Shown: piece after piece, positions 1-64,000 of the stretch
Numbering within the stretch: position 1 is the first letter of the stretch
How the letters are laid out: every line of letters begins with the position of its first letter
Origin: Trissonchulus latispiculum
Taxonomy: Eukaryota > Nematoda > Enoplea > Enoplida > Ironidae
Assembly (NCBI GenBank): GCA_030248195.1
Contig: JASAND010030227.1
Location: 1 to 64,000, forward strand
Direction of reading: 5' to 3'
DNA: 64,000 bases
The notes under the pieces: generated by a model
The model's database searches: none
What the model was told of the DNA's origin: nothing
The model's input: the letters and a program-made list of their open reading frames with translations, nothing else
Made by a program: the position numbers and the translations under genes

Positions 1-1253
1 TCAGGAGGAAATAGAAGATCGTGGGAGAGTCCTAAATTATTCTTGAATATAAATTTCCCCTATAAATGGATACGTAAAATGCGCTGGTTAGTATGAAGCA
101 CTTATCGAAGAAAACGTTTGCTAAAATAAAAGTTCGAATAAAGCTCGAGCACATACCGTAGCTGTAGGTTATTTATGAACTATAAACCAAATGTATCGTG
201 GATATGCATAATAATTTACATTTACAAACCGCGAATATGGGTTGTTCGGCGAAGCTGTGCCCATATTAATTCGCTCACAACCTAGTCCTCTTCTATTTTT
301 AACCTAGCCCCATATTAAGCATTTTAAAGACTAGTCCTCTCTTGATTTTGCAACCTCACCATCATCCATATTACTTTTTCATGCTCCAGAGGAGCATTTT
401 TATTTCTTGTTTCATTAGTGGTTTCATTAATAAATTTTAACTGTAATTAAGGTAATGCAGTTAAGCTTCAGGGAATATGAGAGTGGTCGGAATAAGTTAC
501 CTACGATTTTGCTTTGACACTAAATTACATTTCTTCACTCTCTGTTGTTTCAATTTGCAATATCAATTTGAAAATTAAAATTTGAATCTGAAGTGAACTC
601 CTTGACGACGACCGTGTAATTGCAAGTTACACACCTGCTTAATTTTTATACTAATTACTAATTATTATAATACTAATTACAGTAATATGTTATTATGATA
701 TTTTGTTAACCTATGCATCCAACAGCGTGGTTTAAGCAAAGTAAAAAATGATTAGCGGAAGGCTTCAAAAGCCTGACTGAACCAATGACAAATCAAGCTT
801 AGTGATAAAGCTTCTGCAATTATTTACAACAGCAATATTCAACAATTTGATTACAGCAAAAGGTTTGAAACGTTTCTTGGGCTAGAAGGAGCATAGCGTG
901 GAAACAGTGTTATCACGCTGCAGTGATTTGCTTGTTTGTTACTGATAAGGAAGCCGTCAAAACTTTACCATAAATGCAAACTTTAGCAAAATGCTTTGTC
1001 AGTAAACTAACGCATTAGTTTAAGCATGAATCTTGGTGAGAAATCTAGTAGGTTCTAAAAGCTATGAAACATCGAAACGAAACGTCTTTTGTACGTTGAA
1101 CTCTCAATGTAGCGCTTCTACCAAGGGCTGGTGGACCAAGAAGACTCAGTCAATAGGAATTATTCCCCTTGTATATACCCTTGAAACAACAACTAGGAGA
1201 AAAAGAGAAAGTCGGAAGTTCAGCTTTTCCACTCAGGATGGAAAGTAAGGAAT
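1..1253. other. Gene-free stretch with one dispersed repeat arm
   Basis: No coding region or RNA gene is recognisable. It probably contains part of an intron, or the 3' side, of the GH31 gene that begins at 2202 on the minus strand and runs leftward, but no second exon was found. The only recognisable part is the foldback-repeat arm at 226-425. Confidence 0.5.
226..425 (+). repeat. Arm of a dispersed foldback repeat
   Basis: This segment (CGCGAATATGGGTTGTTCGG ... ending in a poly-T tract after AGAGGAGCA) recurs at 31084-31310 and 33310-33515 on the same strand and, inverted, at 32690-32860 and, more decayed, 30640-30700. At the other sites the arms occur as inverted pairs, so this is probably the right arm of a copy whose left arm is missing or very decayed. 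Confidence 0.7.
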
Positions 1254-1327
1254 TGTCTCGGCCGAGAGTCGAACCAGGGCCCTTCCGCACTGCAGCCAGA
1301 GAGCTAATACCACTGTACCGCCGAGTC
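1254..1327 (-). tRNA. tRNA-Cys(GCA)-like sequence, probably a degenerate copy or SINE head
   Basis: Read on the minus strand, a 74-nt cloverleaf can be drawn. The acceptor stem has 6 of 7 pairs, there is an A-box-like GGTACAGTGGTATTAGC, an anticodon loop CTGCAGT with GCA at the anticodon position, and a B box GGTTCGACTCT. One T-stem and one anticodon-stem pair are mismatched and position 8 is C instead of U. A functional tRNA is possible, but the mismatches make a tRNA pseudogene or tRNA-derived SINE more likely. No tail or target duplication was seen. Confidence 0.4.
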
Positions 1328-1451
1328 ATCTGCTAAATTCAATTACCAGACTTATCAATCATTCCTATGCCTGCTTCCTCTAAACACTGTAAAGAAGTTT
1401 ATCATCCAGTCACTAATTTAATTAAACTAGATTGAACTTCATAAAACTTAC

Positions 1452-2202
1452 CATAGCTATTTCCGTCGTCCTCAAGTCCCATATAAAATGGATGAACACC
1501 GTAGAGGTTGTAGTCATTTCCTTTCGGTTTTGTATCGATGGCAAACAGGCCCCAAGACCGCCAGTTCAGATCCCGGGTAAATCGGGTATGCGAATGATCT
1601 CCGATTCCGTACACGAATTTCGACGGCAGTTTCGTGGAAATTTCCGTAAACCGCTCTCCCATATTTAGCCCAGGCAAATCTCGGGTATCAAAAATCACGG
1701 CTCCGCTAGCCTTTCGAACCACGGCAACTCCAAACGGATTTTCCACAATTAAAATTTCGTAAAGTTTGTCCAATTCTGAATTTGAATTTTCTTTCTTCTT
1801 TTTGTTCAGATAACGGTAAATGCTTTTATTGTGTTGCCTTTCTCGTTGGCTTCCTCCCAGCAGTATCCTAACTTGGCTTTCTGTGGGATAGCTAATGTCC
1901 AACGTTAGAATTGGGTAATTTTCGCCGAATAATTCCGGGGTGGGACGGCGTTTAAGCAGGCCCGAAATCCTGGCTGAGCTATTTTTTATTGTTTCCACTT
2001 CGTAACCAGGCATTTTTTCGGGGTCATCGGGGAAATAACATGAAGGTTCCTTGCTTTTCCTAGTTTCATTATTCCATAAACAACCATGTTCTGTTTCACA
2101 CAGGGCCGAATTGACATAGGTATGGCCCGGCCAGCAATTAATTTTAATTGCTGAAACTGTCCCCGATAACAGTATCACAGCAATTAGCGGTAAGTAAATC
2201 AT
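1452..2202 (-). CDS. Trefoil-domain GH31 alpha-glucosidase, first coding exon (partial)
   Basis: The exon encodes about 250 residues. The chosen start at 2202 gives a signal peptide (MIYLPLIAVILLSGTVSA). The ORF extends 41 codons further upstream, but that part is not signal-like. A P-type trefoil domain follows (cysteines in the INCWPGH, SALC, HGCLWN and PSCYF contexts), then the N-terminal beta-sandwich of glycoside hydrolase family 31, with NPFGVAVVRK, FDTRDLPGLNMGERF, YGIGDHSHTRF and the family hallmark NLYGVHPFYMGLEDDG. The frame stops making GH31 sense exactly at a splice donor, G|GTAAGT, with GT at 1451-1450. The catalytic barrel must lie in later exons to the left, outside the window or unrecognised. 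Members of this family (lysosomal GAA, sucrase-isomaltase, maltase-glucoamylase) release glucose from alpha-glucans. The signal peptide implies a secreted or lysosomal enzyme. The family assignment is secure; the substrate is not. Confidence 0.85.
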
Positions 2203-3329
2203 TGGTGGTTTCCTAGAATTGATTCCTAGAAGAAGTGAAAAAAGGAAAAATTCATGCCTGCTAAAGGTGAACCCAAACAGAGCACATTCCAACATTGGGT
2301 GGTTTATTTCAAATTTGAAACGCAAAACGCTTGGATGGACTATCTAAAAATGAGCAAAGAATATCTACATAATTTACAAATTTTGCCAAAAACTTAAAAA
2401 AATACTGTCAAACCTTCAGCGAATTTTAATGTTCTTCTGACAAATGTTAAAGTTTCAATTACGCTGAAGCTCCGGAATTTTTTGAGGAAGCTCCGCCTGC
2501 AATTGGGTACTAATGAAACGCCACTTTTTTGCGATTTACAGTATAATTAGCGGTATAAAAACATGTGAGTATACTAGAGTTTACATTAAACCGCAAAAAT
2601 TGGTGTTATCAAGTGTGGTAAAAGCGTCAAAATTTTGCAGTTTGATAAATTCCGTTTCTTGACACTTTTACATTCTCTACAATTTACATTTACTCCAGTC
2701 GATTATAACATTAACTTTAACCCTAAATAGAAAGTAAAGCAAGAAAGTAATGAAACCATGAAATGCTGTAATGAAAAGTTAAAATATATTTCATGCTAGG
2801 TCACAAGATTGGTGGTATCTGTTGTAGCGATTGCTTTTGAAACAATAAAATTGCTGCTTCAAAACAAAGATAAGACAAACAATAATGCAACTGCCTTGCC
2901 TTGCCCTACAACCATTATTACATAAAAATTGCTAGAATCGGTGCGATTAGGTGTCAGCTAAAATGAAATTTGATTCTTACACAACTTTTTGGTCGGCTCA
3001 ACCAAATTTCTGGTAATAAAGACTGGAAAAACTACGCACGAAGTTTTATATCTGGTTCATGCCAATAGTTTTATCCCCGTTTGCATAATTTCATATCCAC
3101 ACCCTTCTATTGTTGATTTCCCCTGGTTTATTCTTGCCCCCCTCTGTATCTAGTTACTATTGTTTTGTCGGGTAGCCCGATAATTTTGTTGTCCCCCTCT
3201 GGGTAGCCCAGACGGGAAATTGCTATTGTGTTCCCCCTGTTTGCGTTCATTAAAGTGCTCAGTTGTCCTTTACCTTATTTAGCCTAATTTTACTAACTGT
3301 TTTCATCTAGACTTTGATCTCATAATTAG
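2203..3329. other. Upstream region of the GH31 gene, nothing recognised
   Basis: A+T-rich sequence without a supported gene. It should contain the promoter of the minus-strand GH31 gene, but no clear TATA box was picked out. A C/T-rich stretch near 3110-3250 has repeated CCCCCTCTG-like words of unknown meaning. Confidence 0.4.
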
Positions 3330-3665
3330 CTAGTTAGAACTATGAAAATAGCCCGCGGTTTGTTTATATTTGAGCCTAAATTCCCAGTTGTGTGTCCCCC
3401 AACCTTCGTTTGGCGCCTTGTTGGTGTCACCCAACATTATCCAGCTTTCCCTTGGCGAGGCAAGTCGGTGGGTTTGAGAGCCGTCTGCACTAAAGATCTC
3501 CACCCGCAGTCGACAGTTAGCGTCCATTGCGCTCAGTCCTAGGTAGAGGTGTTGAGTTGTTGATTTAATTGCCGGCTCACCCATTACACTAATGCAAAAT
3601 ATTACTCTCACCGAAAGCATTATGAAAAATTTCTGCTCAAAGAAAATGTTTTTCTGTAGGTACAA
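3330..3665 (-). CDS. Hypothetical ORF of about 100 codons
   Basis: An open frame of 111 codons whose more plausible start is the internal Met of MLSVRVIFCISVMGEP. The body (LYLGLSAMDANCRLRVEIFS, then RESWIMLGDTNKAPNEGWGT) has a protein-like composition with alternating hydrophobic residues, as in a beta-sandwich, but I do not recognise a family. It lies 75 bp downstream of the decayed Polinton-type polymerase on the same strand, so it may belong to that relic. It could equally be chance. No promoter or splice signal decides this. Confidence 0.22.
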   Translation of the reverse strand: MYLQKNIFFEQKFFIMLSVRVIFCISVMGEPAIKSTTQHLYLGLSAMDANCRLRVEIFSADGSQTHRLASPRESWIMLGDTNKAPNEGWGTHNWEFRLKYKQTAGYFHSSN

Positions 3666-3740
3666 CTTTTGTAGGTATAGTTCGGTCTACACGCAGGGGT
3701 AACAAAAGAGAACTTCTTTGACTTAAGGTGCTGGTTTCCT

Positions 3741-5275
3741 TTAGGGGATTTTTGACTCGTACGGCTTTAATCCTTTACGTAAATGGCTAAAACTTAGGAA
3801 ATAACCTATTTCCGTGCTCTTTAGCATTCTGGGACCAGTCCAAAAAAAAGTGAATTTGACCCACTGCCACTTTGGTTTATTCAGCTTTTCTTGGTATTCC
3901 TCTCCCCATTTTATAGCCATCTGTAAGAATTGTTCCACGGGATTTGCCGATCTGACAGTGTATGTTCTTCCAAGGGAGTGGTTGTCGGGACAGCAACCAA
4001 ATATTTCAACCATTCCGAATCCGCACGGGGTATGTACGTGGAGAGATGTCGTGGATTGGAAAGACATGTATCCAGTTTTTCAAGTATACATTCAAAGTCT
4101 GCATAGGCCAAGTACGGTTAACGTTGCATCTTATGAAAATTGGTAAATTTCAACAATTTTTTATCCGCCGTTGGCATCTCGACTACGTCCAGATCGGGGT
4201 TTTGGCAACGTTCAATGTGATCATTTCTCTTTGACTCGGAATAAAACAAACAGAGGCAGCGGTGGCACTGGAAATGTTTAGATCCGTGACTGCGCTCTGT
4301 GTTGAAAAATTTTCAGGATCCTTGACTAGACAGTAGTGTTGATTCTTCAACAGAAGAAGAGAAAGTGATGAACCGTATCCTTTCGGTCGGTCAAATGAAG
4401 AATGTTCAAGGATTCATCATAGCCGTAGACGTTTAGTGAAATACGGTTTAGTCGTTCAAACTTTGGGATATCATCGAGTTTTACAGGAAATGAAATACCT
4501 GCAAAATTGAGTTCGCCACAGTACCGCTCATAATGAGAAACTCGTTGAGGATTGTTTTCAACAGGATGTAATCCTGCTAATACTGCCCACATAAAACATT
4601 TGTCGTCCTGATTTTGATGTTCAAAATGGCCTTTTTTGATTGTAGCTTAGGAGGTAGTGGGATATAAATTTTCCCCTTTACAGGTTCATATTTAGTCATG
4701 TGAATATCTAAGGTAACAATGACACAAACAACCCATCCAGATATTCTTCAGCCTTCTGACTAATATATTTGAATGAGTCCAGTATTGCAGCACCAATATT
4801 TTTCCGACTGCACAGCTTTTGTACCGTACTATGAAAGTAGCAGGTTATTGTTTCTGTAGTTCAGTGGCTTTCTCGAAAGTTATTTTAAGATAAGGTCAAA
4901 CTTGATATAGTATAAAGATTCCAAAACCCGTTCAATACATCTCTTCAACTCAACATGACCACTTTTATAAAAAAACCACAAATCATTCCATTCTACAATA
5001 CTTACTAGTTAAAAACAGTGAACATTTTTATACTTGGCAGTCAATTTTTCAATGAAAGCTACAGTAGACTTGGTTTTGCGTCTTGGAATAACCCCTGGAC
5101 TAATCACACGGACGCCGGTGTGACACAGTGAGTGTTACTCATATCCTGACGTCTCTTAAAAGGTTTGCCACAAGACGGACACTGGTGTGGACGAATGTTA
5201 TCGTGAACTTGCCTTATGTGAGAGTTAAGGTTGCTTTGACGAGTAAAAAAATTTACCACAAATAGTACAAATCAT
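3741..5275 (-). pseudogene. Decayed protein-primed DNA polymerase B of Polinton/adintovirus type (N-terminal half)
   Basis: Minus-strand translation shows, in order but in shifting frames with stops: C2H2-finger remnants near 5150-5260 (HQCPSCGKPFKRRQDM); the pre-exonuclease signature near 4560-4690 (IYIPLPPKLQSKKAILNIK, then CFMWAVLAGLHPV); FPVKLDDIPKFERLNRISLN at about 4430-4490; a second Cys/His cluster near 4200-4260; the exonuclease I motif YADFECIL at about 4085-4110; and the following HTPCGFGMVEI segment near 4000-4030. This order is typical of the polymerases of Polintons/Mavericks and adintoviruses. The palm motifs (SLYP, DTD) are absent, so only the front half survives. Several frameshifts and stops make it non-functional. 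The polymerase-like part ends near 3740. Together with the innexin-like gene at 11.7 kb it may be one relic split by the Penelope-like insertion. Family assignment is by motif reading only. Confidence 0.65.
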
Positions 5276-6360
5276 GACTTACGGTAGATTCCAGCCAAAT
5301 TCGTTGAAATAAGAAATATAGGGATAATTATCTAGAGAATAAATCAGAACAAACTGTCAATAACACTAATAATAATAATAATAATAATCACTGAGCAATA
5401 AATGTAACAAATGATACCAGCAAAACTTACGAACAGTAAATCCAAACGTTGCCCAGTAGATTATGAAAGAAAACTGATGCAGAGCTGAGATTCTGTTTGT
5501 TTAAATACCTCCTTTCCGAAGTTGATTTATTACCAAGCCAAATTAGCTGAATCAGCGTTCGTACAATTCCGTTACAGTGGCGATGTCAGCTGTAATTGCT
5601 TTTGGGGTTGCACGATCACTAGAAAAACTAGCTGCACCCCGGTACTTGTCCTTTGCATATTTTTGCCTAGTGCCAACCTGTATCGAAAATTTTGTTTTTA
5701 CTGCCGTTACAGCCTGGTACATGATCCATGACTAACCAAAATTTTGCTTAATTTAACAACAATGAACAGCTGCATTCAATTCAGTTACAGTTACGAGCAT
5801 GCACCACATGAATCAAGTGGTTGACATCGTGAAAAGTACCGTTCAGGGTTTTGCTATACTTTATCATTTGGATATCACTGTAACGGTTAGTGGGACGATT
5901 AGCCCAAATTCAGATTAACCAAATTGTTATCGTTTTATCTGGAATTAGTTTAACCAAAACGTAACGATTAGTGGGAAGATTAGCCCAAATTCAGATTAAC
6001 CAAAATAGTTACTGTTACGATTACCTGAAATTAGTTTAACCAAATATGAAAGATTGACCGAAATTGATGAGAAAAGATTACGCAATTTTTGTAAATTATA
6101 TATGTTTCTACGTCATTACCTAACATATTAGAATGACAGGTAGCAGGTTACATAGTTACATACATTTAGTTTGAGTTATTGTTACATTTACGTAATCAAC
6201 GAAATGTTACAAGAACAATTTATAATGAAATTACGTAAGCATTAATGTGGGTTACAGTAAAATAGTTCCATTACGTATTCAATGGTGACAGCAGTTACAG
6301 TAAATGAATCAGTTACAGTTAATATTAAAAAGGGTTTTAATATTAACTTAAATAGTAACT
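5276..6360. other. Intergenic stretch with a short tandem duplication
   Basis: No supported gene. Small open frames here have no recognisable domains. It contains an (AAT)n run near 5370-5387 and the tandem repeat at 5878-6047. Confidence 0.5.
5878..6047. repeat. Tandem duplication of a unit of about 83 bp
   Basis: Two head-to-tail copies of a unit starting GTAACGGTTAGTGGGA/GTAACGATTAGTGGGA and containing AGCCCAAATTCAGATTAACC and AATTAGTTTAACCAAA. The copies differ at several positions, so the duplication is not recent. Confidence 0.7.
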
Positions 6361-7166
6361 TGGGCTTTTGCCCCCTGTAACTTGGGCTTTTGCCCCCTGT
6401 AACTTAATGGGCTTTCCCGCCCGTCATCTTTTCTAGTTCACTCTGCACGGTCCGCTTCAAACGTTTTAATTTGTAAAATTGGAAAGTCTTATTATTTCTA
6501 CGTTTGGATTTCTTATCTTTTTGCTTTCCAAATATCCAAGTAATCTGAAACGGGTAGGATTAGGCTCGATGTACTCAGGTCATCCTACGGGATGGCTGGC
6601 CTAACCAGTACATACGTTTACAAATATTTTTTAAAAAAAGTACTGGATCTCTCTGATGATGAGTACTTCAGGTCCTAATCCCGCTCTGACCTATATGCTT
6701 TATAGGTCAACCCTTCAGGTTTAAACTTACAATTGGTCAGGGCCTGAGGAATTAGGGCCGAAAGACTTTGACCAATTGTGTAAGCAACAAATTCACAAAA
6801 ATCCCATTTCTTTGCGTGCTTCGCAAAGTAAAGTATTTATTTGATTGTAGTTAATTGTATTTTTATATATACTTAATAATATCCTGTATTGTCTGTAATA
6901 CTTGGTTGTTAAATTGTATTGTATTGTATTGCTAACCTTTAAAAATTCTCTACATTTTGGTATATTCAACATCCAATCTGAGTTGGTAAAGTGTTGTGCA
7001 CCGTTTTTCTTATTTCAGTAGTTTCAAATTTTGCTGTATACGGTCTTTGTTATTGTATAATTTTCTTGATTATCCCCTATATCTAATAAATGTAATGTCT
7101 ATAATATTCTGTTGTACATGGTCTGTTTATTAGTTCATTGCAGATAATCCTAACCTCTTGTTTCCT
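6361..7166 (+). repeat. Upstream pseudo-LTR of the Penelope-like element
   Basis: It starts with two copies of a 22-bp unit (CTTGGGCTTTTGCCCCCTGT) that can fold as GGGC/GCCC, then runs through TAATGGGCTTTCCCGCCCGT to CCTAACCTCTTGTTTCC. It matches 10505-11326 almost base for base, with small indels. The 6600-6790 part holds several inverted repeats, also kept in the other copy. Confidence 0.85.
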
Positions 7167-7451
7167 TTTATGTGGCCTATACTTCCGGTGGCCCTAGAGC
7201 GAGCTCTTCCCCGGGGGTTATGGCTTGCGTGGTCTATCCACGCATTAGTCTTAGTTTTCAAGTTTTAAGTTCTCTGCGATGTTTGTACTTTTGTATCTTT
7301 GGGGTATTGTCGCACTATTTTTATGTTCTCTTTTTTATATTATGTTTTGTGACTTACGTGTTAATTACTATACTTTAATCAATGCACAAACTGTTTTGGT
7401 CCTCCAGGTGCCCAAAACCACGATTTTTGACTACGACATGGACCTGAACGT

Positions 7452-10349
7452 ATGATCCAGTTTTTTGTTACTTTATTAATTATGACAAGTCCACTTACAA
7501 TTAATGCCTCCACGGGCTCTGTAGCGGGGGAGGAGGATATAAGCCCGATCGTTGCTCTTATGGATTCGGCCTCGGAACGCTCTTACAATCGGGTGCCCCG
7601 GAGGGCAGATCCTCACTCAACTAATGTGGACCCAGCTACGGTGTCTGGAACAGGTGCATGTATAACAGACCAAACGGCACGTCCAAAAGTCGGTCGTATT
7701 TGTAATAAGCGCAGATGTGTGATTTGTAAGGTTTTCGATACTGGAAACACCTTCAAAGGTTATTATAGTAATATTTCATATGATATAGTAATTAATGATA
7801 GTAACACATACGTAGATTGTCAGACAGAAAATGTTGTTTATCTCATTACATGTGAACAGTGTGGACTACAGTATGTTGGTGAAACTGGTAGGATGCTTAA
7901 ACGGCGTGCCTCAGAGCATATGTATAATATCAAAAATCCTTTTAAATCCTGTAAAAGATTAGCAGCTCACTTTAACATTGGTAACTGTAGAACATTTAAA
8001 ATTAAAATTATCGAAAAAATAAATGATGGGTTTGATAAAAGGACTACTAATTTACATAGACGAGTGCGTGAGGCATACTGGATACGTAAACTTAAAACTA
8101 AATTTCCGTATGGTATGAATGATATGTTAAAAGGTGAAAATGTAAATGTAAGTACCTATGAAAATCTAATAGTTAACGATTATAAAAATAACAGGCGAAG
8201 TAAAACAAATCGCCTCAATAAAAGGGTAAACTATATTTGTCCTGGAGAAATAAACAGGTTGTACGAGGATGATAGTACGCATAAATTTATCTATGATTTC
8301 ATAAATAAAGCCAATAAGGCACAGGTTAAATCTATTATTCAAGTAAACGAGTATAATATTAATCACCGTAAATATGAATTAATACGGGATATGTGTGAAG
8401 GAAAGCTAAATTTAATCAAAAATAATGTTGTGCGTAAAAAACCTAGACAGGAATGCATAGTTTTAAAGTATGATTGTATTATCGATAAAATAAACTTCAA
8501 TAAAATCTTTAAGGATAACATTGATAACTGGCCTTATAAGAATATTAAGGTAAACGCGCCGCAACCTCGGATATATTATCAGTATGATCGTCCCATAAGT
8601 AGTTTAATATATAATTATCGACAAACTATAAATGAAGTTAATGTGGATGACTTTGTTCAACAATTTTTAGATAATAAATTAGAATGTGGTTGTCATCTAA
8701 GTACATATAAAGATGGATATCATAATCATATAATTACAGGAAATTTAAGTGTTATTAATGATCCGTCTGTCGCAACCATTCTTAAGTATGGACCTAAGTA
8801 CAGGTTTTATAAAAAGGTAAACAAAGATAATATTTATAACGATATATCTCATGCATTCGGAATGTATGTGAAAAAGTTAAATAAAAAATATAGATGGAAT
8901 ATAGATAATCTTATTAAATGGTCGAATAACATATTAAAAATAATTAAACAAAAACTTTATTCCCTCCCTGAATCGCCTAACCATGATGGTAGAATATATA
9001 ATGAATTTAAATGTAAAATCAAAAGACTTCAAGATAAATACGTGTTTTGTCCTGTAGATAAAGCTAATCAAAACATAGCTATTATTTGCAAGAATTACTA
9101 TATATATTCAGTACTTAAGGAACTAGGTATTCTGTCAGTACATAACAATAACACTTATACCAGGGTGTTACAATCAATTAATTCAATCACTGGTAGTATT
9201 CAAAATTACTGTCGTTCCAACAATATCCCCAATAACAGCATAAGTCAGCTACCTCATATTTATTTAATACCTAAGTTCCATAAATCACCTATCAAATTTC
9301 GAACTATTATTGCAAGTTGTAATGCTGTAACTAAACCTTTATCGGTATATATTGATAAAGCACTGTCTCTTATTAAAATAAGTAGACAAAAATATGGCAA
9401 GTTGCTTAAACATGTAGCTCATTGTAACCCATATTGGATAATAGATAATAACCAGCCAATACTAGATACATTAAAAAAGTTAAATTCTACTGATAACCTA
9501 AAAACTATAAACACATATGATTTTACTACATTATATACTAACTTAAAACACGAAACCATAATATCTTCATTAGACAAGTTAATTTATACAACCATGCGAA
9601 ACCCTATGCACTTAACTTATACTGGTATGCGCTGGGGAATAGGACTTGATAATAACACTGTTACGTACACTAAACTTATGGAACACATCAAGTTCCTACT
9701 AGATAATCTGTACTTCACTTGCGGTAATTACGTGTTCAAGCAAATTGTAGGTATACCTATGGGTAGCAATGCTGCTCCTAATATAGCTAATTTGGTCCTT
9801 CATGAAATGGAGCATAGGTATGTAATTAATAACAAAAATGACTGTAATACAAAGTTACTGGAACATGCTAAAAGGTACATAGATGACCTAACATTGGTTA
9901 TGGATCATAATTATTTTGAATCCATTCAACATAATATGTATCCTGCTGAACTTGAATTAAATAAAGTTAATACATCGAATTCTGCTGCAGAGGTATTAGA
10001 TCTTAGCATAAGCATTATTAACAATAAGTTTGTAACTAAGCTGTATGATAAAAGAGATGATTTTCCGTTTCTTATTAATAGATTTCCAGCTATGGGATCA
10101 AACATATCTCCTAGAATTATAGAAAATACAGTTAACTGCCAAATATCTCGTAGCTTTAAAATATGCGATGACTTCAGTGACTTCATTGATAACGTTGATA
10201 AAATAAAAAATACACTAATAGATAGAGGTTACTCCCATAAATCAATAAAACGCATGCTACGTAACTCTACCCTTAAAAACAGTGACATTAAAACTGCAAT
10301 ATCCTCAAATATAGCAGATAAATTAAAACTATTAAACGCCATCTCATAA
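7452..10349 (+). CDS. GIY-YIG endonuclease / reverse transcriptase of a Penelope-like element
   Basis: A 965-residue intact ORF. A Cys-rich knuckle (CNKRRCVIC, residues 84-92) precedes the GIY-YIG nuclease at about 128-225. The nuclease has VVYLITCEQC for GIY, QYVGETGR for YIG followed by the conserved Arg, and a Glu in RREAYWIRKLKT-like context near 207. A long linker leads to the reverse transcriptase. RT features are PVDKANQN at about 533 (the DKG-like motif, with Ala for Gly), LPHIYLIPKFHKSPIKFRTI at about 600, YDFTTLYTNL at 689 (catalytic Asp), GIPMGSNAAPNIANL at about 767 and RYIDDLTLV at about 807 (catalytic DD). All RT catalytic aspartates are present. The protein would nick target DNA and reverse-transcribe the element RNA in the nucleus. 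The ATG at 7452 is the first in frame; a start a few codons later is possible. No internal stop or frameshift was seen, so it may be active. Confidence 0.9.
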   Translation: MIQFFVTLLIMTSPLTINASTGSVAGEEDISPIVALMDSASERSYNRVPRRADPHSTNVDPATVSGTGACITDQTARPKVGRICNKRRCVICKVFDTGNTFKGYYSNISYDIVINDSNTYVDCQTENVVYLITCEQCGLQYVGETGRMLKRRASEHMYNIKNPFKSCKRLAAHFNIGNCRTFKIKIIEKINDGFDKRTTNLHRRVREAYWIRKLKTKFPYGMNDMLKGENVNVSTYENLIVNDYKNNRRSKTNRLNKRVNYICPGEINRLYEDDSTHKFIYDFINKANKAQVKSIIQVNEYNINHRKYELIRDMCEGKLNLIKNNVVRKKPRQECIVLKYDCIIDKINFNKIFKDNIDNWPYKNIKVNAPQPRIYYQYDRPISSLIYNYRQTINEVNVDDFVQQFLDNKLECGCHLSTYKDGYHNHIITGNLSVINDPSVATILKYGPKYRFYKKVNKDNIYNDISHAFGMYVKKLNKKYRWNIDNLIKWSNNILKIIKQKLYSLPESPNHDGRIYNEFKCKIKRLQDKYVFCPVDKANQNIAIICKNYYIYSVLKELGILSVHNNNTYTRVLQSINSITGSIQNYCRSNNIPNNSISQLPHIYLIPKFHKSPIKFRTIIASCNAVTKPLSVYIDKALSLIKISRQKYGKLLKHVAHCNPYWIIDNNQPILDTLKKLNSTDNLKTINTYDFTTLYTNLKHETIISSLDKLIYTTMRNPMHLTYTGMRWGIGLDNNTVTYTKLMEHIKFLLDNLYFTCGNYVFKQIVGIPMGSNAAPNIANLVLHEMEHRYVINNKNDCNTKLLEHAKRYIDDLTLVMDHNYFESIQHNMYPAELELNKVNTSNSAAEVLDLSISIINNKFVTKLYDKRDDFPFLINRFPAMGSNISPRIIENTVNCQISRSFKICDDFSDFIDNVDKIKNTLIDRGYSHKSIKRMLRNSTLKNSDIKTAISSNIADKLKLLNAIS

Positions 10350-10504
10350 CTCGTGATGTCTTTTTGTTTACAGAATCTCATGTTTTCCTATTTTTGTATA
10401 TTGTTTGTTTAGTATTATTTTTGTTTCATTTATTCTCTTGATGTACTGCTTTGTGTCACTGTAACTACACCATCAAGCTTGCACTTCAACTATGCACTAT
10501 AATC

Positions 10505-11326
10505 TGGGCTTTTGCCCGCTGTAACTTGGGCTTTAGCCCCCTGTAACTTGGGCTTTTGCCCCCTGTAACTTAATGGGCTTTCCCGCCCGTCATCTTTTCT
10601 AGTTCACTCTGCACGGTCCGCTTCAAACGTTTTAATTTGCAAATTTGGAAAGTCTTATTATTTCTACGTTTGGAATCCTTATCTTTTTGCTTTCCAAATA
10701 TCCAAGTAATCTGAAACGGGTAGGATTAGGCTCGTTGTACTCAGGTCATCCTACGGGATGGCTGGCCTAACCAGTACATACGTTTACAAACATTTTTTAA
10801 AAAAAGTGTACTGGATCTCTCTGATGATGAGTACTTCAGGTCCTAATCCCGCTCTGACCTATATGCTTTATAGGTCAACCCTTCAGGTTGAAACTTACAA
10901 TTGGTCAGGGCCTGAGGGATTAGGGCCGAAAGACTTTGACCAATTGTGTAAACAACAAATTCACAAAAATCCCATTTCTTTGCGTGCTTCGCAAAGTAAA
11001 ATATATATTTGATTGTAGTTTATTGTATTTTTATATATACTCAATAATATCCTGTATTGTTTGTAATACTTGGTTGTTAGATTGTATTGCTAACTTTTGA
11101 CAAATTCTCTACATTTTGATATATTCAACATCCAATCTGAGTTGGTAAAGTGTTCTGCACCGTTTTCCTTATTTCAGTAGTTTAAAATTTTTGCTGTATA
11201 CGGTCTTTGTTATTGTATAATTTTCTTGATTATCCCCTATATCTAGTAAATGTAATGTCTATAATATTCTGTTGTACATGGTCTGTTTATTAGTTCATTG
11301 CAGATAATCCTAACCTCTTGTTTCCT
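10505..11326 (+). repeat. Downstream pseudo-LTR of the Penelope-like element
   Basis: Direct copy of 6361-7166 with three instead of two 22-bp GGGCTTTTGCCC-type units at its front. It begins about 155 bp after the ORF stop and ends at CCTCTTGTTTCC, after which similarity to the upstream copy stops. It carries the same folding segment (10800-10955): a perfect 8-bp hairpin GACCTATA/TATAGGTC and longer arms CCTAATCCC/GGGATTAGG and ACAATTGGTCA/TGACCAATTGT. Confidence 0.85.
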
Positions 11327-11670
11327 AGTGTATTATGTACTCTTGGTGACAGTGAGTCTAATCCTGTACTTGCCACTTTTCAGTAGTTATATGCAATGAA
11401 GTACCTACCACAGGGGGATTGTGGGGGTAGAGTGTGTTATAACGCGTATGAGAAAAAAAAAATGGTGTGTTATACCTTATATTGGGGATACGCGGTGATA
11501 TATCACGCAAGTTTTTCTACAAAACTTAGTGACATTGATACATGGCACTGCATAACTAACGTCCAAATTTACTCTATATGTAGCACGCGGCAGCACGCTG
11601 AAGCAGATTTCAAGTATAAAAGACACTTCATTTCAGTAAACTCTTAGCAATATTCAAACTTTCATCAACC
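11327..11670. other. Upstream region of the innexin-like gene
   Basis: Between the pseudo-LTR and the innexin-like reading frame. An 83-codon open frame at 11396-11647 has no recognisable domain. A TATA box lies at 11615. Confidence 0.4.
11615..11622 (+). promoter_or_regulatory. TATA box upstream of the innexin-like gene
   Basis: TATAAAAG, about 49 bp before the ATG at 11671, so initiation would fall roughly 25 bp ahead of the start codon. A similar compact arrangement (TATA at 53448, ATG at 53537) precedes the zinc-finger gene of the right-hand cluster. The short 5' leader fits virus-like genes, but no start site is proven. Confidence 0.5.
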
Positions 11671-12493
11671 ATGTTGTTTTCACACTCTAGTGTGCCAATT
11701 CTACGTTCGTGGTTCACTTGGCATAGATACACTGATTTTGGAGCTATGTTTGTAGATGGATTCACAATACCAGTCCTAGTACTGGTGCCGTCTTTCATGT
11801 TAGCGGGTCAGACTATAGAAGATTCCATATCCTGTCAGATTCTCACTCAAGTAGATCCACCGCTTGTAAAATATTTCCTGGATATTTGTTTTTTCAAAGC
11901 GAGTATACCTGACAAAGACTACCTCATATTTTACAAAGATTGGGAAGAAAGATTTTAGGTTTATATTTACCCATATATGGGATTCATTGTGATGTTTATG
12001 GCGTTACTACTATATTTCCCCAGTACGATATGGAGGATAGCAAACAGAGACTGGGATGAAATTGATGTTAAAAATCCTGAACTCGATATGTATATGACAA
12101 GGAATAACTTCTACTTCTACTTCTTCTACCAACATTTTTTTATTTTGTAAAATTCTGACTGTATTGTTAATTGTTTTTGAATCTATATTAGTTGGATTTT
12201 TCACTTATCCCATCGTTATTAATAATTTTTCACTGGATAAAAGTTCGTTGCCTACAGAAGTACAATGCGGAGTACTAATGTATAGTTTCGGAAACGTAAA
12301 TGTACAGAATATTATGTGTACACTTCCACTAAATTTTTACTATTATAAATTTTTCTTGGTATACTTTGTTTGGTTGTGTGTAATATTAATTTTAATTTTG
12401 TTCCACATGCTGTATATGATATTTTATTTGATAAAGAAAAGGATGTTCAATGATATTGGACTATTATTATATCTGAAAGAGAAACAACATTAA
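11671..12493 (+). pseudogene. Innexin-like gap-junction protein, broken
   Basis: About 270 codons in innexin order. A first membrane segment (DGFTIPVLVLVPSFMLAGQ) is followed by a Cys (DSISCQ); the second extracellular-loop Cys is in YFLDICF. The second membrane segment IYPYMGFIVMFMALLLYFP ends in the family-typical TIWR. After a frame change, a third membrane segment, the second extracellular loop with TEVQCG and IMCTLPLN (the innexin C...C-LP-N pattern) and a fourth membrane segment (FLVYFVWLCVILILILFHML) follow. An in-frame TAG lies near 11956, a TAA near 12147, and the last part (12164-12493) is in another frame. Innexins are usually 350-420 residues; this one is short in the cytoplasmic loop and tail. 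Innexins form gap junctions and hemichannels in invertebrates, and polydnaviruses carry viral ones. A host pseudogene is the main alternative to a captured viral gene. A related copy lies at 52.4-53.3 kb. Confidence 0.65.
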
Positions 12494-13092
12494 ACTATGC
12501 AAACTATGCAGTTTCTTGCAGTATGTTTTCACAGAAACTTTCAAAACTATAATCTTGATTTTTACGATGATTCCATCAGAAATTCACAATTTTGATACAA
12601 AGACCTGATTTTCCTAGCTTACATTTCTATCTTTAATTCCTAGCTTTACTACCTAGATATTTGTTCGTTTGCTAACTATTTATTTGACATATGAATATTT
12701 ATTGTCTTTCCTTTTTTGCCAGCTTGCTTCTTGCTTGGTTGAAACTGCAATTGCTGAAAAAACAATCAGCATTTGTTTTTATATCACACCTGTTTACTCA
12801 GACCACTTTTTTAACTGGTGGTGATAGTAAACGAAACGAGTTGGAGCTTGTTCTTGCTGTTAAGAAAACATAAAGTACGGGTCTGCACTTAATTCAACGT
12901 AGTTTTTAAAAATTTTATTCTTTTAGCCTTGGTTTTACTTCTTCCAACGTTGTGTCTTTTAAACTCCAAATTCGTCAAATAAACTATAACCATAGAAATA
13001 ACTTATAACTTATTTCGCCTTTGGATCTTTCAAATTTCTTTAAATTATATAATCCTTTCAACAAATTAAACTTTTGCTGGGATTTTTATAGA
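12494..13092. other. A+T-rich spacer, nothing recognised
   Basis: No domain-bearing frame on either strand. The 60-codon frame at 12691-12873 is not supported by any similarity I can see. Confidence 0.4.
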
Positions 13093-13266
13093 ATGAAATC
13101 TTTCTTATGTGGTATATGCTTGACTGACATACAGCCCTCTGAAGCTGCTACGGTCAGCGGTTGCAAACACATATATTATCCTTAACATGGTTCCTCGATG
13201 CCCACAGTGTCGGGGCCTAGTGTACTACTACGCTTTATCAGACGGAACCACTGTACCAGTTAATGT
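13093..13266 (+). pseudogene. RING-finger fragment, frameshifted
   Basis: From an ATG at 13093 the frame reads MKSFLCGICLTDIQPSEA and ends with SGCKHIYY: the first Cys pair (C-x2-C) and the C-x-H pair of a RING finger. The frame then stops, and the neighbouring frame supplies RCPQCRGLVYYYALSDG, the last CP-x-C pair. The piece between the Cys-His pair and the last Cys pair is too short, so a deletion with frameshift is likely. RING domains of this layout are usually E3 ubiquitin ligases. It lies 600 bp behind the innexin-like relic on the same strand and may belong with it. Called from motif spacing only. Confidence 0.45.
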
Positions 13267-15198
13267 AGGTATATTCTACCTACCTAGATAATATCTAAAA
13301 GTTATCAAGTCAGGATGATCATTCTTCGGTGTCCACTAACCAACTAAAATATGTTGTGGCGTACAAATAATTTTAATGGGGAGATAACAAGTAACCGACC
13401 GAATCATAAAGTCAAAAAGAACACACTGAGCATGGCATCAGACTTGAGCTAAGCAATTTAGCTAACAGAACAAAGAGTTGTACACAGGAGTAACAAATAG
13501 TTTTAGTGTCTGTTTGTAGAGATTTTTAAGATTAAGTTGCAACACTTTAATTTAGTTGATTCTCAACAATACTAACTCTCAGGAAAAGATTTTAAGTAAC
13601 ATAAAAAGTAATCCCGTCAGAAATCTCGTCTACAACGGGGATTTTTCAACGGGATCCCGTTAAAATTCCCGTTTTAATTTGGACGACGTTTCTTACAGTT
13701 TAAATTAGTTTTCACGAATAGATAGATTCAGCAGTTCCGTTAGAAAAGTATGTACCTATGCCTGCGGCAACCATAAGGTTCCTAGGATTCTGTGGCATGA
13801 GTACTACTACTCACACAGTGTATACCAATTTCTATTGTTTGAGGGATCGATGCCGCCCAGGGCATGAATTTAGGCGTATGTTTACTCCAAGACGGAGTCA
13901 TGGAGTATGGACTGAACATCAACTCAAGAACAAATTTTCGAATTACTGTTTCATCAATTTGTTGATTTCTGTCGATTTTCTAGCGAATGCTACGAATTGA
14001 ACCCTAAACTGGTAAATAAAAAGTTTCACACGGCATTACCTTGTTGGTACTGATGTGGTTGACTGATATTGATTTGATAAATTTTGGTTGATACGATTAC
14101 TTAGTTGCTCAAATATTTCAATTAGCAAGCTGGAAGCTGTCATTGGAATCCTCTTGGTTACTTAAACAGTGTGTAACGTCTTCCTTGACGTAGGAATATC
14201 ATGTTAGACAACTTCTATAGTTAGTATTTTTAAAGTAATTTCTGAATGTGTGAATATTTACAATGTCTTCATAGGCAAACTTGCATTGCAGAACTACAAG
14301 CTTTCTCAAGCAGACCAATTAGCTATGCAATTGGAATTTAGGGAGCTCGACATCTAACATTTGTCAGTAGTCAGTACCAACCTTTTCTAATTAGTTCTCA
14401 AACAGCTTCATTATCTTTAGGAAACATCCAACAACCCGGTACATACATACCATGTAGAGTTCTAGAAATTGAATTTGCTTGCTGTCGTATTCTGTCATTC
14501 TAGTGGTGTACGTTATACAGAACAGAGAAGCCTGCCCGATGTCGTCTGTAGAATTAATTCTGCACTAATCTTTAATTACGCCACAGGCAGATTATGGTGA
14601 TTAAGATAGCATACCATGAGAATTTTGATAGCAAGAAATAGACACAGGGATATCTGCAAAACACTGATGCACAAAATATGTAGCCACAGTGTATTTCTTG
14701 AATCGAACGCGATTTTTAAATCGGTTTCCGGCTTACTTTCTCTTACAGGAGGTTAGAATTCTTTGTATGTTTAAAACAGTTGTCTCAAAGTAAGATAATA
14801 ATATTGAACATTGAAAAGGGTTGATGGAAAAATTTACTGATATTTGAAATCAGAGTGTCACCCATGCCACATTTTTAGATTGAATGATCATTATTTAAAA
14901 AGGTTAAGCGGTGGACAAGGGTAAGCTAGATAAGACACTATTTGCATTTGCATGACGAATGCTGAATTATTAGTAGTTGAAAATATCTCCAATTGCCATC
15001 TAGAATTCCTCCAAAAACACATCTCCAAAAAATATAAACATCAAAAAGCCAATAATCTTTTGCTGCCTCGAATTCTGCATTCTACTTGTTTGAATGTTGG
15101 TTCAACGGAACAAGCCGTCGTTGCTCCTTAACATGCCGTGTTTAGACAGAAAATGTAATTCTTTTAATTGAAAAACTGACCTTTTGTAGTTTGTTTAG
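13267..15198. other. Intergenic region before the first GPCR; contains a duplicated segment
   Basis: No supported gene. The second part (14455-14970) recurs at 17808-18300. Short open frames such as 13758-14000 show no domain. Confidence 0.5.
14455..14970. repeat. Segmental duplication, copy 1 (upstream of GPCR)
   Basis: It shares with 17808-18300 a long collinear series of words: TAATCTTTAATTACGCC, GGCAGATTATG, GATTAAGATAGCATA, GAATTTTGATAGCAAG/GGATTTTGATAGCAAG, CGCGATTTTTAAA, GAACATTGAAAAG. Many substitutions separate the copies, so the duplication is old. It ends about 230 bp before the GPCR start and may include its promoter. Confidence 0.7.
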
Positions 15199-16227
15199 AT
15201 GGAATCAAACATTACTATGTTAAACCTAAGTTTCCAAGAAACTCTTAACGCATTTAACGCAACAAATGATAGTAACTTTAATTTGTCGTGGTGTCAGCCG
15301 TATTTCAAAGTTTCCAGTGTACAGATGGTGGTCAACGTGGTTATATTGCCATTATTGTGTATCTACAGCATAGTTGGAAATTTGATCGCTGGCCTGATAT
15401 TTTCCAGCAAAGGATTTCGTTCTAAACCGGAGTTTTTGCTTCTGGCGGGCCTAGCATTTAGTGACTGTTTTGTGAGCGTAACTTCAATCTACTTTCCTCT
15501 CAGACACCTCACAATTAACCTTGACAGTGAAACATTAGCCTTGATTACCTTTAGCTTGCAGCGATATATGTACTATTTTGGGCAGGCCTTCAGGATTTCG
15601 GGCGACTACTTTACAGTCGCCATTGCAATTGAGAAGATTTGCCGATTTCACTACCAGTATCGACTGAATAGAAAAACTGTTGTTATCGCAGGATCAGTTA
15701 TTTCCACAATGTCGCTGGTATTTAAGCTTCCGAAAATGATGGAAGTCTCGGCACCGTTAAATCAAAATGAATGTACTGGATACATGAAATATATTACCAC
15801 ATTGACTGATTTTGGCGATCATTACTTCATCAGTGTGGTTTACAATGTATGGTTAACACTTTTCGTTGATATTATGATTCCGTACATTTGTTTGACGGTT
15901 AGCAATTGCATGCTGGTATTCGATGTATTATTTTCGAAAACTTCGGTCCAGCAAGATTTGATACGTTCAAAGGAAAGCAGAGAAATGGTACTTAATATCA
16001 TAGTCCTTGCTTTTTTGTTTTTAGCATGCACGCTACCAGACTTTGTGCTAGCAGTATTGGAAGCGTTCAATTTTGGGATTCTAGAAAATAATTTTTATAT
16101 TTACGAGCTCTTGACGACATTGATCAATACTCTTGTAATTGCCAATTCAGCTATAAACTTTACTGTGGACCTTGTTTTTGTTACTAAGTTTCGCAAAACG
16201 TTTAACACTTGGTTTTGTACCAGTTAG
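15199..16227 (+). CDS. Rhodopsin-like (class A) GPCR, FMRFamide-receptor-like, single exon
   Basis: A 342-residue intact ORF with seven hydrophobic segments at roughly residues 45-70, 78-100, 115-145, 158-178, 212-240, 258-285 and 295-322. The extracellular N-terminus has several N-glycosylation sequons (SNIT, NLS, NAT). Class A landmarks are SIVGN in TM1, LAFSD in TM2, an EK-x-CRFH version of DRY after TM3 (IAIEKICRFH), and TM7 with IANSAINF followed by KFRKTF, where NPxxY is replaced by an N-rich variant. An extracellular Cys (NECTGY) can pair with a Cys at the TM3 start only if the divergent topology is kept. It resembles the large, divergent peptide-receptor-like groups of nematodes and other invertebrates; the ligand is unknown. 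No intron, stop or frameshift was found. Confidence 0.85.
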   Translation: MESNITMLNLSFQETLNAFNATNDSNFNLSWCQPYFKVSSVQMVVNVVILPLLCIYSIVGNLIAGLIFSSKGFRSKPEFLLLAGLAFSDCFVSVTSIYFPLRHLTINLDSETLALITFSLQRYMYYFGQAFRISGDYFTVAIAIEKICRFHYQYRLNRKTVVIAGSVISTMSLVFKLPKMMEVSAPLNQNECTGYMKYITTLTDFGDHYFISVVYNVWLTLFVDIMIPYICLTVSNCMLVFDVLFSKTSVQQDLIRSKESREMVLNIIVLAFLFLACTLPDFVLAVLEAFNFGILENNFYIYELLTTLINTLVIANSAINFTVDLVFVTKFRKTFNTWFCTS

Positions 16228-17807
16228 CCCATATCATTTCTTCAACAATATGTTAGTTGAAATAATTCCGATCAACTAAACTATCTGCAGCGACAGCAAA
16301 ACATTGTAAACAGCTTGGAATATTTTTAAAGTAGTGGTGTGTGCAGGATCAGAACATTAACTTCACTGCCGGTCTCGATTCAACGCTAGTTTAAATTTTT
16401 TTGTTGTATTCAATTTGACATCCAGAAAAGCTCTTACCAATTCTATCTAAAATGCTGTCTATCATACATTAACATATGGTCGGGTCTTGGGGGGGCTTGT
16501 CTTCAAAAAATTTTGAGGGGGCTTGAACATTGAGCAAAAATTTTCAGGGTACTTGTACCTCAAGAATAAATTTGTAAAAGTTTCCGAAAAATTAACGCTA
16601 ATTTTATTTAATTTATTATTATTATTATTATTTATTTTATTTATTTGAGTTTGCAAAAAATTTTCAATTTTTGGAAAAACTTTCAAAATTTTGGCCGATT
16701 TTATCGAAAAATTAAACATTCTAGATAAAAAAATTCCGATAAGCCGGAAATGTTTTGAAATTTTTCTGTAAAAACTAATTTTTCTGACTATTTTTGGTTA
16801 CCCCTTGGCCAGTTTTTCGTTACCCCTTGTCCCCCGCGACGATAGGGCTTGGCTTGGACCCTTCCCTGAACCCCCCGTGTTAACAGATGCTGTCGATCCA
16901 TTCCGCTTATTAACATTGGGCTATAGTGGGGTTAGAGCCTCTACCAGGCCAGGCCTGAGCACGAATTTTAACATCTCCCTCCAGCCACAAAGGTACATAA
17001 ATGACCTAAAACGGCTTTCAAAAAATGTCCAGCTTCGCCGTTGTTTTTGTTGATCAGGTACATTTTTCTGGTTCATTCAGAGCTAACATTTTGTTGGTAA
17101 GTCTTTAAACATCCAGAATTCTATAAGTATAACGTTAACTTTGAGACAAATTACCTTAATTTTACAAGTCCTTTCAAAAGACTTTGGCTAAAAATGGCAG
17201 CCCTTTCAAAACTTTTACTTTCTCAGGATAACCTTCTTCCAGGATTCAATATAAATGTTTGGTTCCATCGTCCCGTTCCAATCCAACTGTGAATCGATCG
17301 GTTCGATGAACGTCACCATATTTAATTGCATTATTATTTCAAATAGCTCATTTCACGAAAGACAAGTCGTTATTTCTTCCATTATGTTGGCTTTCTGCTT
17401 TTCGGTTATGCATTTCATTGCCTCATTTCGGTAAACGTTGGTTAATATTATTGTCATTGACATGTTGTGCTTCTCTTGCATGCGATGGGATTAAAACTTT
17501 CTGCTACCTTTTTAAATTATTTGAAGTTTTATTTTACGATTATTTTTTTCGCAGTGTCCTTTTTTATTACAAGCACCGCACCATCATAGACAAATACCGA
17601 AGTGAATCAAACTGTAGCAGTTTCGATATTGTAATTAAACAAGGTTTAAATTTTACAGATCACAGTTACGATAGATCACGATTACGCGGCTGTAGCTGCT
17701 AATATCACGGATATACACATGATTATATAAAACTTAGATTACTTCATCGCCAATCTTTGGTTTTCAGGATAACATACAGTGTTAATTAAATATGGCAAAC
17801 TGTTTTA
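16228..17807. other. Intergenic region, low-complexity pieces
   Basis: No supported gene. It includes a TTA/TTTA microsatellite near 16612-16648 and repeated AAAATTTT-type words around 16500-16790. Open frames at 16805 and 17418 have no recognisable domain. Confidence 0.5.
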
Positions 17808-18300
17808 GTTTCTAGAGTTATAGAAATTGAATTTGCCTAATGTCTTATTTTGTCAGCCTACTGGTATGCGCAATACAGAACAGAGGAACGTGAACGAAGT
17901 CGTCTATACTATTAATTCTGTACTAATCTTTAATTACGCCGCAGGCAGATTATGTGGATTAAGATAGCATAGGATGAGGATTTTGATAGCAAGGAATAGA
18001 CATAGGGATATTGCAAAGCACAGATGCCCAAAATATGCAGCCCAAGTGTATTCTTGAATCGATCGCGATTTTTAAAGCCGACTTATCTTAAAGTTCGTTT
18101 TGACCTATGTCGGAAAACTTTACTATAAGTTGCTTGTAGTAAACAACATTGCTTGGATCGTTAAGTTGAATTAAGACTTAAACAAGATTACTAATTTCGA
18201 ACATTGAAAAGTTCTGTTTGAGCTCGATTGGTAATAGTTTTATAAAGCGTTGAGCGGTGCGGAAGGCTAAGTAAGACAAGAATCTATTTGCGAAAGCTCT
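17808..18300. repeat. Segmental duplication, copy 2 (cut by a retrotransposon)
   Basis: Second copy of the 14455-14970 segment. Similarity stops close to 18300, where the non-LTR retrotransposon remnant begins. A GPCR paralogue expected downstream is not found after the retrotransposon, so either the duplication ended here or the receptor copy was lost. Confidence 0.65.
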
Positions 18301-19876
18301 GACATCTCCAGCTATCGACCAATCGCCAACAACATCCTGTCTCGCCACCATGATGGAGAGACTGGTGCTGGGTCGGTTATCCTGTCAGCTGCAAAAGATC
18401 GAGGCTATGACGAGATATCAACAGAAGAAGAAACACAGTTCTTCGATCCCCAGCTGGTACCAAATCAGGATGCAAAAAGGAAGGCCTTCAAATAGTGTAC
18501 CTTGCATATATTGCATCCGTCATAGAATATTGTGGCCCTACCTGGATGACGACTACAGCTACTTCCAACCTAAAACGGCTACAAACAATCCAGACGAAGC
18601 TGCCAGAGCTATAACAGGCTGCCCTAGAGGATCCCCTGCTGAACTCACAGTCAAGGAGGCAGGTCTGGTGCCTCTCTATGTCCGTGACAGATCCTTAACT
18701 GCGTCAGCATACGAAAAGTCTCAGTGCCTCCCAGATTCTGACCCCACTGCAGATTCTTTTGCTGCCACAACTGCCCGTCGCCTGGCCTTCCAGGCCTCCT
18801 GGCGGGAAGAGGGGCCTCCACCGACAGCCTGGTCAAGAAAAATAAACACAATCAGCCGTTTCCGCCCTGGGAAGCCCTATCCGGGCTGGAAATTGAGTCT
18901 GAAATCTGCGGCATCTCCAGAAGAGACCCCCAGAGAAGAAGAAATCTGCTACGGAAAGTAGCCTGAATCGCCTGACCCCGGCCGATATCAAAATCTACAC
19001 TGACAGATCAGCCCGAGAAGGAACCAGAAACGGAGAAAGAATATTCTCCACCACCGGCTGGGTCTCACACGGAACATAATCGCACCAGCTGATCTGGTCA
19101 CTTCGCGTTACGGAGCTGAGCTCCGGGCGATGGACCGCGCCCTGGAAAGGATTGACGCGACGACATCCGCTGAAGATCACATCATCAGAATTTTTTCGGA
19201 TTCCCAATCGCAGACCAGGAAGCTGTCCTCCGGTCCTGCCAAATCAAGTACATAAAAGGCGTTGACCACAACTTGACGTTGACTGTCAACCACGAACCCT
19301 CCAAATCCACTGGCTGCCCGGCCATTCGGGCATACACGGCAACGAAATCGCTGATATGCTCGCTGGCATCGGCTTAAATCTAGATCAGGCTGCTACTCAG
19401 GTAGACTTCAGGGCAGTAAAATCCCTAGTTTCGAGACATTTCACTAGCACGTGGCAATCCGGATTATCCTCGGACAGACTAGACCTGCTTCGAATCCCCC
19501 GCAAAACCCTGACCCGAAGGAAACTGACCTATCCAGGGCAGATAGGTCAGTCCTGTCCCAACTTCGTGTCGGGGGCTTCTCCCCAATACTAAACTGGTAC
19601 CTCCATAGGATTGAACCCGAGATTCTCCCTCATGTGCCCGCTGCCCTGACCAGGAAGACACACTGTCGCTGCCCTACTATACTGCCCACAATCAGACCGC
19701 CCGTGCCTATCCCACTTGGATCCTAAGCCTAGCCTTGTGGTCCTCTGGGAAAAGCCTCGGGAGGTCCTTGCCTTTCTCAGAGAATTCCGCCTCCGTCCTG
19801 GAGGTGTCCGGGCCGATTGAATCTGTATTCAGGTGGCTCGAAGCATCAACAACAACAACAACAACGACAATAACAA
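18301..19876 (+). pseudogene. Degenerate non-LTR retrotransposon with RT remnants and RNase H
   Basis: Fragments in shifting frames follow the order of a non-LTR ORF2. SYRPI then CLATMMERLVLGRL (RT fingers) at 18309-18375 is followed directly by YLAYIASVIEY and NLKRLQTIQTK-like thumb sequence (18500-18600), so the RT palm has been deleted. AARAITGCPRGSPAELTVKE and EAGLVPLYVRDRS follow. RNase H then appears from about 18990: IYTD, ELRAMDRALERI, IFSDSQ, and WLPGHSGIHGNEIADMLA near 19310-19360. The 3' end has LVVLWEKPREVLAFLREF near 19735-19790 and terminates in a (CAA)n tail at 19848-19876, as common in I/Jockey-related elements. Many stops and frameshifts make it dead. The clade (I, R1 or Jockey group with RNase H) is not resolved by eye. 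Confidence 0.8.
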
Positions 19877-20874
19877 AGTTGCAGCAAAGTTGCCTCGTGT
19901 ACACCGGCCTTAACATACTCTGCGTAATCCCCGTTAAAAACTTCAACATTTAATAGTAGAGTTTTGTGTTTTTTGACAGTTGGGCAGCAATTGCATAGCA
20001 GTAGCCGCATTCATTCGAAAGATCTCGTTGCGCTCTACATTTTTGCTTTTCAAAGTAACATTCGTGATTCTTTCTATCGTGAGATATAGCCAATTTCCTA
20101 ATATTGGCGTAAAAAGGCTTGTCAACTTTGCAGAAATCAAATCCGTTACTTCTTGCGCAATGCAAGGCGCTAAATTAAACTAAGGTTGCCGGTTTGAAGG
20201 TCTTACAAAGGCCAATTATCGAAGGCATGGTCATCATTTATTTGCTAATCCGTAGGCTGCTATTATAAAAATTCAGTATTTGCAAAAACTCGACCAAATT
20301 TTTTTCAGGCATTGTGGAGCATTCACTATAGAAACTACAGGGTTCTCACTTAGCAGTAGTGATGTGAATCGGATCGGATCGGCAGGCGCCTCTTTTGTGT
20401 GTCGCTTACTAAGACTTGTCTTAATACAGGCCTTCTCTATTAATATGGCCTCTTCTATCCGTTTAATTGTGTAGTATAAGTTGGTTAGATTTGATATAGT
20501 CACTTGTTTCAAACTTGCAATTTATCAGTTCATGATTTATTATTCAAGTATGCATAACAAAAACAAAACCAGAAAATGTTTAGTAAATAATATTTTTTCA
20601 TTTTTTCTTCTTTTTCTTCTTTCCTTACGTCTTCTATCATCCGTGGACTTTCGCGTGTCTGTTTTTATACAGTGCAAAAATAATAAAATAAGTCAAGTAA
20701 AATAAAGATTAAGTTCGGAATAAGTGTACAACTATAAACTCTACTAAAATAATAAAATAAGTCAAGTAAAATAAAGATTAAGTTTGGAATGAAAATATAA
20801 CAAAGTGTTTCAAAGTGTAATGCCCTCTTGCGTTTGACCTAAGTTCTTTACCATCTCTCATATATATAACACCC
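19877..20874. other. Intergenic stretch, nothing recognised
   Basis: No supported gene. A 40-bp sequence with AATAAAATAAGTCAAGTAAA occurs twice (about 20680-20720 and 20748-20790) as a local duplication. Confidence 0.45.
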
Positions 20875-21116
20875 CCTTTGTGGACGCAATTCCCACTGTA
20901 TACTACATGTGGACGCAAAAATTGCGTCCACATAGGGTATACAGTGTGCAACCGCCTATGTGAGCTGCGTCCACATAGGCAATCTATGTGGCGCAAATGG
21001 CTTTTTAGGCTTACCGAGAGCGTGTTAGGCTAAGCACAGAGCGTGCTTTTACACGTTTAAGCCTAAGCTCACCTGCGTCCACATAGGCAATCTATGTGGC
21101 GCATGCTCCACAAAGG
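20875..21116. repeat. Foldback element made of nested palindromes
   Basis: Outer arms CCTTTGTGGA (20875) and TCCACAAAGG (21107) are perfect inverses. Inside lies a large perfect hairpin: CACTGTATAC (20894) pairs with GTATACAGTG (20937), and TGTGGACGCAA (20908) pairs with TTGCGTCCACA (20922) around an AAA loop. Two identical 28-bp hairpins GCGTCCACATAG-gcaat-CTATGTGGCGC lie at 20967-20994 and 21075-21102, and TTAGGCTT/AAGCCTAA lies at 21006/21059. No ORF. Probably a non-autonomous foldback transposon. Confidence 0.75.
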
Positions 21117-21119
21117 AGA

Positions 21120-21239
<120 letters not shown>

Positions 21240-21299
21240 GGGGACGATACAAACATTAAGGGTAACTTCAATTTAAAATACATACTGTTCCCTAAACTT

Positions 21300-24200
21300 C
21301 TTCTGTTCCATACAGGAACATAATTTTGTCCTACAAGGAACATCAAAGGAACTATTTAGTTTACTTTCTAAGTGTTTCTTTTGTTTCCTTTTCTTTCTTT
21401 AATTCAAACTTAGGCTTGGTGATCGTCAATAGTTTGAATTCGGGATTTAACACTGATTTTACGTGTAAATTCTCGAATTGCTTGATCAACATTCGTCAAG
21501 GTGGTTTTTTCGTGTTGTTCCCGTCACGTTTTTGAAAAAAGAAATGTTATTTTGTTTTTTGGTTCTTTTCTCTCCGAAACTAAGTTTCGGATGTTCCCTA
21601 TTTTTGTCTTAAAAGGAACATCAAAGGAACTATTTAGTTTACTTTCTAAGTGTTTCTTTTGTTTCCTTTTCTTTCTCTAATTCCGAACTTAGGCTTGGTG
21701 ATCGTCAATCCTTTGAATTCGAGATTTAACACTGATTTTACGTGTAAATTCTCGAATTGCTTGATCAACATTCGTCAAGGTGGTTTTTTCGTGTTGTTCC
21801 CGTCACGTTTTTGAAAAAAGAAATGTTATTTTCTTTCTTTGGTTCTTTTCTCTCCGAAAATAAGTTTCGGATGTTCCCTATTTTTATCTTAAAAGGAACA
21901 TCAAAGGAACTATTTAATTTACTTTCTAAGTGTTTCTTTTGTTTCCTTTTCTTTCTCTAATTCCGAACTTAGGCTTGGTGATCGTCAATACTTTGAATTC
22001 GAGATTTAACACTGATTTTACGTGTAAATTCTCGAATTGCTTGATCAACATTCGTCAAGGTGGTTTTTTCCTGTTGTTCCCGTCACGTTTTTGAAAAAAG
22101 AAATGTTATTTTCTTTTTTGTTTCTTTTCTGTCCGAAACTAAGTTTCGGATGTTCCCTATTCTTGACTAAAAAAGGAACATCAAAGGAACTACCTAGTTT
22201 TCTTTCTAAGTTTCTTTTGTTTCCTCCCTTTGATTCTTAATTTTGCCTTGGTGATCGTCAATAGTTTGAATTCGAGATTTATCACTGATTTTACGTGTAA
22301 ATTCTCGAATTGCTTGATCAACATTCGTCAAGGTGGTTTTTTCGTGTTGTTCCCGTCACGTTTTTGAAAAAGAAATGTTATTTTGTTTTTTGGTTCTTTT
22401 CTCTCCGAAGCTAAGTTTCGGATGTTCCCTATTTTTGTCTTAAAAGGAACATCAAAGGAACTATTTAGTTTACTTTCTAAGTGTTTCTTTTGTTTCCTTT
22501 TCTTTCTCTAATTCCGAACTTAGGCTTGGTGATCGTCAATCCTTTGAATTCGAGATTTAACACTGATTTTACGTGTAAATTCTCGAATTGCTTGATCAAC
22601 ATTCGTCAAGGTGGTTTTTTCGTGTTGTTCCCGTCACGTTTTTGAAAAAAGAAATGTTATTTTCTTTCTTTGGTTCTTTTCTCTCCGAAAATAAGTTTCG
22701 GATGTTCCCTATTTTTATCTTAAAAGGAACATCAAAGGAACTATTTAATTTACTTTCTAAGTGTTTCTTTTGTTTCCTTTTCTTTCTCTAATTCCGAACT
22801 TAGGCTTGGTGATCGTCAATACTTTGAATTCGAGATTTAACACTGATTTTACGTGTAAATTCTCGAATTGCTTGATCAACATTCGTCAAGGTGGTTTTTT
22901 CCTGTTGTTCCCGTCACGTTTTTGAAAAAAGAAATGTTATTTTCTTTTTTGTTTCTTTTCTGTCCGAAACTAAGTTTCGGATGTTCCCTATTCTTGACTA
23001 AAAAGGAACATCAAAGGAACTACCTAGTTTTCTTTCTAAGTTTCTTTTGTTTCCTCCCTTTGATTCTTAATTTTGCCTTGGTGATCGTCAATAGTTTGAA
23101 TTCGAGATTTATCACTGATTTTACGTGTAAATTCTCGAATTGCTTGATCAACATTCGTCAAGGTGGTTTTTTCGTGTTGTTCCCGTCACGTTTTTGAAAA
23201 AGAAATGTTATTTTCTTTCTTTGGTTCTTTTCTCTCCGAAAATAAGTTTCGGATGTTCCCTATTTTTATCTTAAAAGGAACATCAAAGGAACTATTTAAT
23301 TTACTTTCTAAGTGTTTCTTTTGTTTCCTTTTCTTTCTCTAATTCCGAACTTAGGCTTGGTGATCGTCAATACTTTGAATTCGAGATTTAACACTGATTT
23401 TACGTGTAAATTCTCGAATTGCTTGATCAACATTCGTCAAGGTGGTTTTTTCGTGTTGTTCCCCTCGCGTTTTTGAAAAAAGAAATGTTATTTTCTTTTT
23501 TGGTTCTTTTCTCTCCGAAACTAAGTTTTGGATGTTCCCTATTTTTGTCTTAAAAGGAACATCAAAGGAACTATTTAATTTACTTTCTAAGTGTTTCTTT
23601 TGTTTCCTTTTCTTTCTCCAATTCCGAACTTAGGCTTGGTGATCGTCAATAGTTTGAATTCGAGATTTAACACTGATTTAACGTGTAAATTCTCGAATTG
23701 CTTGATCAACATTCGTCAAGGTGGTTTTTTCGTGTTGTTCCCGTCACGTTTTTGAAAAAAGAAATGTTATTTTGTTTTTTGGTTCTTTTCTCTCCGAAAC
23801 TAAGTTTCGGATGTTCCCTATTTTTGTCTTAAAAGGAACATCAAAAGAACTATTTAGTTTACTTTCTAAGTGTTTCTTTTGTTTCCTTTTCTTTCTCTAA
23901 TTCCGAACTTAGGCTTGGTGATCGTCAATACTTTAAATTCGAGATTTAACACTGATTTTACGTGTAAATTCTCGAATTGCTTGATCAACATTCGTCAAGG
24001 TGGTTTTTTCGTGTTGTTCCCGTCACGTTTTTGAAAAAAGAAATTTTATTTTCTTTTTCTTTGGTTCTTTTCTCTCCGAAAATAAGTTTCGGATGTTCCT
24101 ATTTTTGTCTTAAAAGGAACATCAAAGGAACTATGTAGTCTATTTTCTAAGTGTTTCTTTTGTTTCCTTTTCTTTCTTTAATTTCGAATTTAGCTTTAGT

Positions 24201-24516
24201 GATGATCAATACTTTGAATTCGAGATTTAACACTGATTTTAGTGTAATTCTAAATCAACATGCGTCAAGGTGTTGTTTCCGTCTTGTTCCCGTCGCGTTT
24301 TTCAAAAAGAAATGTTATTTTCTTTTTTGTTTCTTTTCTGTCCGAAACTAAGTTTCGGATGTTCACTATTCTTGACTAAAAAAGGAACATCAAAGGAACT
24401 ACCTAGTTTTCTTTCTAAGTTTCTTTTGTTTCCTCCCTTTGATTCTTAATTTTGCCTTGGTGATCATCAATACTTTGAATTCGAGATTTAATTTTTTTTT
24501 TTTTTTTTTATAGATA

Positions 24517-24572
<56 letters not shown>

Positions 24573-24735
24573 TATATAGAATATAGATTGCTTGATCAAC
24601 ATGCGTCAAGGTGTTGTTTCCGTGTTGTTCCCGTCGTGTTTTTGAAAACGAAATTTTATTCTCTTTTTTGTTTTTTTTCTAACCTAATCAAAGGAACATC
24701 AAAGGAACTATGTAGTTTAATTTCTAAGTCGTTGT
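21300..24735. repeat. Satellite array, 12 units of about 280 bp with an 831-bp higher-order period
   Basis: The word GTGATCGTCAAT (or close variants) marks 12 units near 21420, 21700, 21980, 22250, 22530, 22810, 23080, 23360, 23640, 23920, 24200 and 24465. Three-unit blocks repeat with an 831-bp shift (for example 21757 = 22588 and 22037 = 22868, identical over more than 200 bp), so recent amplification used a trimer. Each unit has a short hairpin CCGAAAC-taa-GTTTCGG (for example 21574-21590) and a wider inverted pair AATTCGAGATTT/AAATTCTCGAATT. The last units are diverged and broken by a T-run/TA insertion. Frames within it (such as 67-codon repeats) are by-products. Confidence 0.95.
24490..24590. 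repeat. poly-T and (TA)n tract inside the last satellite unit
   Basis: A run of 18 T followed by TA repeats with a few GATA interruptions replaces part of the last unit; satellite sequence resumes at TTGCTTGATCAACA. Confidence 0.9.
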
Positions 24736-27240
24736 GAAAGTAAGTGTCAGAAGTTTACTATTGTTTTCTTAAAAGGAACGTAAAAGGAATTATCTAGTTT
24801 ATTCTGAAATTGTTCCTAAAGTTATAAAGAATAAACGGCTTTATTCTTTATACGTCAAAATTTTGATTGTTTCTTGTTCTTTTCTTAAAAGCAACATGAG
24901 AGAAACTTTATAGTGTAATAGTTACTCTTTCCTTTGATCCTCTTATTATGTGTTTCCTATTGTTCTCTTAAAAGAAACTTGAAAGGAACTATGTAGTTTT
25001 TTTAAACTGTTCGTTTTCTAAGTTTCTACGTAAAAAGTTTGCATGTTTTCTATCTTTTTCTTAAAAGCAACATGAAACTCTGTATTGTAGTTGTTACTTT
25101 TGCTTTTGTAAACAAAAATCTCTTTATGAGTTACATTTGCAATTTCAAATGTTTTCTATCTGAAAGTTTTAATTGTTTCCTATTCGTTTATAAAAAGGAA
25201 GTTATGGGAAACTTTCTCATTGTGCTCTTAGTTTTCCCTTTATTTTGAATAACGTTCCCTAAGGAAACGAACAAAAATTGTTTCTCACTTATACTTGCAG
25301 TTTTTGTGTATTCCAATTTTTTGAACGTATAGCAATCTATCTACATTTAGTGTGTTGTTCCTTTTTGTTCTAGACTAAATCGACAAATACTTGCGTTAAT
25401 GTTTTGTTCTGTTTTATTTAGAGTAAATTGCAATGTTTTCCTAAAACGTTATCCAAGGGAATATAAAATAAATAGTTTTGAGTTATATTTTTGAATTTTG
25501 TTCTATTTGAAATATTTGAGTGTTTGTTAATCTTTTTTAAAACAGAAATGAACAGAATTTTATCATAAAGTTTTCAGCCTTTTAGAAAGGGGAAGAAAGT
25601 TTGATTTATTTCTTTTCTAAACAGTGAACTGTATTTTGTAAATATTCTAGAAAAATTAAATTTTTGTTTTATCATTATAAACTAAATTTGTTTTAAATAT
25701 TTTCGCAAGGAAGAAGGCAATAAATCTTATTCTATTATTACATTTTTCTATGGTAAAAATAGAATTCTAATGTAACTATTAAAATAACATTTTCTTTTTT
25801 TCCAAATTAAATATTTCAATTTTTTAATTTTTCCTTTTGACAGCTTTATAACGAAAAATAGCAGAAAAATCAATATAAAAAAATTAATAACTCAACATTC
25901 AATTTAATTTAAATTAAAATACATTTTGAACATAACCAAAAAGAAGGGAACGTACCATTAGATATATAGATATATCATACTATATAGTACTATGTAGTAC
26001 TAGTACTAAGTACTATATAGTTTTAGTAAGTAAGATGGAATTAAAAATTTTAAAAAATTTCTCACTTATATACGTTTCTTTTCAGTTCTCAATATGCAAA
26101 TTACTTTTTATACATTCTCAAAATGAATGCTACCTTATTTGCATTTTCGTAGAAAATGGAAGTCGTAATACGTAATTAAACATAAACAATAAAGGGAACA
26201 TAAACAAAAATCTGTTTATCAGTTACATTTGCAATTTCAAATGTTTTCTATCTGAAAGTTTTGATTGTTTCCTATTCGTTTATTAAAAGGAACTTATAGG
26301 AAACTTTCTAGTTGTGCTCTTAGTTTTTCCTTTTATTTTGGATAACGTTCTCTAAGGGAACAAACAAAAATTGTTTATCACTTATACTTGCAGTTTTTGT
26401 GTATTTCAAATTTTTGAACATATGGTAATCTATCTACATTTAATGTGTTGTTCCTTTTTATTATACAGTAAATTGAAATGTTGTTAATCTTTTTAAAACA
26501 GAAATGAAGAGAATTTTATCATAAAGTTTTGAGCCTTTTACAAAGCGGAAGGAAGTTTGATTTATTTCTTTTTTGAAGGGTGAACCGTATTTTCTAAATA
26601 TATTAGAAAAATTAAATTTTTGTTTTGTTATTATAAACTAAATTTTTCAAAATATTTTCGCAAGGAACAAATCAATAAATCTTCTTCTATTATATTCTTC
26701 AATGGTAAAAAATACAATTCTAAAGTAAACATTAAAAGAACGTTTTCTTTTTTTCAAAATTAAACATTTCAATATTCTAATTTTTCCTTTTGAAAGCTTC
26801 ATAATGAAAAATAGCAGATAAATCAATATAGCTTTAATTAATGCTCAAAATTTTAGAAAACTAAAAAATACTTATAACTTTATAATAACTTTATATTAAT
26901 CTTTTATAAACAAAATTTAATCTACTTATACACACCTTTCCCACAATCCATCTGCTGCTTGAGCTGAATGATAACACTTAAGAACAGCTTTGTGTGATAG
27001 TCCTCCTAGAATATGCAAGGAGGCATCAACAGGCATCTCATGTTAGTATGTCACTATGATACAGGGGAAATATAAGCAGTGTAAATCAATTCTAGCAAAT
27101 CAAAATTTGAAAAACTTATTGTTACATATATATGTGTCGCCTATTAGCGTATGCAAATTAGTTTTCATTCATTTACAAAATGAATGCTAACTAATTTGCA
27201 TTTTTCCAAGGAAGCTGAGGAATAGTAGCATAAACTTGAA
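24736..27240. other. T-rich decayed satellite-like sequence with a large direct duplication
   Basis: Words such as TTAAAAGGAAC keep recurring, so this looks like very old satellite sequence. The segment 25105-25790 recurs at 26206-26835 with substitutions and a deletion (shared: CAGTTACATTTGCAATTTC-like start, CTATCTGAAAGTTTT, CTTATACTTGCAGTTTTTG, TTTGATTTATTTCTTTT). No gene. Confidence 0.7.
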
Positions 27241-29240
27241 TAGCTAAATTACACGCAATAAAACATTATCAAAATTTACAATTAACGATTTTTTATGTAT
27301 TTTAGTCTTCATAATAAGTACCATCAGCTCCATTGCCAGGGCTTCCGTTGTCAGTATGACTTGCAGTACTATCGTTGCCAACAATGAAGTTTTCCATTGA
27401 AGAAACGGAGTAGTCTTCGCTACTAAAATAAAAGAACTCCTTTTTTTAGTTAATTCACTTAAGCGGAGCTTGAGTGCATCATGCCCGTCAGAGAATGCAA
27501 AGAAGATCCCGAGTATCGCTACAGAAGAAAAGTGGGACACTGTATTTCTCTGCGATAAATCTGAGAGAAAGAATTTAAAATGGATTCCACAAACCGTTAT
27601 CAGATGTGCTTCCTTTAATTGCAAAGCCGTTAACAATTTCTGGGCTGAGGGGGATATTGCAGAAAAGATCCCTTTTTCACCCCGCGGAGGGGCAGTGGCA
27701 TAAGCGAGTAGCACTTAAATTCAATATATATTCCAATTGTGAAGCTCATTTTCAATTGTCTCTATATTGTTCCTCTCAGTTTGCCGCGTGCCGCGGTGAT
27801 CGTCAATATTTTGAATTCGAGATTTAACACTGCATTTACGTGTAATTTCTCGAATTGCTTGACCAACATGGGTCAAGGTGTTGTTCCTTTTTATTTTTCC
27901 AAAAAGGAACGAGAAAGCACTTTCATTTCTTTTTTAAAGAAAGTTACTTGTATTTTTCGACTTGTTCGTATTCGACAGTTCTAATCTTCCTTCTCAGTTT
28001 GGCGCTCGCCGCAATGATCGTCAGTATTTTGAATTTGAGATTTAACACTGTAAATCCATAAAATACAGTAAAAGTCACAGGGAATTATCTAGTAGCTGAA
28101 GACGTATCATCATAACAAATTGCAAAGGCAATTGCAAAATGAAGAAACATCACAAATTTGTTAATTATACGCCCCTTTTGTTTTGTCAAAAGACAGGAGC
28201 TATGTCATCTTTCTACGCAATTTTGATAACTATACAACCCCTTTTCCTGGCTTATTGAAAGAGCAAAATTTATTCCACTTTCTCAGACACTGTAATATAA
28301 CAGGTAGTCCCTCCAAAACCAGTTTTTAAGTTAAACATCTTGCACTGTACAATATACGCCTATGTGTTACGACTACTTTAGGCTGTCTCAGACACTGTGG
28401 CATAACAAGTAGTCCCCCGAAAACCAGTTTCTAAGTTAAAATTGTTGCGCTGTACAATATATGCCTATGTATTACGACTGCTTTAGGCTGTGCCCGGACT
28501 CGAGAACTTAACATTTTGAAAACTTGATGTTTAACGAGATTTAACACTGATTTTACATGTAATTTCACGATTTCCTTGATCAAGGTTCGTCAAGGTTTTG
28601 TTCTCTTTTTCAAGATGAGTTCTTCTTCTTTTCTTGTAGACTTTGAGACATAACATTTTGAAAACATGAAGTTTTGTTTTTCATTTGTAAAATAAAGTTC
28701 GTGAAGCGTTTACGTATTCTTTACGACTCGGAAACATAACATTTTGAAAAGTTGAAGTTTTGTTTTTTCTGTAACATTCTCGTAAATAAATTTTTACGCA
28801 TTCTTGTATGCAAATTAGGTTTAACTTGTTTGCATTGTCTGTGCAAAGATATTTGCATTTTTGCAAGACATCTGATTACTGCACGTGCGAATATAGTTTT
28901 ATACTTAAATACTAAATACGAAATAATTTTCAAGTTCCCTAATTCCGCTAGGGAAATATTAATTTGTGTAAAAACAAAACGACACTGTTTTTGTGTCCTC
29001 CTTTGATTTTCAATGGTCAACGTAGGCCAAAGTTTTGTGCAAAAGGAAACAACTGTATTTAAAGCTTTTGAAATTGTTCTTTCACAGCGCACAAATACTT
29101 CTTTATTTGTCCCTTAATTATATAATGCCCGTAAATAAATATTATTTATTTATTTAATAGTTTGTTTATTTCTATGCAGGACACTACTAAAAACAACAGT
29201 TTCAAGTTCGAAGTCACAAAAAGAACTGTTTCAATTAATC
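27241..29240. repeat. Scattered satellite fragments and short tandem duplications
   Basis: Diverged pieces of the 280-bp satellite lie at 27795-27890, 28010-28055 and 28530-28600 (GATTTAACACTG, TCGAATTGCTTGACCAACAT). A tandem pair of about 105 bp lies at 28284-28493 (CTGTCTCAGACACTGT, AACCAGTTT, TACGACTACTTTAGGCTG), and a repeat of about 90 bp with AACATTTTGAAAA occurs at 28510, 28645 and 28735. The 156-codon minus-strand frame at 27244-27714 has no recognisable domain and is not called. Confidence 0.65.
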
Positions 29241-30639
29241 TGACAGCTCATAATCTAACCGATAAGACTGGCTTCATTGTTTCTTGAGCCATTACATGAC
29301 AGCGTAAACTGTACAGAACAAAACAAGCTGCCCGGTTTCCATAGAAAAATTCCACCATCCAGTCAAATACACTGCAGGTGGAAACGTCACAAGTTAGGAA
29401 CTGTCGAAAAAATATTATGTGAATGCCTAAAACCAACCTGATGCCCGCATCGGAGACGAAGCCAGAGAGATCCACTATTTGATCGCTAGACTTTACCGCC
29501 CCTGACCAACGTTCAGAATCAGTTTGGCCTTTCGCTGATAGCATGCCTAAATTTAATAGCTTATTTAATAACAGCATTCACGTATCCCATTATATACAAG
29601 ATAAACGTACGTATGTATTTAATAGTTAGAGAAATGAAAATCAAAACGCTGGCTTATCCTACTGGGGGGCCCTCCACAGACACCCTTCTCTAAAAAAAAA
29701 AAAAAAGGGGGTGTGGAAATTAAAAAAACGCGATAACAGATAACAGATAACCGGACTGCACTCCCAGTCTTCATTTCTGGAAAATGAGATCTAGCAGCTC
29801 CTTCAGACCCTTAACTCCAGCGGCAATGCAGAACGAAACGTCTACATAATTGAAAGTCAACCACCCTACCCAACCCCATATTACCCACAAAACACACAAG
29901 GAATGGTTAATTCGCGCCAAAGGCGCAAAAACTTTTGTTTGTCCTGCTTTTCCTCCTTTCTGCATCTTAATTTTTCTGGCCTTCGAAACCTCACAAGTCA
30001 CAGGGGCGGTCGCCCCCCCCCCTTTGGGTGCGCACCTGGTTCAAGCAATTCGACTAAGCAAGAAGAGCTTGAAAAAACCGTAAGCGCCAATATGGTAATG
30101 TAGTTTATACTCACCCGCACATTTTTCGCTGTGGCGTGACTATAAACCTGGCCTAGACATAGTTCATTGGCATTACCAAATAATATCTGATGAAATGAAG
30201 TGCTGTTCATCTAAAATAGTGCAAATTCTTTCAAAACTCCAGTGAAAACCATGTAAATACAGGGAGAAAATGAGAATGAGAATTGAGCAGGGACCCTGGG
30301 TTTATGGTGAGGTGACATCAGGGACCCCGAACAGAGCAAGATCACCAAATGGGGGGGCACTAGGAGCAAGTTTTCTGCACACGACGGGCGCTTTTACGTG
30401 GACGCTAACTGATATAGCAATTTGTTCCAAAACGCATTTTCCAAACTTTGGCGCTACCGTGCAGCGCTGTGGCGCGATGTCGCTCTAGCTTGGATCGTGC
30501 CTTCGCCCCCTCACTTTGGTTACCCATGGTCAATACTGCTTTCGTTTCCAACGTTTGCCGGTAGTGAGAAGACTTGGCAACTATAACATACGTAGAAGAT
30601 ATAAAAATGCCATCTGGAACGTGAAAAACGTAATGTGTG
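29241..30639. other. Intergenic stretch, nothing recognised
   Basis: No supported gene. A 15-base A run (29692-29706) lies beside a G run. Short frames around 29770-30500 have no domain. Confidence 0.4.
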
Positions 30640-31310
30640 ATGGTGACATTGTAAAATCAAGAGAGGACTAGTCTTTCTGGGGGTTGGTTCAAAGAGAAAA
30701 GAAAGCTTATATACGACTAGGCCTAGCTGTCTGTATGTATAGTCATTCTTTCAATATCTCAAACCAGTAAAAAGTTCTGGCCAAATATCTGAAAAGTGGG
30801 TTTTTTCTCCATTTATATATAAGAAAAGTCTATATTTCAACAATGACTTCAGGACTCTCTCCGACTATCTTCTATATCTTTTGAACCGTTAGTGTTACAA
30901 TCATAGCCTTGGTTTTTTCTCATTGCTTGCCGTAGTCCAGCACAACCAAATTACTATATATATAGTTTACGTATATACGTATATACCTAGATAATGAAAT
31001 TTTCTATGCAAGCAACGTGTAGCGATTTTTTAACTGCTGGAATTGCTATTATTGACTGACATTAATGGCCATGGCCATGACGAAGCGTGAAAGCCCGCGA
31101 ATACGCGTTGCTCGGCAAAGCTGTGCCCATATTAATTCGTCCACAGCCACAACCTAGTCCTCTTCTTTTTTTGAACCTAGCACCCATATTAAGTATTTTT
31201 AAGACTACTCCTCTCTTGATTGTACAAGCTCACCACCACACATATTACTTTCTCATGCTCTGGAGGAGCATTTTTATTACTTGTCCTTCAGTCATTTTAA
31301 AGGTTCCCTT
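30640..31310. mobile_element. Foldback element, copy A
   Basis: A decayed left arm at 30640-30700 (TCAAGAGAGGACTAGTCTTT) is the inverse of the right arm at 31084-31310. The middle shares GCCGTAGTCCAGCACAAC-like sequence with copy B (GCCGTAGTCCAACACAAC). No ORF, so it is non-autonomous. Confidence 0.6.
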
Positions 31311-31369
31311 TCCAGCATTGCGCTAATTCAGATAAGGAGCTTGAACAATGCAATAAGCAGGACACAAGT

Positions 31370-31414
31370 GCGATATATATATATATATAAATATAAAATA
31401 TAGATATAAGTTCA

Positions 31415-31479
<65 letters not shown>

Positions 31480-31500
31480 GGGGGGTTGTTTGGGGGGGGG
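31370..31500. repeat. (TA)n tract and G-runs
   Basis: TA repeats at 31372-31388 and 31420-31471, then TGTGTG and two runs of G up to 31500. The G-runs may be sequencing-sensitive. Confidence 0.9.
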
Positions 31501-32689
31501 AGTGGGTTTTTTGTTTTGTGTGAATGAAAGGAAGCCTGGCGCAGCTGGATTTGAATTTCAACTAGAGGCAAAAATTGTGCAAACTTGCTGGAAAAATTGT
31601 GTTTCAACCGTGATATTTCTTAAAAGTCTCTACTGGGGACTGCGCCCCCAGACCCCCGCAAGTTTGCATTCTTAGTTGTTACTGATTGCTACAATGAATG
31701 ACAAACTAATATTTTATTTAATCATTGAATATAAGGGCGCATGTAGCAGCGGCAACAACTTGCAAGTCGTGCAGATGTAGCACTTAAAATATTTTAATAT
31801 ATATACATTCGATGTTGCAATAACCGGCCATACTTAATACCACATCAACTGGTCGGGAAAATGCTCTAAATTAATTCCTGGGAGAGTCTTAATTGCAAAA
31901 ATTCTTCAACTTGTGGGGGCTCCGCCCCCCTGATCCCCCGTGTTGTTTCTTTCTCTAGATCTTAATGCTGCACACATAAAAGTAGGGTTTAATGATGCTA
32001 AATTTGAAAAACAGGTGGAAAATGTGTTTAATGCTGTGCATTGATAAGTTAAATCTTGGTTAAACATTAAAATAAAGTTTAAAATACTTATCAAATTTTT
32101 TAAAAATAAATTTAATTTTCGACGCAGTGACCCCAGTTCCTGACGCAATAAAATTTTTCCTGACGCAGCACTGGCGCAAATCGTGAAACCAAAAAACCCT
32201 GAGTACCATTGAATTCTAGCCCCGCCCCTAGCATCGCTGAAATCACTTTTTGTGGGCGGTATAGTGACAAAAGTTGTTCGCCTCGCGATGGGCTGTCATT
32301 TGATACCAAACTTGACCACTTTTGATGAATTCCATTTTTGGCAAAAAATCGCCTAAGACCCCACCACTACATAACCACAGCACCCTTTTTGTTCTTGTTT
32401 TCTATTATTTTCTATATATGTATGCTCCTGAAGGTATCATGTATATATGACTAGCTTTATCTAAGGGTCGTAGATTATGACATACGCCGCGATTTGTTTT
32501 AAAATCGACCCTCTCCGATTTCCTTCATTTTCACATATGTTGTAACCATTATTGGTCAAAGTATCACTGCGCAATCAGTTTCTCCAAATTCCCTCGTATG
32601 CGTGAGAAAATGGCCTTCAAAGTTTCAATTTGAGCTCATTTTGAAGCAATCTGGAGCGATCAACTTTGAAGCATCCTAACTGACACTTG
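31501..32689. other. Non-coding stretch with two GGGGGC/GCCCCC hairpin words
   Basis: No supported gene. The words GACTGCGCCCCCAGACCCCC (about 31639) and GGGGGCTCCGCCCCCCTGAT (about 31915) are members of a motif seen again near 35088 and 36395. ATCGCCTAAGACCCCACC-type sequence near 32348 recurs near 36767. Confidence 0.5.
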
Positions 32690-33515
32690 GATTGCTCGAT
32701 GAAAAAGTAATATGGGTGATGGTGAGGTTGCAAAATCAAGAGAGGACTAGTCTTAAAAATGCTTAATATGGGGGCTAGGTTCAAAAACAGAAGAGGACTA
32801 GGTTCTGAGCGAATTAATATGGGCACAGCTTCGCCGAACAACCCATATTCGCGGATTGCGAAATTATACATGCATACGTACCAATGTTTCGATTTATATA
32901 CGTACTCTATAGACTATATGTGCACAAATAATTTCCACCTCTGATATTCGAGCTTTGACGAAGACAAAGTTTTCCATTAAGAATCTCTTGATAGTTACTG
33001 TGCATTTTCCATTTCTACGGAAATTTATATACATATCAAGAATAACTGAACGGATCATTCCGACGATGTTCTGTTTCCTCCCGGATTGAACCAATAACCT
33101 TGGTATCATATCCTTAAGTCTGTTCTCGTTCCTTGCCGTAGTCCAACACAACGAAATAATGTTAATTTATGTATATATACGCATAACCTAGCTAGTCTAA
33201 CCGACTACGCAAACAACATCTTCAACGATTTTTTGAACGTTTAAACTAATTTTTTACTAGACTTGACAGTTGACATTGTTCGCTCTGTATGCGACAATCA
33301 ATAAAGCGAAGCGTGAAAGTCCGCGAATATGGGTTGTTCGACGAAGCTGTGCCCATATTAATTCGCTCACAACCTAGTCCTCTTCTGTTTTTGAACCTAG
33401 CCCCCATATAAAGCATTTTTAAGACTAGTCCTCTCTTGATTTTGCAACCTCACCGTCACCCATATTACTTTTTCATGCTCCAGAGGAGCATTTTTATTAC
33501 TTGTCCTTCTGTCAT
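32690..33515. mobile_element. Foldback element, copy B (both arms)
   Basis: The left arm (about 32690-32860) reads AAAAAGTAATATGGGTGATG ... AACAACCCATATTCGCGGAT. The right arm (about 33310-33515) is its inverse, CGCGAATATGGGTTGTTCGA ... CACCCATATTACTTTTTCAT. About 450 bp separate them, without an ORF. Arms of about 170-200 bp and no coding capacity point to a MITE or foldback transposon. Confidence 0.75.
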
Positions 33516-33619
33516 TTTAAAGGGTCCCTTTCTAACACTGAGTTAATTGATATAGGGAACTTGAACAATGCCACAGGTAGGGCAGAAAAGTGAAAAGTGA
33601 TACCAAACTTGACCACTTT

Positions 33620-34760
33620 GAATACTTTCATTTGTGTCCACCCCCCTCCCCCCACCAGACGCACCACCGGTCACTTCCATCGGTTCCGGTAATGTGCCCA
33701 TTGAAACAATCGTAGTCGATTTACTATATACGTATGCGCCCAATCAAGATGATGAAAAACGCTGTTTTAGGGGATTTGACCGGTGGTCAGTGGATCACAT
33801 AGCCCGTAGTGACCACTGGTTACTTCTGCCGGTTCTGAAAATATACTCATTGAAACGAGCGTAGTCGATTTACTATATATGCCCCCAACCAAAATGTAGA
33901 AAAAAGCTGTTTTAGGGGGTTGATTTCACCATTGGTCAATAGGCCACCTAGCCCGTAGTGACCAGTGGTCACTTCCACCGGTGCTGAAAATATGCTCATT
34001 GAAACGAGCGTAGTCGATTTACAATATATGCTCCCAACCAAAACGCTGAAAAACGCAGTTTTAAGGGGGTTGACCAGTGGTCAGTGGGAGTGGACACCAC
34101 AGGCCAGTGACCACTGGTCACTCCCACCGGTTTCGACAATATACCCATTGAAACGAGCGTAGTCGGTTTACTATATATGCTCCCAATCAAAACGCTGAAA
34201 CGCGCTGATTTAAGGGTGTGACCAGTGGTCAATGGACACAATAGGCCGTTGTGACCACTTTTCGAAAATATGCCCATTGAAACGAGCGTAGTCGATTTAT
34301 ATACTATATATGCCTCCAACCAAACGCCGAAAAACGCTGTTTTAGGCCGTTTGACCAGTGGTGGTCACTTCTGTCGGTTTCGAAAATATGCCCATTGAAA
34401 CGAGCGTAGTCGACTTACTCTATTTGCCTTCAGCGAAAACGCCGAAAAACGCTGTTTTAGGCCATTTGACCAGTAGTCAATAGGGGCCCTAGGCCGTAGT
34501 GACCAGTGGTAACTTCTGTCGGTTTCGAAAATATGCCCATTGAAACGAACGTAGTCGATTTACTATATATGCTCCCCACCAAAAACCCGAAAAACGCTGT
34601 TTAGAGTAAGTTTTCCCAACTTTGACCCTGGACGAGGAACCACGGGAGCCATGCTGACCAGTGGTCACTTCGGGCGGTATCGGCAGTATGCTCATCGTTT
34701 TCAGCGACCCCGATTTACTATATTTGCGTACCACCCCAAGGCCGAAAAACGCCATCTTTA
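33620..34760. repeat. Minisatellite, eight units of about 120-150 bp
   Basis: The anchor word GAAACGAGCGTAGTCGA or a variant appears at about 33703, 33853, 34001, 34149, 34279, 34398 and 34541, with a diverged eighth near 34690. Units contain the near-palindrome GTGACCACTGGTCAC and AACGCTGAAAAACGC. Unit length varies through indels. Frames here are by-products. Confidence 0.9.
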
Positions 34761-35954
34761 GTGACTTAGACCATTTCTAGTAAAAGTGGGACTTTTCGCC
34801 AAAACAAGTGGAATAATGCAAAGTTTGGGCCTCTCTCCTGAAAGCTACAGAGCGAAATTAAAAAATCCCCCTCGTTACTTTGTGCGCATAGTCCGAAATA
34901 TTCAAAGAAAATAAACCAAACCGATCTAACTGCTAGCCTGTGAAAACAACCGCACGTAACTCTCGCCTAGTGCAAAATTTCGAAGTTCCGAATTTTAACC
35001 AAAAGTATGGTGGTACTTGTAGTACTACTCGAGTACGTACTTATTGTAGTACTCGAGTAAGTCTGGCTTATCCCTAGTGGAGGAGTGGGGGGCCGCCCCC
35101 CATTCGGCGACCTTCCCCATGAAAAGGCCCCCATAAATCCCAACCTCCCCCCATAACCCCAAAAGTTGCCAAATTTTACCATTTCTACCCTAAATTTTCA
35201 AAAACCATCGATGGGGGCCCGCATGAAGCCCCCCCATAAAAAATTGCCAAGGGATAAGCCAGAACGTGGAACCAGCACAGCAAGATGGGTGGGTCAGACG
35301 GCAAAACGGACACCGGGAATGATCTGGGCGCACCAGAAAACCCCTATAGAACTGGCTTTTTCCTACAGGGGTGGGGGTGGGGCCCCCCAGAAATTCGTCC
35401 CCCCCCCCCAGACTTGGGTCGGCCCCCCCAGGATTCGGGCCTTCCCCACCCGAAAGTGCCCGGAAAAATAGGGTTTTGAGGGAAAATTTTGAAAATTTTT
35501 TCCGGCTTCGCCGGATTTTTACCCATTTTTAAGCATTTTTTAGCTATTTTAAGCTTAAATTTAAGTTGAAAATAGTTAATTTTTTAGCTCAGCAGCAAAA
35601 AATAGCTATTTTTAGGCATTTTTTCAAAAATTTTTCTTCCCCGCCCCCAGAAATCCGAGCCCCCCTCCCCAGACCTGGGGGGGGACCCCCCAGACTTCCC
35701 CCCGCAGAAATTTTTTCCTAGGAAAAAGCCAGGACAATGTTTTGAGAGGCTATATGGTGTTCCCAGAAGTCGGTACCGACCGGACCCTCCAGACGGCAAA
35801 GTGGAACCAGCATGGCAAGATGGGTGGGTCAGACGGCAAAGTGGAACCAGCACAGCAAGATGGGTGGGGCAGACGGCAAAACGGACACCGGGAATGAGCT
35901 GGGCGCACCAGAAAACTTCTATAGACAAAGTTTGGAGAGGCTAAGTAAAGCCTA
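34761..35954. repeat. G/C-run-rich dispersed repeats
   Basis: GTGGAACCAGCACAGCAAGA with GGGTGGGTCAGACGGCAAA occurs at about 35267 and twice, in tandem, at 35796-35880. GGCTTTTTCCTACAGGGG occurs at 35355 and again at 37530. Runs of C and G up to 11 bases are frequent. No supported gene. Confidence 0.6.
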
Positions 35955-36134
35955 CAGTGCGCGCCAAAATAAATTGCCGTTTCACTTACAAATTTTATGG
36001 CTGTCACTGACATTTGGATTACACGTTTTATTTACATATATAAGGCAAGTTTAACACACAGATTTGTAATGACAATGTCACTGACATCAGATCACTTTTG
36101 TTAGTGAAACGGCAATTTATTTTGGCGCGTACTG
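35955..36134. mobile_element. mariner-type MITE, 180 bp
   Basis: Terminal inverted repeats CAGTGCGCGCCAAAATAAAT and CAGTACGCGCCAAAATAAAT (read from each end) extend for about 33 bp through TGCCGTTTCACT. TA dinucleotides flank both ends (35953-35954 and 36135-36136), the target duplication used by Tc1/mariner transposases. No ORF, so it must be mobilised in trans. Confidence 0.85.
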
Positions 36135-37563
36135 TACTATGGACCTCCGGGAAGCGGTTACCGACCTGACCCCTCAGACGGTCAAGTGGAACCAGCCCAG
36201 CAACTTGAGTTAGTCGGGCAGCAAAACTGATAGCGGGAATCGACTGTCCGTCCCAAAAAACCTTTGTATGCAAAATTTGAGCCACCCATGTAGCAAAATA
36301 AGCGAAAAATTTAAGTTCAAAGCTCAACCCAAATTTTACCAGCTTTTTCCGGCCAGTACCGAAAAATTACGCACTCACTCTTCTTCTAGTTCTGGGGGCC
36401 TCCGCCCCCCAGACCCCCGACGAAAAAATTTTACCGCCCCCTGTCACCAAGTCATGGATCCGCCAGTGTGGCTCAGGGAACAAACTAGAGACAAGCGGTT
36501 TGTTGCATAAGAAACTTTGGATTGGGTACCATGGGATAGCGAGGGCGATTTTCGTATCTAGCCGGGATCGTTCAGTCGGCCGGCTCAAAGTTGGTCCAGC
36601 CAAATAGTCATTTTGGAAAAATTTCTAAGTCCCAACTCGACAAGAAATAGTCAAAACTAGAAAATAGGCTTAAATATGCTGTTTTGGACCGTTTAATGGG
36701 ACGCATATAACGGTTATCGGGGTCGCCCAACACGATGAGCATAGTCGCTGCGCGGTTGACCAAAAATCGCCTAAGACCCCACCCCTACATAACCACAGCA
36801 CCCTACAGCCACTTTAGATATAGGTAGCGGTTGCCCAAATGACCCTCTAGACGGCAAAGTGGAAGCAGCCCAGCAACTTGGGTAAGTTGGGGAGCAAATT
36901 TGAAAGCGGGAGTCGATTCTCCGTCCGCAAAAACCTTTGTATGCACGATTTGAGGCTTCCAGGTCGCAAAATAAGCTAAAAACTAAGTTCAAAGTTGGAC
37001 CCAAAATTCACCAACTTAGGCAGGCCAGTTCCCAAAAATTACGCTCAGGGCCGGAAAATCATATAGCAATTGAACGACCCTGATATGTGTCCTATTCAGC
37101 CATATATACAGTATTGCCCCATATATAGCGCAGTGTGTGTTTTACGGCGCGTGTGTAGATTTTTTTTTTTTTTTTGTATGTTTTGGGCCGGCGGGCCCCC
37201 CCCCCCAACATTTTTTTGGCGCTGGGGTGGGAAAAAAAAAGACTCTCTGGGCTTCTTTTTGTTGTGTACTACAAAAATATATATTGTTTTTGGTAGAAAA
37301 TTTTTTTTCTGTTGTTGTTAATAAAACCAAAAAACCCCCTACCAAAACGAAAGGGGGGAAAGGGGAAAAAACACCCCGTGGTGAGCTTGGTTGGCATTTT
37401 TTTTGGAAGGAGGAGGGGGGGGAAAAAAAGGAAAAACAAACGTGTGTATTTTTTTTGGGGAATCGGGGGAGGGGCGGGGGAGCGCAGCCTTGTTTTACAC
37501 GGTAATTCGACCATTTTCACTCATATTATCTGGCTTTTTCCTACAGGGGGGGGGGGTTCCCCC
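36135..37563. other. Dispersed repeats grading into doubtful homopolymer-rich sequence
   Basis: Two further diverged copies of the GTGGAACCAGC repeat lie at about 36150-36300 and 36820-37040 (both with AAAACCTTTGTATGCA). From about 37155 to 37563 nearly every base lies in a homopolymer run (T, C, A and G runs of 5-15), including the flank of the 5' LTR. This looks like low-quality consensus and not a gene. Confidence 0.55.
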
Positions 37564-38400
37564 TGTAGCAGACCTAGTAATTAGCTAGTTAGAAAATAAA
37601 CAAAATTAGATAAAAACTCTTCAATTAAGGATTTAGGTAAATTTATAAAATAAAGATAAATTAAGAATCTTAGGTAACAAGCAACTAGAGTAAAGGTATA
37701 CGGTAGTTAGCTAGAAACAGTAGGTAACTAGTTTATGTATCAATTGTTGTATTGTTAGTCAATAATAAAGTACTGTGTAATTGTTCTCGTCTTTTGTAAC
37801 TCTGTATTGTCTTGTCCTTGAAATTGTGTGTGTTAGCTTTGACCAAGTTAGGTTCTTTCTTGAAATTATTCCTTCTCTTTCTGTCAAAGTTAGAGCTAGA
37901 AAACTGGCCAAAAGATTTATAGTTCAGTTAGAATTGGAAATTGGATTTGGGCTCTTTAGTTTATCAACTTGCCAGAAAATAGAAAGTTCTAGAAGCTTGC
38001 TTACGTCAATAGAAGGGCCAGAAAAGAGAAACCAAAAGTTAGATTACCTTAGAGGATTCTAGAAAGAAAATTGGAAACTATTTCTGGATTTGAGATAAAT
38101 TGCTGGGTATTTCGTAATCTCCAAAGTCTTACGGTAGCCAGGAAAGGGCAACTTTGTAATTCTATTTTGTTACTTAGTCTCGGTGCTAGTTGCTGAAGAG
38201 TAAAGTCGTGCTTGTGATTCTGCTCCGATTCTGTACGCGTAATCCTGTCTTGGTCACTAAAGCATCGTGTTGTGTATTAGTTTGCCTAGTAGCCGAAGAC
38301 TCAGAAGAGAGTTAGAGCCTGAAGAGGCATACGAACTTTAACGAACTTATCCACTGCGTTTTACTCTGCTACGTCGTTGGTCAGCCCACGGCCCGCGACA
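37564..38400 (+). repeat. 5' LTR (837 bp)
   Basis: Starts TGTAGCAGACC and ends CCGCGACA. AATAAA polyadenylation signal at 37764-37769. The first 130 bp differ from the 3' LTR by indels; the rest differs at roughly a dozen sites, so the copies have aged. A 93-codon frame (37781-38062) is present in both LTRs, but the differences I read change amino acids, giving no sign of coding constraint. Confidence 0.9.
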
Positions 38401-38402
38401 TT

Positions 38403-38413
38403 TGGTAGCAGAG
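38403..38413 (+). promoter_or_regulatory. Primer binding site for initiator tRNA-Met
   Basis: TGGTAGCAGAG, two bases after the LTR, is the exact complement of the 3' end (CTCTGCTACCA) of animal initiator tRNA-Met. Part of it also pairs with a downstream sequence: CAGAGCGTG (38409-38417) with CACGCTCTG (38428-38436), a perfect 9-bp hairpin that could hide the site. Confidence 0.85.
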
Positions 38414-38471
38414 CGTGGTTTGTCCGACACGCTCTGTTTACCACGTCATCAATATTTCTCTAATTATTGGA

Positions 38472-38997
38472 ATCATCTGCCGCGCACCGCCTGCGCTATC
38501 ACTTACGAACGTCTTTCGAATCATTGCCGCACAACGTTTGTGCCCTCACCGAACCGAACTTTAAACTTTACTCATCATTTTGGTCTTCCTGCCGCGCACA
38601 GTCAGCGCATCTACGAACTTTATAAACATTTGAACTTTTACAAGGTTCTTGCCGCGCAACGCTAGCGCAAACCGAACCTTGCTCCTGAACAATCATATAT
38701 TCAGAACTTTTGCCTTGAAACTTGGGTTCTTGCCGCGCAACGTCAGCGCAACTGAACCCTTACCAATCAGTGAACTTTGACATTTGAACTTTTATTCCTG
38801 GAAGTTGGCTTGCCGCGCAACGTTAGCGCAACTGCCAACTAATTGACTGAACTTTCTGCCGCGCAACGTCAGCGCATTAGAAAGTTTGCCTGCCTGTGAA
38901 CTTTGAACTTTTACGTGTCCAGCTCCGGTCGGTTGACTAGCCGCGCAACGCTCGCGCATCAGTCGACCTCCTACTTCGCCGCGTATCGTTAACGCCG
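38472..38997 (+). repeat. Array of nine hairpins in the retrotransposon leader
   Basis: Nine units share the plan: variable outer stem, GCC bulge, 4-bp inner stem (usually GCGC/GCGC), 7-nt loop starting with A. Inner stems begin at 38482, 38529, 38594, 38654, 38735, 38815, 38861, 38943 and 38981. Two units change both sides of the inner stem together: GCAC/GTGC at 38529/38540 and GCGT/ACGC at 38981/38992. Outer stems differ from unit to unit yet pair: CAAGGTTC/GAACCTTG (38641/38674), GGGTTC/GAACCC (38724/38754), AGTTGGC/GCCAACT (38803/38834), AACTTTCT/AGAAAGTT (38850/38879), GGTTGACT/AGTCGACC (38931/38961, one G-U). Spacers often contain GAACTTT. Paired changes indicate that RNA or DNA structure is maintained. 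The role is unknown; dimerisation, packaging or translation control are possibilities. Confidence 0.85.
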
Positions 38998-39526
38998 TCG
39001 ACGACGTTTTCCCTCCGTACGACCGTCGCTGTGGATCCGTCTTCGTCGATTCCCTCGTACCCTTGGAATCTGTCTTTGCCGAATCGAGAATCCTATCCTT
39101 TGCTGTTCCGCAGTCCGCAATCACCTCCGATCGTCCATCCTACGCCAATCGGTCTGTCACTCCTGTTCCCTCCTGCCGTGGTATCAGAAGTCACCAATCT
39201 AGGACTAACCCATTCCATCAGCTCCTTACAGGTTTTCGCCCGGACTAACTCTGTGGTATCACATCAGCCCGTCCTCCCAGCTCTGCCTAGACCATCCGCC
39301 TCAGTCACGCATTGCCACCACTGTGAGCGGTTGCTCCGCCTGTTCAGAGAGGAACTCCGACGCAGACGAATCCGAAGAGAGCCTACTGCTGAGACCAGCC
39401 TGTGAGTATTGAGCCTTTAATTGACTGAATTTAAGGTATAATCAATCGTCTATGGACGCAGGTTATGAGTTTTGAATTTAATTGAGTAAGCTGGTAACCA
39501 TTTAACAAACATAACGTGATCTCAGT

Positions 39527-41724
39527 ATGAGTAATCAAAACGTTAAGGACGAAAGTGATGACGAAGTTTTGGTTAGTGCTAATCCAGATATCGAGCGTTT
39601 AGATAGGCATTCGCGTGCTATAAAATTACATGCTAAAATGCTAGAGGAATTAAAAACTGATATGAATGACTATTACGTTCGTTTGAAGACTTTACCTACG
39701 TCGCGTGATTTGCAAGAGTAGCAAAATTTTCGAGGTCAATATAACCGGTTTCAAAAACAATATTTCGATAGTAATGGAGATTTTGACTTAACCGCAGTTT
39801 CTATTTGTCCTACTGAAGCAGTTTCGTTACCTCATCATACTTTGAGACCGGTTACTGGTAAAACTGACGAGCAAAATATTGAGGACTGGCTTAGAATTTT
39901 TAAATTAGTCGCGATAGCTCAAAATTGGGATAGCGATCGGCAATTAAAAATTTTGCCCGCATTTTTGAGAGACTATGCTCTGGATGTTTACACAAATTTA
40001 CAGCCTTGTGAAAAGGGCGATATTGATACTTTGGAGCAAAATTTGATCAGACACTTGAAGCCAGCAGAATCTGAACGATTTGCTAGTATGCAGTTGCATA
40101 GCAGGGTGCAAAAGCCTAATGAAAGTGTTCAAGACTTTGCGTACGCCATTCAGAGGTTAGTTCAAAAAGCTTATCCAGGCATGCAGGAAGCAGCCGCAGA
40201 AAATTTGGCTTTTAACAGTTTAATCAATGGTTTAAATCCTTATTACAAAAAACAGCTCATTTTACAAAATCCAAAAGATTTCCCTGATGCTGTACAAAAG
40301 GCGCGACAGCTAGAAGCGCTTGAAGGTTTGAATTCAAATTCGTTTGTAAACGTTGCTTATAAAGTTTCTGCTTACGAAGCCACACCTGTTGAACGGCGTA
40401 TGCAAGCTACGGACAATGCGATTTTGATTTTCGAACTAGTAAAGCTAGCTGAGACAATGAATAAGAGGTTTGATGATTTTCAACATAAGGTAGAAGCAAA
40501 CATGGCAGATCTGCGCCAAGAAGTCAACAAACTTTCGAGTGAACATGATATTAATAATAGTAGTGACTGTAGAAACATTGCTCGTGAATTGGGATATAGT
40601 AATAACGGTAGCAAATTTCAGAATAGGAACAATGAGCAAAGTTGGGGCAGGTTTGGCAACCCTCGAAAAAAGGATGGGGTTTTTCACAATCTTTTGTCAA
40701 TCGATCGTCACGTAGATTTGACAGAAGACCTGTTTGTTTTAACTGCAATATGCAAGGACATTTGGCTGCGTCATGCTCCCAGCGTGCAGGTACACAGTTT
40801 CATAATCGACCTACAGTAAACCATTCGTTTAGACAGGACTATGGAAGAGTTTCTGCAGCTGTAGTTAACAGAGAGTCTACCATGCCTCCAACAGAAACGG
40901 TGTCTGCTTCCCACATACACTCCGAGCTTTCTGACTTGCGAATGAGTATTAAAGCCTTACAAGATGCCACTCAGCTAATTGCTAAACAAAAGCAAGATTG
41001 CACTCAGTTGCAGAATGACAATGAAGCGCTTTTTGAGCAAAATCAACGTTTGGTTCAACGTTTCTTTTCAGATTCTGAAACTGTTCCAAAAGTTCCTATA
41101 AATTCTGTGAAAGCAATGCAGTCTGAAAATGCTATTGCTAGAGTTGAGGTTAGCAGACGCCGCTTCCGTTCTCATGTTTCACATAACGTCCAAATTGGCA
41201 GAAAACGTAATGAGCTTATTAATGAAAGGAAAAAGTGGTGCGATAAAGAAAAGGAAGCGCAGATGACTTTAGTACTTGACGACTTCAGTGAATCTTTGAA
41301 AAAGAAAGGGCAAAGTTTCCACCAAAAACGAGATTTGCGGATGAAAGTTTTTATGGACTATTTTAAAGCAACATTATTTAAGTTGGCAGATGTTTCTTCT
41401 TTAGTAGCGCGTTTGCTTTTGATTCTTCTGTGCGCACTAGTCATGCAAGGAAATATGACTGCAATACCTATGAAAGAGAAGCAACTAGAGCATCAATTTT
41501 ACAGTGGAAAGCCAATTCGAAAACGGTTTAATTCTGGTAACCGCCTCGAGCTATTTAAAACTTTTGTTAAGCATGCTATAGACAAGTTGTCTTGCTTACT
41601 TTCAACGAAACTTAGTCAATATTGTTACAAGTCGTTTCGCCGCAAAAGAATGACCAGGCAACCACCTTTCCTGCAGTACCCATTTCTGCCTAAAGAGGAG
41701 ATACAGAACTACTTATTAATTTGA
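39527..41724 (+). pseudogene. Gypsy-like gag with zinc knuckle, one stop and one frameshift
   Basis: A first piece (39527-39721) ends at an in-frame TAG, and the same frame continues with the capsid-like gag domain (39842-40690: EQNIEDWLRIFKLVAIAQNW, LPAFLRDYALDVY, NESVQDFAYAIQRLVQKAYP, AENLAFNSLINGLN). Near 40665-40685, in an A-run/T-run context, the frame shifts. The other frame holds a CCHC knuckle (CFNCNMQGHLAASC, about 40735-40780) and then about 300 codons that are not protease or RT: a Gln/Asn-rich coiled-coil-like part, a basic part, and a hydrophobic stretch (SSLVARLLLILLCALVM) resembling a signal or membrane anchor. Gag would form the capsid that packages element RNA. As it stands it is interrupted; the second break could be a programmed shift, but the upstream stop argues for decay. 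Confidence 0.75.
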
Positions 41725-44700
41725 ATTTTGATCGTGGATTTCAGAACTGAATTTTTTGAATAAATTTCTAGGAAAGTTTAGAGACATGTTTTTCTGCTAC
41801 TCTGCTGCCAGTAAGCTGAATTACTGGGACCGTGTTAAGATATAAGCCTACTAACTGAGTAAACTCTTCGGTGAGTGCACCACTGGAGAGCGTTTCCAGT
41901 AAAAGGCTTTGGTTTTGTAACATGGTTTTCTTTATAAGTGAGATGTATCAGTGAAGCAAGATCATGGTTTCTTAGCTATTTTAATTGGGCTATACAATTT
42001 GAATGCTGTATTCTCATACTTGAGAAGAATTAAAAGCTAGCATGAGGTAATAGCTAAGCCCAAAGTTTCGTTTGTTTTAAATCGTTCCGATAAAAGGTTT
42101 TTAGAGGAATCTAAATTCGGTTTTAATTTTCATTCAGTTTAATTTGACTAGTAGGCGATACAGGAAACAAGTTTGACTGTTGTTTTGACTGCACAGATAA
42201 TAACCGTTAAACAAAGTTTGGGTTTAAAGTTTTATTTTTGTTAGATTGCGTTAAGGCTGGCATAAGACCAGTCCAGAGCTTTCAATTTGCGAAAAGTAGT
42301 TTTAATGAAGTTCGCGAACTAGTTTTGACACTAAGACAGTTGCGGCTGGCTGTCAGACTGAAAAGTAATCTTGAACTACAGGATCAATGATAGTTTAATG
42401 GCGAGAGCAATTTTATTAAAAAATGCTGAGTAATTTCTTAAAAAGCTTTGCATGCACTACAAATCAGGACATATTTAGCTAAGTCATGCCTGATAACAGA
42501 GATAACCATAACAGAGATCACGTTATGTCGTATATATGTATTAATTCAATATTATTTTCCAGTTAGTTATATTTCATGTGCTCTAATAATTTGTAATTGT
42601 AGTTGTTATTTGCTAACTGTTTACATTTTTATAAGATGGCGAATCCAGCTCGAAGGAATGTTTGGCGATTAAATAGAAATCTTTACTGAATATTAAGATC
42701 CGCCCAAAGGAAAGAGCATAAAACAATTCCTCCGTACTGGAGACGCCACTTTCAGAACTTAGAACGTACACTGAAATTCCTAAAGACACCCATCCGATTC
42801 CTTCTCCCAATTTCTTAATGCTTCATGTTTGTGTGTGTGTTAATTGTATTAAGATCTAAAATCATGAATTAGCTGCATTCTACATTAGTGACTACAACTT
42901 AACTACGCATTTGTGATATCAGTGCATTTAAATGTTTATACTATACAAATATTTTAATTATTATCCTAACTACCCTTTTCCTCTTTATTCCCTTATTCCC
43001 CATTTATTACTTGCCGATAACTTCTTTGCATAGCTGTTACCTGTATTTGTAGTTTATATTTATGTCGTCAATGAATTTTACCTTGCTTACCCAAACTGTT
43101 CATTTATATTGGTGTTATGTGTCCAATTATCTTACGTATTCACTAACTTACTCTTATTCGATGCTGTATTATGCGGCTTAGCTAGGTATTCCATATGTAT
43201 TGTAATTGATTTAATGTTTGTGTAGCCTATATTGTTTTGTTTGTAGCTGTCAAGTTAACTACAGTTATCTACCGTATACCGTTATGAGCTAGTCATCTAC
43301 GTCAATTACTAGTTGTCTATCATGTATTTCAGATTCGTCGTTTATACTATGTACAGTCATTCGGTATTGAGTTACGTACTTTATAGTAATTCCTTAAAGT
43401 AATAGTAATTCCTTAAACACCTTAGAATTACGTATGCTATTTCCTACTTTTCTGCTGTTAATTTACAACTAGCTGAGTTTCGTGCGGCCTAGCCAAAACA
43501 TTCGATCCTATAGCTTTTAGTTCTCGCTCCACTTATTCTTCCTTACGTAGTAATCGCTCAAGTACCAGCGAGCAAGTATTTCCAATATTTTTTCGAAAAT
43601 TTCTCACTCCTACGCTAGAATTTTACAGAAAATAATTATTTCTGCCTACAATTTACGTCTTCTTTACACGAGCACCGTGATCAATTATTTCGTGTTTTTC
43701 GATTTTACCTCTTTGTTTGCATTTAAAGGTCACAAAAGTTTAAAAAGAGAGCTAATTAGTGGATTGTTTACAAGTTTGATAGTTAGCTTGAAGTTTGTTG
43801 CTTCCACCCAGGGTTTTGAGTCGGGGGTCTAGGGCATGGCTACACGGATTGCTTGCACAGTAGTGAGGCAACTGCAATAAGATATCGTAAGTTAGCTCGC
43901 ACACCGACCTCGACGGGCTGGTCTTCCCCCTAACCAGTAGCGACGTGCTAAGAGACCAACCGAATAGGCAGATAGGCCACGGTCGGCGGTTGGGTTTCCA
44001 TTTTGGGAAGGAAACGCAACCAGTAGTGACATCCCCCTTTCGAAGGAAGCACACTCTAGCACGATCTCCCGATGGTCGGTAGCATATGAGACTTTGTGAG
44101 TGATCTAGCAATTAGCCACATCCGTGCATGCCCTCCGCTCCGGCCGCCCCGACCCCCTGACTCGTTAACAGTGGGTTTCCGCAACACAACTTCAGAACTT
44201 CTATCAGTCAGTATCGAAATTTCTTACAAATTTCTCTTTTACCGCTGTGACTAGTTTATACCCATATTATGTGAACCTTCTTTGTCTAACCTACGTAAGT
44301 ACTTATGTAATACTTTGTTTTTCTCTAAAAAAGTCCAAAAAAGATTTAGACTACATGTACGTGCAAACTGTCAGACTCCAACTTTCATCCAGTATTAGTT
44401 ATATTTCACTATCACTCATCTTTTTGTCACTTACACAGTTTCATCCACATTAAGTATTAAACATTTTTTGAAACATAATCATGGACTTTTTTATACTATT
44501 TACCTGCGTGTCTTGTCTCAATATTCTTGCCTTGGTGGACTCTCCTTTCGTTTTCAGCCTTATTTTGCAGCCGAGGTCTTAATTTTTCTTTTGGTAGGAT
44601 CCCTGAAATAGCAAAAGTAGTACTTTATAATTATTGAAATCCACAATACCATTTCAATTTTGAGCAAAGAACGTACCTCATGTTGGATTTAATTTTTCGA

Positions 44701-45373
44701 AACAGAAATTGAATTTGGAATCCACCGAATTTGTTTCATTTTGTTGTAACCGTGGTTTTCAATAAAATAATTTAACTTGAATCTTCTTTTTAAAATTTAG
44801 AGTACTCGCAAGGAAAAACCAGCTACATTTATTTCGGATTTTACCAAATGTCTCCGAATCTTTTCCGCTAAGGAAGCATTTTTCCAACCTGGGTTTGAAC
44901 TTTAGTTACTCATGGAAAATGGTCAGACTTCCAACCATCTTGTTGCCTCAGATAATTTTGTTGGACATGGTCTCAAAATTATTATACAACCTACTCTCGA
45001 CAAAGCCGTTAATTTGAAGACGAGTTTCAATGCGAACTTCGAAATGCAAATTCGCGGATTTCTTTTATTTTTTGGTTACACCGCTGGTTGTAACCTCTAA
45101 CATTGACTTATATCAGTCTGGACGGTGATGCAGGAAGTGTTTCGCAGTCCGTTCTAAACAGTTACAAATGGGTAATTAGAAAATACTAGCACTTTTTACT
45201 TTCTGGTAACATGTTTAAGCGTCATCCTGAAGACATAGTTTACTGTAAAACTTTGACATTTAGATTAATAGTAATGTTCCTTCATAACTATGCAAAAGAC
45301 TTTAAAATTACTAAACCTTCTATACATATAACGGCTCGAGAGACAACTTAATGTTTGAATTCAACTGACACTT

Positions 45374-45514
45374 TTAGCTAAGTTTCAATTTGGGTACACC
45401 AAAGACTAACAAGACCGACTTGAGTTCATCGAAAATTTCTGTATCTTGTATTTCCAGTTCGGTATACAGCTTAAAACAATTTTGCTCGATATATGCCAGG
45501 TTAGCTTTGCACGC
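45374..45514 (-). pseudogene. Possible terminal exon of an unidentified gene, antisense inside the LTR element
   Basis: On the minus strand, TCTGTTCAG (a good splice acceptor) is followed directly by 46 codons of protein-like sequence (NLAYIEQNCFKLYTELEIQD, then FDELKSVLLVFGVPKLKLS) and a TAA. Composition is mixed acidic/hydrophobic with no stop, unlike the surrounding sequence. No family is recognised. It reads opposite to gag, so introns could survive inside the retroelement transcript. Confidence 0.3.
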
Positions 45515-47041
45515 CTGAACAGAGATACAATTAGTAATCTTTGTGAACTAATTTTGCTTTCTTTTGACATAAAATGCCCGTTCCTTAACATATCCAACTT
45601 ATATTAGTTATAGCCAGAGAAGATTCAGAAAGCGGCAAATTTTATTCGTTTAAGAAAATTACCCTAAATTTGGTATAACTCAGGATTATTTTTGGGCAAG
45701 GTTTTTAATTATTTTCACTGTCAAAAACACTGTCTTCTTGAGACCTACTTCTGTGCTGTTAAATTGTTTTTTCCAAATTTTGATTTTAATTTCACGACTG
45801 GTCTCTGCAGGTTGACAATAATACCGTAGACGTTTCATCGAATTTTCACGGAGAATTAAAGTCGGTAGGTAACCCAAATGCATTCAAAACGGTCCCACAC
45901 CGGGGAAAAACTTGTTTGAAAGATTCCCGATTTGATTCCACTTCATTGTCCTTTTACAAGTATAAACGCGCAAGAAAGTAAATCATGTATTACCAAGGGT
46001 TTGGCAAAGTGTATATTAGCTACTACAAGACCTGTTTCAGTAGTCTGGCTTTTGAAATGTCCTGGTGTCTTTTCAATAGTCCAATACCAGGTTTTCTATA
46101 ATCATTGAAATCTTTGAATTGAACCGAAGCAAAATTAAAAATTACTTTTCCTCACATGTCGAATTCCACCTCTAACCTTCCGACATGACCCAATTTCGTT
46201 CGTTAAGCCGGTGATGCATTTTTGGATACACATAGTAAGCATATAGCCGAAATTCAACCTAGATTTGATGAAACTTTAAACTTTGAGAGTTGAGATGTAG
46301 TTCTGCTATGGAAGCATCTTTCTGGTTCTACCTATGGTGCGATGAAGCCAAGTTTTGTATGCTAGTGTCGAAACTTGCCAGTTTTATTGTCAGTCAGCAG
46401 ACAACTTAAAAATTGTTTGACAAATGGTTGTTTTGATACGCTCTTGCTTAAAATAGGTTTTGTCGGAATTGGCACTCGTGTAGGTCACAAACAGGTAAAT
46501 TCATACTCAAATTAAGAAAACTTCGAAAGCTGCACAACTTGGTTTTACCTAGCACCCCATACGCTAAATGATTCTGACGTTCCGGTCGACTAATTGATTT
46601 TGTCCAACATCAACCTAAGGTTTTGACCAAAGTTTGCTCCTCAAGCAGTAGCTCGATTGGATCTGAAAGATACTTTGCGCAATATATTTTGCAAACTGTA
46701 TCAATTTAGATAGACTTTTATTTACCAGTCTAAATTTTTAAAACCTTTGTTGAAAAGAATTAGCGCTTAAACTCACTGCTGTATTTAGCAATTTGGAGAT
46801 CATGAGACAATAAATTTTGATTTTGTAGAATTAAGTAAAGATGCTAATTAGTTAGCCATAAATAAATAGATTTCAGGACATGGGATTAACACCTTAAGTG
46901 ATGCTCTACGTTGTTATTACGTCCTAACAGCGAAAACCAAACATATTTTCTTTTCACCTACAAATGCGGGACTAATCCTGGAATGTGCTTTTTGCACAAA
47001 ATTTATGCTAAAGAACACTAACTAATTTATTTGGAAAGTTT

Positions 47042-47340
47042 CATCCACTTTCATAAAGAATGGGGCCAATATGGTCGAATTTACACAAAGCTATAATAGC
47101 ACCTTCGATAACTTCTTTTTGACACCAAATTTGTTTCAGACAATCATTAACTGCGCGATTCCACTTCGCTGCCACTTCAAGAAATGCGCCAGAATGATAT
47201 CGATGGAAAATTTTACCAGTATATACCATAGTTTTCTAAAGGATTGTAATCTGTAAGAGCAAATCTACCCATTCAGCGATCTTTTCACCTTCAATGGAAA
47301 CCAGAATTTTAATACAGGAACAAGTAGCTGCGACTGGCAT
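47042..47340 (-). pseudogene. Coding-like fragment of an unidentified gene, antisense inside the LTR element
   Basis: One minus-strand frame reads CIKILVSIEGEKIAEWVDLL, then a TAG, then continues in the same frame with VYTGKIFHRYHSGAFLEVAA and a helical-looking tail (RAVNDCLKQIWCQKEVIEGA). It may belong with the exon-like piece at 45374 and with another at about 46035-46140 (FKDFNDYRKPGIGLLKRHQD). I cannot name the gene; the single stop suggests decay or an unseen intron. Confidence 0.28.
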
Positions 47341-48442
47341 TTAATCCCCACTGTTTTGTTGGAAAGTACAGTCGCAAGGAGCTCCTGCGTTACCCAGTTT
47401 GTATTCGTCATGGGGGTAAACGGGACTAGGTTATGGCTACTTTTAGCAGTACGGGATTTTAATCCAACTTTTTAACCTTGGCAGCCGGCAGCGAGGAAAC
47501 ACTTTTTAAGACAAATTCATTTTCAAAGCAATCTGGTTGCAATTTTCCAAACTTTCACATTTGCGTTTCTGTGCTAAGGCTTAAAGCTCTTCGTTGGGAA
47601 TAACATGTCTGTAAAATGGACTGCAGGACCAAATATAAGTAATACGTGACCGACGAACCGACTCTATAAGTAAAAGTCTATTCTTACCGAAATCGATTCG
47701 ATAATTTAATACTTGTAAACTAGCATTTCTCACCTGTTTAGCTCTGGAGATAGACTTTTGAGCATACGGTCTCGGATCCAGTACATAGTGCAGAAATGCA
47801 CACTTGGTTTTCCATAAAGCTGGAGGGCTCGCATCTCTTCAACTACGTTAATACACATTAATACTTCGCTTAACACATCATTTCATGATATTACACTGGA
47901 TATAAATATAGAGTCGTAAACAATGTAACGTGTCCGCTTCGGGTTTAATGTTGAACTATTAAACTTATAAATACTATAAATCCTATCAAATAGTCAACTT
48001 GCTCAGTTAATAGGACATCAGCTGCCCCACATTCCATGAAATTTTCGCCCCTGCTGCGCTGTCTTCGTTCTCCAATTTTGCGTAACTTATTTATTAATAT
48101 AGCATGGAGAAGTTTCGCATACTTTGCGCGCGACATTTAAGATACGCGGAAAAGAGAATGGTACTAAATTTGTCGCATAGTGTTCACGTAGTTTCGCTTA
48201 TACATTTACTTCATGTAATTACGTAGCTAGTGTTCTACTTAGTAGCTTTCGTATCAGTATAAATCCTAATTAGTATATATATATTAGTATATATTAGTAT
48301 ATATATAAGTCTTAATTAGTATATATGGTCTGGTAACGTACCACCCGCTTAAGTGTTGGTGTCCTTAATAAGTTCAGTTTTAATAACTTCTACTGTCTAC
48401 ATGTTCGCTATTTGATTTCCAAATTGGAGGACCAATTTTTGC

Positions 48443-48455
48443 GAAGGGGGGAGAT
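48443..48455 (+). promoter_or_regulatory. Polypurine tract of the LTR element
   Basis: GAAGGGGGGAGAT lies directly before the 3' LTR start at 48457, the place where plus-strand DNA synthesis is primed. Its presence shows that the 3' LTR has its own internal sequence and is not a solo LTR. Confidence 0.8.
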
Positions 48456-48456
48456 A

Positions 48457-49326
48457 TGTAGCAGACCTAGGAAGTAATAGTTAGTTAAAATATACAATTA
48501 GGAAAAACTACTAGGTAAAATAATCTCAACATTAAACTTAGGTAAATAATTTAAGTGAATTTAAGAAACCTTTGGCTTTAATCAGAAATGAAGGCTAAAT
48601 TAGGAATCTTAGGTAACAAATAACTAAGGCATACGGTAGAAACAGTAGGTAGCTAGTTTGTGTATCAATTGTTGTATTGTTAGTCAATAATAAAGTACTG
48701 TGTAATTGTTCTCGTCTTTTGTAACTCTGTATTGTCTTGTCCTTAAAATTGTGTGTGTTAGCTGTGACCAAGTTAGGTTCTTTCTTGAAATTATTCCTTC
48801 TCTTTCTGTCAAAGTTAGAGCTAGAAAACTGGCCAAAAGATTTGTAGTTCAGTTAGAATTGGAAATTGGATTTGGGCTCTTTAGTTTATCAACTTGCCAG
48901 AAAACAGAAAGTTCTAGAAGCTTGCTTACGTCAATAGAAGGGCCAGAAAAGAGAAACCAAAAGTTAGATTACCTTAGAGGATTCTAGAAAGAAAATTGGA
49001 AACTATTTCTGGATTTGAGATAAATTGCTGGGTATTTCGTAATCTCCAAAGTCTTACGGTAGCCAGGAAAGGGCAACTTTGTAATTCTATTTCGTTACTT
49101 AGTCTCGGTGCTAGTTGCTGAAAAGTAAAGTCGTGCTTGTGATTCTGCTCCGATTCTGTACGCGTAATCCTGCCTTGGTCATTAAAGCCTTGTGTTGTGT
49201 AACAGTTTGCCTAGTAGCCGAAGACTCAGAAGAGAGTTAGAGCCTGTAGAGGCATACGAACTTTAACGAACTTAATCCACTGCGTTTTACTCTGCTACGT
49301 CGTTGGTCAGCCCACGGCCCGCGACA
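48457..49326 (+). repeat. 3' LTR (870 bp)
   Basis: Matches 37564-38400 and ends CCGCGACA. AATAAA at 48689-48694. The base after it (49327) is already inside the packaging ATPase reading frame on the opposite strand. Confidence 0.9.
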
Positions 49327-49744
49327 GTACTATAGATTGAGAGTTTATTCTATTTGTTCTCTTCCGATCATACAATATATCTTGGGTAATATGGATTACA
49401 CTACAGGACCAGTGATGACAACCTCGTGTAAATAGATCTACAAGTTTATTGTTCTTTTGCACCTCGGACATTAAATCGTCAAGTACTATTAAAGTAGGGT
49501 TTCCTGTTTTCAATTCTTCTAACGTAGGAATACCCTGATAGAATTCAATATCAGGTAGGCTTTCATAAGCATACTGCCATTCGGTGTAGCACCATACTAT
49601 TCTCTGTGGTGGTGGACTGATAATCTGATCTGCAAAGTGTATCAACCTTTTGACAAACGTTGTTTTCCCTGCTTTAGTAGGTGCTGCTACTATACAAGTG
49701 AAAGGATGTTGGAACTTCAGAAAAGGAGTTGCTGTGATAGCCAT
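49327..49744 (-). pseudogene. A32-type DNA-packaging ATPase of Polinton/adintovirus type, C-terminus cut off
   Basis: About 139 codons are open from the Met at 49744. Motifs: P-loop APTKAGKTTFVKRLI (residues about 21-36), IVWCYTEWQYAYESLP, Walker B TLIVLDDLM at about 82-90, then DLFTRGCHHWSCSVIHITQD, the family's conserved stretch ending in the sensor Thr-Gln. This enzyme class pumps viral DNA into capsids and is part of the core gene set of Polintons, adintoviruses and large DNA viruses. The reading frame runs into the 3' LTR at 49326, with only a few LTR-encoded residues before a stop, so the last part is missing; it is not found beyond the 5' LTR either. Only about 45 bp separate it from the next gene upstream if the inverted-repeat insertion is disregarded, a virus-like spacing. 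Confidence 0.85.
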
Positions 49745-49835
49745 GCTGTTTCAAGAGGATTCAAAATGGTTTCGCTTTTACTAATTTACACTTCATAAAC
49801 TTTCACTAAATCACTCCTGCTTATATGTATTGATC

Positions 49836-50699
49836 TGTTACGGGCAGATAAAAAAATTGGACACTTCTGAAAGCGTCCAGACAGATAGATAAATTATGCA
49901 TGTGCGCAGACAGATAGATCAATTCTCACAATTATCGCATTCTGTCCGGACAGATGAGTAAATTATCTATGTGTCCAGAACATGGTTGGACAGATGAGTA
50001 AATTTTTAAACTAAGAAGTAATGATGGAGAATATTTGTGCTTATAGCTGTTATTTAACTTCAGTATTAGTCTTTACTTTATTTTAAATAGTTTAAATTGT
50101 TCTAAAGCTTGTTATTATATTTTATTAGCTTATGATTGATTAAATTTTAAAATATGTTATATATTTGATTCTGTTAATTTTATGTATTATAACATTTTAA
50201 TTTAATAATTATTTTATGTACTTATTTGTGTGTAATTACCAATAAAAAGAGATTAGGCAATACGTATATAAGTAAATAATTATACGTTAGCATAAAACGT
50301 AGATATGTAAATTTTTATTAGTTTCACCTGTTGGTTTCCATTTTAAATAACGTAAAATGACGGCACCAAAATTTCACAAAGAAGTACATAAAATAACTAA
50401 AATTAATTAACAAATAAATAAATTATTAACAGCGATCACTGATTGGGACGATACCTAATAAATGCTATATAAAATTAATTAAATCAACCAACCTATTTTT
50501 AAAATAACAGATATTAGTTCTTAGTTTAAAAATTTACGCATCTGTCCAACCTTGTTCTGGACACATAGATAATTTACTCATCTGTCCGGACAGAATGCGA
50601 TAATTGTAAGAATTTATGTATGTGTCTGCGCACATGCATAATTTATCTATCTGTCTGGACACTTTCAGAAGTGTCCAATTTATTCATTTGCCCGTAACA
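49836..50699. mobile_element. Inverted-repeat DNA transposon (MITE), 864 bp, flanked by GATC
   Basis: Terminal inverted repeats of about 188 bp (49836-50023 and 50511-50699), each starting TGTTACGGGCA and containing TTGGACACTTCTGAAAG, GTCCAGACAGATAGATAAAT, CATGTGCGCAGACA and GTTGGACAGATG. GATC flanks both ends (49832-49835, 50700-50703) as a probable 4-bp target duplication; because GATC is its own inverse, it could also be the repeat tip. The A+T-rich centre (50024-50510) has no ORF. Within the repeats the word GTCCAGACAGAT/GTCCGGACAGATGAGT recurs three times, a subterminal repeat pattern typical of transposase binding. Confidence 0.9.
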
Positions 50700-51100
50700 G
50701 ATCCAATTCGAGCAAACATAACCTGTTGATCATCAATCATACATAGCTGAACATCGAAACGTTCTGCTATATATGGACACAACAGGAGACTGTCAGTTTC
50801 TGCCATTGGACATCGTCCACCATTGAAGCATTCCCACAGGAAATTTTGTATTTTATAAAATTGTTTAAGTGGATACACTTTCTGTAGTTCTCCTTGTCGT
50901 ATACCAACCTTTCCTTCTGGTAATAGCTCCACAGTAATGGGATTTAGATTATCATAAGGCGCATACCATTTGGTTGTAGGCTTTATGTATATGAGTAGTC
51001 CAAAATTAACCAATGTGAGTAATGTAACTATCGAAATTATACCATACAGAGCGTAAATGGCACATTTACTCTGCACACGTTTTTCTAAGGTAACCTCCAT
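50684..51100 (-). CDS. Small membrane protein of the virus-like cluster (3' end altered by a MITE)
   Basis: An ORF of 138 codons. Residues about 16-37 form one hydrophobic helix (YGIISIVTLLTLVNFGLLIY), followed by a soluble domain with Cys residues near 93, 98, 108 and 119, consistent with a type II membrane protein. No family is recognised; size, orientation and position next to the ATPase suggest a structural or membrane protein of the same relic. The last few codons and the stop lie inside the MITE that begins (right end) at 50699, so the original C-terminus was slightly different. The rest is open, which suggests the relic is not ancient. Confidence 0.6.
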   Translation of the reverse strand: MEVTLEKRVQSKCAIYALYGIISIVTLLTLVNFGLLIYIKPTTKWYAPYDNLNPITVELLPEGKVGIRQGELQKVYPLKQFYKIQNFLWECFNGGRCPMAETDSLLLCPYIAERFDVQLCMIDDQQVMFARIGSVTGK

Positions 51101-51211
51101 TTCAATAACGCACCGATCACTTCATTTCATATGGTTAAGTAACCTTTTTATTGATTAGCACATATACAAATCTACAGACATACATACAAGTATAGTGACA
51201 ACAAGAGCATG

Positions 51212-51892
51212 TTACTGTTTCTCTCTTCTAATTTCTTGTCGAATGTTCATTAGTATTTCATCAAGCTTATTCTTCCCAATCCATTGAGATAAAGCATTAA
51301 TTGTTGGTTCAGCAACATCTATCCCACTAGCCCAGTATGAGTCAAATTTAGTGGCTTCGGCAAGAACATCATCTCCAGTATTCAATAACAATTGCTCAAC
51401 ATCTGGGTGTTGTCTAACTTTTTCCCTAACAGCATAATCCATCACATCATTTGCAACTAACATCCATTGATCTTCTTGATATCCATTCACATGTTTACCA
51501 TGTTGCTTAGCCAAAAAAGGAGACCATGTGTTCATAATCTTCCAATACGTAGTCCAGTCATTGAAATATTTAGCTTTTTCAGCTTGATAATATTGTTCGG
51601 ATGTCCGATACACTACTCCTGCAATTGTGATGGGTGCTCTATAGAATGTGCTGAATGGATGCCATCCAGAATAGAATATAGTGCTCATTCTCCCATCATG
51701 CAGCTTGGTTTGTAGAGAGCAAAGGATTGCTTTGTCTTCATGAACCTGTTGTTTGTGCTTTTTCAGGAGTCGCCAAGTCTTGAAAGTTTCTCCACAACAT
51801 GTTCTTGATTCTCTGTCTGAGTGTATTTTGCTGATATGTTGACGGCGCTCTGCTTTACTATTGAAGGTAGCACAGCACTTAATGTCTTCCAT
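51212..51892 (-). CDS. Zinc-finger/NADAR fusion protein
   Basis: An intact 226-codon ORF. Residues about 6-25 and 32-51 are Cys/His fingers (CCATFNSKAERRQHISKIH and CCGETFKTWRLLKKHKQQVH). From about 73 on there is a NADAR (YbiA-like) domain: FYSGWHPFSTFYRAPITIAG, YRTSEQYYQAEKAKYF, LLNTGDDVLAEATKFDSYW and a following ASG in place of the usual G-x-G. NADAR enzymes act on ADP-ribose-linked or riboflavin-pathway N-glycosidic bonds; some remove ADP-ribose from guanine in DNA. Nucleic-acid-binding fingers fused to such a domain suggest action on nucleic acid, but that is inference. It lies between the membrane protein (112 bp downstream) and the unknown decayed gene (65 bp upstream), all on the minus strand. 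It could be a viral accessory gene captured from a host or bacterium. Confidence 0.8.
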   Translation of the reverse strand: MEDIKCCATFNSKAERRQHISKIHSDRESRTCCGETFKTWRLLKKHKQQVHEDKAILCSLQTKLHDGRMSTIFYSGWHPFSTFYRAPITIAGVVYRTSEQYYQAEKAKYFNDWTTYWKIMNTWSPFLAKQHGKHVNGYQEDQWMLVANDVMDYAVREKVRQHPDVEQLLLNTGDDVLAEATKFDSYWASGIDVAEPTINALSQWIGKNKLDEILMNIRQEIRREKQ

Positions 51893-51956
51893 GGTGATTT
51901 TACTTATTTGTTTGTTGTATCCTTCTTATGTCTTTTTATGTACTCAAGTGTTCATA

Positions 51957-52325
51957 TTATTTTTCGACTTGACCACTTCCAACGTCTCTTTCTACTTCTA
52001 TAATAACTTTTGGATATAGATTAACTACTTCTTCTGTAGCAAATCTTCTAGCTTCAACGAAACCTTCTTCCCAGTTGCTGGTCTTTCCCCTGGAATACAC
52101 CACGTCATTACCAGTTTCTCTATTGGAAACCACAATTGACCATCTAAAGCCTGGACTTTTATGCCTCGACTTGTGTTCGAAGGGAAACACTTTAGAAAGT
52201 CTTCGTCGGCGGAGTTCTTCTCTTGTTTATATGCTAATATTGTATATTCTCTAGGGGCATTGGTAAGCCCAGCTCTCACAGCTTGTTGTTCAGCATTTGC
52301 AAACGCTTCTTCGATAAAATTAAAC
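51957..52325 (-). pseudogene. Unknown gene of the virus-like cluster, frameshifted
   Basis: Two overlapping frames appear protein-like in succession: GLTNAPREYTILAYKQEKNS with LDGQLWFPIEKLVMTWCIPG in one, and FRWSIVVSNRETGNDVVYSR with EEGFVEARRFATEEVVNLYP in the other. They encode different proteins from the same DNA, so at most one is real at each point. The natural reading probably moves from one to the other by a frameshift near 52130-52180. No family is recognised. It is tightly packed between the zinc-finger/NADAR gene and the innexin-like gene. Confidence 0.35.
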
Positions 52326-52439
52326 TAATAGCGCGAGAATCTAAGACTACGTCCTGATCACTACTATTAATAATCCAGCCACTCATCATTGGTGACTTCA
52401 CTGCGTTTAAGCTTTTATGTTTTCTATTGCATTATAACC

Positions 52440-53275
52440 ATAGTGTTGACAAACAAAATACATGACGATTCCTTTGTCACTAAAAGCTCTCATACTAATA
52501 CTAAACATTTGTATAATATTGATAGTCCAACGGACACACAGCATAGTCATCCAAACTCCCATAATTGACTACAATTTCCAGAAATAAACACTATAATGTA
52601 GTAAACATGTTATAGTGTAGTAATTTGTATTAGCAAATCCTTTATAGGGTACACTACAGTTTATACTATTGGGGAACAATGATAACCCATCCTTACTACA
52701 GTTTATACTATTGGGGAACAATGATAACCCATCCTTTTTCAGTCTGGGAATTAGAATTAGAGTTATTACTACTGAATGTACACAGAGGATAATTAGTGTT
52801 TGCGTCCTGCAAATTAACCATACATACAGCATAGTCTTCTTTCGTTGTAATGATTCATAGTTATCGTCTTGTTTGTAGTGTTCTATGATATAACCAATAT
52901 GAATGCTTGACTTCTGACCATATAAACTCCAGATCACATAGGGACTGTAAATTACAATTGCTTGAATCATGAGTATGAAGCCAACGTAGGGATAAATAAA
53001 AATGAAGAATGGTGGTGTTATTTCATAATGGTTGGTATCTGGACCACTGATGTAGCAGGCATGTACAAAATATGTAGATGCTGGTGAATTCATATGTTCG
53101 TGTGGAAGTTGACATGAGATTAGTCACCAACCCTTTGACTTGTGATGATGACAGCTGATGTCAGAGCTAGCAGAGGAACAGTAAGTTTGAATAAAGGCAC
53201 ATCAAACCAATCTGTTGCAGTGTAATCAAAGTGGAGCCAGGAAGTAAGTGTTGGGACACAGGGAAAACATGTTAA
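52440..53275 (-). pseudogene. Second innexin-like gene, broken
   Basis: In minus-strand order: PTLTSWLHFDYTATDWFD and a first membrane segment (FKLTVPLLALTSAVIITSQ) at about 53140-53260, then a stop and frame change; YFVHACYISG with the first-loop Cys; the second membrane segment FIYPYVGFILMIQAIVIYSP ending VIWSLYG; a third membrane segment (TQTLIILCVHSVVITLILIP); and a second-loop pattern with SINC and TITCLL. A 42-bp tandem duplication inside (about 52677-52740) repeats KDGLSLFPNSINCS. The fourth membrane segment is not clear; the frame resumes as MRAFSDKGIVMYFVCQHYGY near 52470-52540. It aligns by eye, segment for segment, with the copy at 11671-12493. The open part is 174 codons (52569-53093). 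Context and damage suggest a decayed gene of the virus-like relic; a host innexin pseudogene is the alternative. Confidence 0.6.
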
Positions 53276-53447
53276 GGATGACTGACGTTTTCTTGAGCGA
53301 CTTTTATGTCTTTCGCAGGAACCAACTTATAGTTGCTATGACAACGTATTGTCATGATAAAAATGATCAATCTTTCTAAAAATATATTGATGCACAAAGG
53401 AATTCACAAGTTAGCTACTATTTGGCCAGTCTAATGATCACAGACTC

Positions 53448-53456
53448 TATAAAAAG
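53448..53456 (+). promoter_or_regulatory. TATA box before the zinc-finger gene
   Basis: TATAAAAAG, 89 bp before the ATG at 53537. It lies in the space between the divergently oriented innexin-like gene (minus) and the zinc-finger gene (plus). Confidence 0.5.
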
Positions 53457-53536
53457 TAGAAAAACTTGATTTTCTCATTCTTGCATTTTTGCACTCTACT
53501 CACTGGTTGCTTTTTTCGAGCTCTCTTACTGATCCT

Positions 53537-53744
53537 ATGACTATCTTTTCCTGTCAACAGTGTGGTGTCGGTTTCACTATTTAGAAAAGACAATCTGACT
53601 CGTCATACGAAGAACAAACATGTCAGTGTTTTTTGTATTAGTTGTGGAATTAATTATGAGCTCTGCATTAGAGTACCGTGCTTATTACGTAATGCATTTC
53701 CCGCGACTTATTATGCAATATTTCCGGTCTACCTTCCGATGTGA
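53537..53744 (+). pseudogene. C2H2 zinc-finger first exon, frameshifted
   Basis: From the ATG at 53537 the frame reads MTIFSCQQCGVGF (C-x2-C of a finger) and then stops; the next frame supplies RKDNLTRHTKNKH (H-x4-H) and the start of a second finger (FCISCG). One small indel near 53575-53585 separates them. The exon boundary is not certain. It probably belongs to the same gene as 55774-56320. Confidence 0.5.
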
Positions 53745-54010
53745 TTACATAATCAAGTAACACTTCTAGGCTATGTTACCATGTAATGACGTAATCAAAT
53801 TATATAATCTGCATATCAATTTTCCACATTTTGGCACACATAATGTCAAATTATGTAATTTGCATAATGTTCTCCAGTCAGTTTTCCACTCAGTTATGTA
53901 GTCTGATTACATAACTAGTTGCACAACATTTCCGGGACGTATAGTCCTAATTAGGTTGCGTAATCATGCAACACTTCTGGTCTGATTTCAAACAATAATT
54001 TAATCAACAT
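53640..54010. repeat. Cluster of short palindromic TAATTACGTAA-like words
   Basis: Sequence between candidate exons, rich in ACGTAAT, GCATAAT, ATGTAATC and similar words, with a longer inverted pair GTTATGTA/TACATAAC at about 53906-53928. It may be intronic. Confidence 0.45.
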
Positions 54011-54151
54011 GTGTATTTCCAAAGTCTCTCACATAATAATGTAGTATTAAATACACGTCTGGCCCCTCGTTTCAATGGATCAATTGTAGCGATGGGACTA
54101 TGCAATTTGTATAACTTTGTATGTTCATAAGTTTTCATTCCATTGTTTTAG

Positions 54152-54220
54152 ACACAACAAACAGAAGCAGTTCCGAGCACTTCACTGCAGATCGTTCCAG
54201 CTTAGAAGGAGCAAGTAAAT
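54152..54220 (+). pseudogene. Decayed duplicate of a small exon
   Basis: Bounded by TTTTAG| and |GTAAGT, 69 nt. It resembles 54428-54490 (GTTCCGAGCACTTCACTGCA versus GCTCCGAGCACTTCACAACA) but has an in-frame TAG. A third, shorter remnant (ATGGAACAAACAGAAGCAG) lies at about 54328-54346. An exon-intron cassette was apparently duplicated. Confidence 0.45.
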
Positions 54221-54427
54221 GTAAGTCATCTCAATTGTTATAATATTTTATGTGTCTCCAGTTATGTAACTACTTCCATTTTAATCTGGTTGCGTAACTT
54301 TGCATCTGATAGTGTACTTTCTTTAGATGGAACAAACAGAAGCAGTTGTTTTCCTTTCTAGTTATATAACTTACTTTCCCACGGTAATCTGGTTGCATAA
54401 CTGTGCATGATAGTGTTCTTTCTTTAG

Positions 54428-54490
54428 ATGCAACAAGCAGCTCCGAGCACTTCACAACAAACAGTGCCAGCTCAAAAGGAACAGACAAAT
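54428..54490 (+). CDS. Small internal exon (21 codons, Gln/Ser/Thr-rich)
   Basis: Bounded by CTTTAG| and |GTAAGC, exactly 63 nt and open in the first frame (QQAAPSTSQQTVPAQKEQ). It would act as a linker between the zinc-finger exon at 53537 and the exon at 55774. Called from splice sites and open frame only. Confidence 0.4.
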
Positions 54491-55773
54491 GTAAGCATTT
54501 CCAATTGCAAACATTTCCAACTGTGTAATCATTTTTGTTCTGCCTGGAGGCAAAACTACTTACACGGAAAATTGATAGGAATAACGCTGTCCATGGCTTC
54601 TCAATGCAAACAGTGCTCATCTTCAACATTGGTCTCGTATGTTGTTGAGTTGATTTTTTAACCGAAGAGGGCCTACAGAGTAATAGAAAACTGTAGCGCA
54701 TTGGGATATTATAATTTTATTTTAATTGTTATTTGTTTTGTAAAGATAGCGTGTTTGTTTGCGGAGTTGTTTTCGTTTTCTTGGCCTTTTCTCACAATTC
54801 CCTCCCTTTTGACAAATTCTGTTCAGAGATATTTTCATTTCTCCTTCATGTCCCCCTTTCATGGTTCAAATAGAGAACAGTTTTTAAGACTGCGTTTATG
54901 CAAATGAGATCTACAGATATTGAGAACAGTTCACTGGTAGACTGCAATTCGGCTGCTTGCATTACATAAATTGTCGCAAAGGTAGTTCATACCTAGCCTT
55001 AAAAACGAACTTGTTAATTTTTTGGTGATTGCGCAAATAGACCAGCTATTGATACTGACTGACTACTCTTGATTTCTGGATACTGTGTAAATTTTGAATT
55101 CTGGATTCGGGGTAAAGCGTATAAAAAATCATGTATCTGGAAGAAACTGATCAAGGAATGTTTTAAATCCGAAATGCGTTGAATTACTTGTGGAGAAAAT
55201 TGGCAAAACGCAAATGTCCATGTCATTTGTGATCACTCGGTTACTACAAATAACAGTTCAGGCAGGAAGTAGTGATTTTGAATACTCATTATAGTTATGT
55301 TGCCAGGTTTTGGACGTAACTCAGAACTTAAAAACTCGTCACTGACAACCACTATGTGGTTGACGAGGACCAGACTGGACGGCGTGCCAGAGGCTGATAT
55401 TAGCCACCACTTAAATAATAAATACTTCTTGAGGCACAGTACCAATCAAAGTCGTTTATTTTTTGACCTAAGTATAAATTTACTTTAGAAAATTAGAAAG
55501 ACCAAATTAATATTGGAAAGTTGTTTTATCTTGCAAGCTAGGATGTATAAAAAGAGATAACATATAAACACTGCTTGACTTAGTATGGGCCGAAGCATCA
55601 GTTCCATTGCAGGTTGTTGTGTTAGTCATCACTTTTTTATCTTATAATAACAGATTACCTTCTTAAGGCTCAGATGCAGAACTACACCCCTTTTAGGGGT
55701 CCTCTTGCTTATTTTACGTTTGCTCCTTTTATGTGACTATTCAAGTATTTTTCAGCTTTTCTGATTGTTTCAG
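54491..55773. other. Probable intron, nothing recognised
   Basis: No domain-bearing frame; short frames on both strands. It ends in a good acceptor, TGATTGTTTCAG, at 55773. Confidence 0.4.
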
Positions 55774-56320
55774 GTGTGCTCCACATGTGGAAAGACATTT
55801 ACGGCTCGGAGAAACATGTTGGCTCATCAGCGTGAAAAGCATGATGGGGAGAAGAAGGTGACGTGTGAAATTTGTGTACGGACTTTCGCCAGAAAGAATG
55901 ATATGGTGAAACATGTGGAGGTCCATTCCAGAATATGTCCCGAACCCATTCAACAGGTTCCCGGAAAACCCCGCCAGAGGAAGCCTCGAGGAAGAATATT
56001 GCCCATAAAAACTGCTCAAAAAATCCCTTTAAGAATTCCTGCTACGTCCTGACGAATTAACTATTGATGTCCCACTCTTTCTCCAATCCAAGCTCCCAGA
56101 TATGATGGAGATTGTTGATGACTATTTGATTAAGAACACTGGTGGCAAGCTGGCCATCGCACAGATAAATAGGGCCGAAATCAGGATTTTACCAAAGAGA
56201 TACGAAAAATCCCCCCACGAAACACCGCCTTGTCGTTACACGCAATCAATTAACTTGTATAATAAGACTTACCCTCCCAAAGAAATCCTGACAAGCCAGA
56301 CCATAGCTAAGCAACAATGA
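55774..56320 (+). pseudogene. C2H2 zinc-finger gene resembling the front of a Polinton-type polymerase
   Basis: After the acceptor TTGTTTCAG at 55773, two fingers follow: CSTCGKTFTARRNMLAHQ (ending EKH) and CEICVRTFARKNDMVKHVEVH, then a basic Pro-rich linker (GKPRQRKPRGRI). The frame stops at 56052. The neighbouring frame continues with LLRPDELTIDVPLFLQSKLP and MMEIVDDYLIKNTGGKLAIA up to 56320. Fingers followed by a segment of the form D-V-x-x-FL...P...IV-DYL-K..G-K-L is the layout I associate with the region before the exonuclease domain in Polinton/adintovirus polymerases. No exonuclease or palm motif follows. It lies next to the virus-like cluster, in the opposite direction. A host zinc-finger gene is possible. 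Confidence 0.45.
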
Positions 56321-57781
56321 ACATTTAGCCAATAAATTTTACTTAATTTTAAGATTAAATAATAGGTGGTTGCTTGAATAAGTTTTAAGCGTGTGGCTCA
56401 TTTACCTGTAAATCATGTGAATGTATGAACGAAATAAGACCGGCTGACTCAAAAGTGGGACTACTCACCTCTAGTTAACAGTCCCGACAAATATTCAAGT
56501 TTTATACTTAATTGAAACGTGTCTCATTGAATTTTATTTGTGTCTCATTTCGCTCATAAAACCAGCTATCTGGCTCAATTAGTTTCAAGCTTGAATCAAT
56601 AAATGGGACTGCTAAGGCCAGGGAGGTCTGATTTTATTGTTTTCTGTTGACTCTAAAAATACAGATACAAACTATCCAATGCGTAACAGATACAACAGAC
56701 TTCATTAAGGGAAACAGACATTGGAAAGATTGATAAGCCTGATATGGGAGTTCAGCTGCTTGTCCAGTTGTGTAGTGGTAGCATGCCTGACTCCGGAGCA
56801 GATGGGCCGTGGTAGGAAACCTGACCGAGCCAACTGTTTACTTTTAGTCATGAGTGAAAGCTGAACCCCACTCATTCCGTCTCTCAGCTGCGTCTTTCTC
56901 CTGGTTTTGTGGGCGCAAGGGTGCCTTACGCCTTCCGTCTTGGGCTTATCCGTTCTGCTCCGGAGCCAGACATGCTGCCACTACACCTCATCCGTCATCA
57001 GCTGAACTCCAATGTCAGATTTATCAATTTTTGTTATGCCTGCTTTCCCTGCAGGAAAATTGAGAATTTCAACGTCATACATGCATTTTATGCTTTGAAA
57101 GTTTCCGGTCCAGTGGACTAAAAAATGAAGTGTGGATGAAAACGAATCTTTTCATTCTAACAGCTTCTGACAGATGGCTGTATCCTCTAATAAATTTGTG
57201 TTTCCTCGAAAATGGCTACTTTCAGACCCTGAAATATCTTTTGTCTTATCCTGACTTAATAATTACTATTGGCCGTTGGTTGTAAAATTGCATAAGTCCC
57301 AACTAAAATCTAATCTCTCACCTTGATTGCTGGCAGAGTCTAGTGCCAAAAACTAAACAATTCTTATTTCTGGACCTAAGATTTTCGGCATGAGTGGAGT
57401 TAAACGAGGTAAAATAGTAAATCTTACTCCACTCTACTCTGCTCTAGCCTATCCTTAAAACGCCTTTAAAGAGCACCAAAAGGTGCCAGAAAATTTTTGC
57501 CATTTTTAGAATTGCAGTCTGCAGACTCAGTACAGCGTTATACCGACACATTAAGTTTTGTGAAAACAAACGAAAAACCCATGAAAGTTCAGTCGGTAGC
57601 ATGGCAGGTTACTGGGCCAGGGGTCAGCCTGGAGAATAATTTAATGGTTAAAATTTAAGCCTGCTTAAAATCCAATCAATGTCTTGAATTTCTGTCAAAG
57701 GATACTTATTATATTTGTTATTATAATAAAAGAAACATTAGCTGGTTTTCACAATCATTGGTAAAGCAAAATATAGTGTCA
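56321..57781. other. Intergenic stretch with a weak tRNA-like sequence
   Basis: No supported gene. Around 56760-56832 an A-box-like GTAGTGGTAGC and a CCG anticodon-like loop are visible, but the B box is degraded (see rejected items). Confidence 0.4.
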
Positions 57782-59534
57782 TTATTTTCGACAAACGCCA
57801 ACTTTCATCTTCTGCTGTACAGCTAATGCAAAACTGGTAAAGGCAGGATTTCGCTTCTCATATTGTCGAGTCCAAACCTGTTGCAAATGATTGAATCGCG
57901 AGTCCATTTCTAGCACTGGATTTTTTTGACTAATGCCTGAAATATTTGCAGAGGTAGCGTTACTGTACATAGTCCGCAGTAAAATTTTTAAACTAAAATG
58001 GTACAACAGTAAAACTAAAAATCAGAATCCAGAATTGAAAGACTGCTGGTGCAGCTACTGTTAAATTACTAAATCAAATACAACATTGTCTGAACTATAC
58101 TGTATCTATATTAAAAAGAGCGGCGGTACCTGTAAGCGTGTCAACATTAGCCGCTAAAGGATGCACTGTCTGGCATTTCGGTAACATGGCCAAAATTATT
58201 TTAGAAAACGTCGCATGTAACCGAGAATTGTTTCTGAACAAGAGAACGGGGTGTACCAACGTCAAAATGCTTAAACATATTTTCTTTATCCAAAGAGATT
58301 CCACCAAACGTTCGGTCATCTAAAATACTAAATTTAGGCGGAAGCGAGAACGTCAAGCAGCTCAAATAATGTCGAACACGTGTTCCTACTGTAAAATTCT
58401 TGTGTTTTGCGAAAAGCTGGTCATCACGCTTTTGGTAAATCGCAAGTTTGATAAGAAGAATAACGTTTGCTATAAATGATCAGAAAGCGCTGGCATAGTA
58501 GGGCTCAACCGCGTGTAATTATGTTTTCGTTTGTGATATGCAATACAGTTCCACAGAATATTTGTGTAGAATGTAGAAGCTGTATAGCTAAACAACGAAC
58601 AATCTTATAAACAGACAACGGCTTGAGTAAGAAAACTTGACATTTATGTTTATCTAAACTTGTACTCACCGGAATTGTTGACTGGACTCCAGATATAATC
58701 CTCGTTGACCGGAATATCAGGACAAAAATACATATGATGGATTGTGTTATCAGTGAACGGATTAGGCAGACGCTGATATCTCGATAACGATCAAGCAAAA
58801 CTCTGTTTCTCAAATTTAGAAGGGCTTGATTGGCAAGATAATGTTGAAGCTTTTTCTTTGTCACGAGCCATGCTGCCAGAGTACAGCAGAGTGCTATTGT
58901 CTCTAACACTATATAAATAAGTCTAGGAAGTGCTTGAACCAAACGGCGTACTACCGGTGAGAGTAATAGCTGATTGCACTTGGCAGATTCACCAGATACT
59001 TCTCTGTGCAATAAATCTGCAGCTATTCTTGCCGAAATTATAACTGTCGGCAGTAGGGAAACAATTACCGTCAATGTACCCCATCCCGTTAAAAGTTTCT
59101 CATGGAATGAAACGGAATGATTGGGTAGAGATATGCTACATCGGAGTAGGTGGAAACTTAAGAACAGAAAGGACAAAGACAAAGACGTGAATTGGGATAG
59201 TGAACATGAATCGTTGCAATGCGTTACATAAATTGAGATCAATTGGTGGTGGTACCAAACCGTAGACAGCCATATGAAAGATAATATAAAGCGATGTCAT
59301 CAACGAGTACAAGTCCAGAATTGCCATAAACAACGAAATCTGTGCCAGAAAATATCGAACAGTAGCATCCATTGTCTTATTCAGTGCCAATGCAATCAAA
59401 ATGGACATGTTCACCACTAAACCTATAAAGGAAACTGCTGGGAGAACAAAATTGCCCATCCAATAGGCCACCGATACTTTGGACAATGCGGTCAAATCGA
59501 GTGTTTCTTGTAGCCAAATAGTCACGTTATTCAT
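57782..59534 (-). pseudogene. Class A GPCR with introns and one frameshift
   Basis: Model on the minus strand. Exon from 59534: N-terminus with a sequon (NNVT), TM1 with SFIGLVVNMSILIAL, TM2, and TM3 preceded by LCNALQRF. The frame breaks at about 59140-59190 inside a T-rich stretch, and the next frame continues with FHLLRCSISLPN (the place of DRY), TM4 and TM5, then TM6 (LITQSIICIFVLIF), ending at the donor |GTGAGT (GT at 58669). Exon 58319-58130 follows TTTTAG| and gives TM7-like SILTLVHPVLLFRNNSRL, with donor |GTACCG. Exon 57936-57782 follows ATTTCAG| and closes the frame (NPVLEMDSRFNHL, ending VCRK). Exon phases agree at both junctions (0 and 1). Apart from one frameshift the gene is intact, so a recent pseudogene, a polymorphism or a base-calling error are all possible. 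Ligand unknown. Confidence 0.65.
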
Positions 59535-60439
<905 letters not shown>

Positions 60440-60725
60440 TCGGTATTCAGAGCGAAGTCAGATTTTGGCATTTGACGGAAAAAACTTTTTCAAATGAAAT
60501 TATTAAACACCGCGTAGCAAAAGAAAGAGAATCGCTTAAACCCTAGAATGGTCCACAGCTTTGTCATCAAGCCAGCAAGGAACAATATTAAATTGAAAAT
60601 ACATAAAAGCCACTGGATACAAATAAGAATTATTTCTATAAAAAGTTTGTCCATGTTTAGCATTATATATCCTGTCATGCAGCTTCCAGGATTCATGTAT
60701 TAAGCAAGTCAGTTTCGATTTCAAA

Positions 60726-61500
60726 TTACGGAGCTAGCTTATTCGTTTCAGCTGTTGAACCAGATTTCTTGCGAATACCTATGGAGCAAAAATACAGAAT
60801 TCGCATGAAGGATAAGGCCGATGCGCCCAAAAATAATGACAGAGTTCCCCCGATACTGGAAACAAATGTCTCCAAAGTATAGGAATAGTATTCAGTGAGA
60901 ACTGCAACCCTTGACGGCTCCGCAACTATGAATACAGCAGAAAATCGCTTTCCACGTACTACATCATTTTCCCGTTTAACTACAGTTCCAAAGTAGGTCC
61001 AGGTCCTATAGTTATACTGGCACCTCTCGGAGCACTCCCGATACTCCTTTTAAAGGTTGAGAAACAGTGACTGATAGTTCCCCCAGCAAATTTCTTCCAA
61101 CAGACACGTACTGGTATCAATTCCAACGCAAGGCGTGCAGTTGTATCTCCTTAGAAAGGCTTCGTTTTCATACCTTGCCTTGCACTCCTAACGTGTGCCT
61201 TCGGTCGTGGAAGGACTATTTCGTCGATTCAGTAGAACGCTGAGTGTCGGCTGGATAAAAACGTAGTAAATTTGGCCAAATTTATACTGAACGGCACTTC
61301 CGATGTACACCTCAGTTTCGCCTAATGTAGGCATCAACAAATTGCTGCGGAATAACATTGCTCGACACAAAAATCTTCACCTGCAATCTGTCTTCGGTCA
61401 AAGTTTTCGGATAGGCCAGTGTCGACGGAATTCCGCCGCTAGCCCCCGAACTGTATTGACCAAAAAACTTCCGTCAAATGATATTGAGTGGACAAAGCAA
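60726..61500 (-). pseudogene. DEG/ENaC sodium channel, C-terminal half, pseudogene
   Basis: Minus-strand translation gives, in order, ISFDGSF (about 61475), an extracellular piece with QKFG-like IYYVFIQPTLSVLLNRRNSP, the Cys-rich part (CKARYENEAFLRRYNCTPC, TCLLEEICW, YRECSERCQYNY), AVFIVAEPSRVAVLTEYYSY, and the hallmark pre-TM2 and TM2 region TLETFVSSIGGTLSLFLGAS, then ALSFMRILYF and a short cytoplasmic tail ending at TAA (60726). This is the conserved C-terminal layout of amiloride-sensitive channels. In-frame TAG (about 61190) and TAA (about 61050) and at least two frame changes further upstream show it is dead. The first membrane segment is not found. These channels are sodium-selective and trimeric in the plasma membrane. 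Confidence 0.8.
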
Positions 61501-64000
61501 ACCAGATTGCGCTGATTTGGGTGGTTAGGCAAGGCCAATATAAATATTAATCTTAATTATGGAACTTCTCGCTGTCAGCACATGTTATCCGTGTTAGTTT
61601 AGACGACCATTGTCTATTTCCATTAGAGAGGGCAGCCTTTATTATTTTCCCAATTGATGCCTGCGTACTAAATTATCTAAATTACTAAATCTAGTTACGA
61701 AGAATGGCTTCTACACGTATCAATTGATTTAGTATTCCACCTAGCGAGTTGACGGTTTGAAGTGATGGGTGAGTTGGAATCAATTGGCAGAGGAAGAATA
61801 ACATAACCCCAGCATCAGGATGGTTGATCTTCCAAATACAACATAAACAGGTTAAGGCGGAAGTACAAGCTTCCCCCCAAACCGGACAAGGTACAAACCC
61901 TGCCGCCGTGGAACAAAAAGAGACCATGTCAAGATAAAAACATTTTCTGTTCCGTTTAGTTCGTTCATTGTTTTATGGACGCTTTAGGGGTTCTAGAATT
62001 CTTATTTTTTCTAAGAGATTTGATTCATCATTCTTTTAGTTTTAAATTCTCGTTGGCGTTTTGGGGTTCCTGAAGCTTTCTAACTTTCGAAGCGATGTGA
62101 TCGCAACTATCGAGTTTTAAGTTGTCTGCTGTAGATTCTACGGATTTGGATTTCTGGGAAATCCGGAAATTGTGTGCGTTCACATGGTATTATTGCAGAA
62201 ATTGTTAACCTCGTCGTCATCAGCTTTCGATTGATATCCAATTGGCGTATTTGATGTCGTATACGTACACGTTTTAGTCTAAATTTCTGAGAAAAGTAAA
62301 AGGAAGACGCCAGTATACACTGTAAAATCTTTTCCGAGCTGTTATGTGTTCCTTCATGATTCACTGTTGTCATTCAAGAAATAGATAACAGTTGCGTTAA
62401 TCGAAGATAGCGGTGCCAGGAAAACGGGGTCAACCCCGCCGAGAAGAAGGGGAGGTAGAAAGGGAGCGTTAGAAGTTAACGAAAACTGGTTAGAAATTAG
62501 GCAGGGGTTAGGTAGGGTAAATTTAGGAAAATTTTGTAAAAAGGAAGCGAAGAAAATCTTGCAAAGTGCAAAGGAACTCAGTCGGAGGGGCCCGTAAAAT
62601 TTCAGACACCGACCACGCGCGAGAAAATTTAACTCCCAACTGACTGGAAAACCAGTCTGAGTCAACATACTACCAAATCAATCTGGAAAAAAGTGTTTGT
62701 CAGCGTCTGTTGACGTGCATGATCTGTTTTTCCAGACGTAACGTATAAATTACAACAATTACATCAAATGGGGTTATTAAAGAGTTTCTGGGAAAAAAGT
62801 GAAAGTGAAATATAAGTATTGGAAAGAAGGCGATAGCGCGGTCGCTATTACCCATATTACATCTCTCCAGGGCTTGCACGAGACCTTGGGAGTACCAAAA
62901 GTGAAAAGGAAAGGAAAATGAAGAGTTTAAGTGAAGAGAATCCAGAGTTGTCAAATATCTGTACAGTCAGTGACAAAACAAATACATGTAAGTAGAAATT
63001 TAAGTAGAAATATAAGCTCTATTAAGCGGAATGAACAGGGAAATGCATATTCTAATTTAGTAAGGCATACTACCTTTTGAGAGATTTACAACAAGGAAAG
63101 GAAAAAGGAAAAGGGACCGGCACCATCTTCGCGTGGCTATGGGACCGGACTCAGCTGCTGTCTCGGGGTGACCTCTTGCCGAGTAGCAGATGTGGGGGGG
63201 GCTGTTGGGAAGTCAATACTCCAATACGGATTAGTAGCCGCTCCCGCCGTGACGCGCTGCACGGGTACTCAAGGATGAGTGGGCACGTGGGCGGCAGGGG
63301 GATAATCTGGTACCGGTACGGAGTGGGTTGGTGTCAATTCTGTGAAGTGTCCTTCAGTTTGTACTATACGGGATCCCGGTATACAAATGTCAAACACTTC
63401 CGTCAAAGCTTACAGCTCATGGGGTCGCTGGGACCAGGGAATTCGATTGGCGAATTTCGGAGCAGATCCGGAGGGCTGAGGGACAGAGGGGTAAGCTGGG
63501 ATTAGTGCATGTTATGGTTGTGTCCCGCTGGAACCAGACGTTGCTGATCCGGGGCAGGCGCCTGGGGTGTACCCGACACCGATGGCAGTTGAGACATACG
63601 TTTGGAACCAGGTTAGGTTCCGGAAACAATGGTGGTTGTAGGTAGGTGCCTGGATTCACTAAAAAGGCCGTCGGTAAGAGGAATAGTCACACCATGCAAT
63701 TTCTCCAAAATAAAGGAAAACAGTGCATGCATGGATGTGTTTCCGGTACAGTGTATCTACCTATGAGAGGAATTGGTAACCGGGGTGTGCTGGAGTGAAG
63801 ATTGCGCGAAACATATTTTATAATAACAATATTGGGGGGGGGGGTGAAGAACGTTTGAGGCGAACTACAGAATAAAGTGGTATGGGGATTACCGAAACGA
63901 ATACAGTTGCATGATCGACCGGAACCTACAGTCCTGGGTGACGAGGTACTACTTACCTGCAGTCTTGTTTGTGCCTGTGCAAGACACAAAATAAACACAC
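61501..64000. other. Right end of the window, nothing recognised
   Basis: No supported gene on either strand. The 142-codon plus frame (63077-63505) and the minus frames at 62354, 63417 and 63687 show no recognisable domains. The sequence becomes more G+C-rich after about 63100. A run of 10 G lies near 63834-63843. Confidence 0.4.

Follow-up and report, generated by a model that had tools for sequence, protein, structure and literature searches.

A repeated hairpin with covarying stems in the leader of an LTR retrotransposon family, possibly a packaging signal

The marking of RNA for packaging by animal LTR retrotransposons is, to our knowledge, largely unmapped outside yeast and retroviruses, and we know of no signal in retroviruses, Ty1, or Ty3 that sets several copies of one head on different stems; those known to us consist of a few different stem-loops. 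HIV-1 TAR occurs in single copy in R, with a 6-nt loop and Tat as its partner, and elements of the LARD type have no coding interior. As given in the available parts of the literature, the packaging and dimerization signals of Ty1, Ty3, and retroviruses lie at the 5' end (PMC4974528, PMC11381356, PMC516450). For Sirevirus, the available portion of the source places its short palindromes on the 5' side of env and, within the 3' LTR, ahead of the TATA box (PMC2829016), while the accessible text on the gypsy/ZAM insulator or enhancer repeats describes protein sites in double-stranded DNA and does not mention covarying stems.

Here we describe an array of nine hairpins in a 64-kb stretch of Trissonchulus latispiculum DNA (C20493:1–64000, hereafter the window; the genome comprises 734 Mb in 21732 contigs). 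The array lies between the primer-binding site and gag of an LTR retrotransposon, in an ATG-free stretch, and provides what is found in packaging signals of the retroviral type, i.e. a conserved structured RNA (predicted and covarying) in the leader upstream of gag. It resembles the retroviral, Ty1, and Ty3 signals (psi, DIS, and GACG loops) as structured 5' RNA near the primer-binding site and gag, with conserved exposed loops and a CCHC-bearing Gag in the element; unlike those known to us, it is made of one hairpin head in several copies on different stems. With HIV-1 TAR it shares a lower stem, a 3-nt bulge on the 5' side, a 4-bp upper stem, and an exposed loop, but it is repeated, has another sequence and a 7-nt loop, and has no known Tat-like protein; it is not a member of that class. 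Its degenerate repeats occupy the position within an LTR retrotransposon that the gypsy/ZAM repeats also occupy; like Sirevirus, the element has repeated palindromic motifs in non-coding parts and a CCHC-bearing gag. The plant TR-GAG and LARD non-autonomous elements also have LTRs and a long non-coding middle, a gag-only organization being that of TR-GAG; here, however, the leader is common to copies with protease and reverse transcriptase (RT), in a probably Ty3-like clade in an animal, and the available parts of the sources mention no hairpin array for those plant elements. The earlier note knew of no described retrotransposon leader of such a kind, and the literature searched, which excluded most subscription papers, likewise held no equivalent of a repeated covarying hairpin array in a retrotransposon leader.

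The element and its parts are as follows, all on the + strand.

37564–49326, +: LTR retrotransposon; two LTRs by alignment, with a primer-binding site and a polypurine tract recognized in the sequence
37564..38400, +: 5' LTR (TGTAGC...GACA), aligned to the 3' LTR
37738..39451, +: ATG-free stretch (most of the LTR and the untranslated leader), flanked by ATGs at 37735 and 39452
38403..38443, +: primer-binding site TGGTAGCAGAGCGTGGTTT in a hairpin, right after the 5' LTR; partner strand 38428–38443
39402–39525, +: possible short intron (GTGAGT...CTCAG), read from the sequence, before gag
39527..41724, +: gag reading frame, starting at ATG 39527; broken in the window copy
41725..48456, +: long interior with no pol domain detected, ending in the polypurine tract 48444–48456
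48457–49326, +: 3' LTR, from alignment of the LTR pair

The aligned LTRs are 96–98% identical from 37691 onward and only 76% identical, with several gaps, over the first 128 nt. The poorly matching starts are 37564–37690 and 48457–48586, and the first part of the LTR pair also aligns badly in another copy, C6266. The 5' flank (37140–37560) is rich in homopolymers, and no target-site duplication was seen at the window copy. The primer-binding site, which we take to be that of tRNA-iMet, pairs with a sequence 10 nt downstream that copies the complementary 3' end, leaving a loop GTTTGTCCGA. RNAfold predicts 15 bp with one bulged nucleotide for this hairpin (−23.2 kcal/mol), and the primer-binding site seems, on this model, to be sequestered in cis.

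The gag frame of the window copy carries an in-frame TAG at 39719–39721 and a change of frame between 40636 and 40819. Its product resembles a capsid in part and has one CCHC knuckle (Retrotrans_gag, E 2.7e-4; zf-CCHC, E 0.012; neither reaches the Pfam cut-off). A six-frame Pfam scan of the interior (41700–48455, 6.7 kb) at E 0.1 revealed no polymerase, protease, or integrase, and the longest frame there is 119 aa. Database searches at E 0.001 returned no protein related to the gag frame or to its second half, and tblastn found no gag relatives in viral contigs or GTDB genomes. A gag structure prediction from the single sequence was useless (mean pLDDT 36.7).

The window holds several other features. 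A 972-aa open frame at 7431–10349, which is presumably Penelope-like, matches GIY-YIG (E 9.9e-6) and, weakly, reverse transcriptase (E 2.8e-4, below cut-off), and has 19 database relatives, the best at 37% identity. A 279-bp tandem repeat (11.5 copies) occupies 21324–24491, and a frame with trefoil and GH31 domains is also present, which together with other genes points to an animal. On the minus strand, 49307–51925 contains a frame resembling packaging ATPases (Pox_A32, E 0.0025; Adeno_IVa2, E 0.019; neither reaching cut-off), the end of which runs into the 3' LTR, and a frame with NADAR (E 1.2e-34) and C2H2 domains. To judge from these matches, the retrotransposon perhaps inserted into what remains of a polinton- or adintovirus-like element.

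Upstream of gag, 37740–39450 (1711 nt) contains no ATG on the + strand, compared with 18.9 expected and a minimum of 9 in 500 shuffles; this 1.7-kb leader stretch is the longest ATG-free one on the + strand of the window. The only ATGs between 37735 and the gag ATG, at 39452 and 39465, both fall inside the possible intron. The GTGAGT donor is seen only in copies of subfamily A, to which the window belongs (see below), while AACGTGATCTCAGTATG ahead of gag recurs in copies of subfamily B and has one change in one A copy. Around hairpin unit 6, the ATG-free stretch exceeds 1 kb in 27 of 36 copies and does not in the other 9. We infer that the array lies in the mRNA leader; this leader would be scanned, and 39402–39525 would be an intron.

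The array itself consists of nine cores of the form GCC-N4-N7-N4' within 38479–38995, all on the + strand, which make up 9 of the 25 such places on that strand in the 64 kb. The cores start at 38479, 38526, 38591, 38651, 38732, 38812, 38858, 38940, and 38978. In the list below, p values compare each outer stem with shuffled flanks, pair probabilities were predicted in two leader contexts, and A, B, and C denote subfamilies of copies.

38479..38496, +: hairpin unit 1; core, no significant outer stem
38526..38543, +: hairpin unit 2; core with inner stem GCAC/GTGC, no significant outer stem
38591..38608, +: hairpin unit 3; core, no significant outer stem
38641..38681, +: hairpin unit 4, outer stem CAAGGTTC/GAACCTTG; p 0.0004; pair probability 0.82–1.0; covaries in B and C
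38724..38759, +: hairpin unit 5, outer stem GGGTTC/GAACCC; p 0.0046; pair probability 0.99–1.0; covaries
38803..38840, +: hairpin unit 6, outer stem AGTTGGC/GCCAACT; p 0.004; pair probability 0.88–1.0; inner six pairs covary
38850..38886, +: hairpin unit 7, outer stem AACTTTCT/AGAAAGTT; p 0.0016; pair probability 0.91–1.0; present in A, broken in intermediates
38931..38968, +: hairpin unit 8, outer stem GGTTGACT/AGTCGACC; p 0.0002 (longer register); pair probability 0.94–0.98
38978..38995, +: hairpin unit 9; core with inner stem GCGT/ACGC, no significant outer stem

All nine units have the GCC bulge, a 4-bp inner stem, and a 7-nt loop, as the earlier note had described. The inner stem is GCGC/GCGC in seven units and, as had also been noticed, is changed on both sides together in units 2 and 9. 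The loop consensus ANCGYYN holds in eight of nine units: A1 and G4 are invariant, C3 is present in eight, and positions 5 and 6 are pyrimidines throughout. Seven units match TGCCGCGCAACGNNAGCGCA with at most three mismatches, where shuffles give an expectation of 0. A hairpin model run on the window listed eight of the nine units, all but unit 9, and had no further match below E 0.2, while Rfam gave no family at the gathering threshold in the 64 kb and none even at E 5 in 37560–39560. The single-core pattern occurs in at least 120 stretches of viral contigs, which we take as chance; the double-core pattern has no match in viral contigs and five in bacterial contigs, also taken as chance. The motif GAACTT occurs 11 times in 38333–38905 (nine from 38556 on), out of 35 on the + strand of the window, its places being the linkers and the 5' arm of unit 7. 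The AACGTTA found where gag starts was rejected as a long-range partner, since the window has 11 occurrences of it against 12.9 expected.

The claim that all nine units follow one plan extends only to the core. Outer stems of 6–8 bp are found in five units, 4–8 (p 0.0002–0.0046 each), and those of units 1, 2, 3, and 9 are not significant against shuffled flanks (p 0.73–0.997), which limits the shared plan of nine to the core. Against the background of all window positions, at least five of nine units with such stems has P 3.4e-8. The arms pair best with their own partners (permutation p 4e-5 for nine units; the true order is the best 1 of 120 for five), and across the nine units 74% of cells are paired compared with 64% in shuffles (0/500), the covariation score being reached by 1 of 500. 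That five outer stems are complementary over 6–8 bp was borne out, though the arms of units 4 and 5 are partly alike.

Total folding energy was set aside as a test of the array, since 38472–38997 is ordinary against dinucleotide shuffles (z −0.89 with 60 shuffles; z −0.99 with 22 of 150 as low). The earlier note had named a folding energy no better than that of shuffled sequence as a result that would count against the fold, and for this interval that is what we obtained. For the block of units 4–8 (38630–38972), z is −1.7 on the + strand (9/150 shuffles as low) and −4.0 on the minus strand (0/150). The single hairpins 4–8 range from −2.15 to −3.65 on + and from −2.05 to −4.16 on minus. Among 34 windows of the element with 40 shuffles each, this block ranks second on + (z −2.2) and first on minus (z −4.2). 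In a 1.8-kb leader context, outer stems 4–8 are predicted at pair probabilities of 0.82–1.0 and inner stems at 0.59–1.0.

Searching the genome with 38440–39010 yielded at least 43 matches, and searching with a B leader at least 69. We compared 41 copies, i.e. A (16, like the window), A' (three intermediates: L142, L143, and L153), B (19), and C (three: L186–L188); L144, L145, the duplicates L156–L165 and L176–L185, the partial or further copies L189–L192, and unfetched matches stand outside this comparison. Among the matches listed between the window and B, the primer-binding-site hairpin is 91–96% identical, the stretch of units 4–6 is 69–76% identical, and a short piece matches at 39486–39529; at 39061–39396 identity is about 66–69%, with shorter pieces up to 76%, and the parts in between do not figure among the listed matches. 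A similar primer-binding-site hairpin is present in all copies with exact TGGTAGCAGAG (14 A/A', 18 B, and 1 C), and a distant relative, L204, has it in part.

Units 4–6 were aligned in 34 copies, leaving out L139, L143, L153, and L175, in which unit 4 or 6 is missing or partial. Between the majority sequences of the 15 A copies and the 18 B copies, the cores of these units differ at 0 of 54 columns, compared with 62 of 104 other (linker) columns, among which one extra base in the unit 5 loop of B is counted; 6 of 42 arm columns differ, some of them from a one-base shift of unit 5, as do 3 of 19 internal-loop columns. Covariation was tested on the outer pairs of units 4 and 6 and the inner pairs of units 4–6, the outer pairs of unit 5 being omitted because of the shift in B. 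In this alignment, 98.1% of 858 cells are paired, compared with 16–34% in slid registers. The covariation score is 0.090 against 0.055 in shuffles, with 20 doubly changed cells against 8.9 (each 0/500), while pairs with a double change (3 vs 1.5; 30/500) and pair types (12 vs 12.0; 456/500) are not striking.

Kinship of the copies inflates such shuffle tests, and change events were therefore weighed instead. Between the majorities of A and C, 4 of 20 outer pairs are changed on both sides, all of them compensated, and none is changed on one side only; the probability of this under random change is 2.5e-6, a crude and after-the-fact figure. Specifically, in unit 4 an A-U pair of A is U-A in B and C, and a C-G pair is U-A in C. 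A unit 5 pair is C-G in A, U-G in 19 of 19 B copies, and U-A in two of three C copies, while a unit 6 pair is G-C in A, G-U in 15 of 19 B copies, and A-U in 3 of 19 B and all three C copies. Two of the four compensated A-to-C pairs hence show wobble intermediates in B. These aligned copies indicate that the predicted fold of units 4–6 is under selection. The proposal that the fold is what is kept has gained support beyond the evidence in the window, with compensated double changes separating A, B, and C.

Not every copy or unit conforms. Outer-stem mismatches occur in single copies (unit 4 in L132, L141, L171, and L186; unit 5 in L128, L131, L140, and L188; unit 6 in L130), and inner stems are damaged in single C copies (unit 4 in L187 and L188; unit 5 in L186 and L187). 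Unit 4 is absent from L139, unit 6 is partly absent from L175, and neither unit 4 nor unit 5 was found in L143 or L153. Subfamily B has lost the seventh pair of unit 6, and the predicted pair probability of the outer stem of this unit is 0.00 in the B copy L154 and at most 0.05 in the B copy L170, while it is 0.94–1.0 in the C copy L187. Of the five units with outer stems, B and C yielded units 4–6 and neither 7 nor 8. Arms drifting without compensation in other leaders of the family had been foreseen as an argument against the fold: at the subfamily level this is not seen for units 4–6, whereas unit 7 is broken in the three intermediates and unit 8 is weakened in two of them (L143 and L153).

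The array leader is carried by copies of different coding capacity. The window gag has 112 scored matches among 2885 candidates in its own genome, of which 14 lie in open frames of 2550–2640 aa, and several gag relatives have open frames of 712–742 aa. For example, contig C10583, the leader of which belongs to subfamily B (L166), has a 2640-aa open frame that matches gag; the stretch 10200–12900 of this contig is open throughout in the same frame and encodes an aspartyl protease and RVT_1 (E 1.7e-38). In C1351, which has a subfamily A leader (92%) that lacks unit 4, a 1101-aa frame contains gag and the next frame a protease. In this contig (L194, 622–3924), the protease frame is preceded by one open frame in which gag is joined to a stretch resembling a viral fusion glycoprotein (Monjiviricetes_fusion, E 1.1e-8, above cut-off; Glycoprotein_B, E 5e-5, below cut-off); a glycoprotein placed between gag and protease seems unusual. 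By contrast, gag is open over 726 aa in C6266, where no further frame longer than 94 aa precedes the 3' LTR. The description of the element as gag-only fits the window copy, by the six-frame scan, and C6266, but a B leader of the same family heads the gag-protease-RT frame of C10583. Against the plant definition of TR-GAG (LTRs and a single gag, no pol), the window copy has no pol domain but a broken gag, and C6266 has an open one.

At the sequence level, the array leader thus appears in both gag-only and long-frame copies. Copies with this leader family match Ty3_capsid at E 1.1e-4 at best, below the Pfam cut-off, and have a CCHC knuckle above cut-off in L197; the clade is probably Ty3-like, an assignment that rests on weak capsid matches. 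The leaders of six of the 112 gag relatives, all distant (50–67% aa identity), contain no array (0/6, no unit at ≤4 mismatches), although L203, L207, and L205 (the last cut by a contig end) may be incomplete. Two places in them have five mismatches, one at the primer-binding site, and the best covariance-model E-value is 4. Four of the six have the same primer-binding site, which was not found in L203 and L207. Judging from these six leaders, packaging in the wider family would not depend on the array.

A repeated binding site is typically marked by unpaired letters that stay constant on stems that covary, and repetition of the head points to avidity. Our preferred reading, which we hold tentatively, is that the array is a multivalent RNA-binding site, most likely a packaging signal for Gag and perhaps one for dimerization. 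The leader RNA of the + strand would carry one common head (the 5' GCC bulge, the 4-bp GC stem, and the loop ANCGYYN), which in the best units would stand on an outer stem of free sequence provided that pairing holds, and this head would be recognized by one protein, or by one RNA partner. The partner would most likely be the Gag of the element itself, acting through its CCHC knuckle; Gag is the best candidate because of the position of the array, the knuckle, and the occurrence of the array in both gag-only and gag-pol copies. Gag would then select the RNA of the element, and because the array is common to both kinds of copy, gag-only copies could be packaged and mobilized by gag-protease-RT members.

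The main rival to Gag as the partner is a host protein, for which the array would be a landing platform governing export, stability, localization, or translation, much as the constitutive transport element or a protein site of the TAR type acts. This is a serious alternative, albeit one we consider rather improbable: core conservation and covariation support it just as they support packaging, the array lies within a long leader kept free of ATGs, and its absence from the sampled distant gag relatives is what an optional add-on would produce, but nothing in 37560–39560 resembles an Rfam family even at E 5, and we know of no host partner. A partner RNA would be a second copy of the leader if the CG-centered loops kissed between two molecules, the repeated units forming a zipper-like contact. 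Loop positions 3–4 are CG in eight of nine units, ACGT is held by four loops and AACGTT by two, and GACG loops and kissing hairpins act in retroviral dimerization, according to the available part of the source (PMC516450). Yet ACGT is missing from the other five loops, the 3' half of the loop is constrained only to Y-Y, and unit 4, which covaries across A, B, and C, mostly has the non-palindromic loop AACGCTA; by sequence, a self-complementary loop is not kept in family members. The loop-loop kissing proposed in the earlier note is hence weakly supported, ANCGYYN looking more like a recognition sequence; with only four of nine loops suitable, kissing through palindromes was rejected as the main reading, and we regard dimer linkage as unlikely.

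The remaining alternatives question whether the + strand RNA is what matters. A DNA-level array of chromatin or transcription factor sites in the 5' untranslated region, as in the gypsy/ZAM insulators and enhancers, is quite improbable. The cores are nearly palindromic and 38461–39000 is CpG-rich (observed/expected 1.53), but the core is presumably unlike the su(Hw) site, and a duplex site gives no reason for arms to keep complementarity through two-sided change with wobble intermediates. According to the available parts of the literature, tandem repeats are common in 5' untranslated regions, where some are insulators: of 49 LTR retrotransposons tested in D. melanogaster, 19 have them (PMC8872304), and gypsy has 12 su(Hw) sites within 350 bp (PMC7168160). 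A function of the minus strand, as antisense RNA or single-stranded cDNA, is more improbable still: units 4–8 fold better against shuffles there (z −4.0 vs −1.7), but the common B forms (G-U in unit 6, 15/19; U-G in unit 5, 19/19) pair on the + strand and become A-C mismatches on the other, and the absence of ATGs is a property of +. Private changes (nine of wobble type and five of A-C type on +) do not decide the strand; overall, + is likely the functional one. That the array has no function, being chance or leftover tandem duplication, agrees with the ordinary folding energy of the whole interval, but it is contradicted by the outer-stem statistics, the core conservation, and the compensated changes, and is hardly credible.

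If the array is a packaging signal, one may go further and suppose, more doubtfully, that this clade evolved a multivalent packaging code, in which one head repeated on mostly distinct stems would be read by Gag through avidity, gag-only copies would parasitize those with protease and RT, and the stems would have diversified so that each head folds alone. For packaging in animal LTR retrotransposons, one short RNA motif and one Gag of the family would provide a natural experiment and a direct binding test, the repeated head with free stems being confined to a defined clade as far as the leaders of six sampled relatives show. Our findings also suggest that leader repeats, which the available sources treat as sites in DNA, can be selected structures of the RNA.
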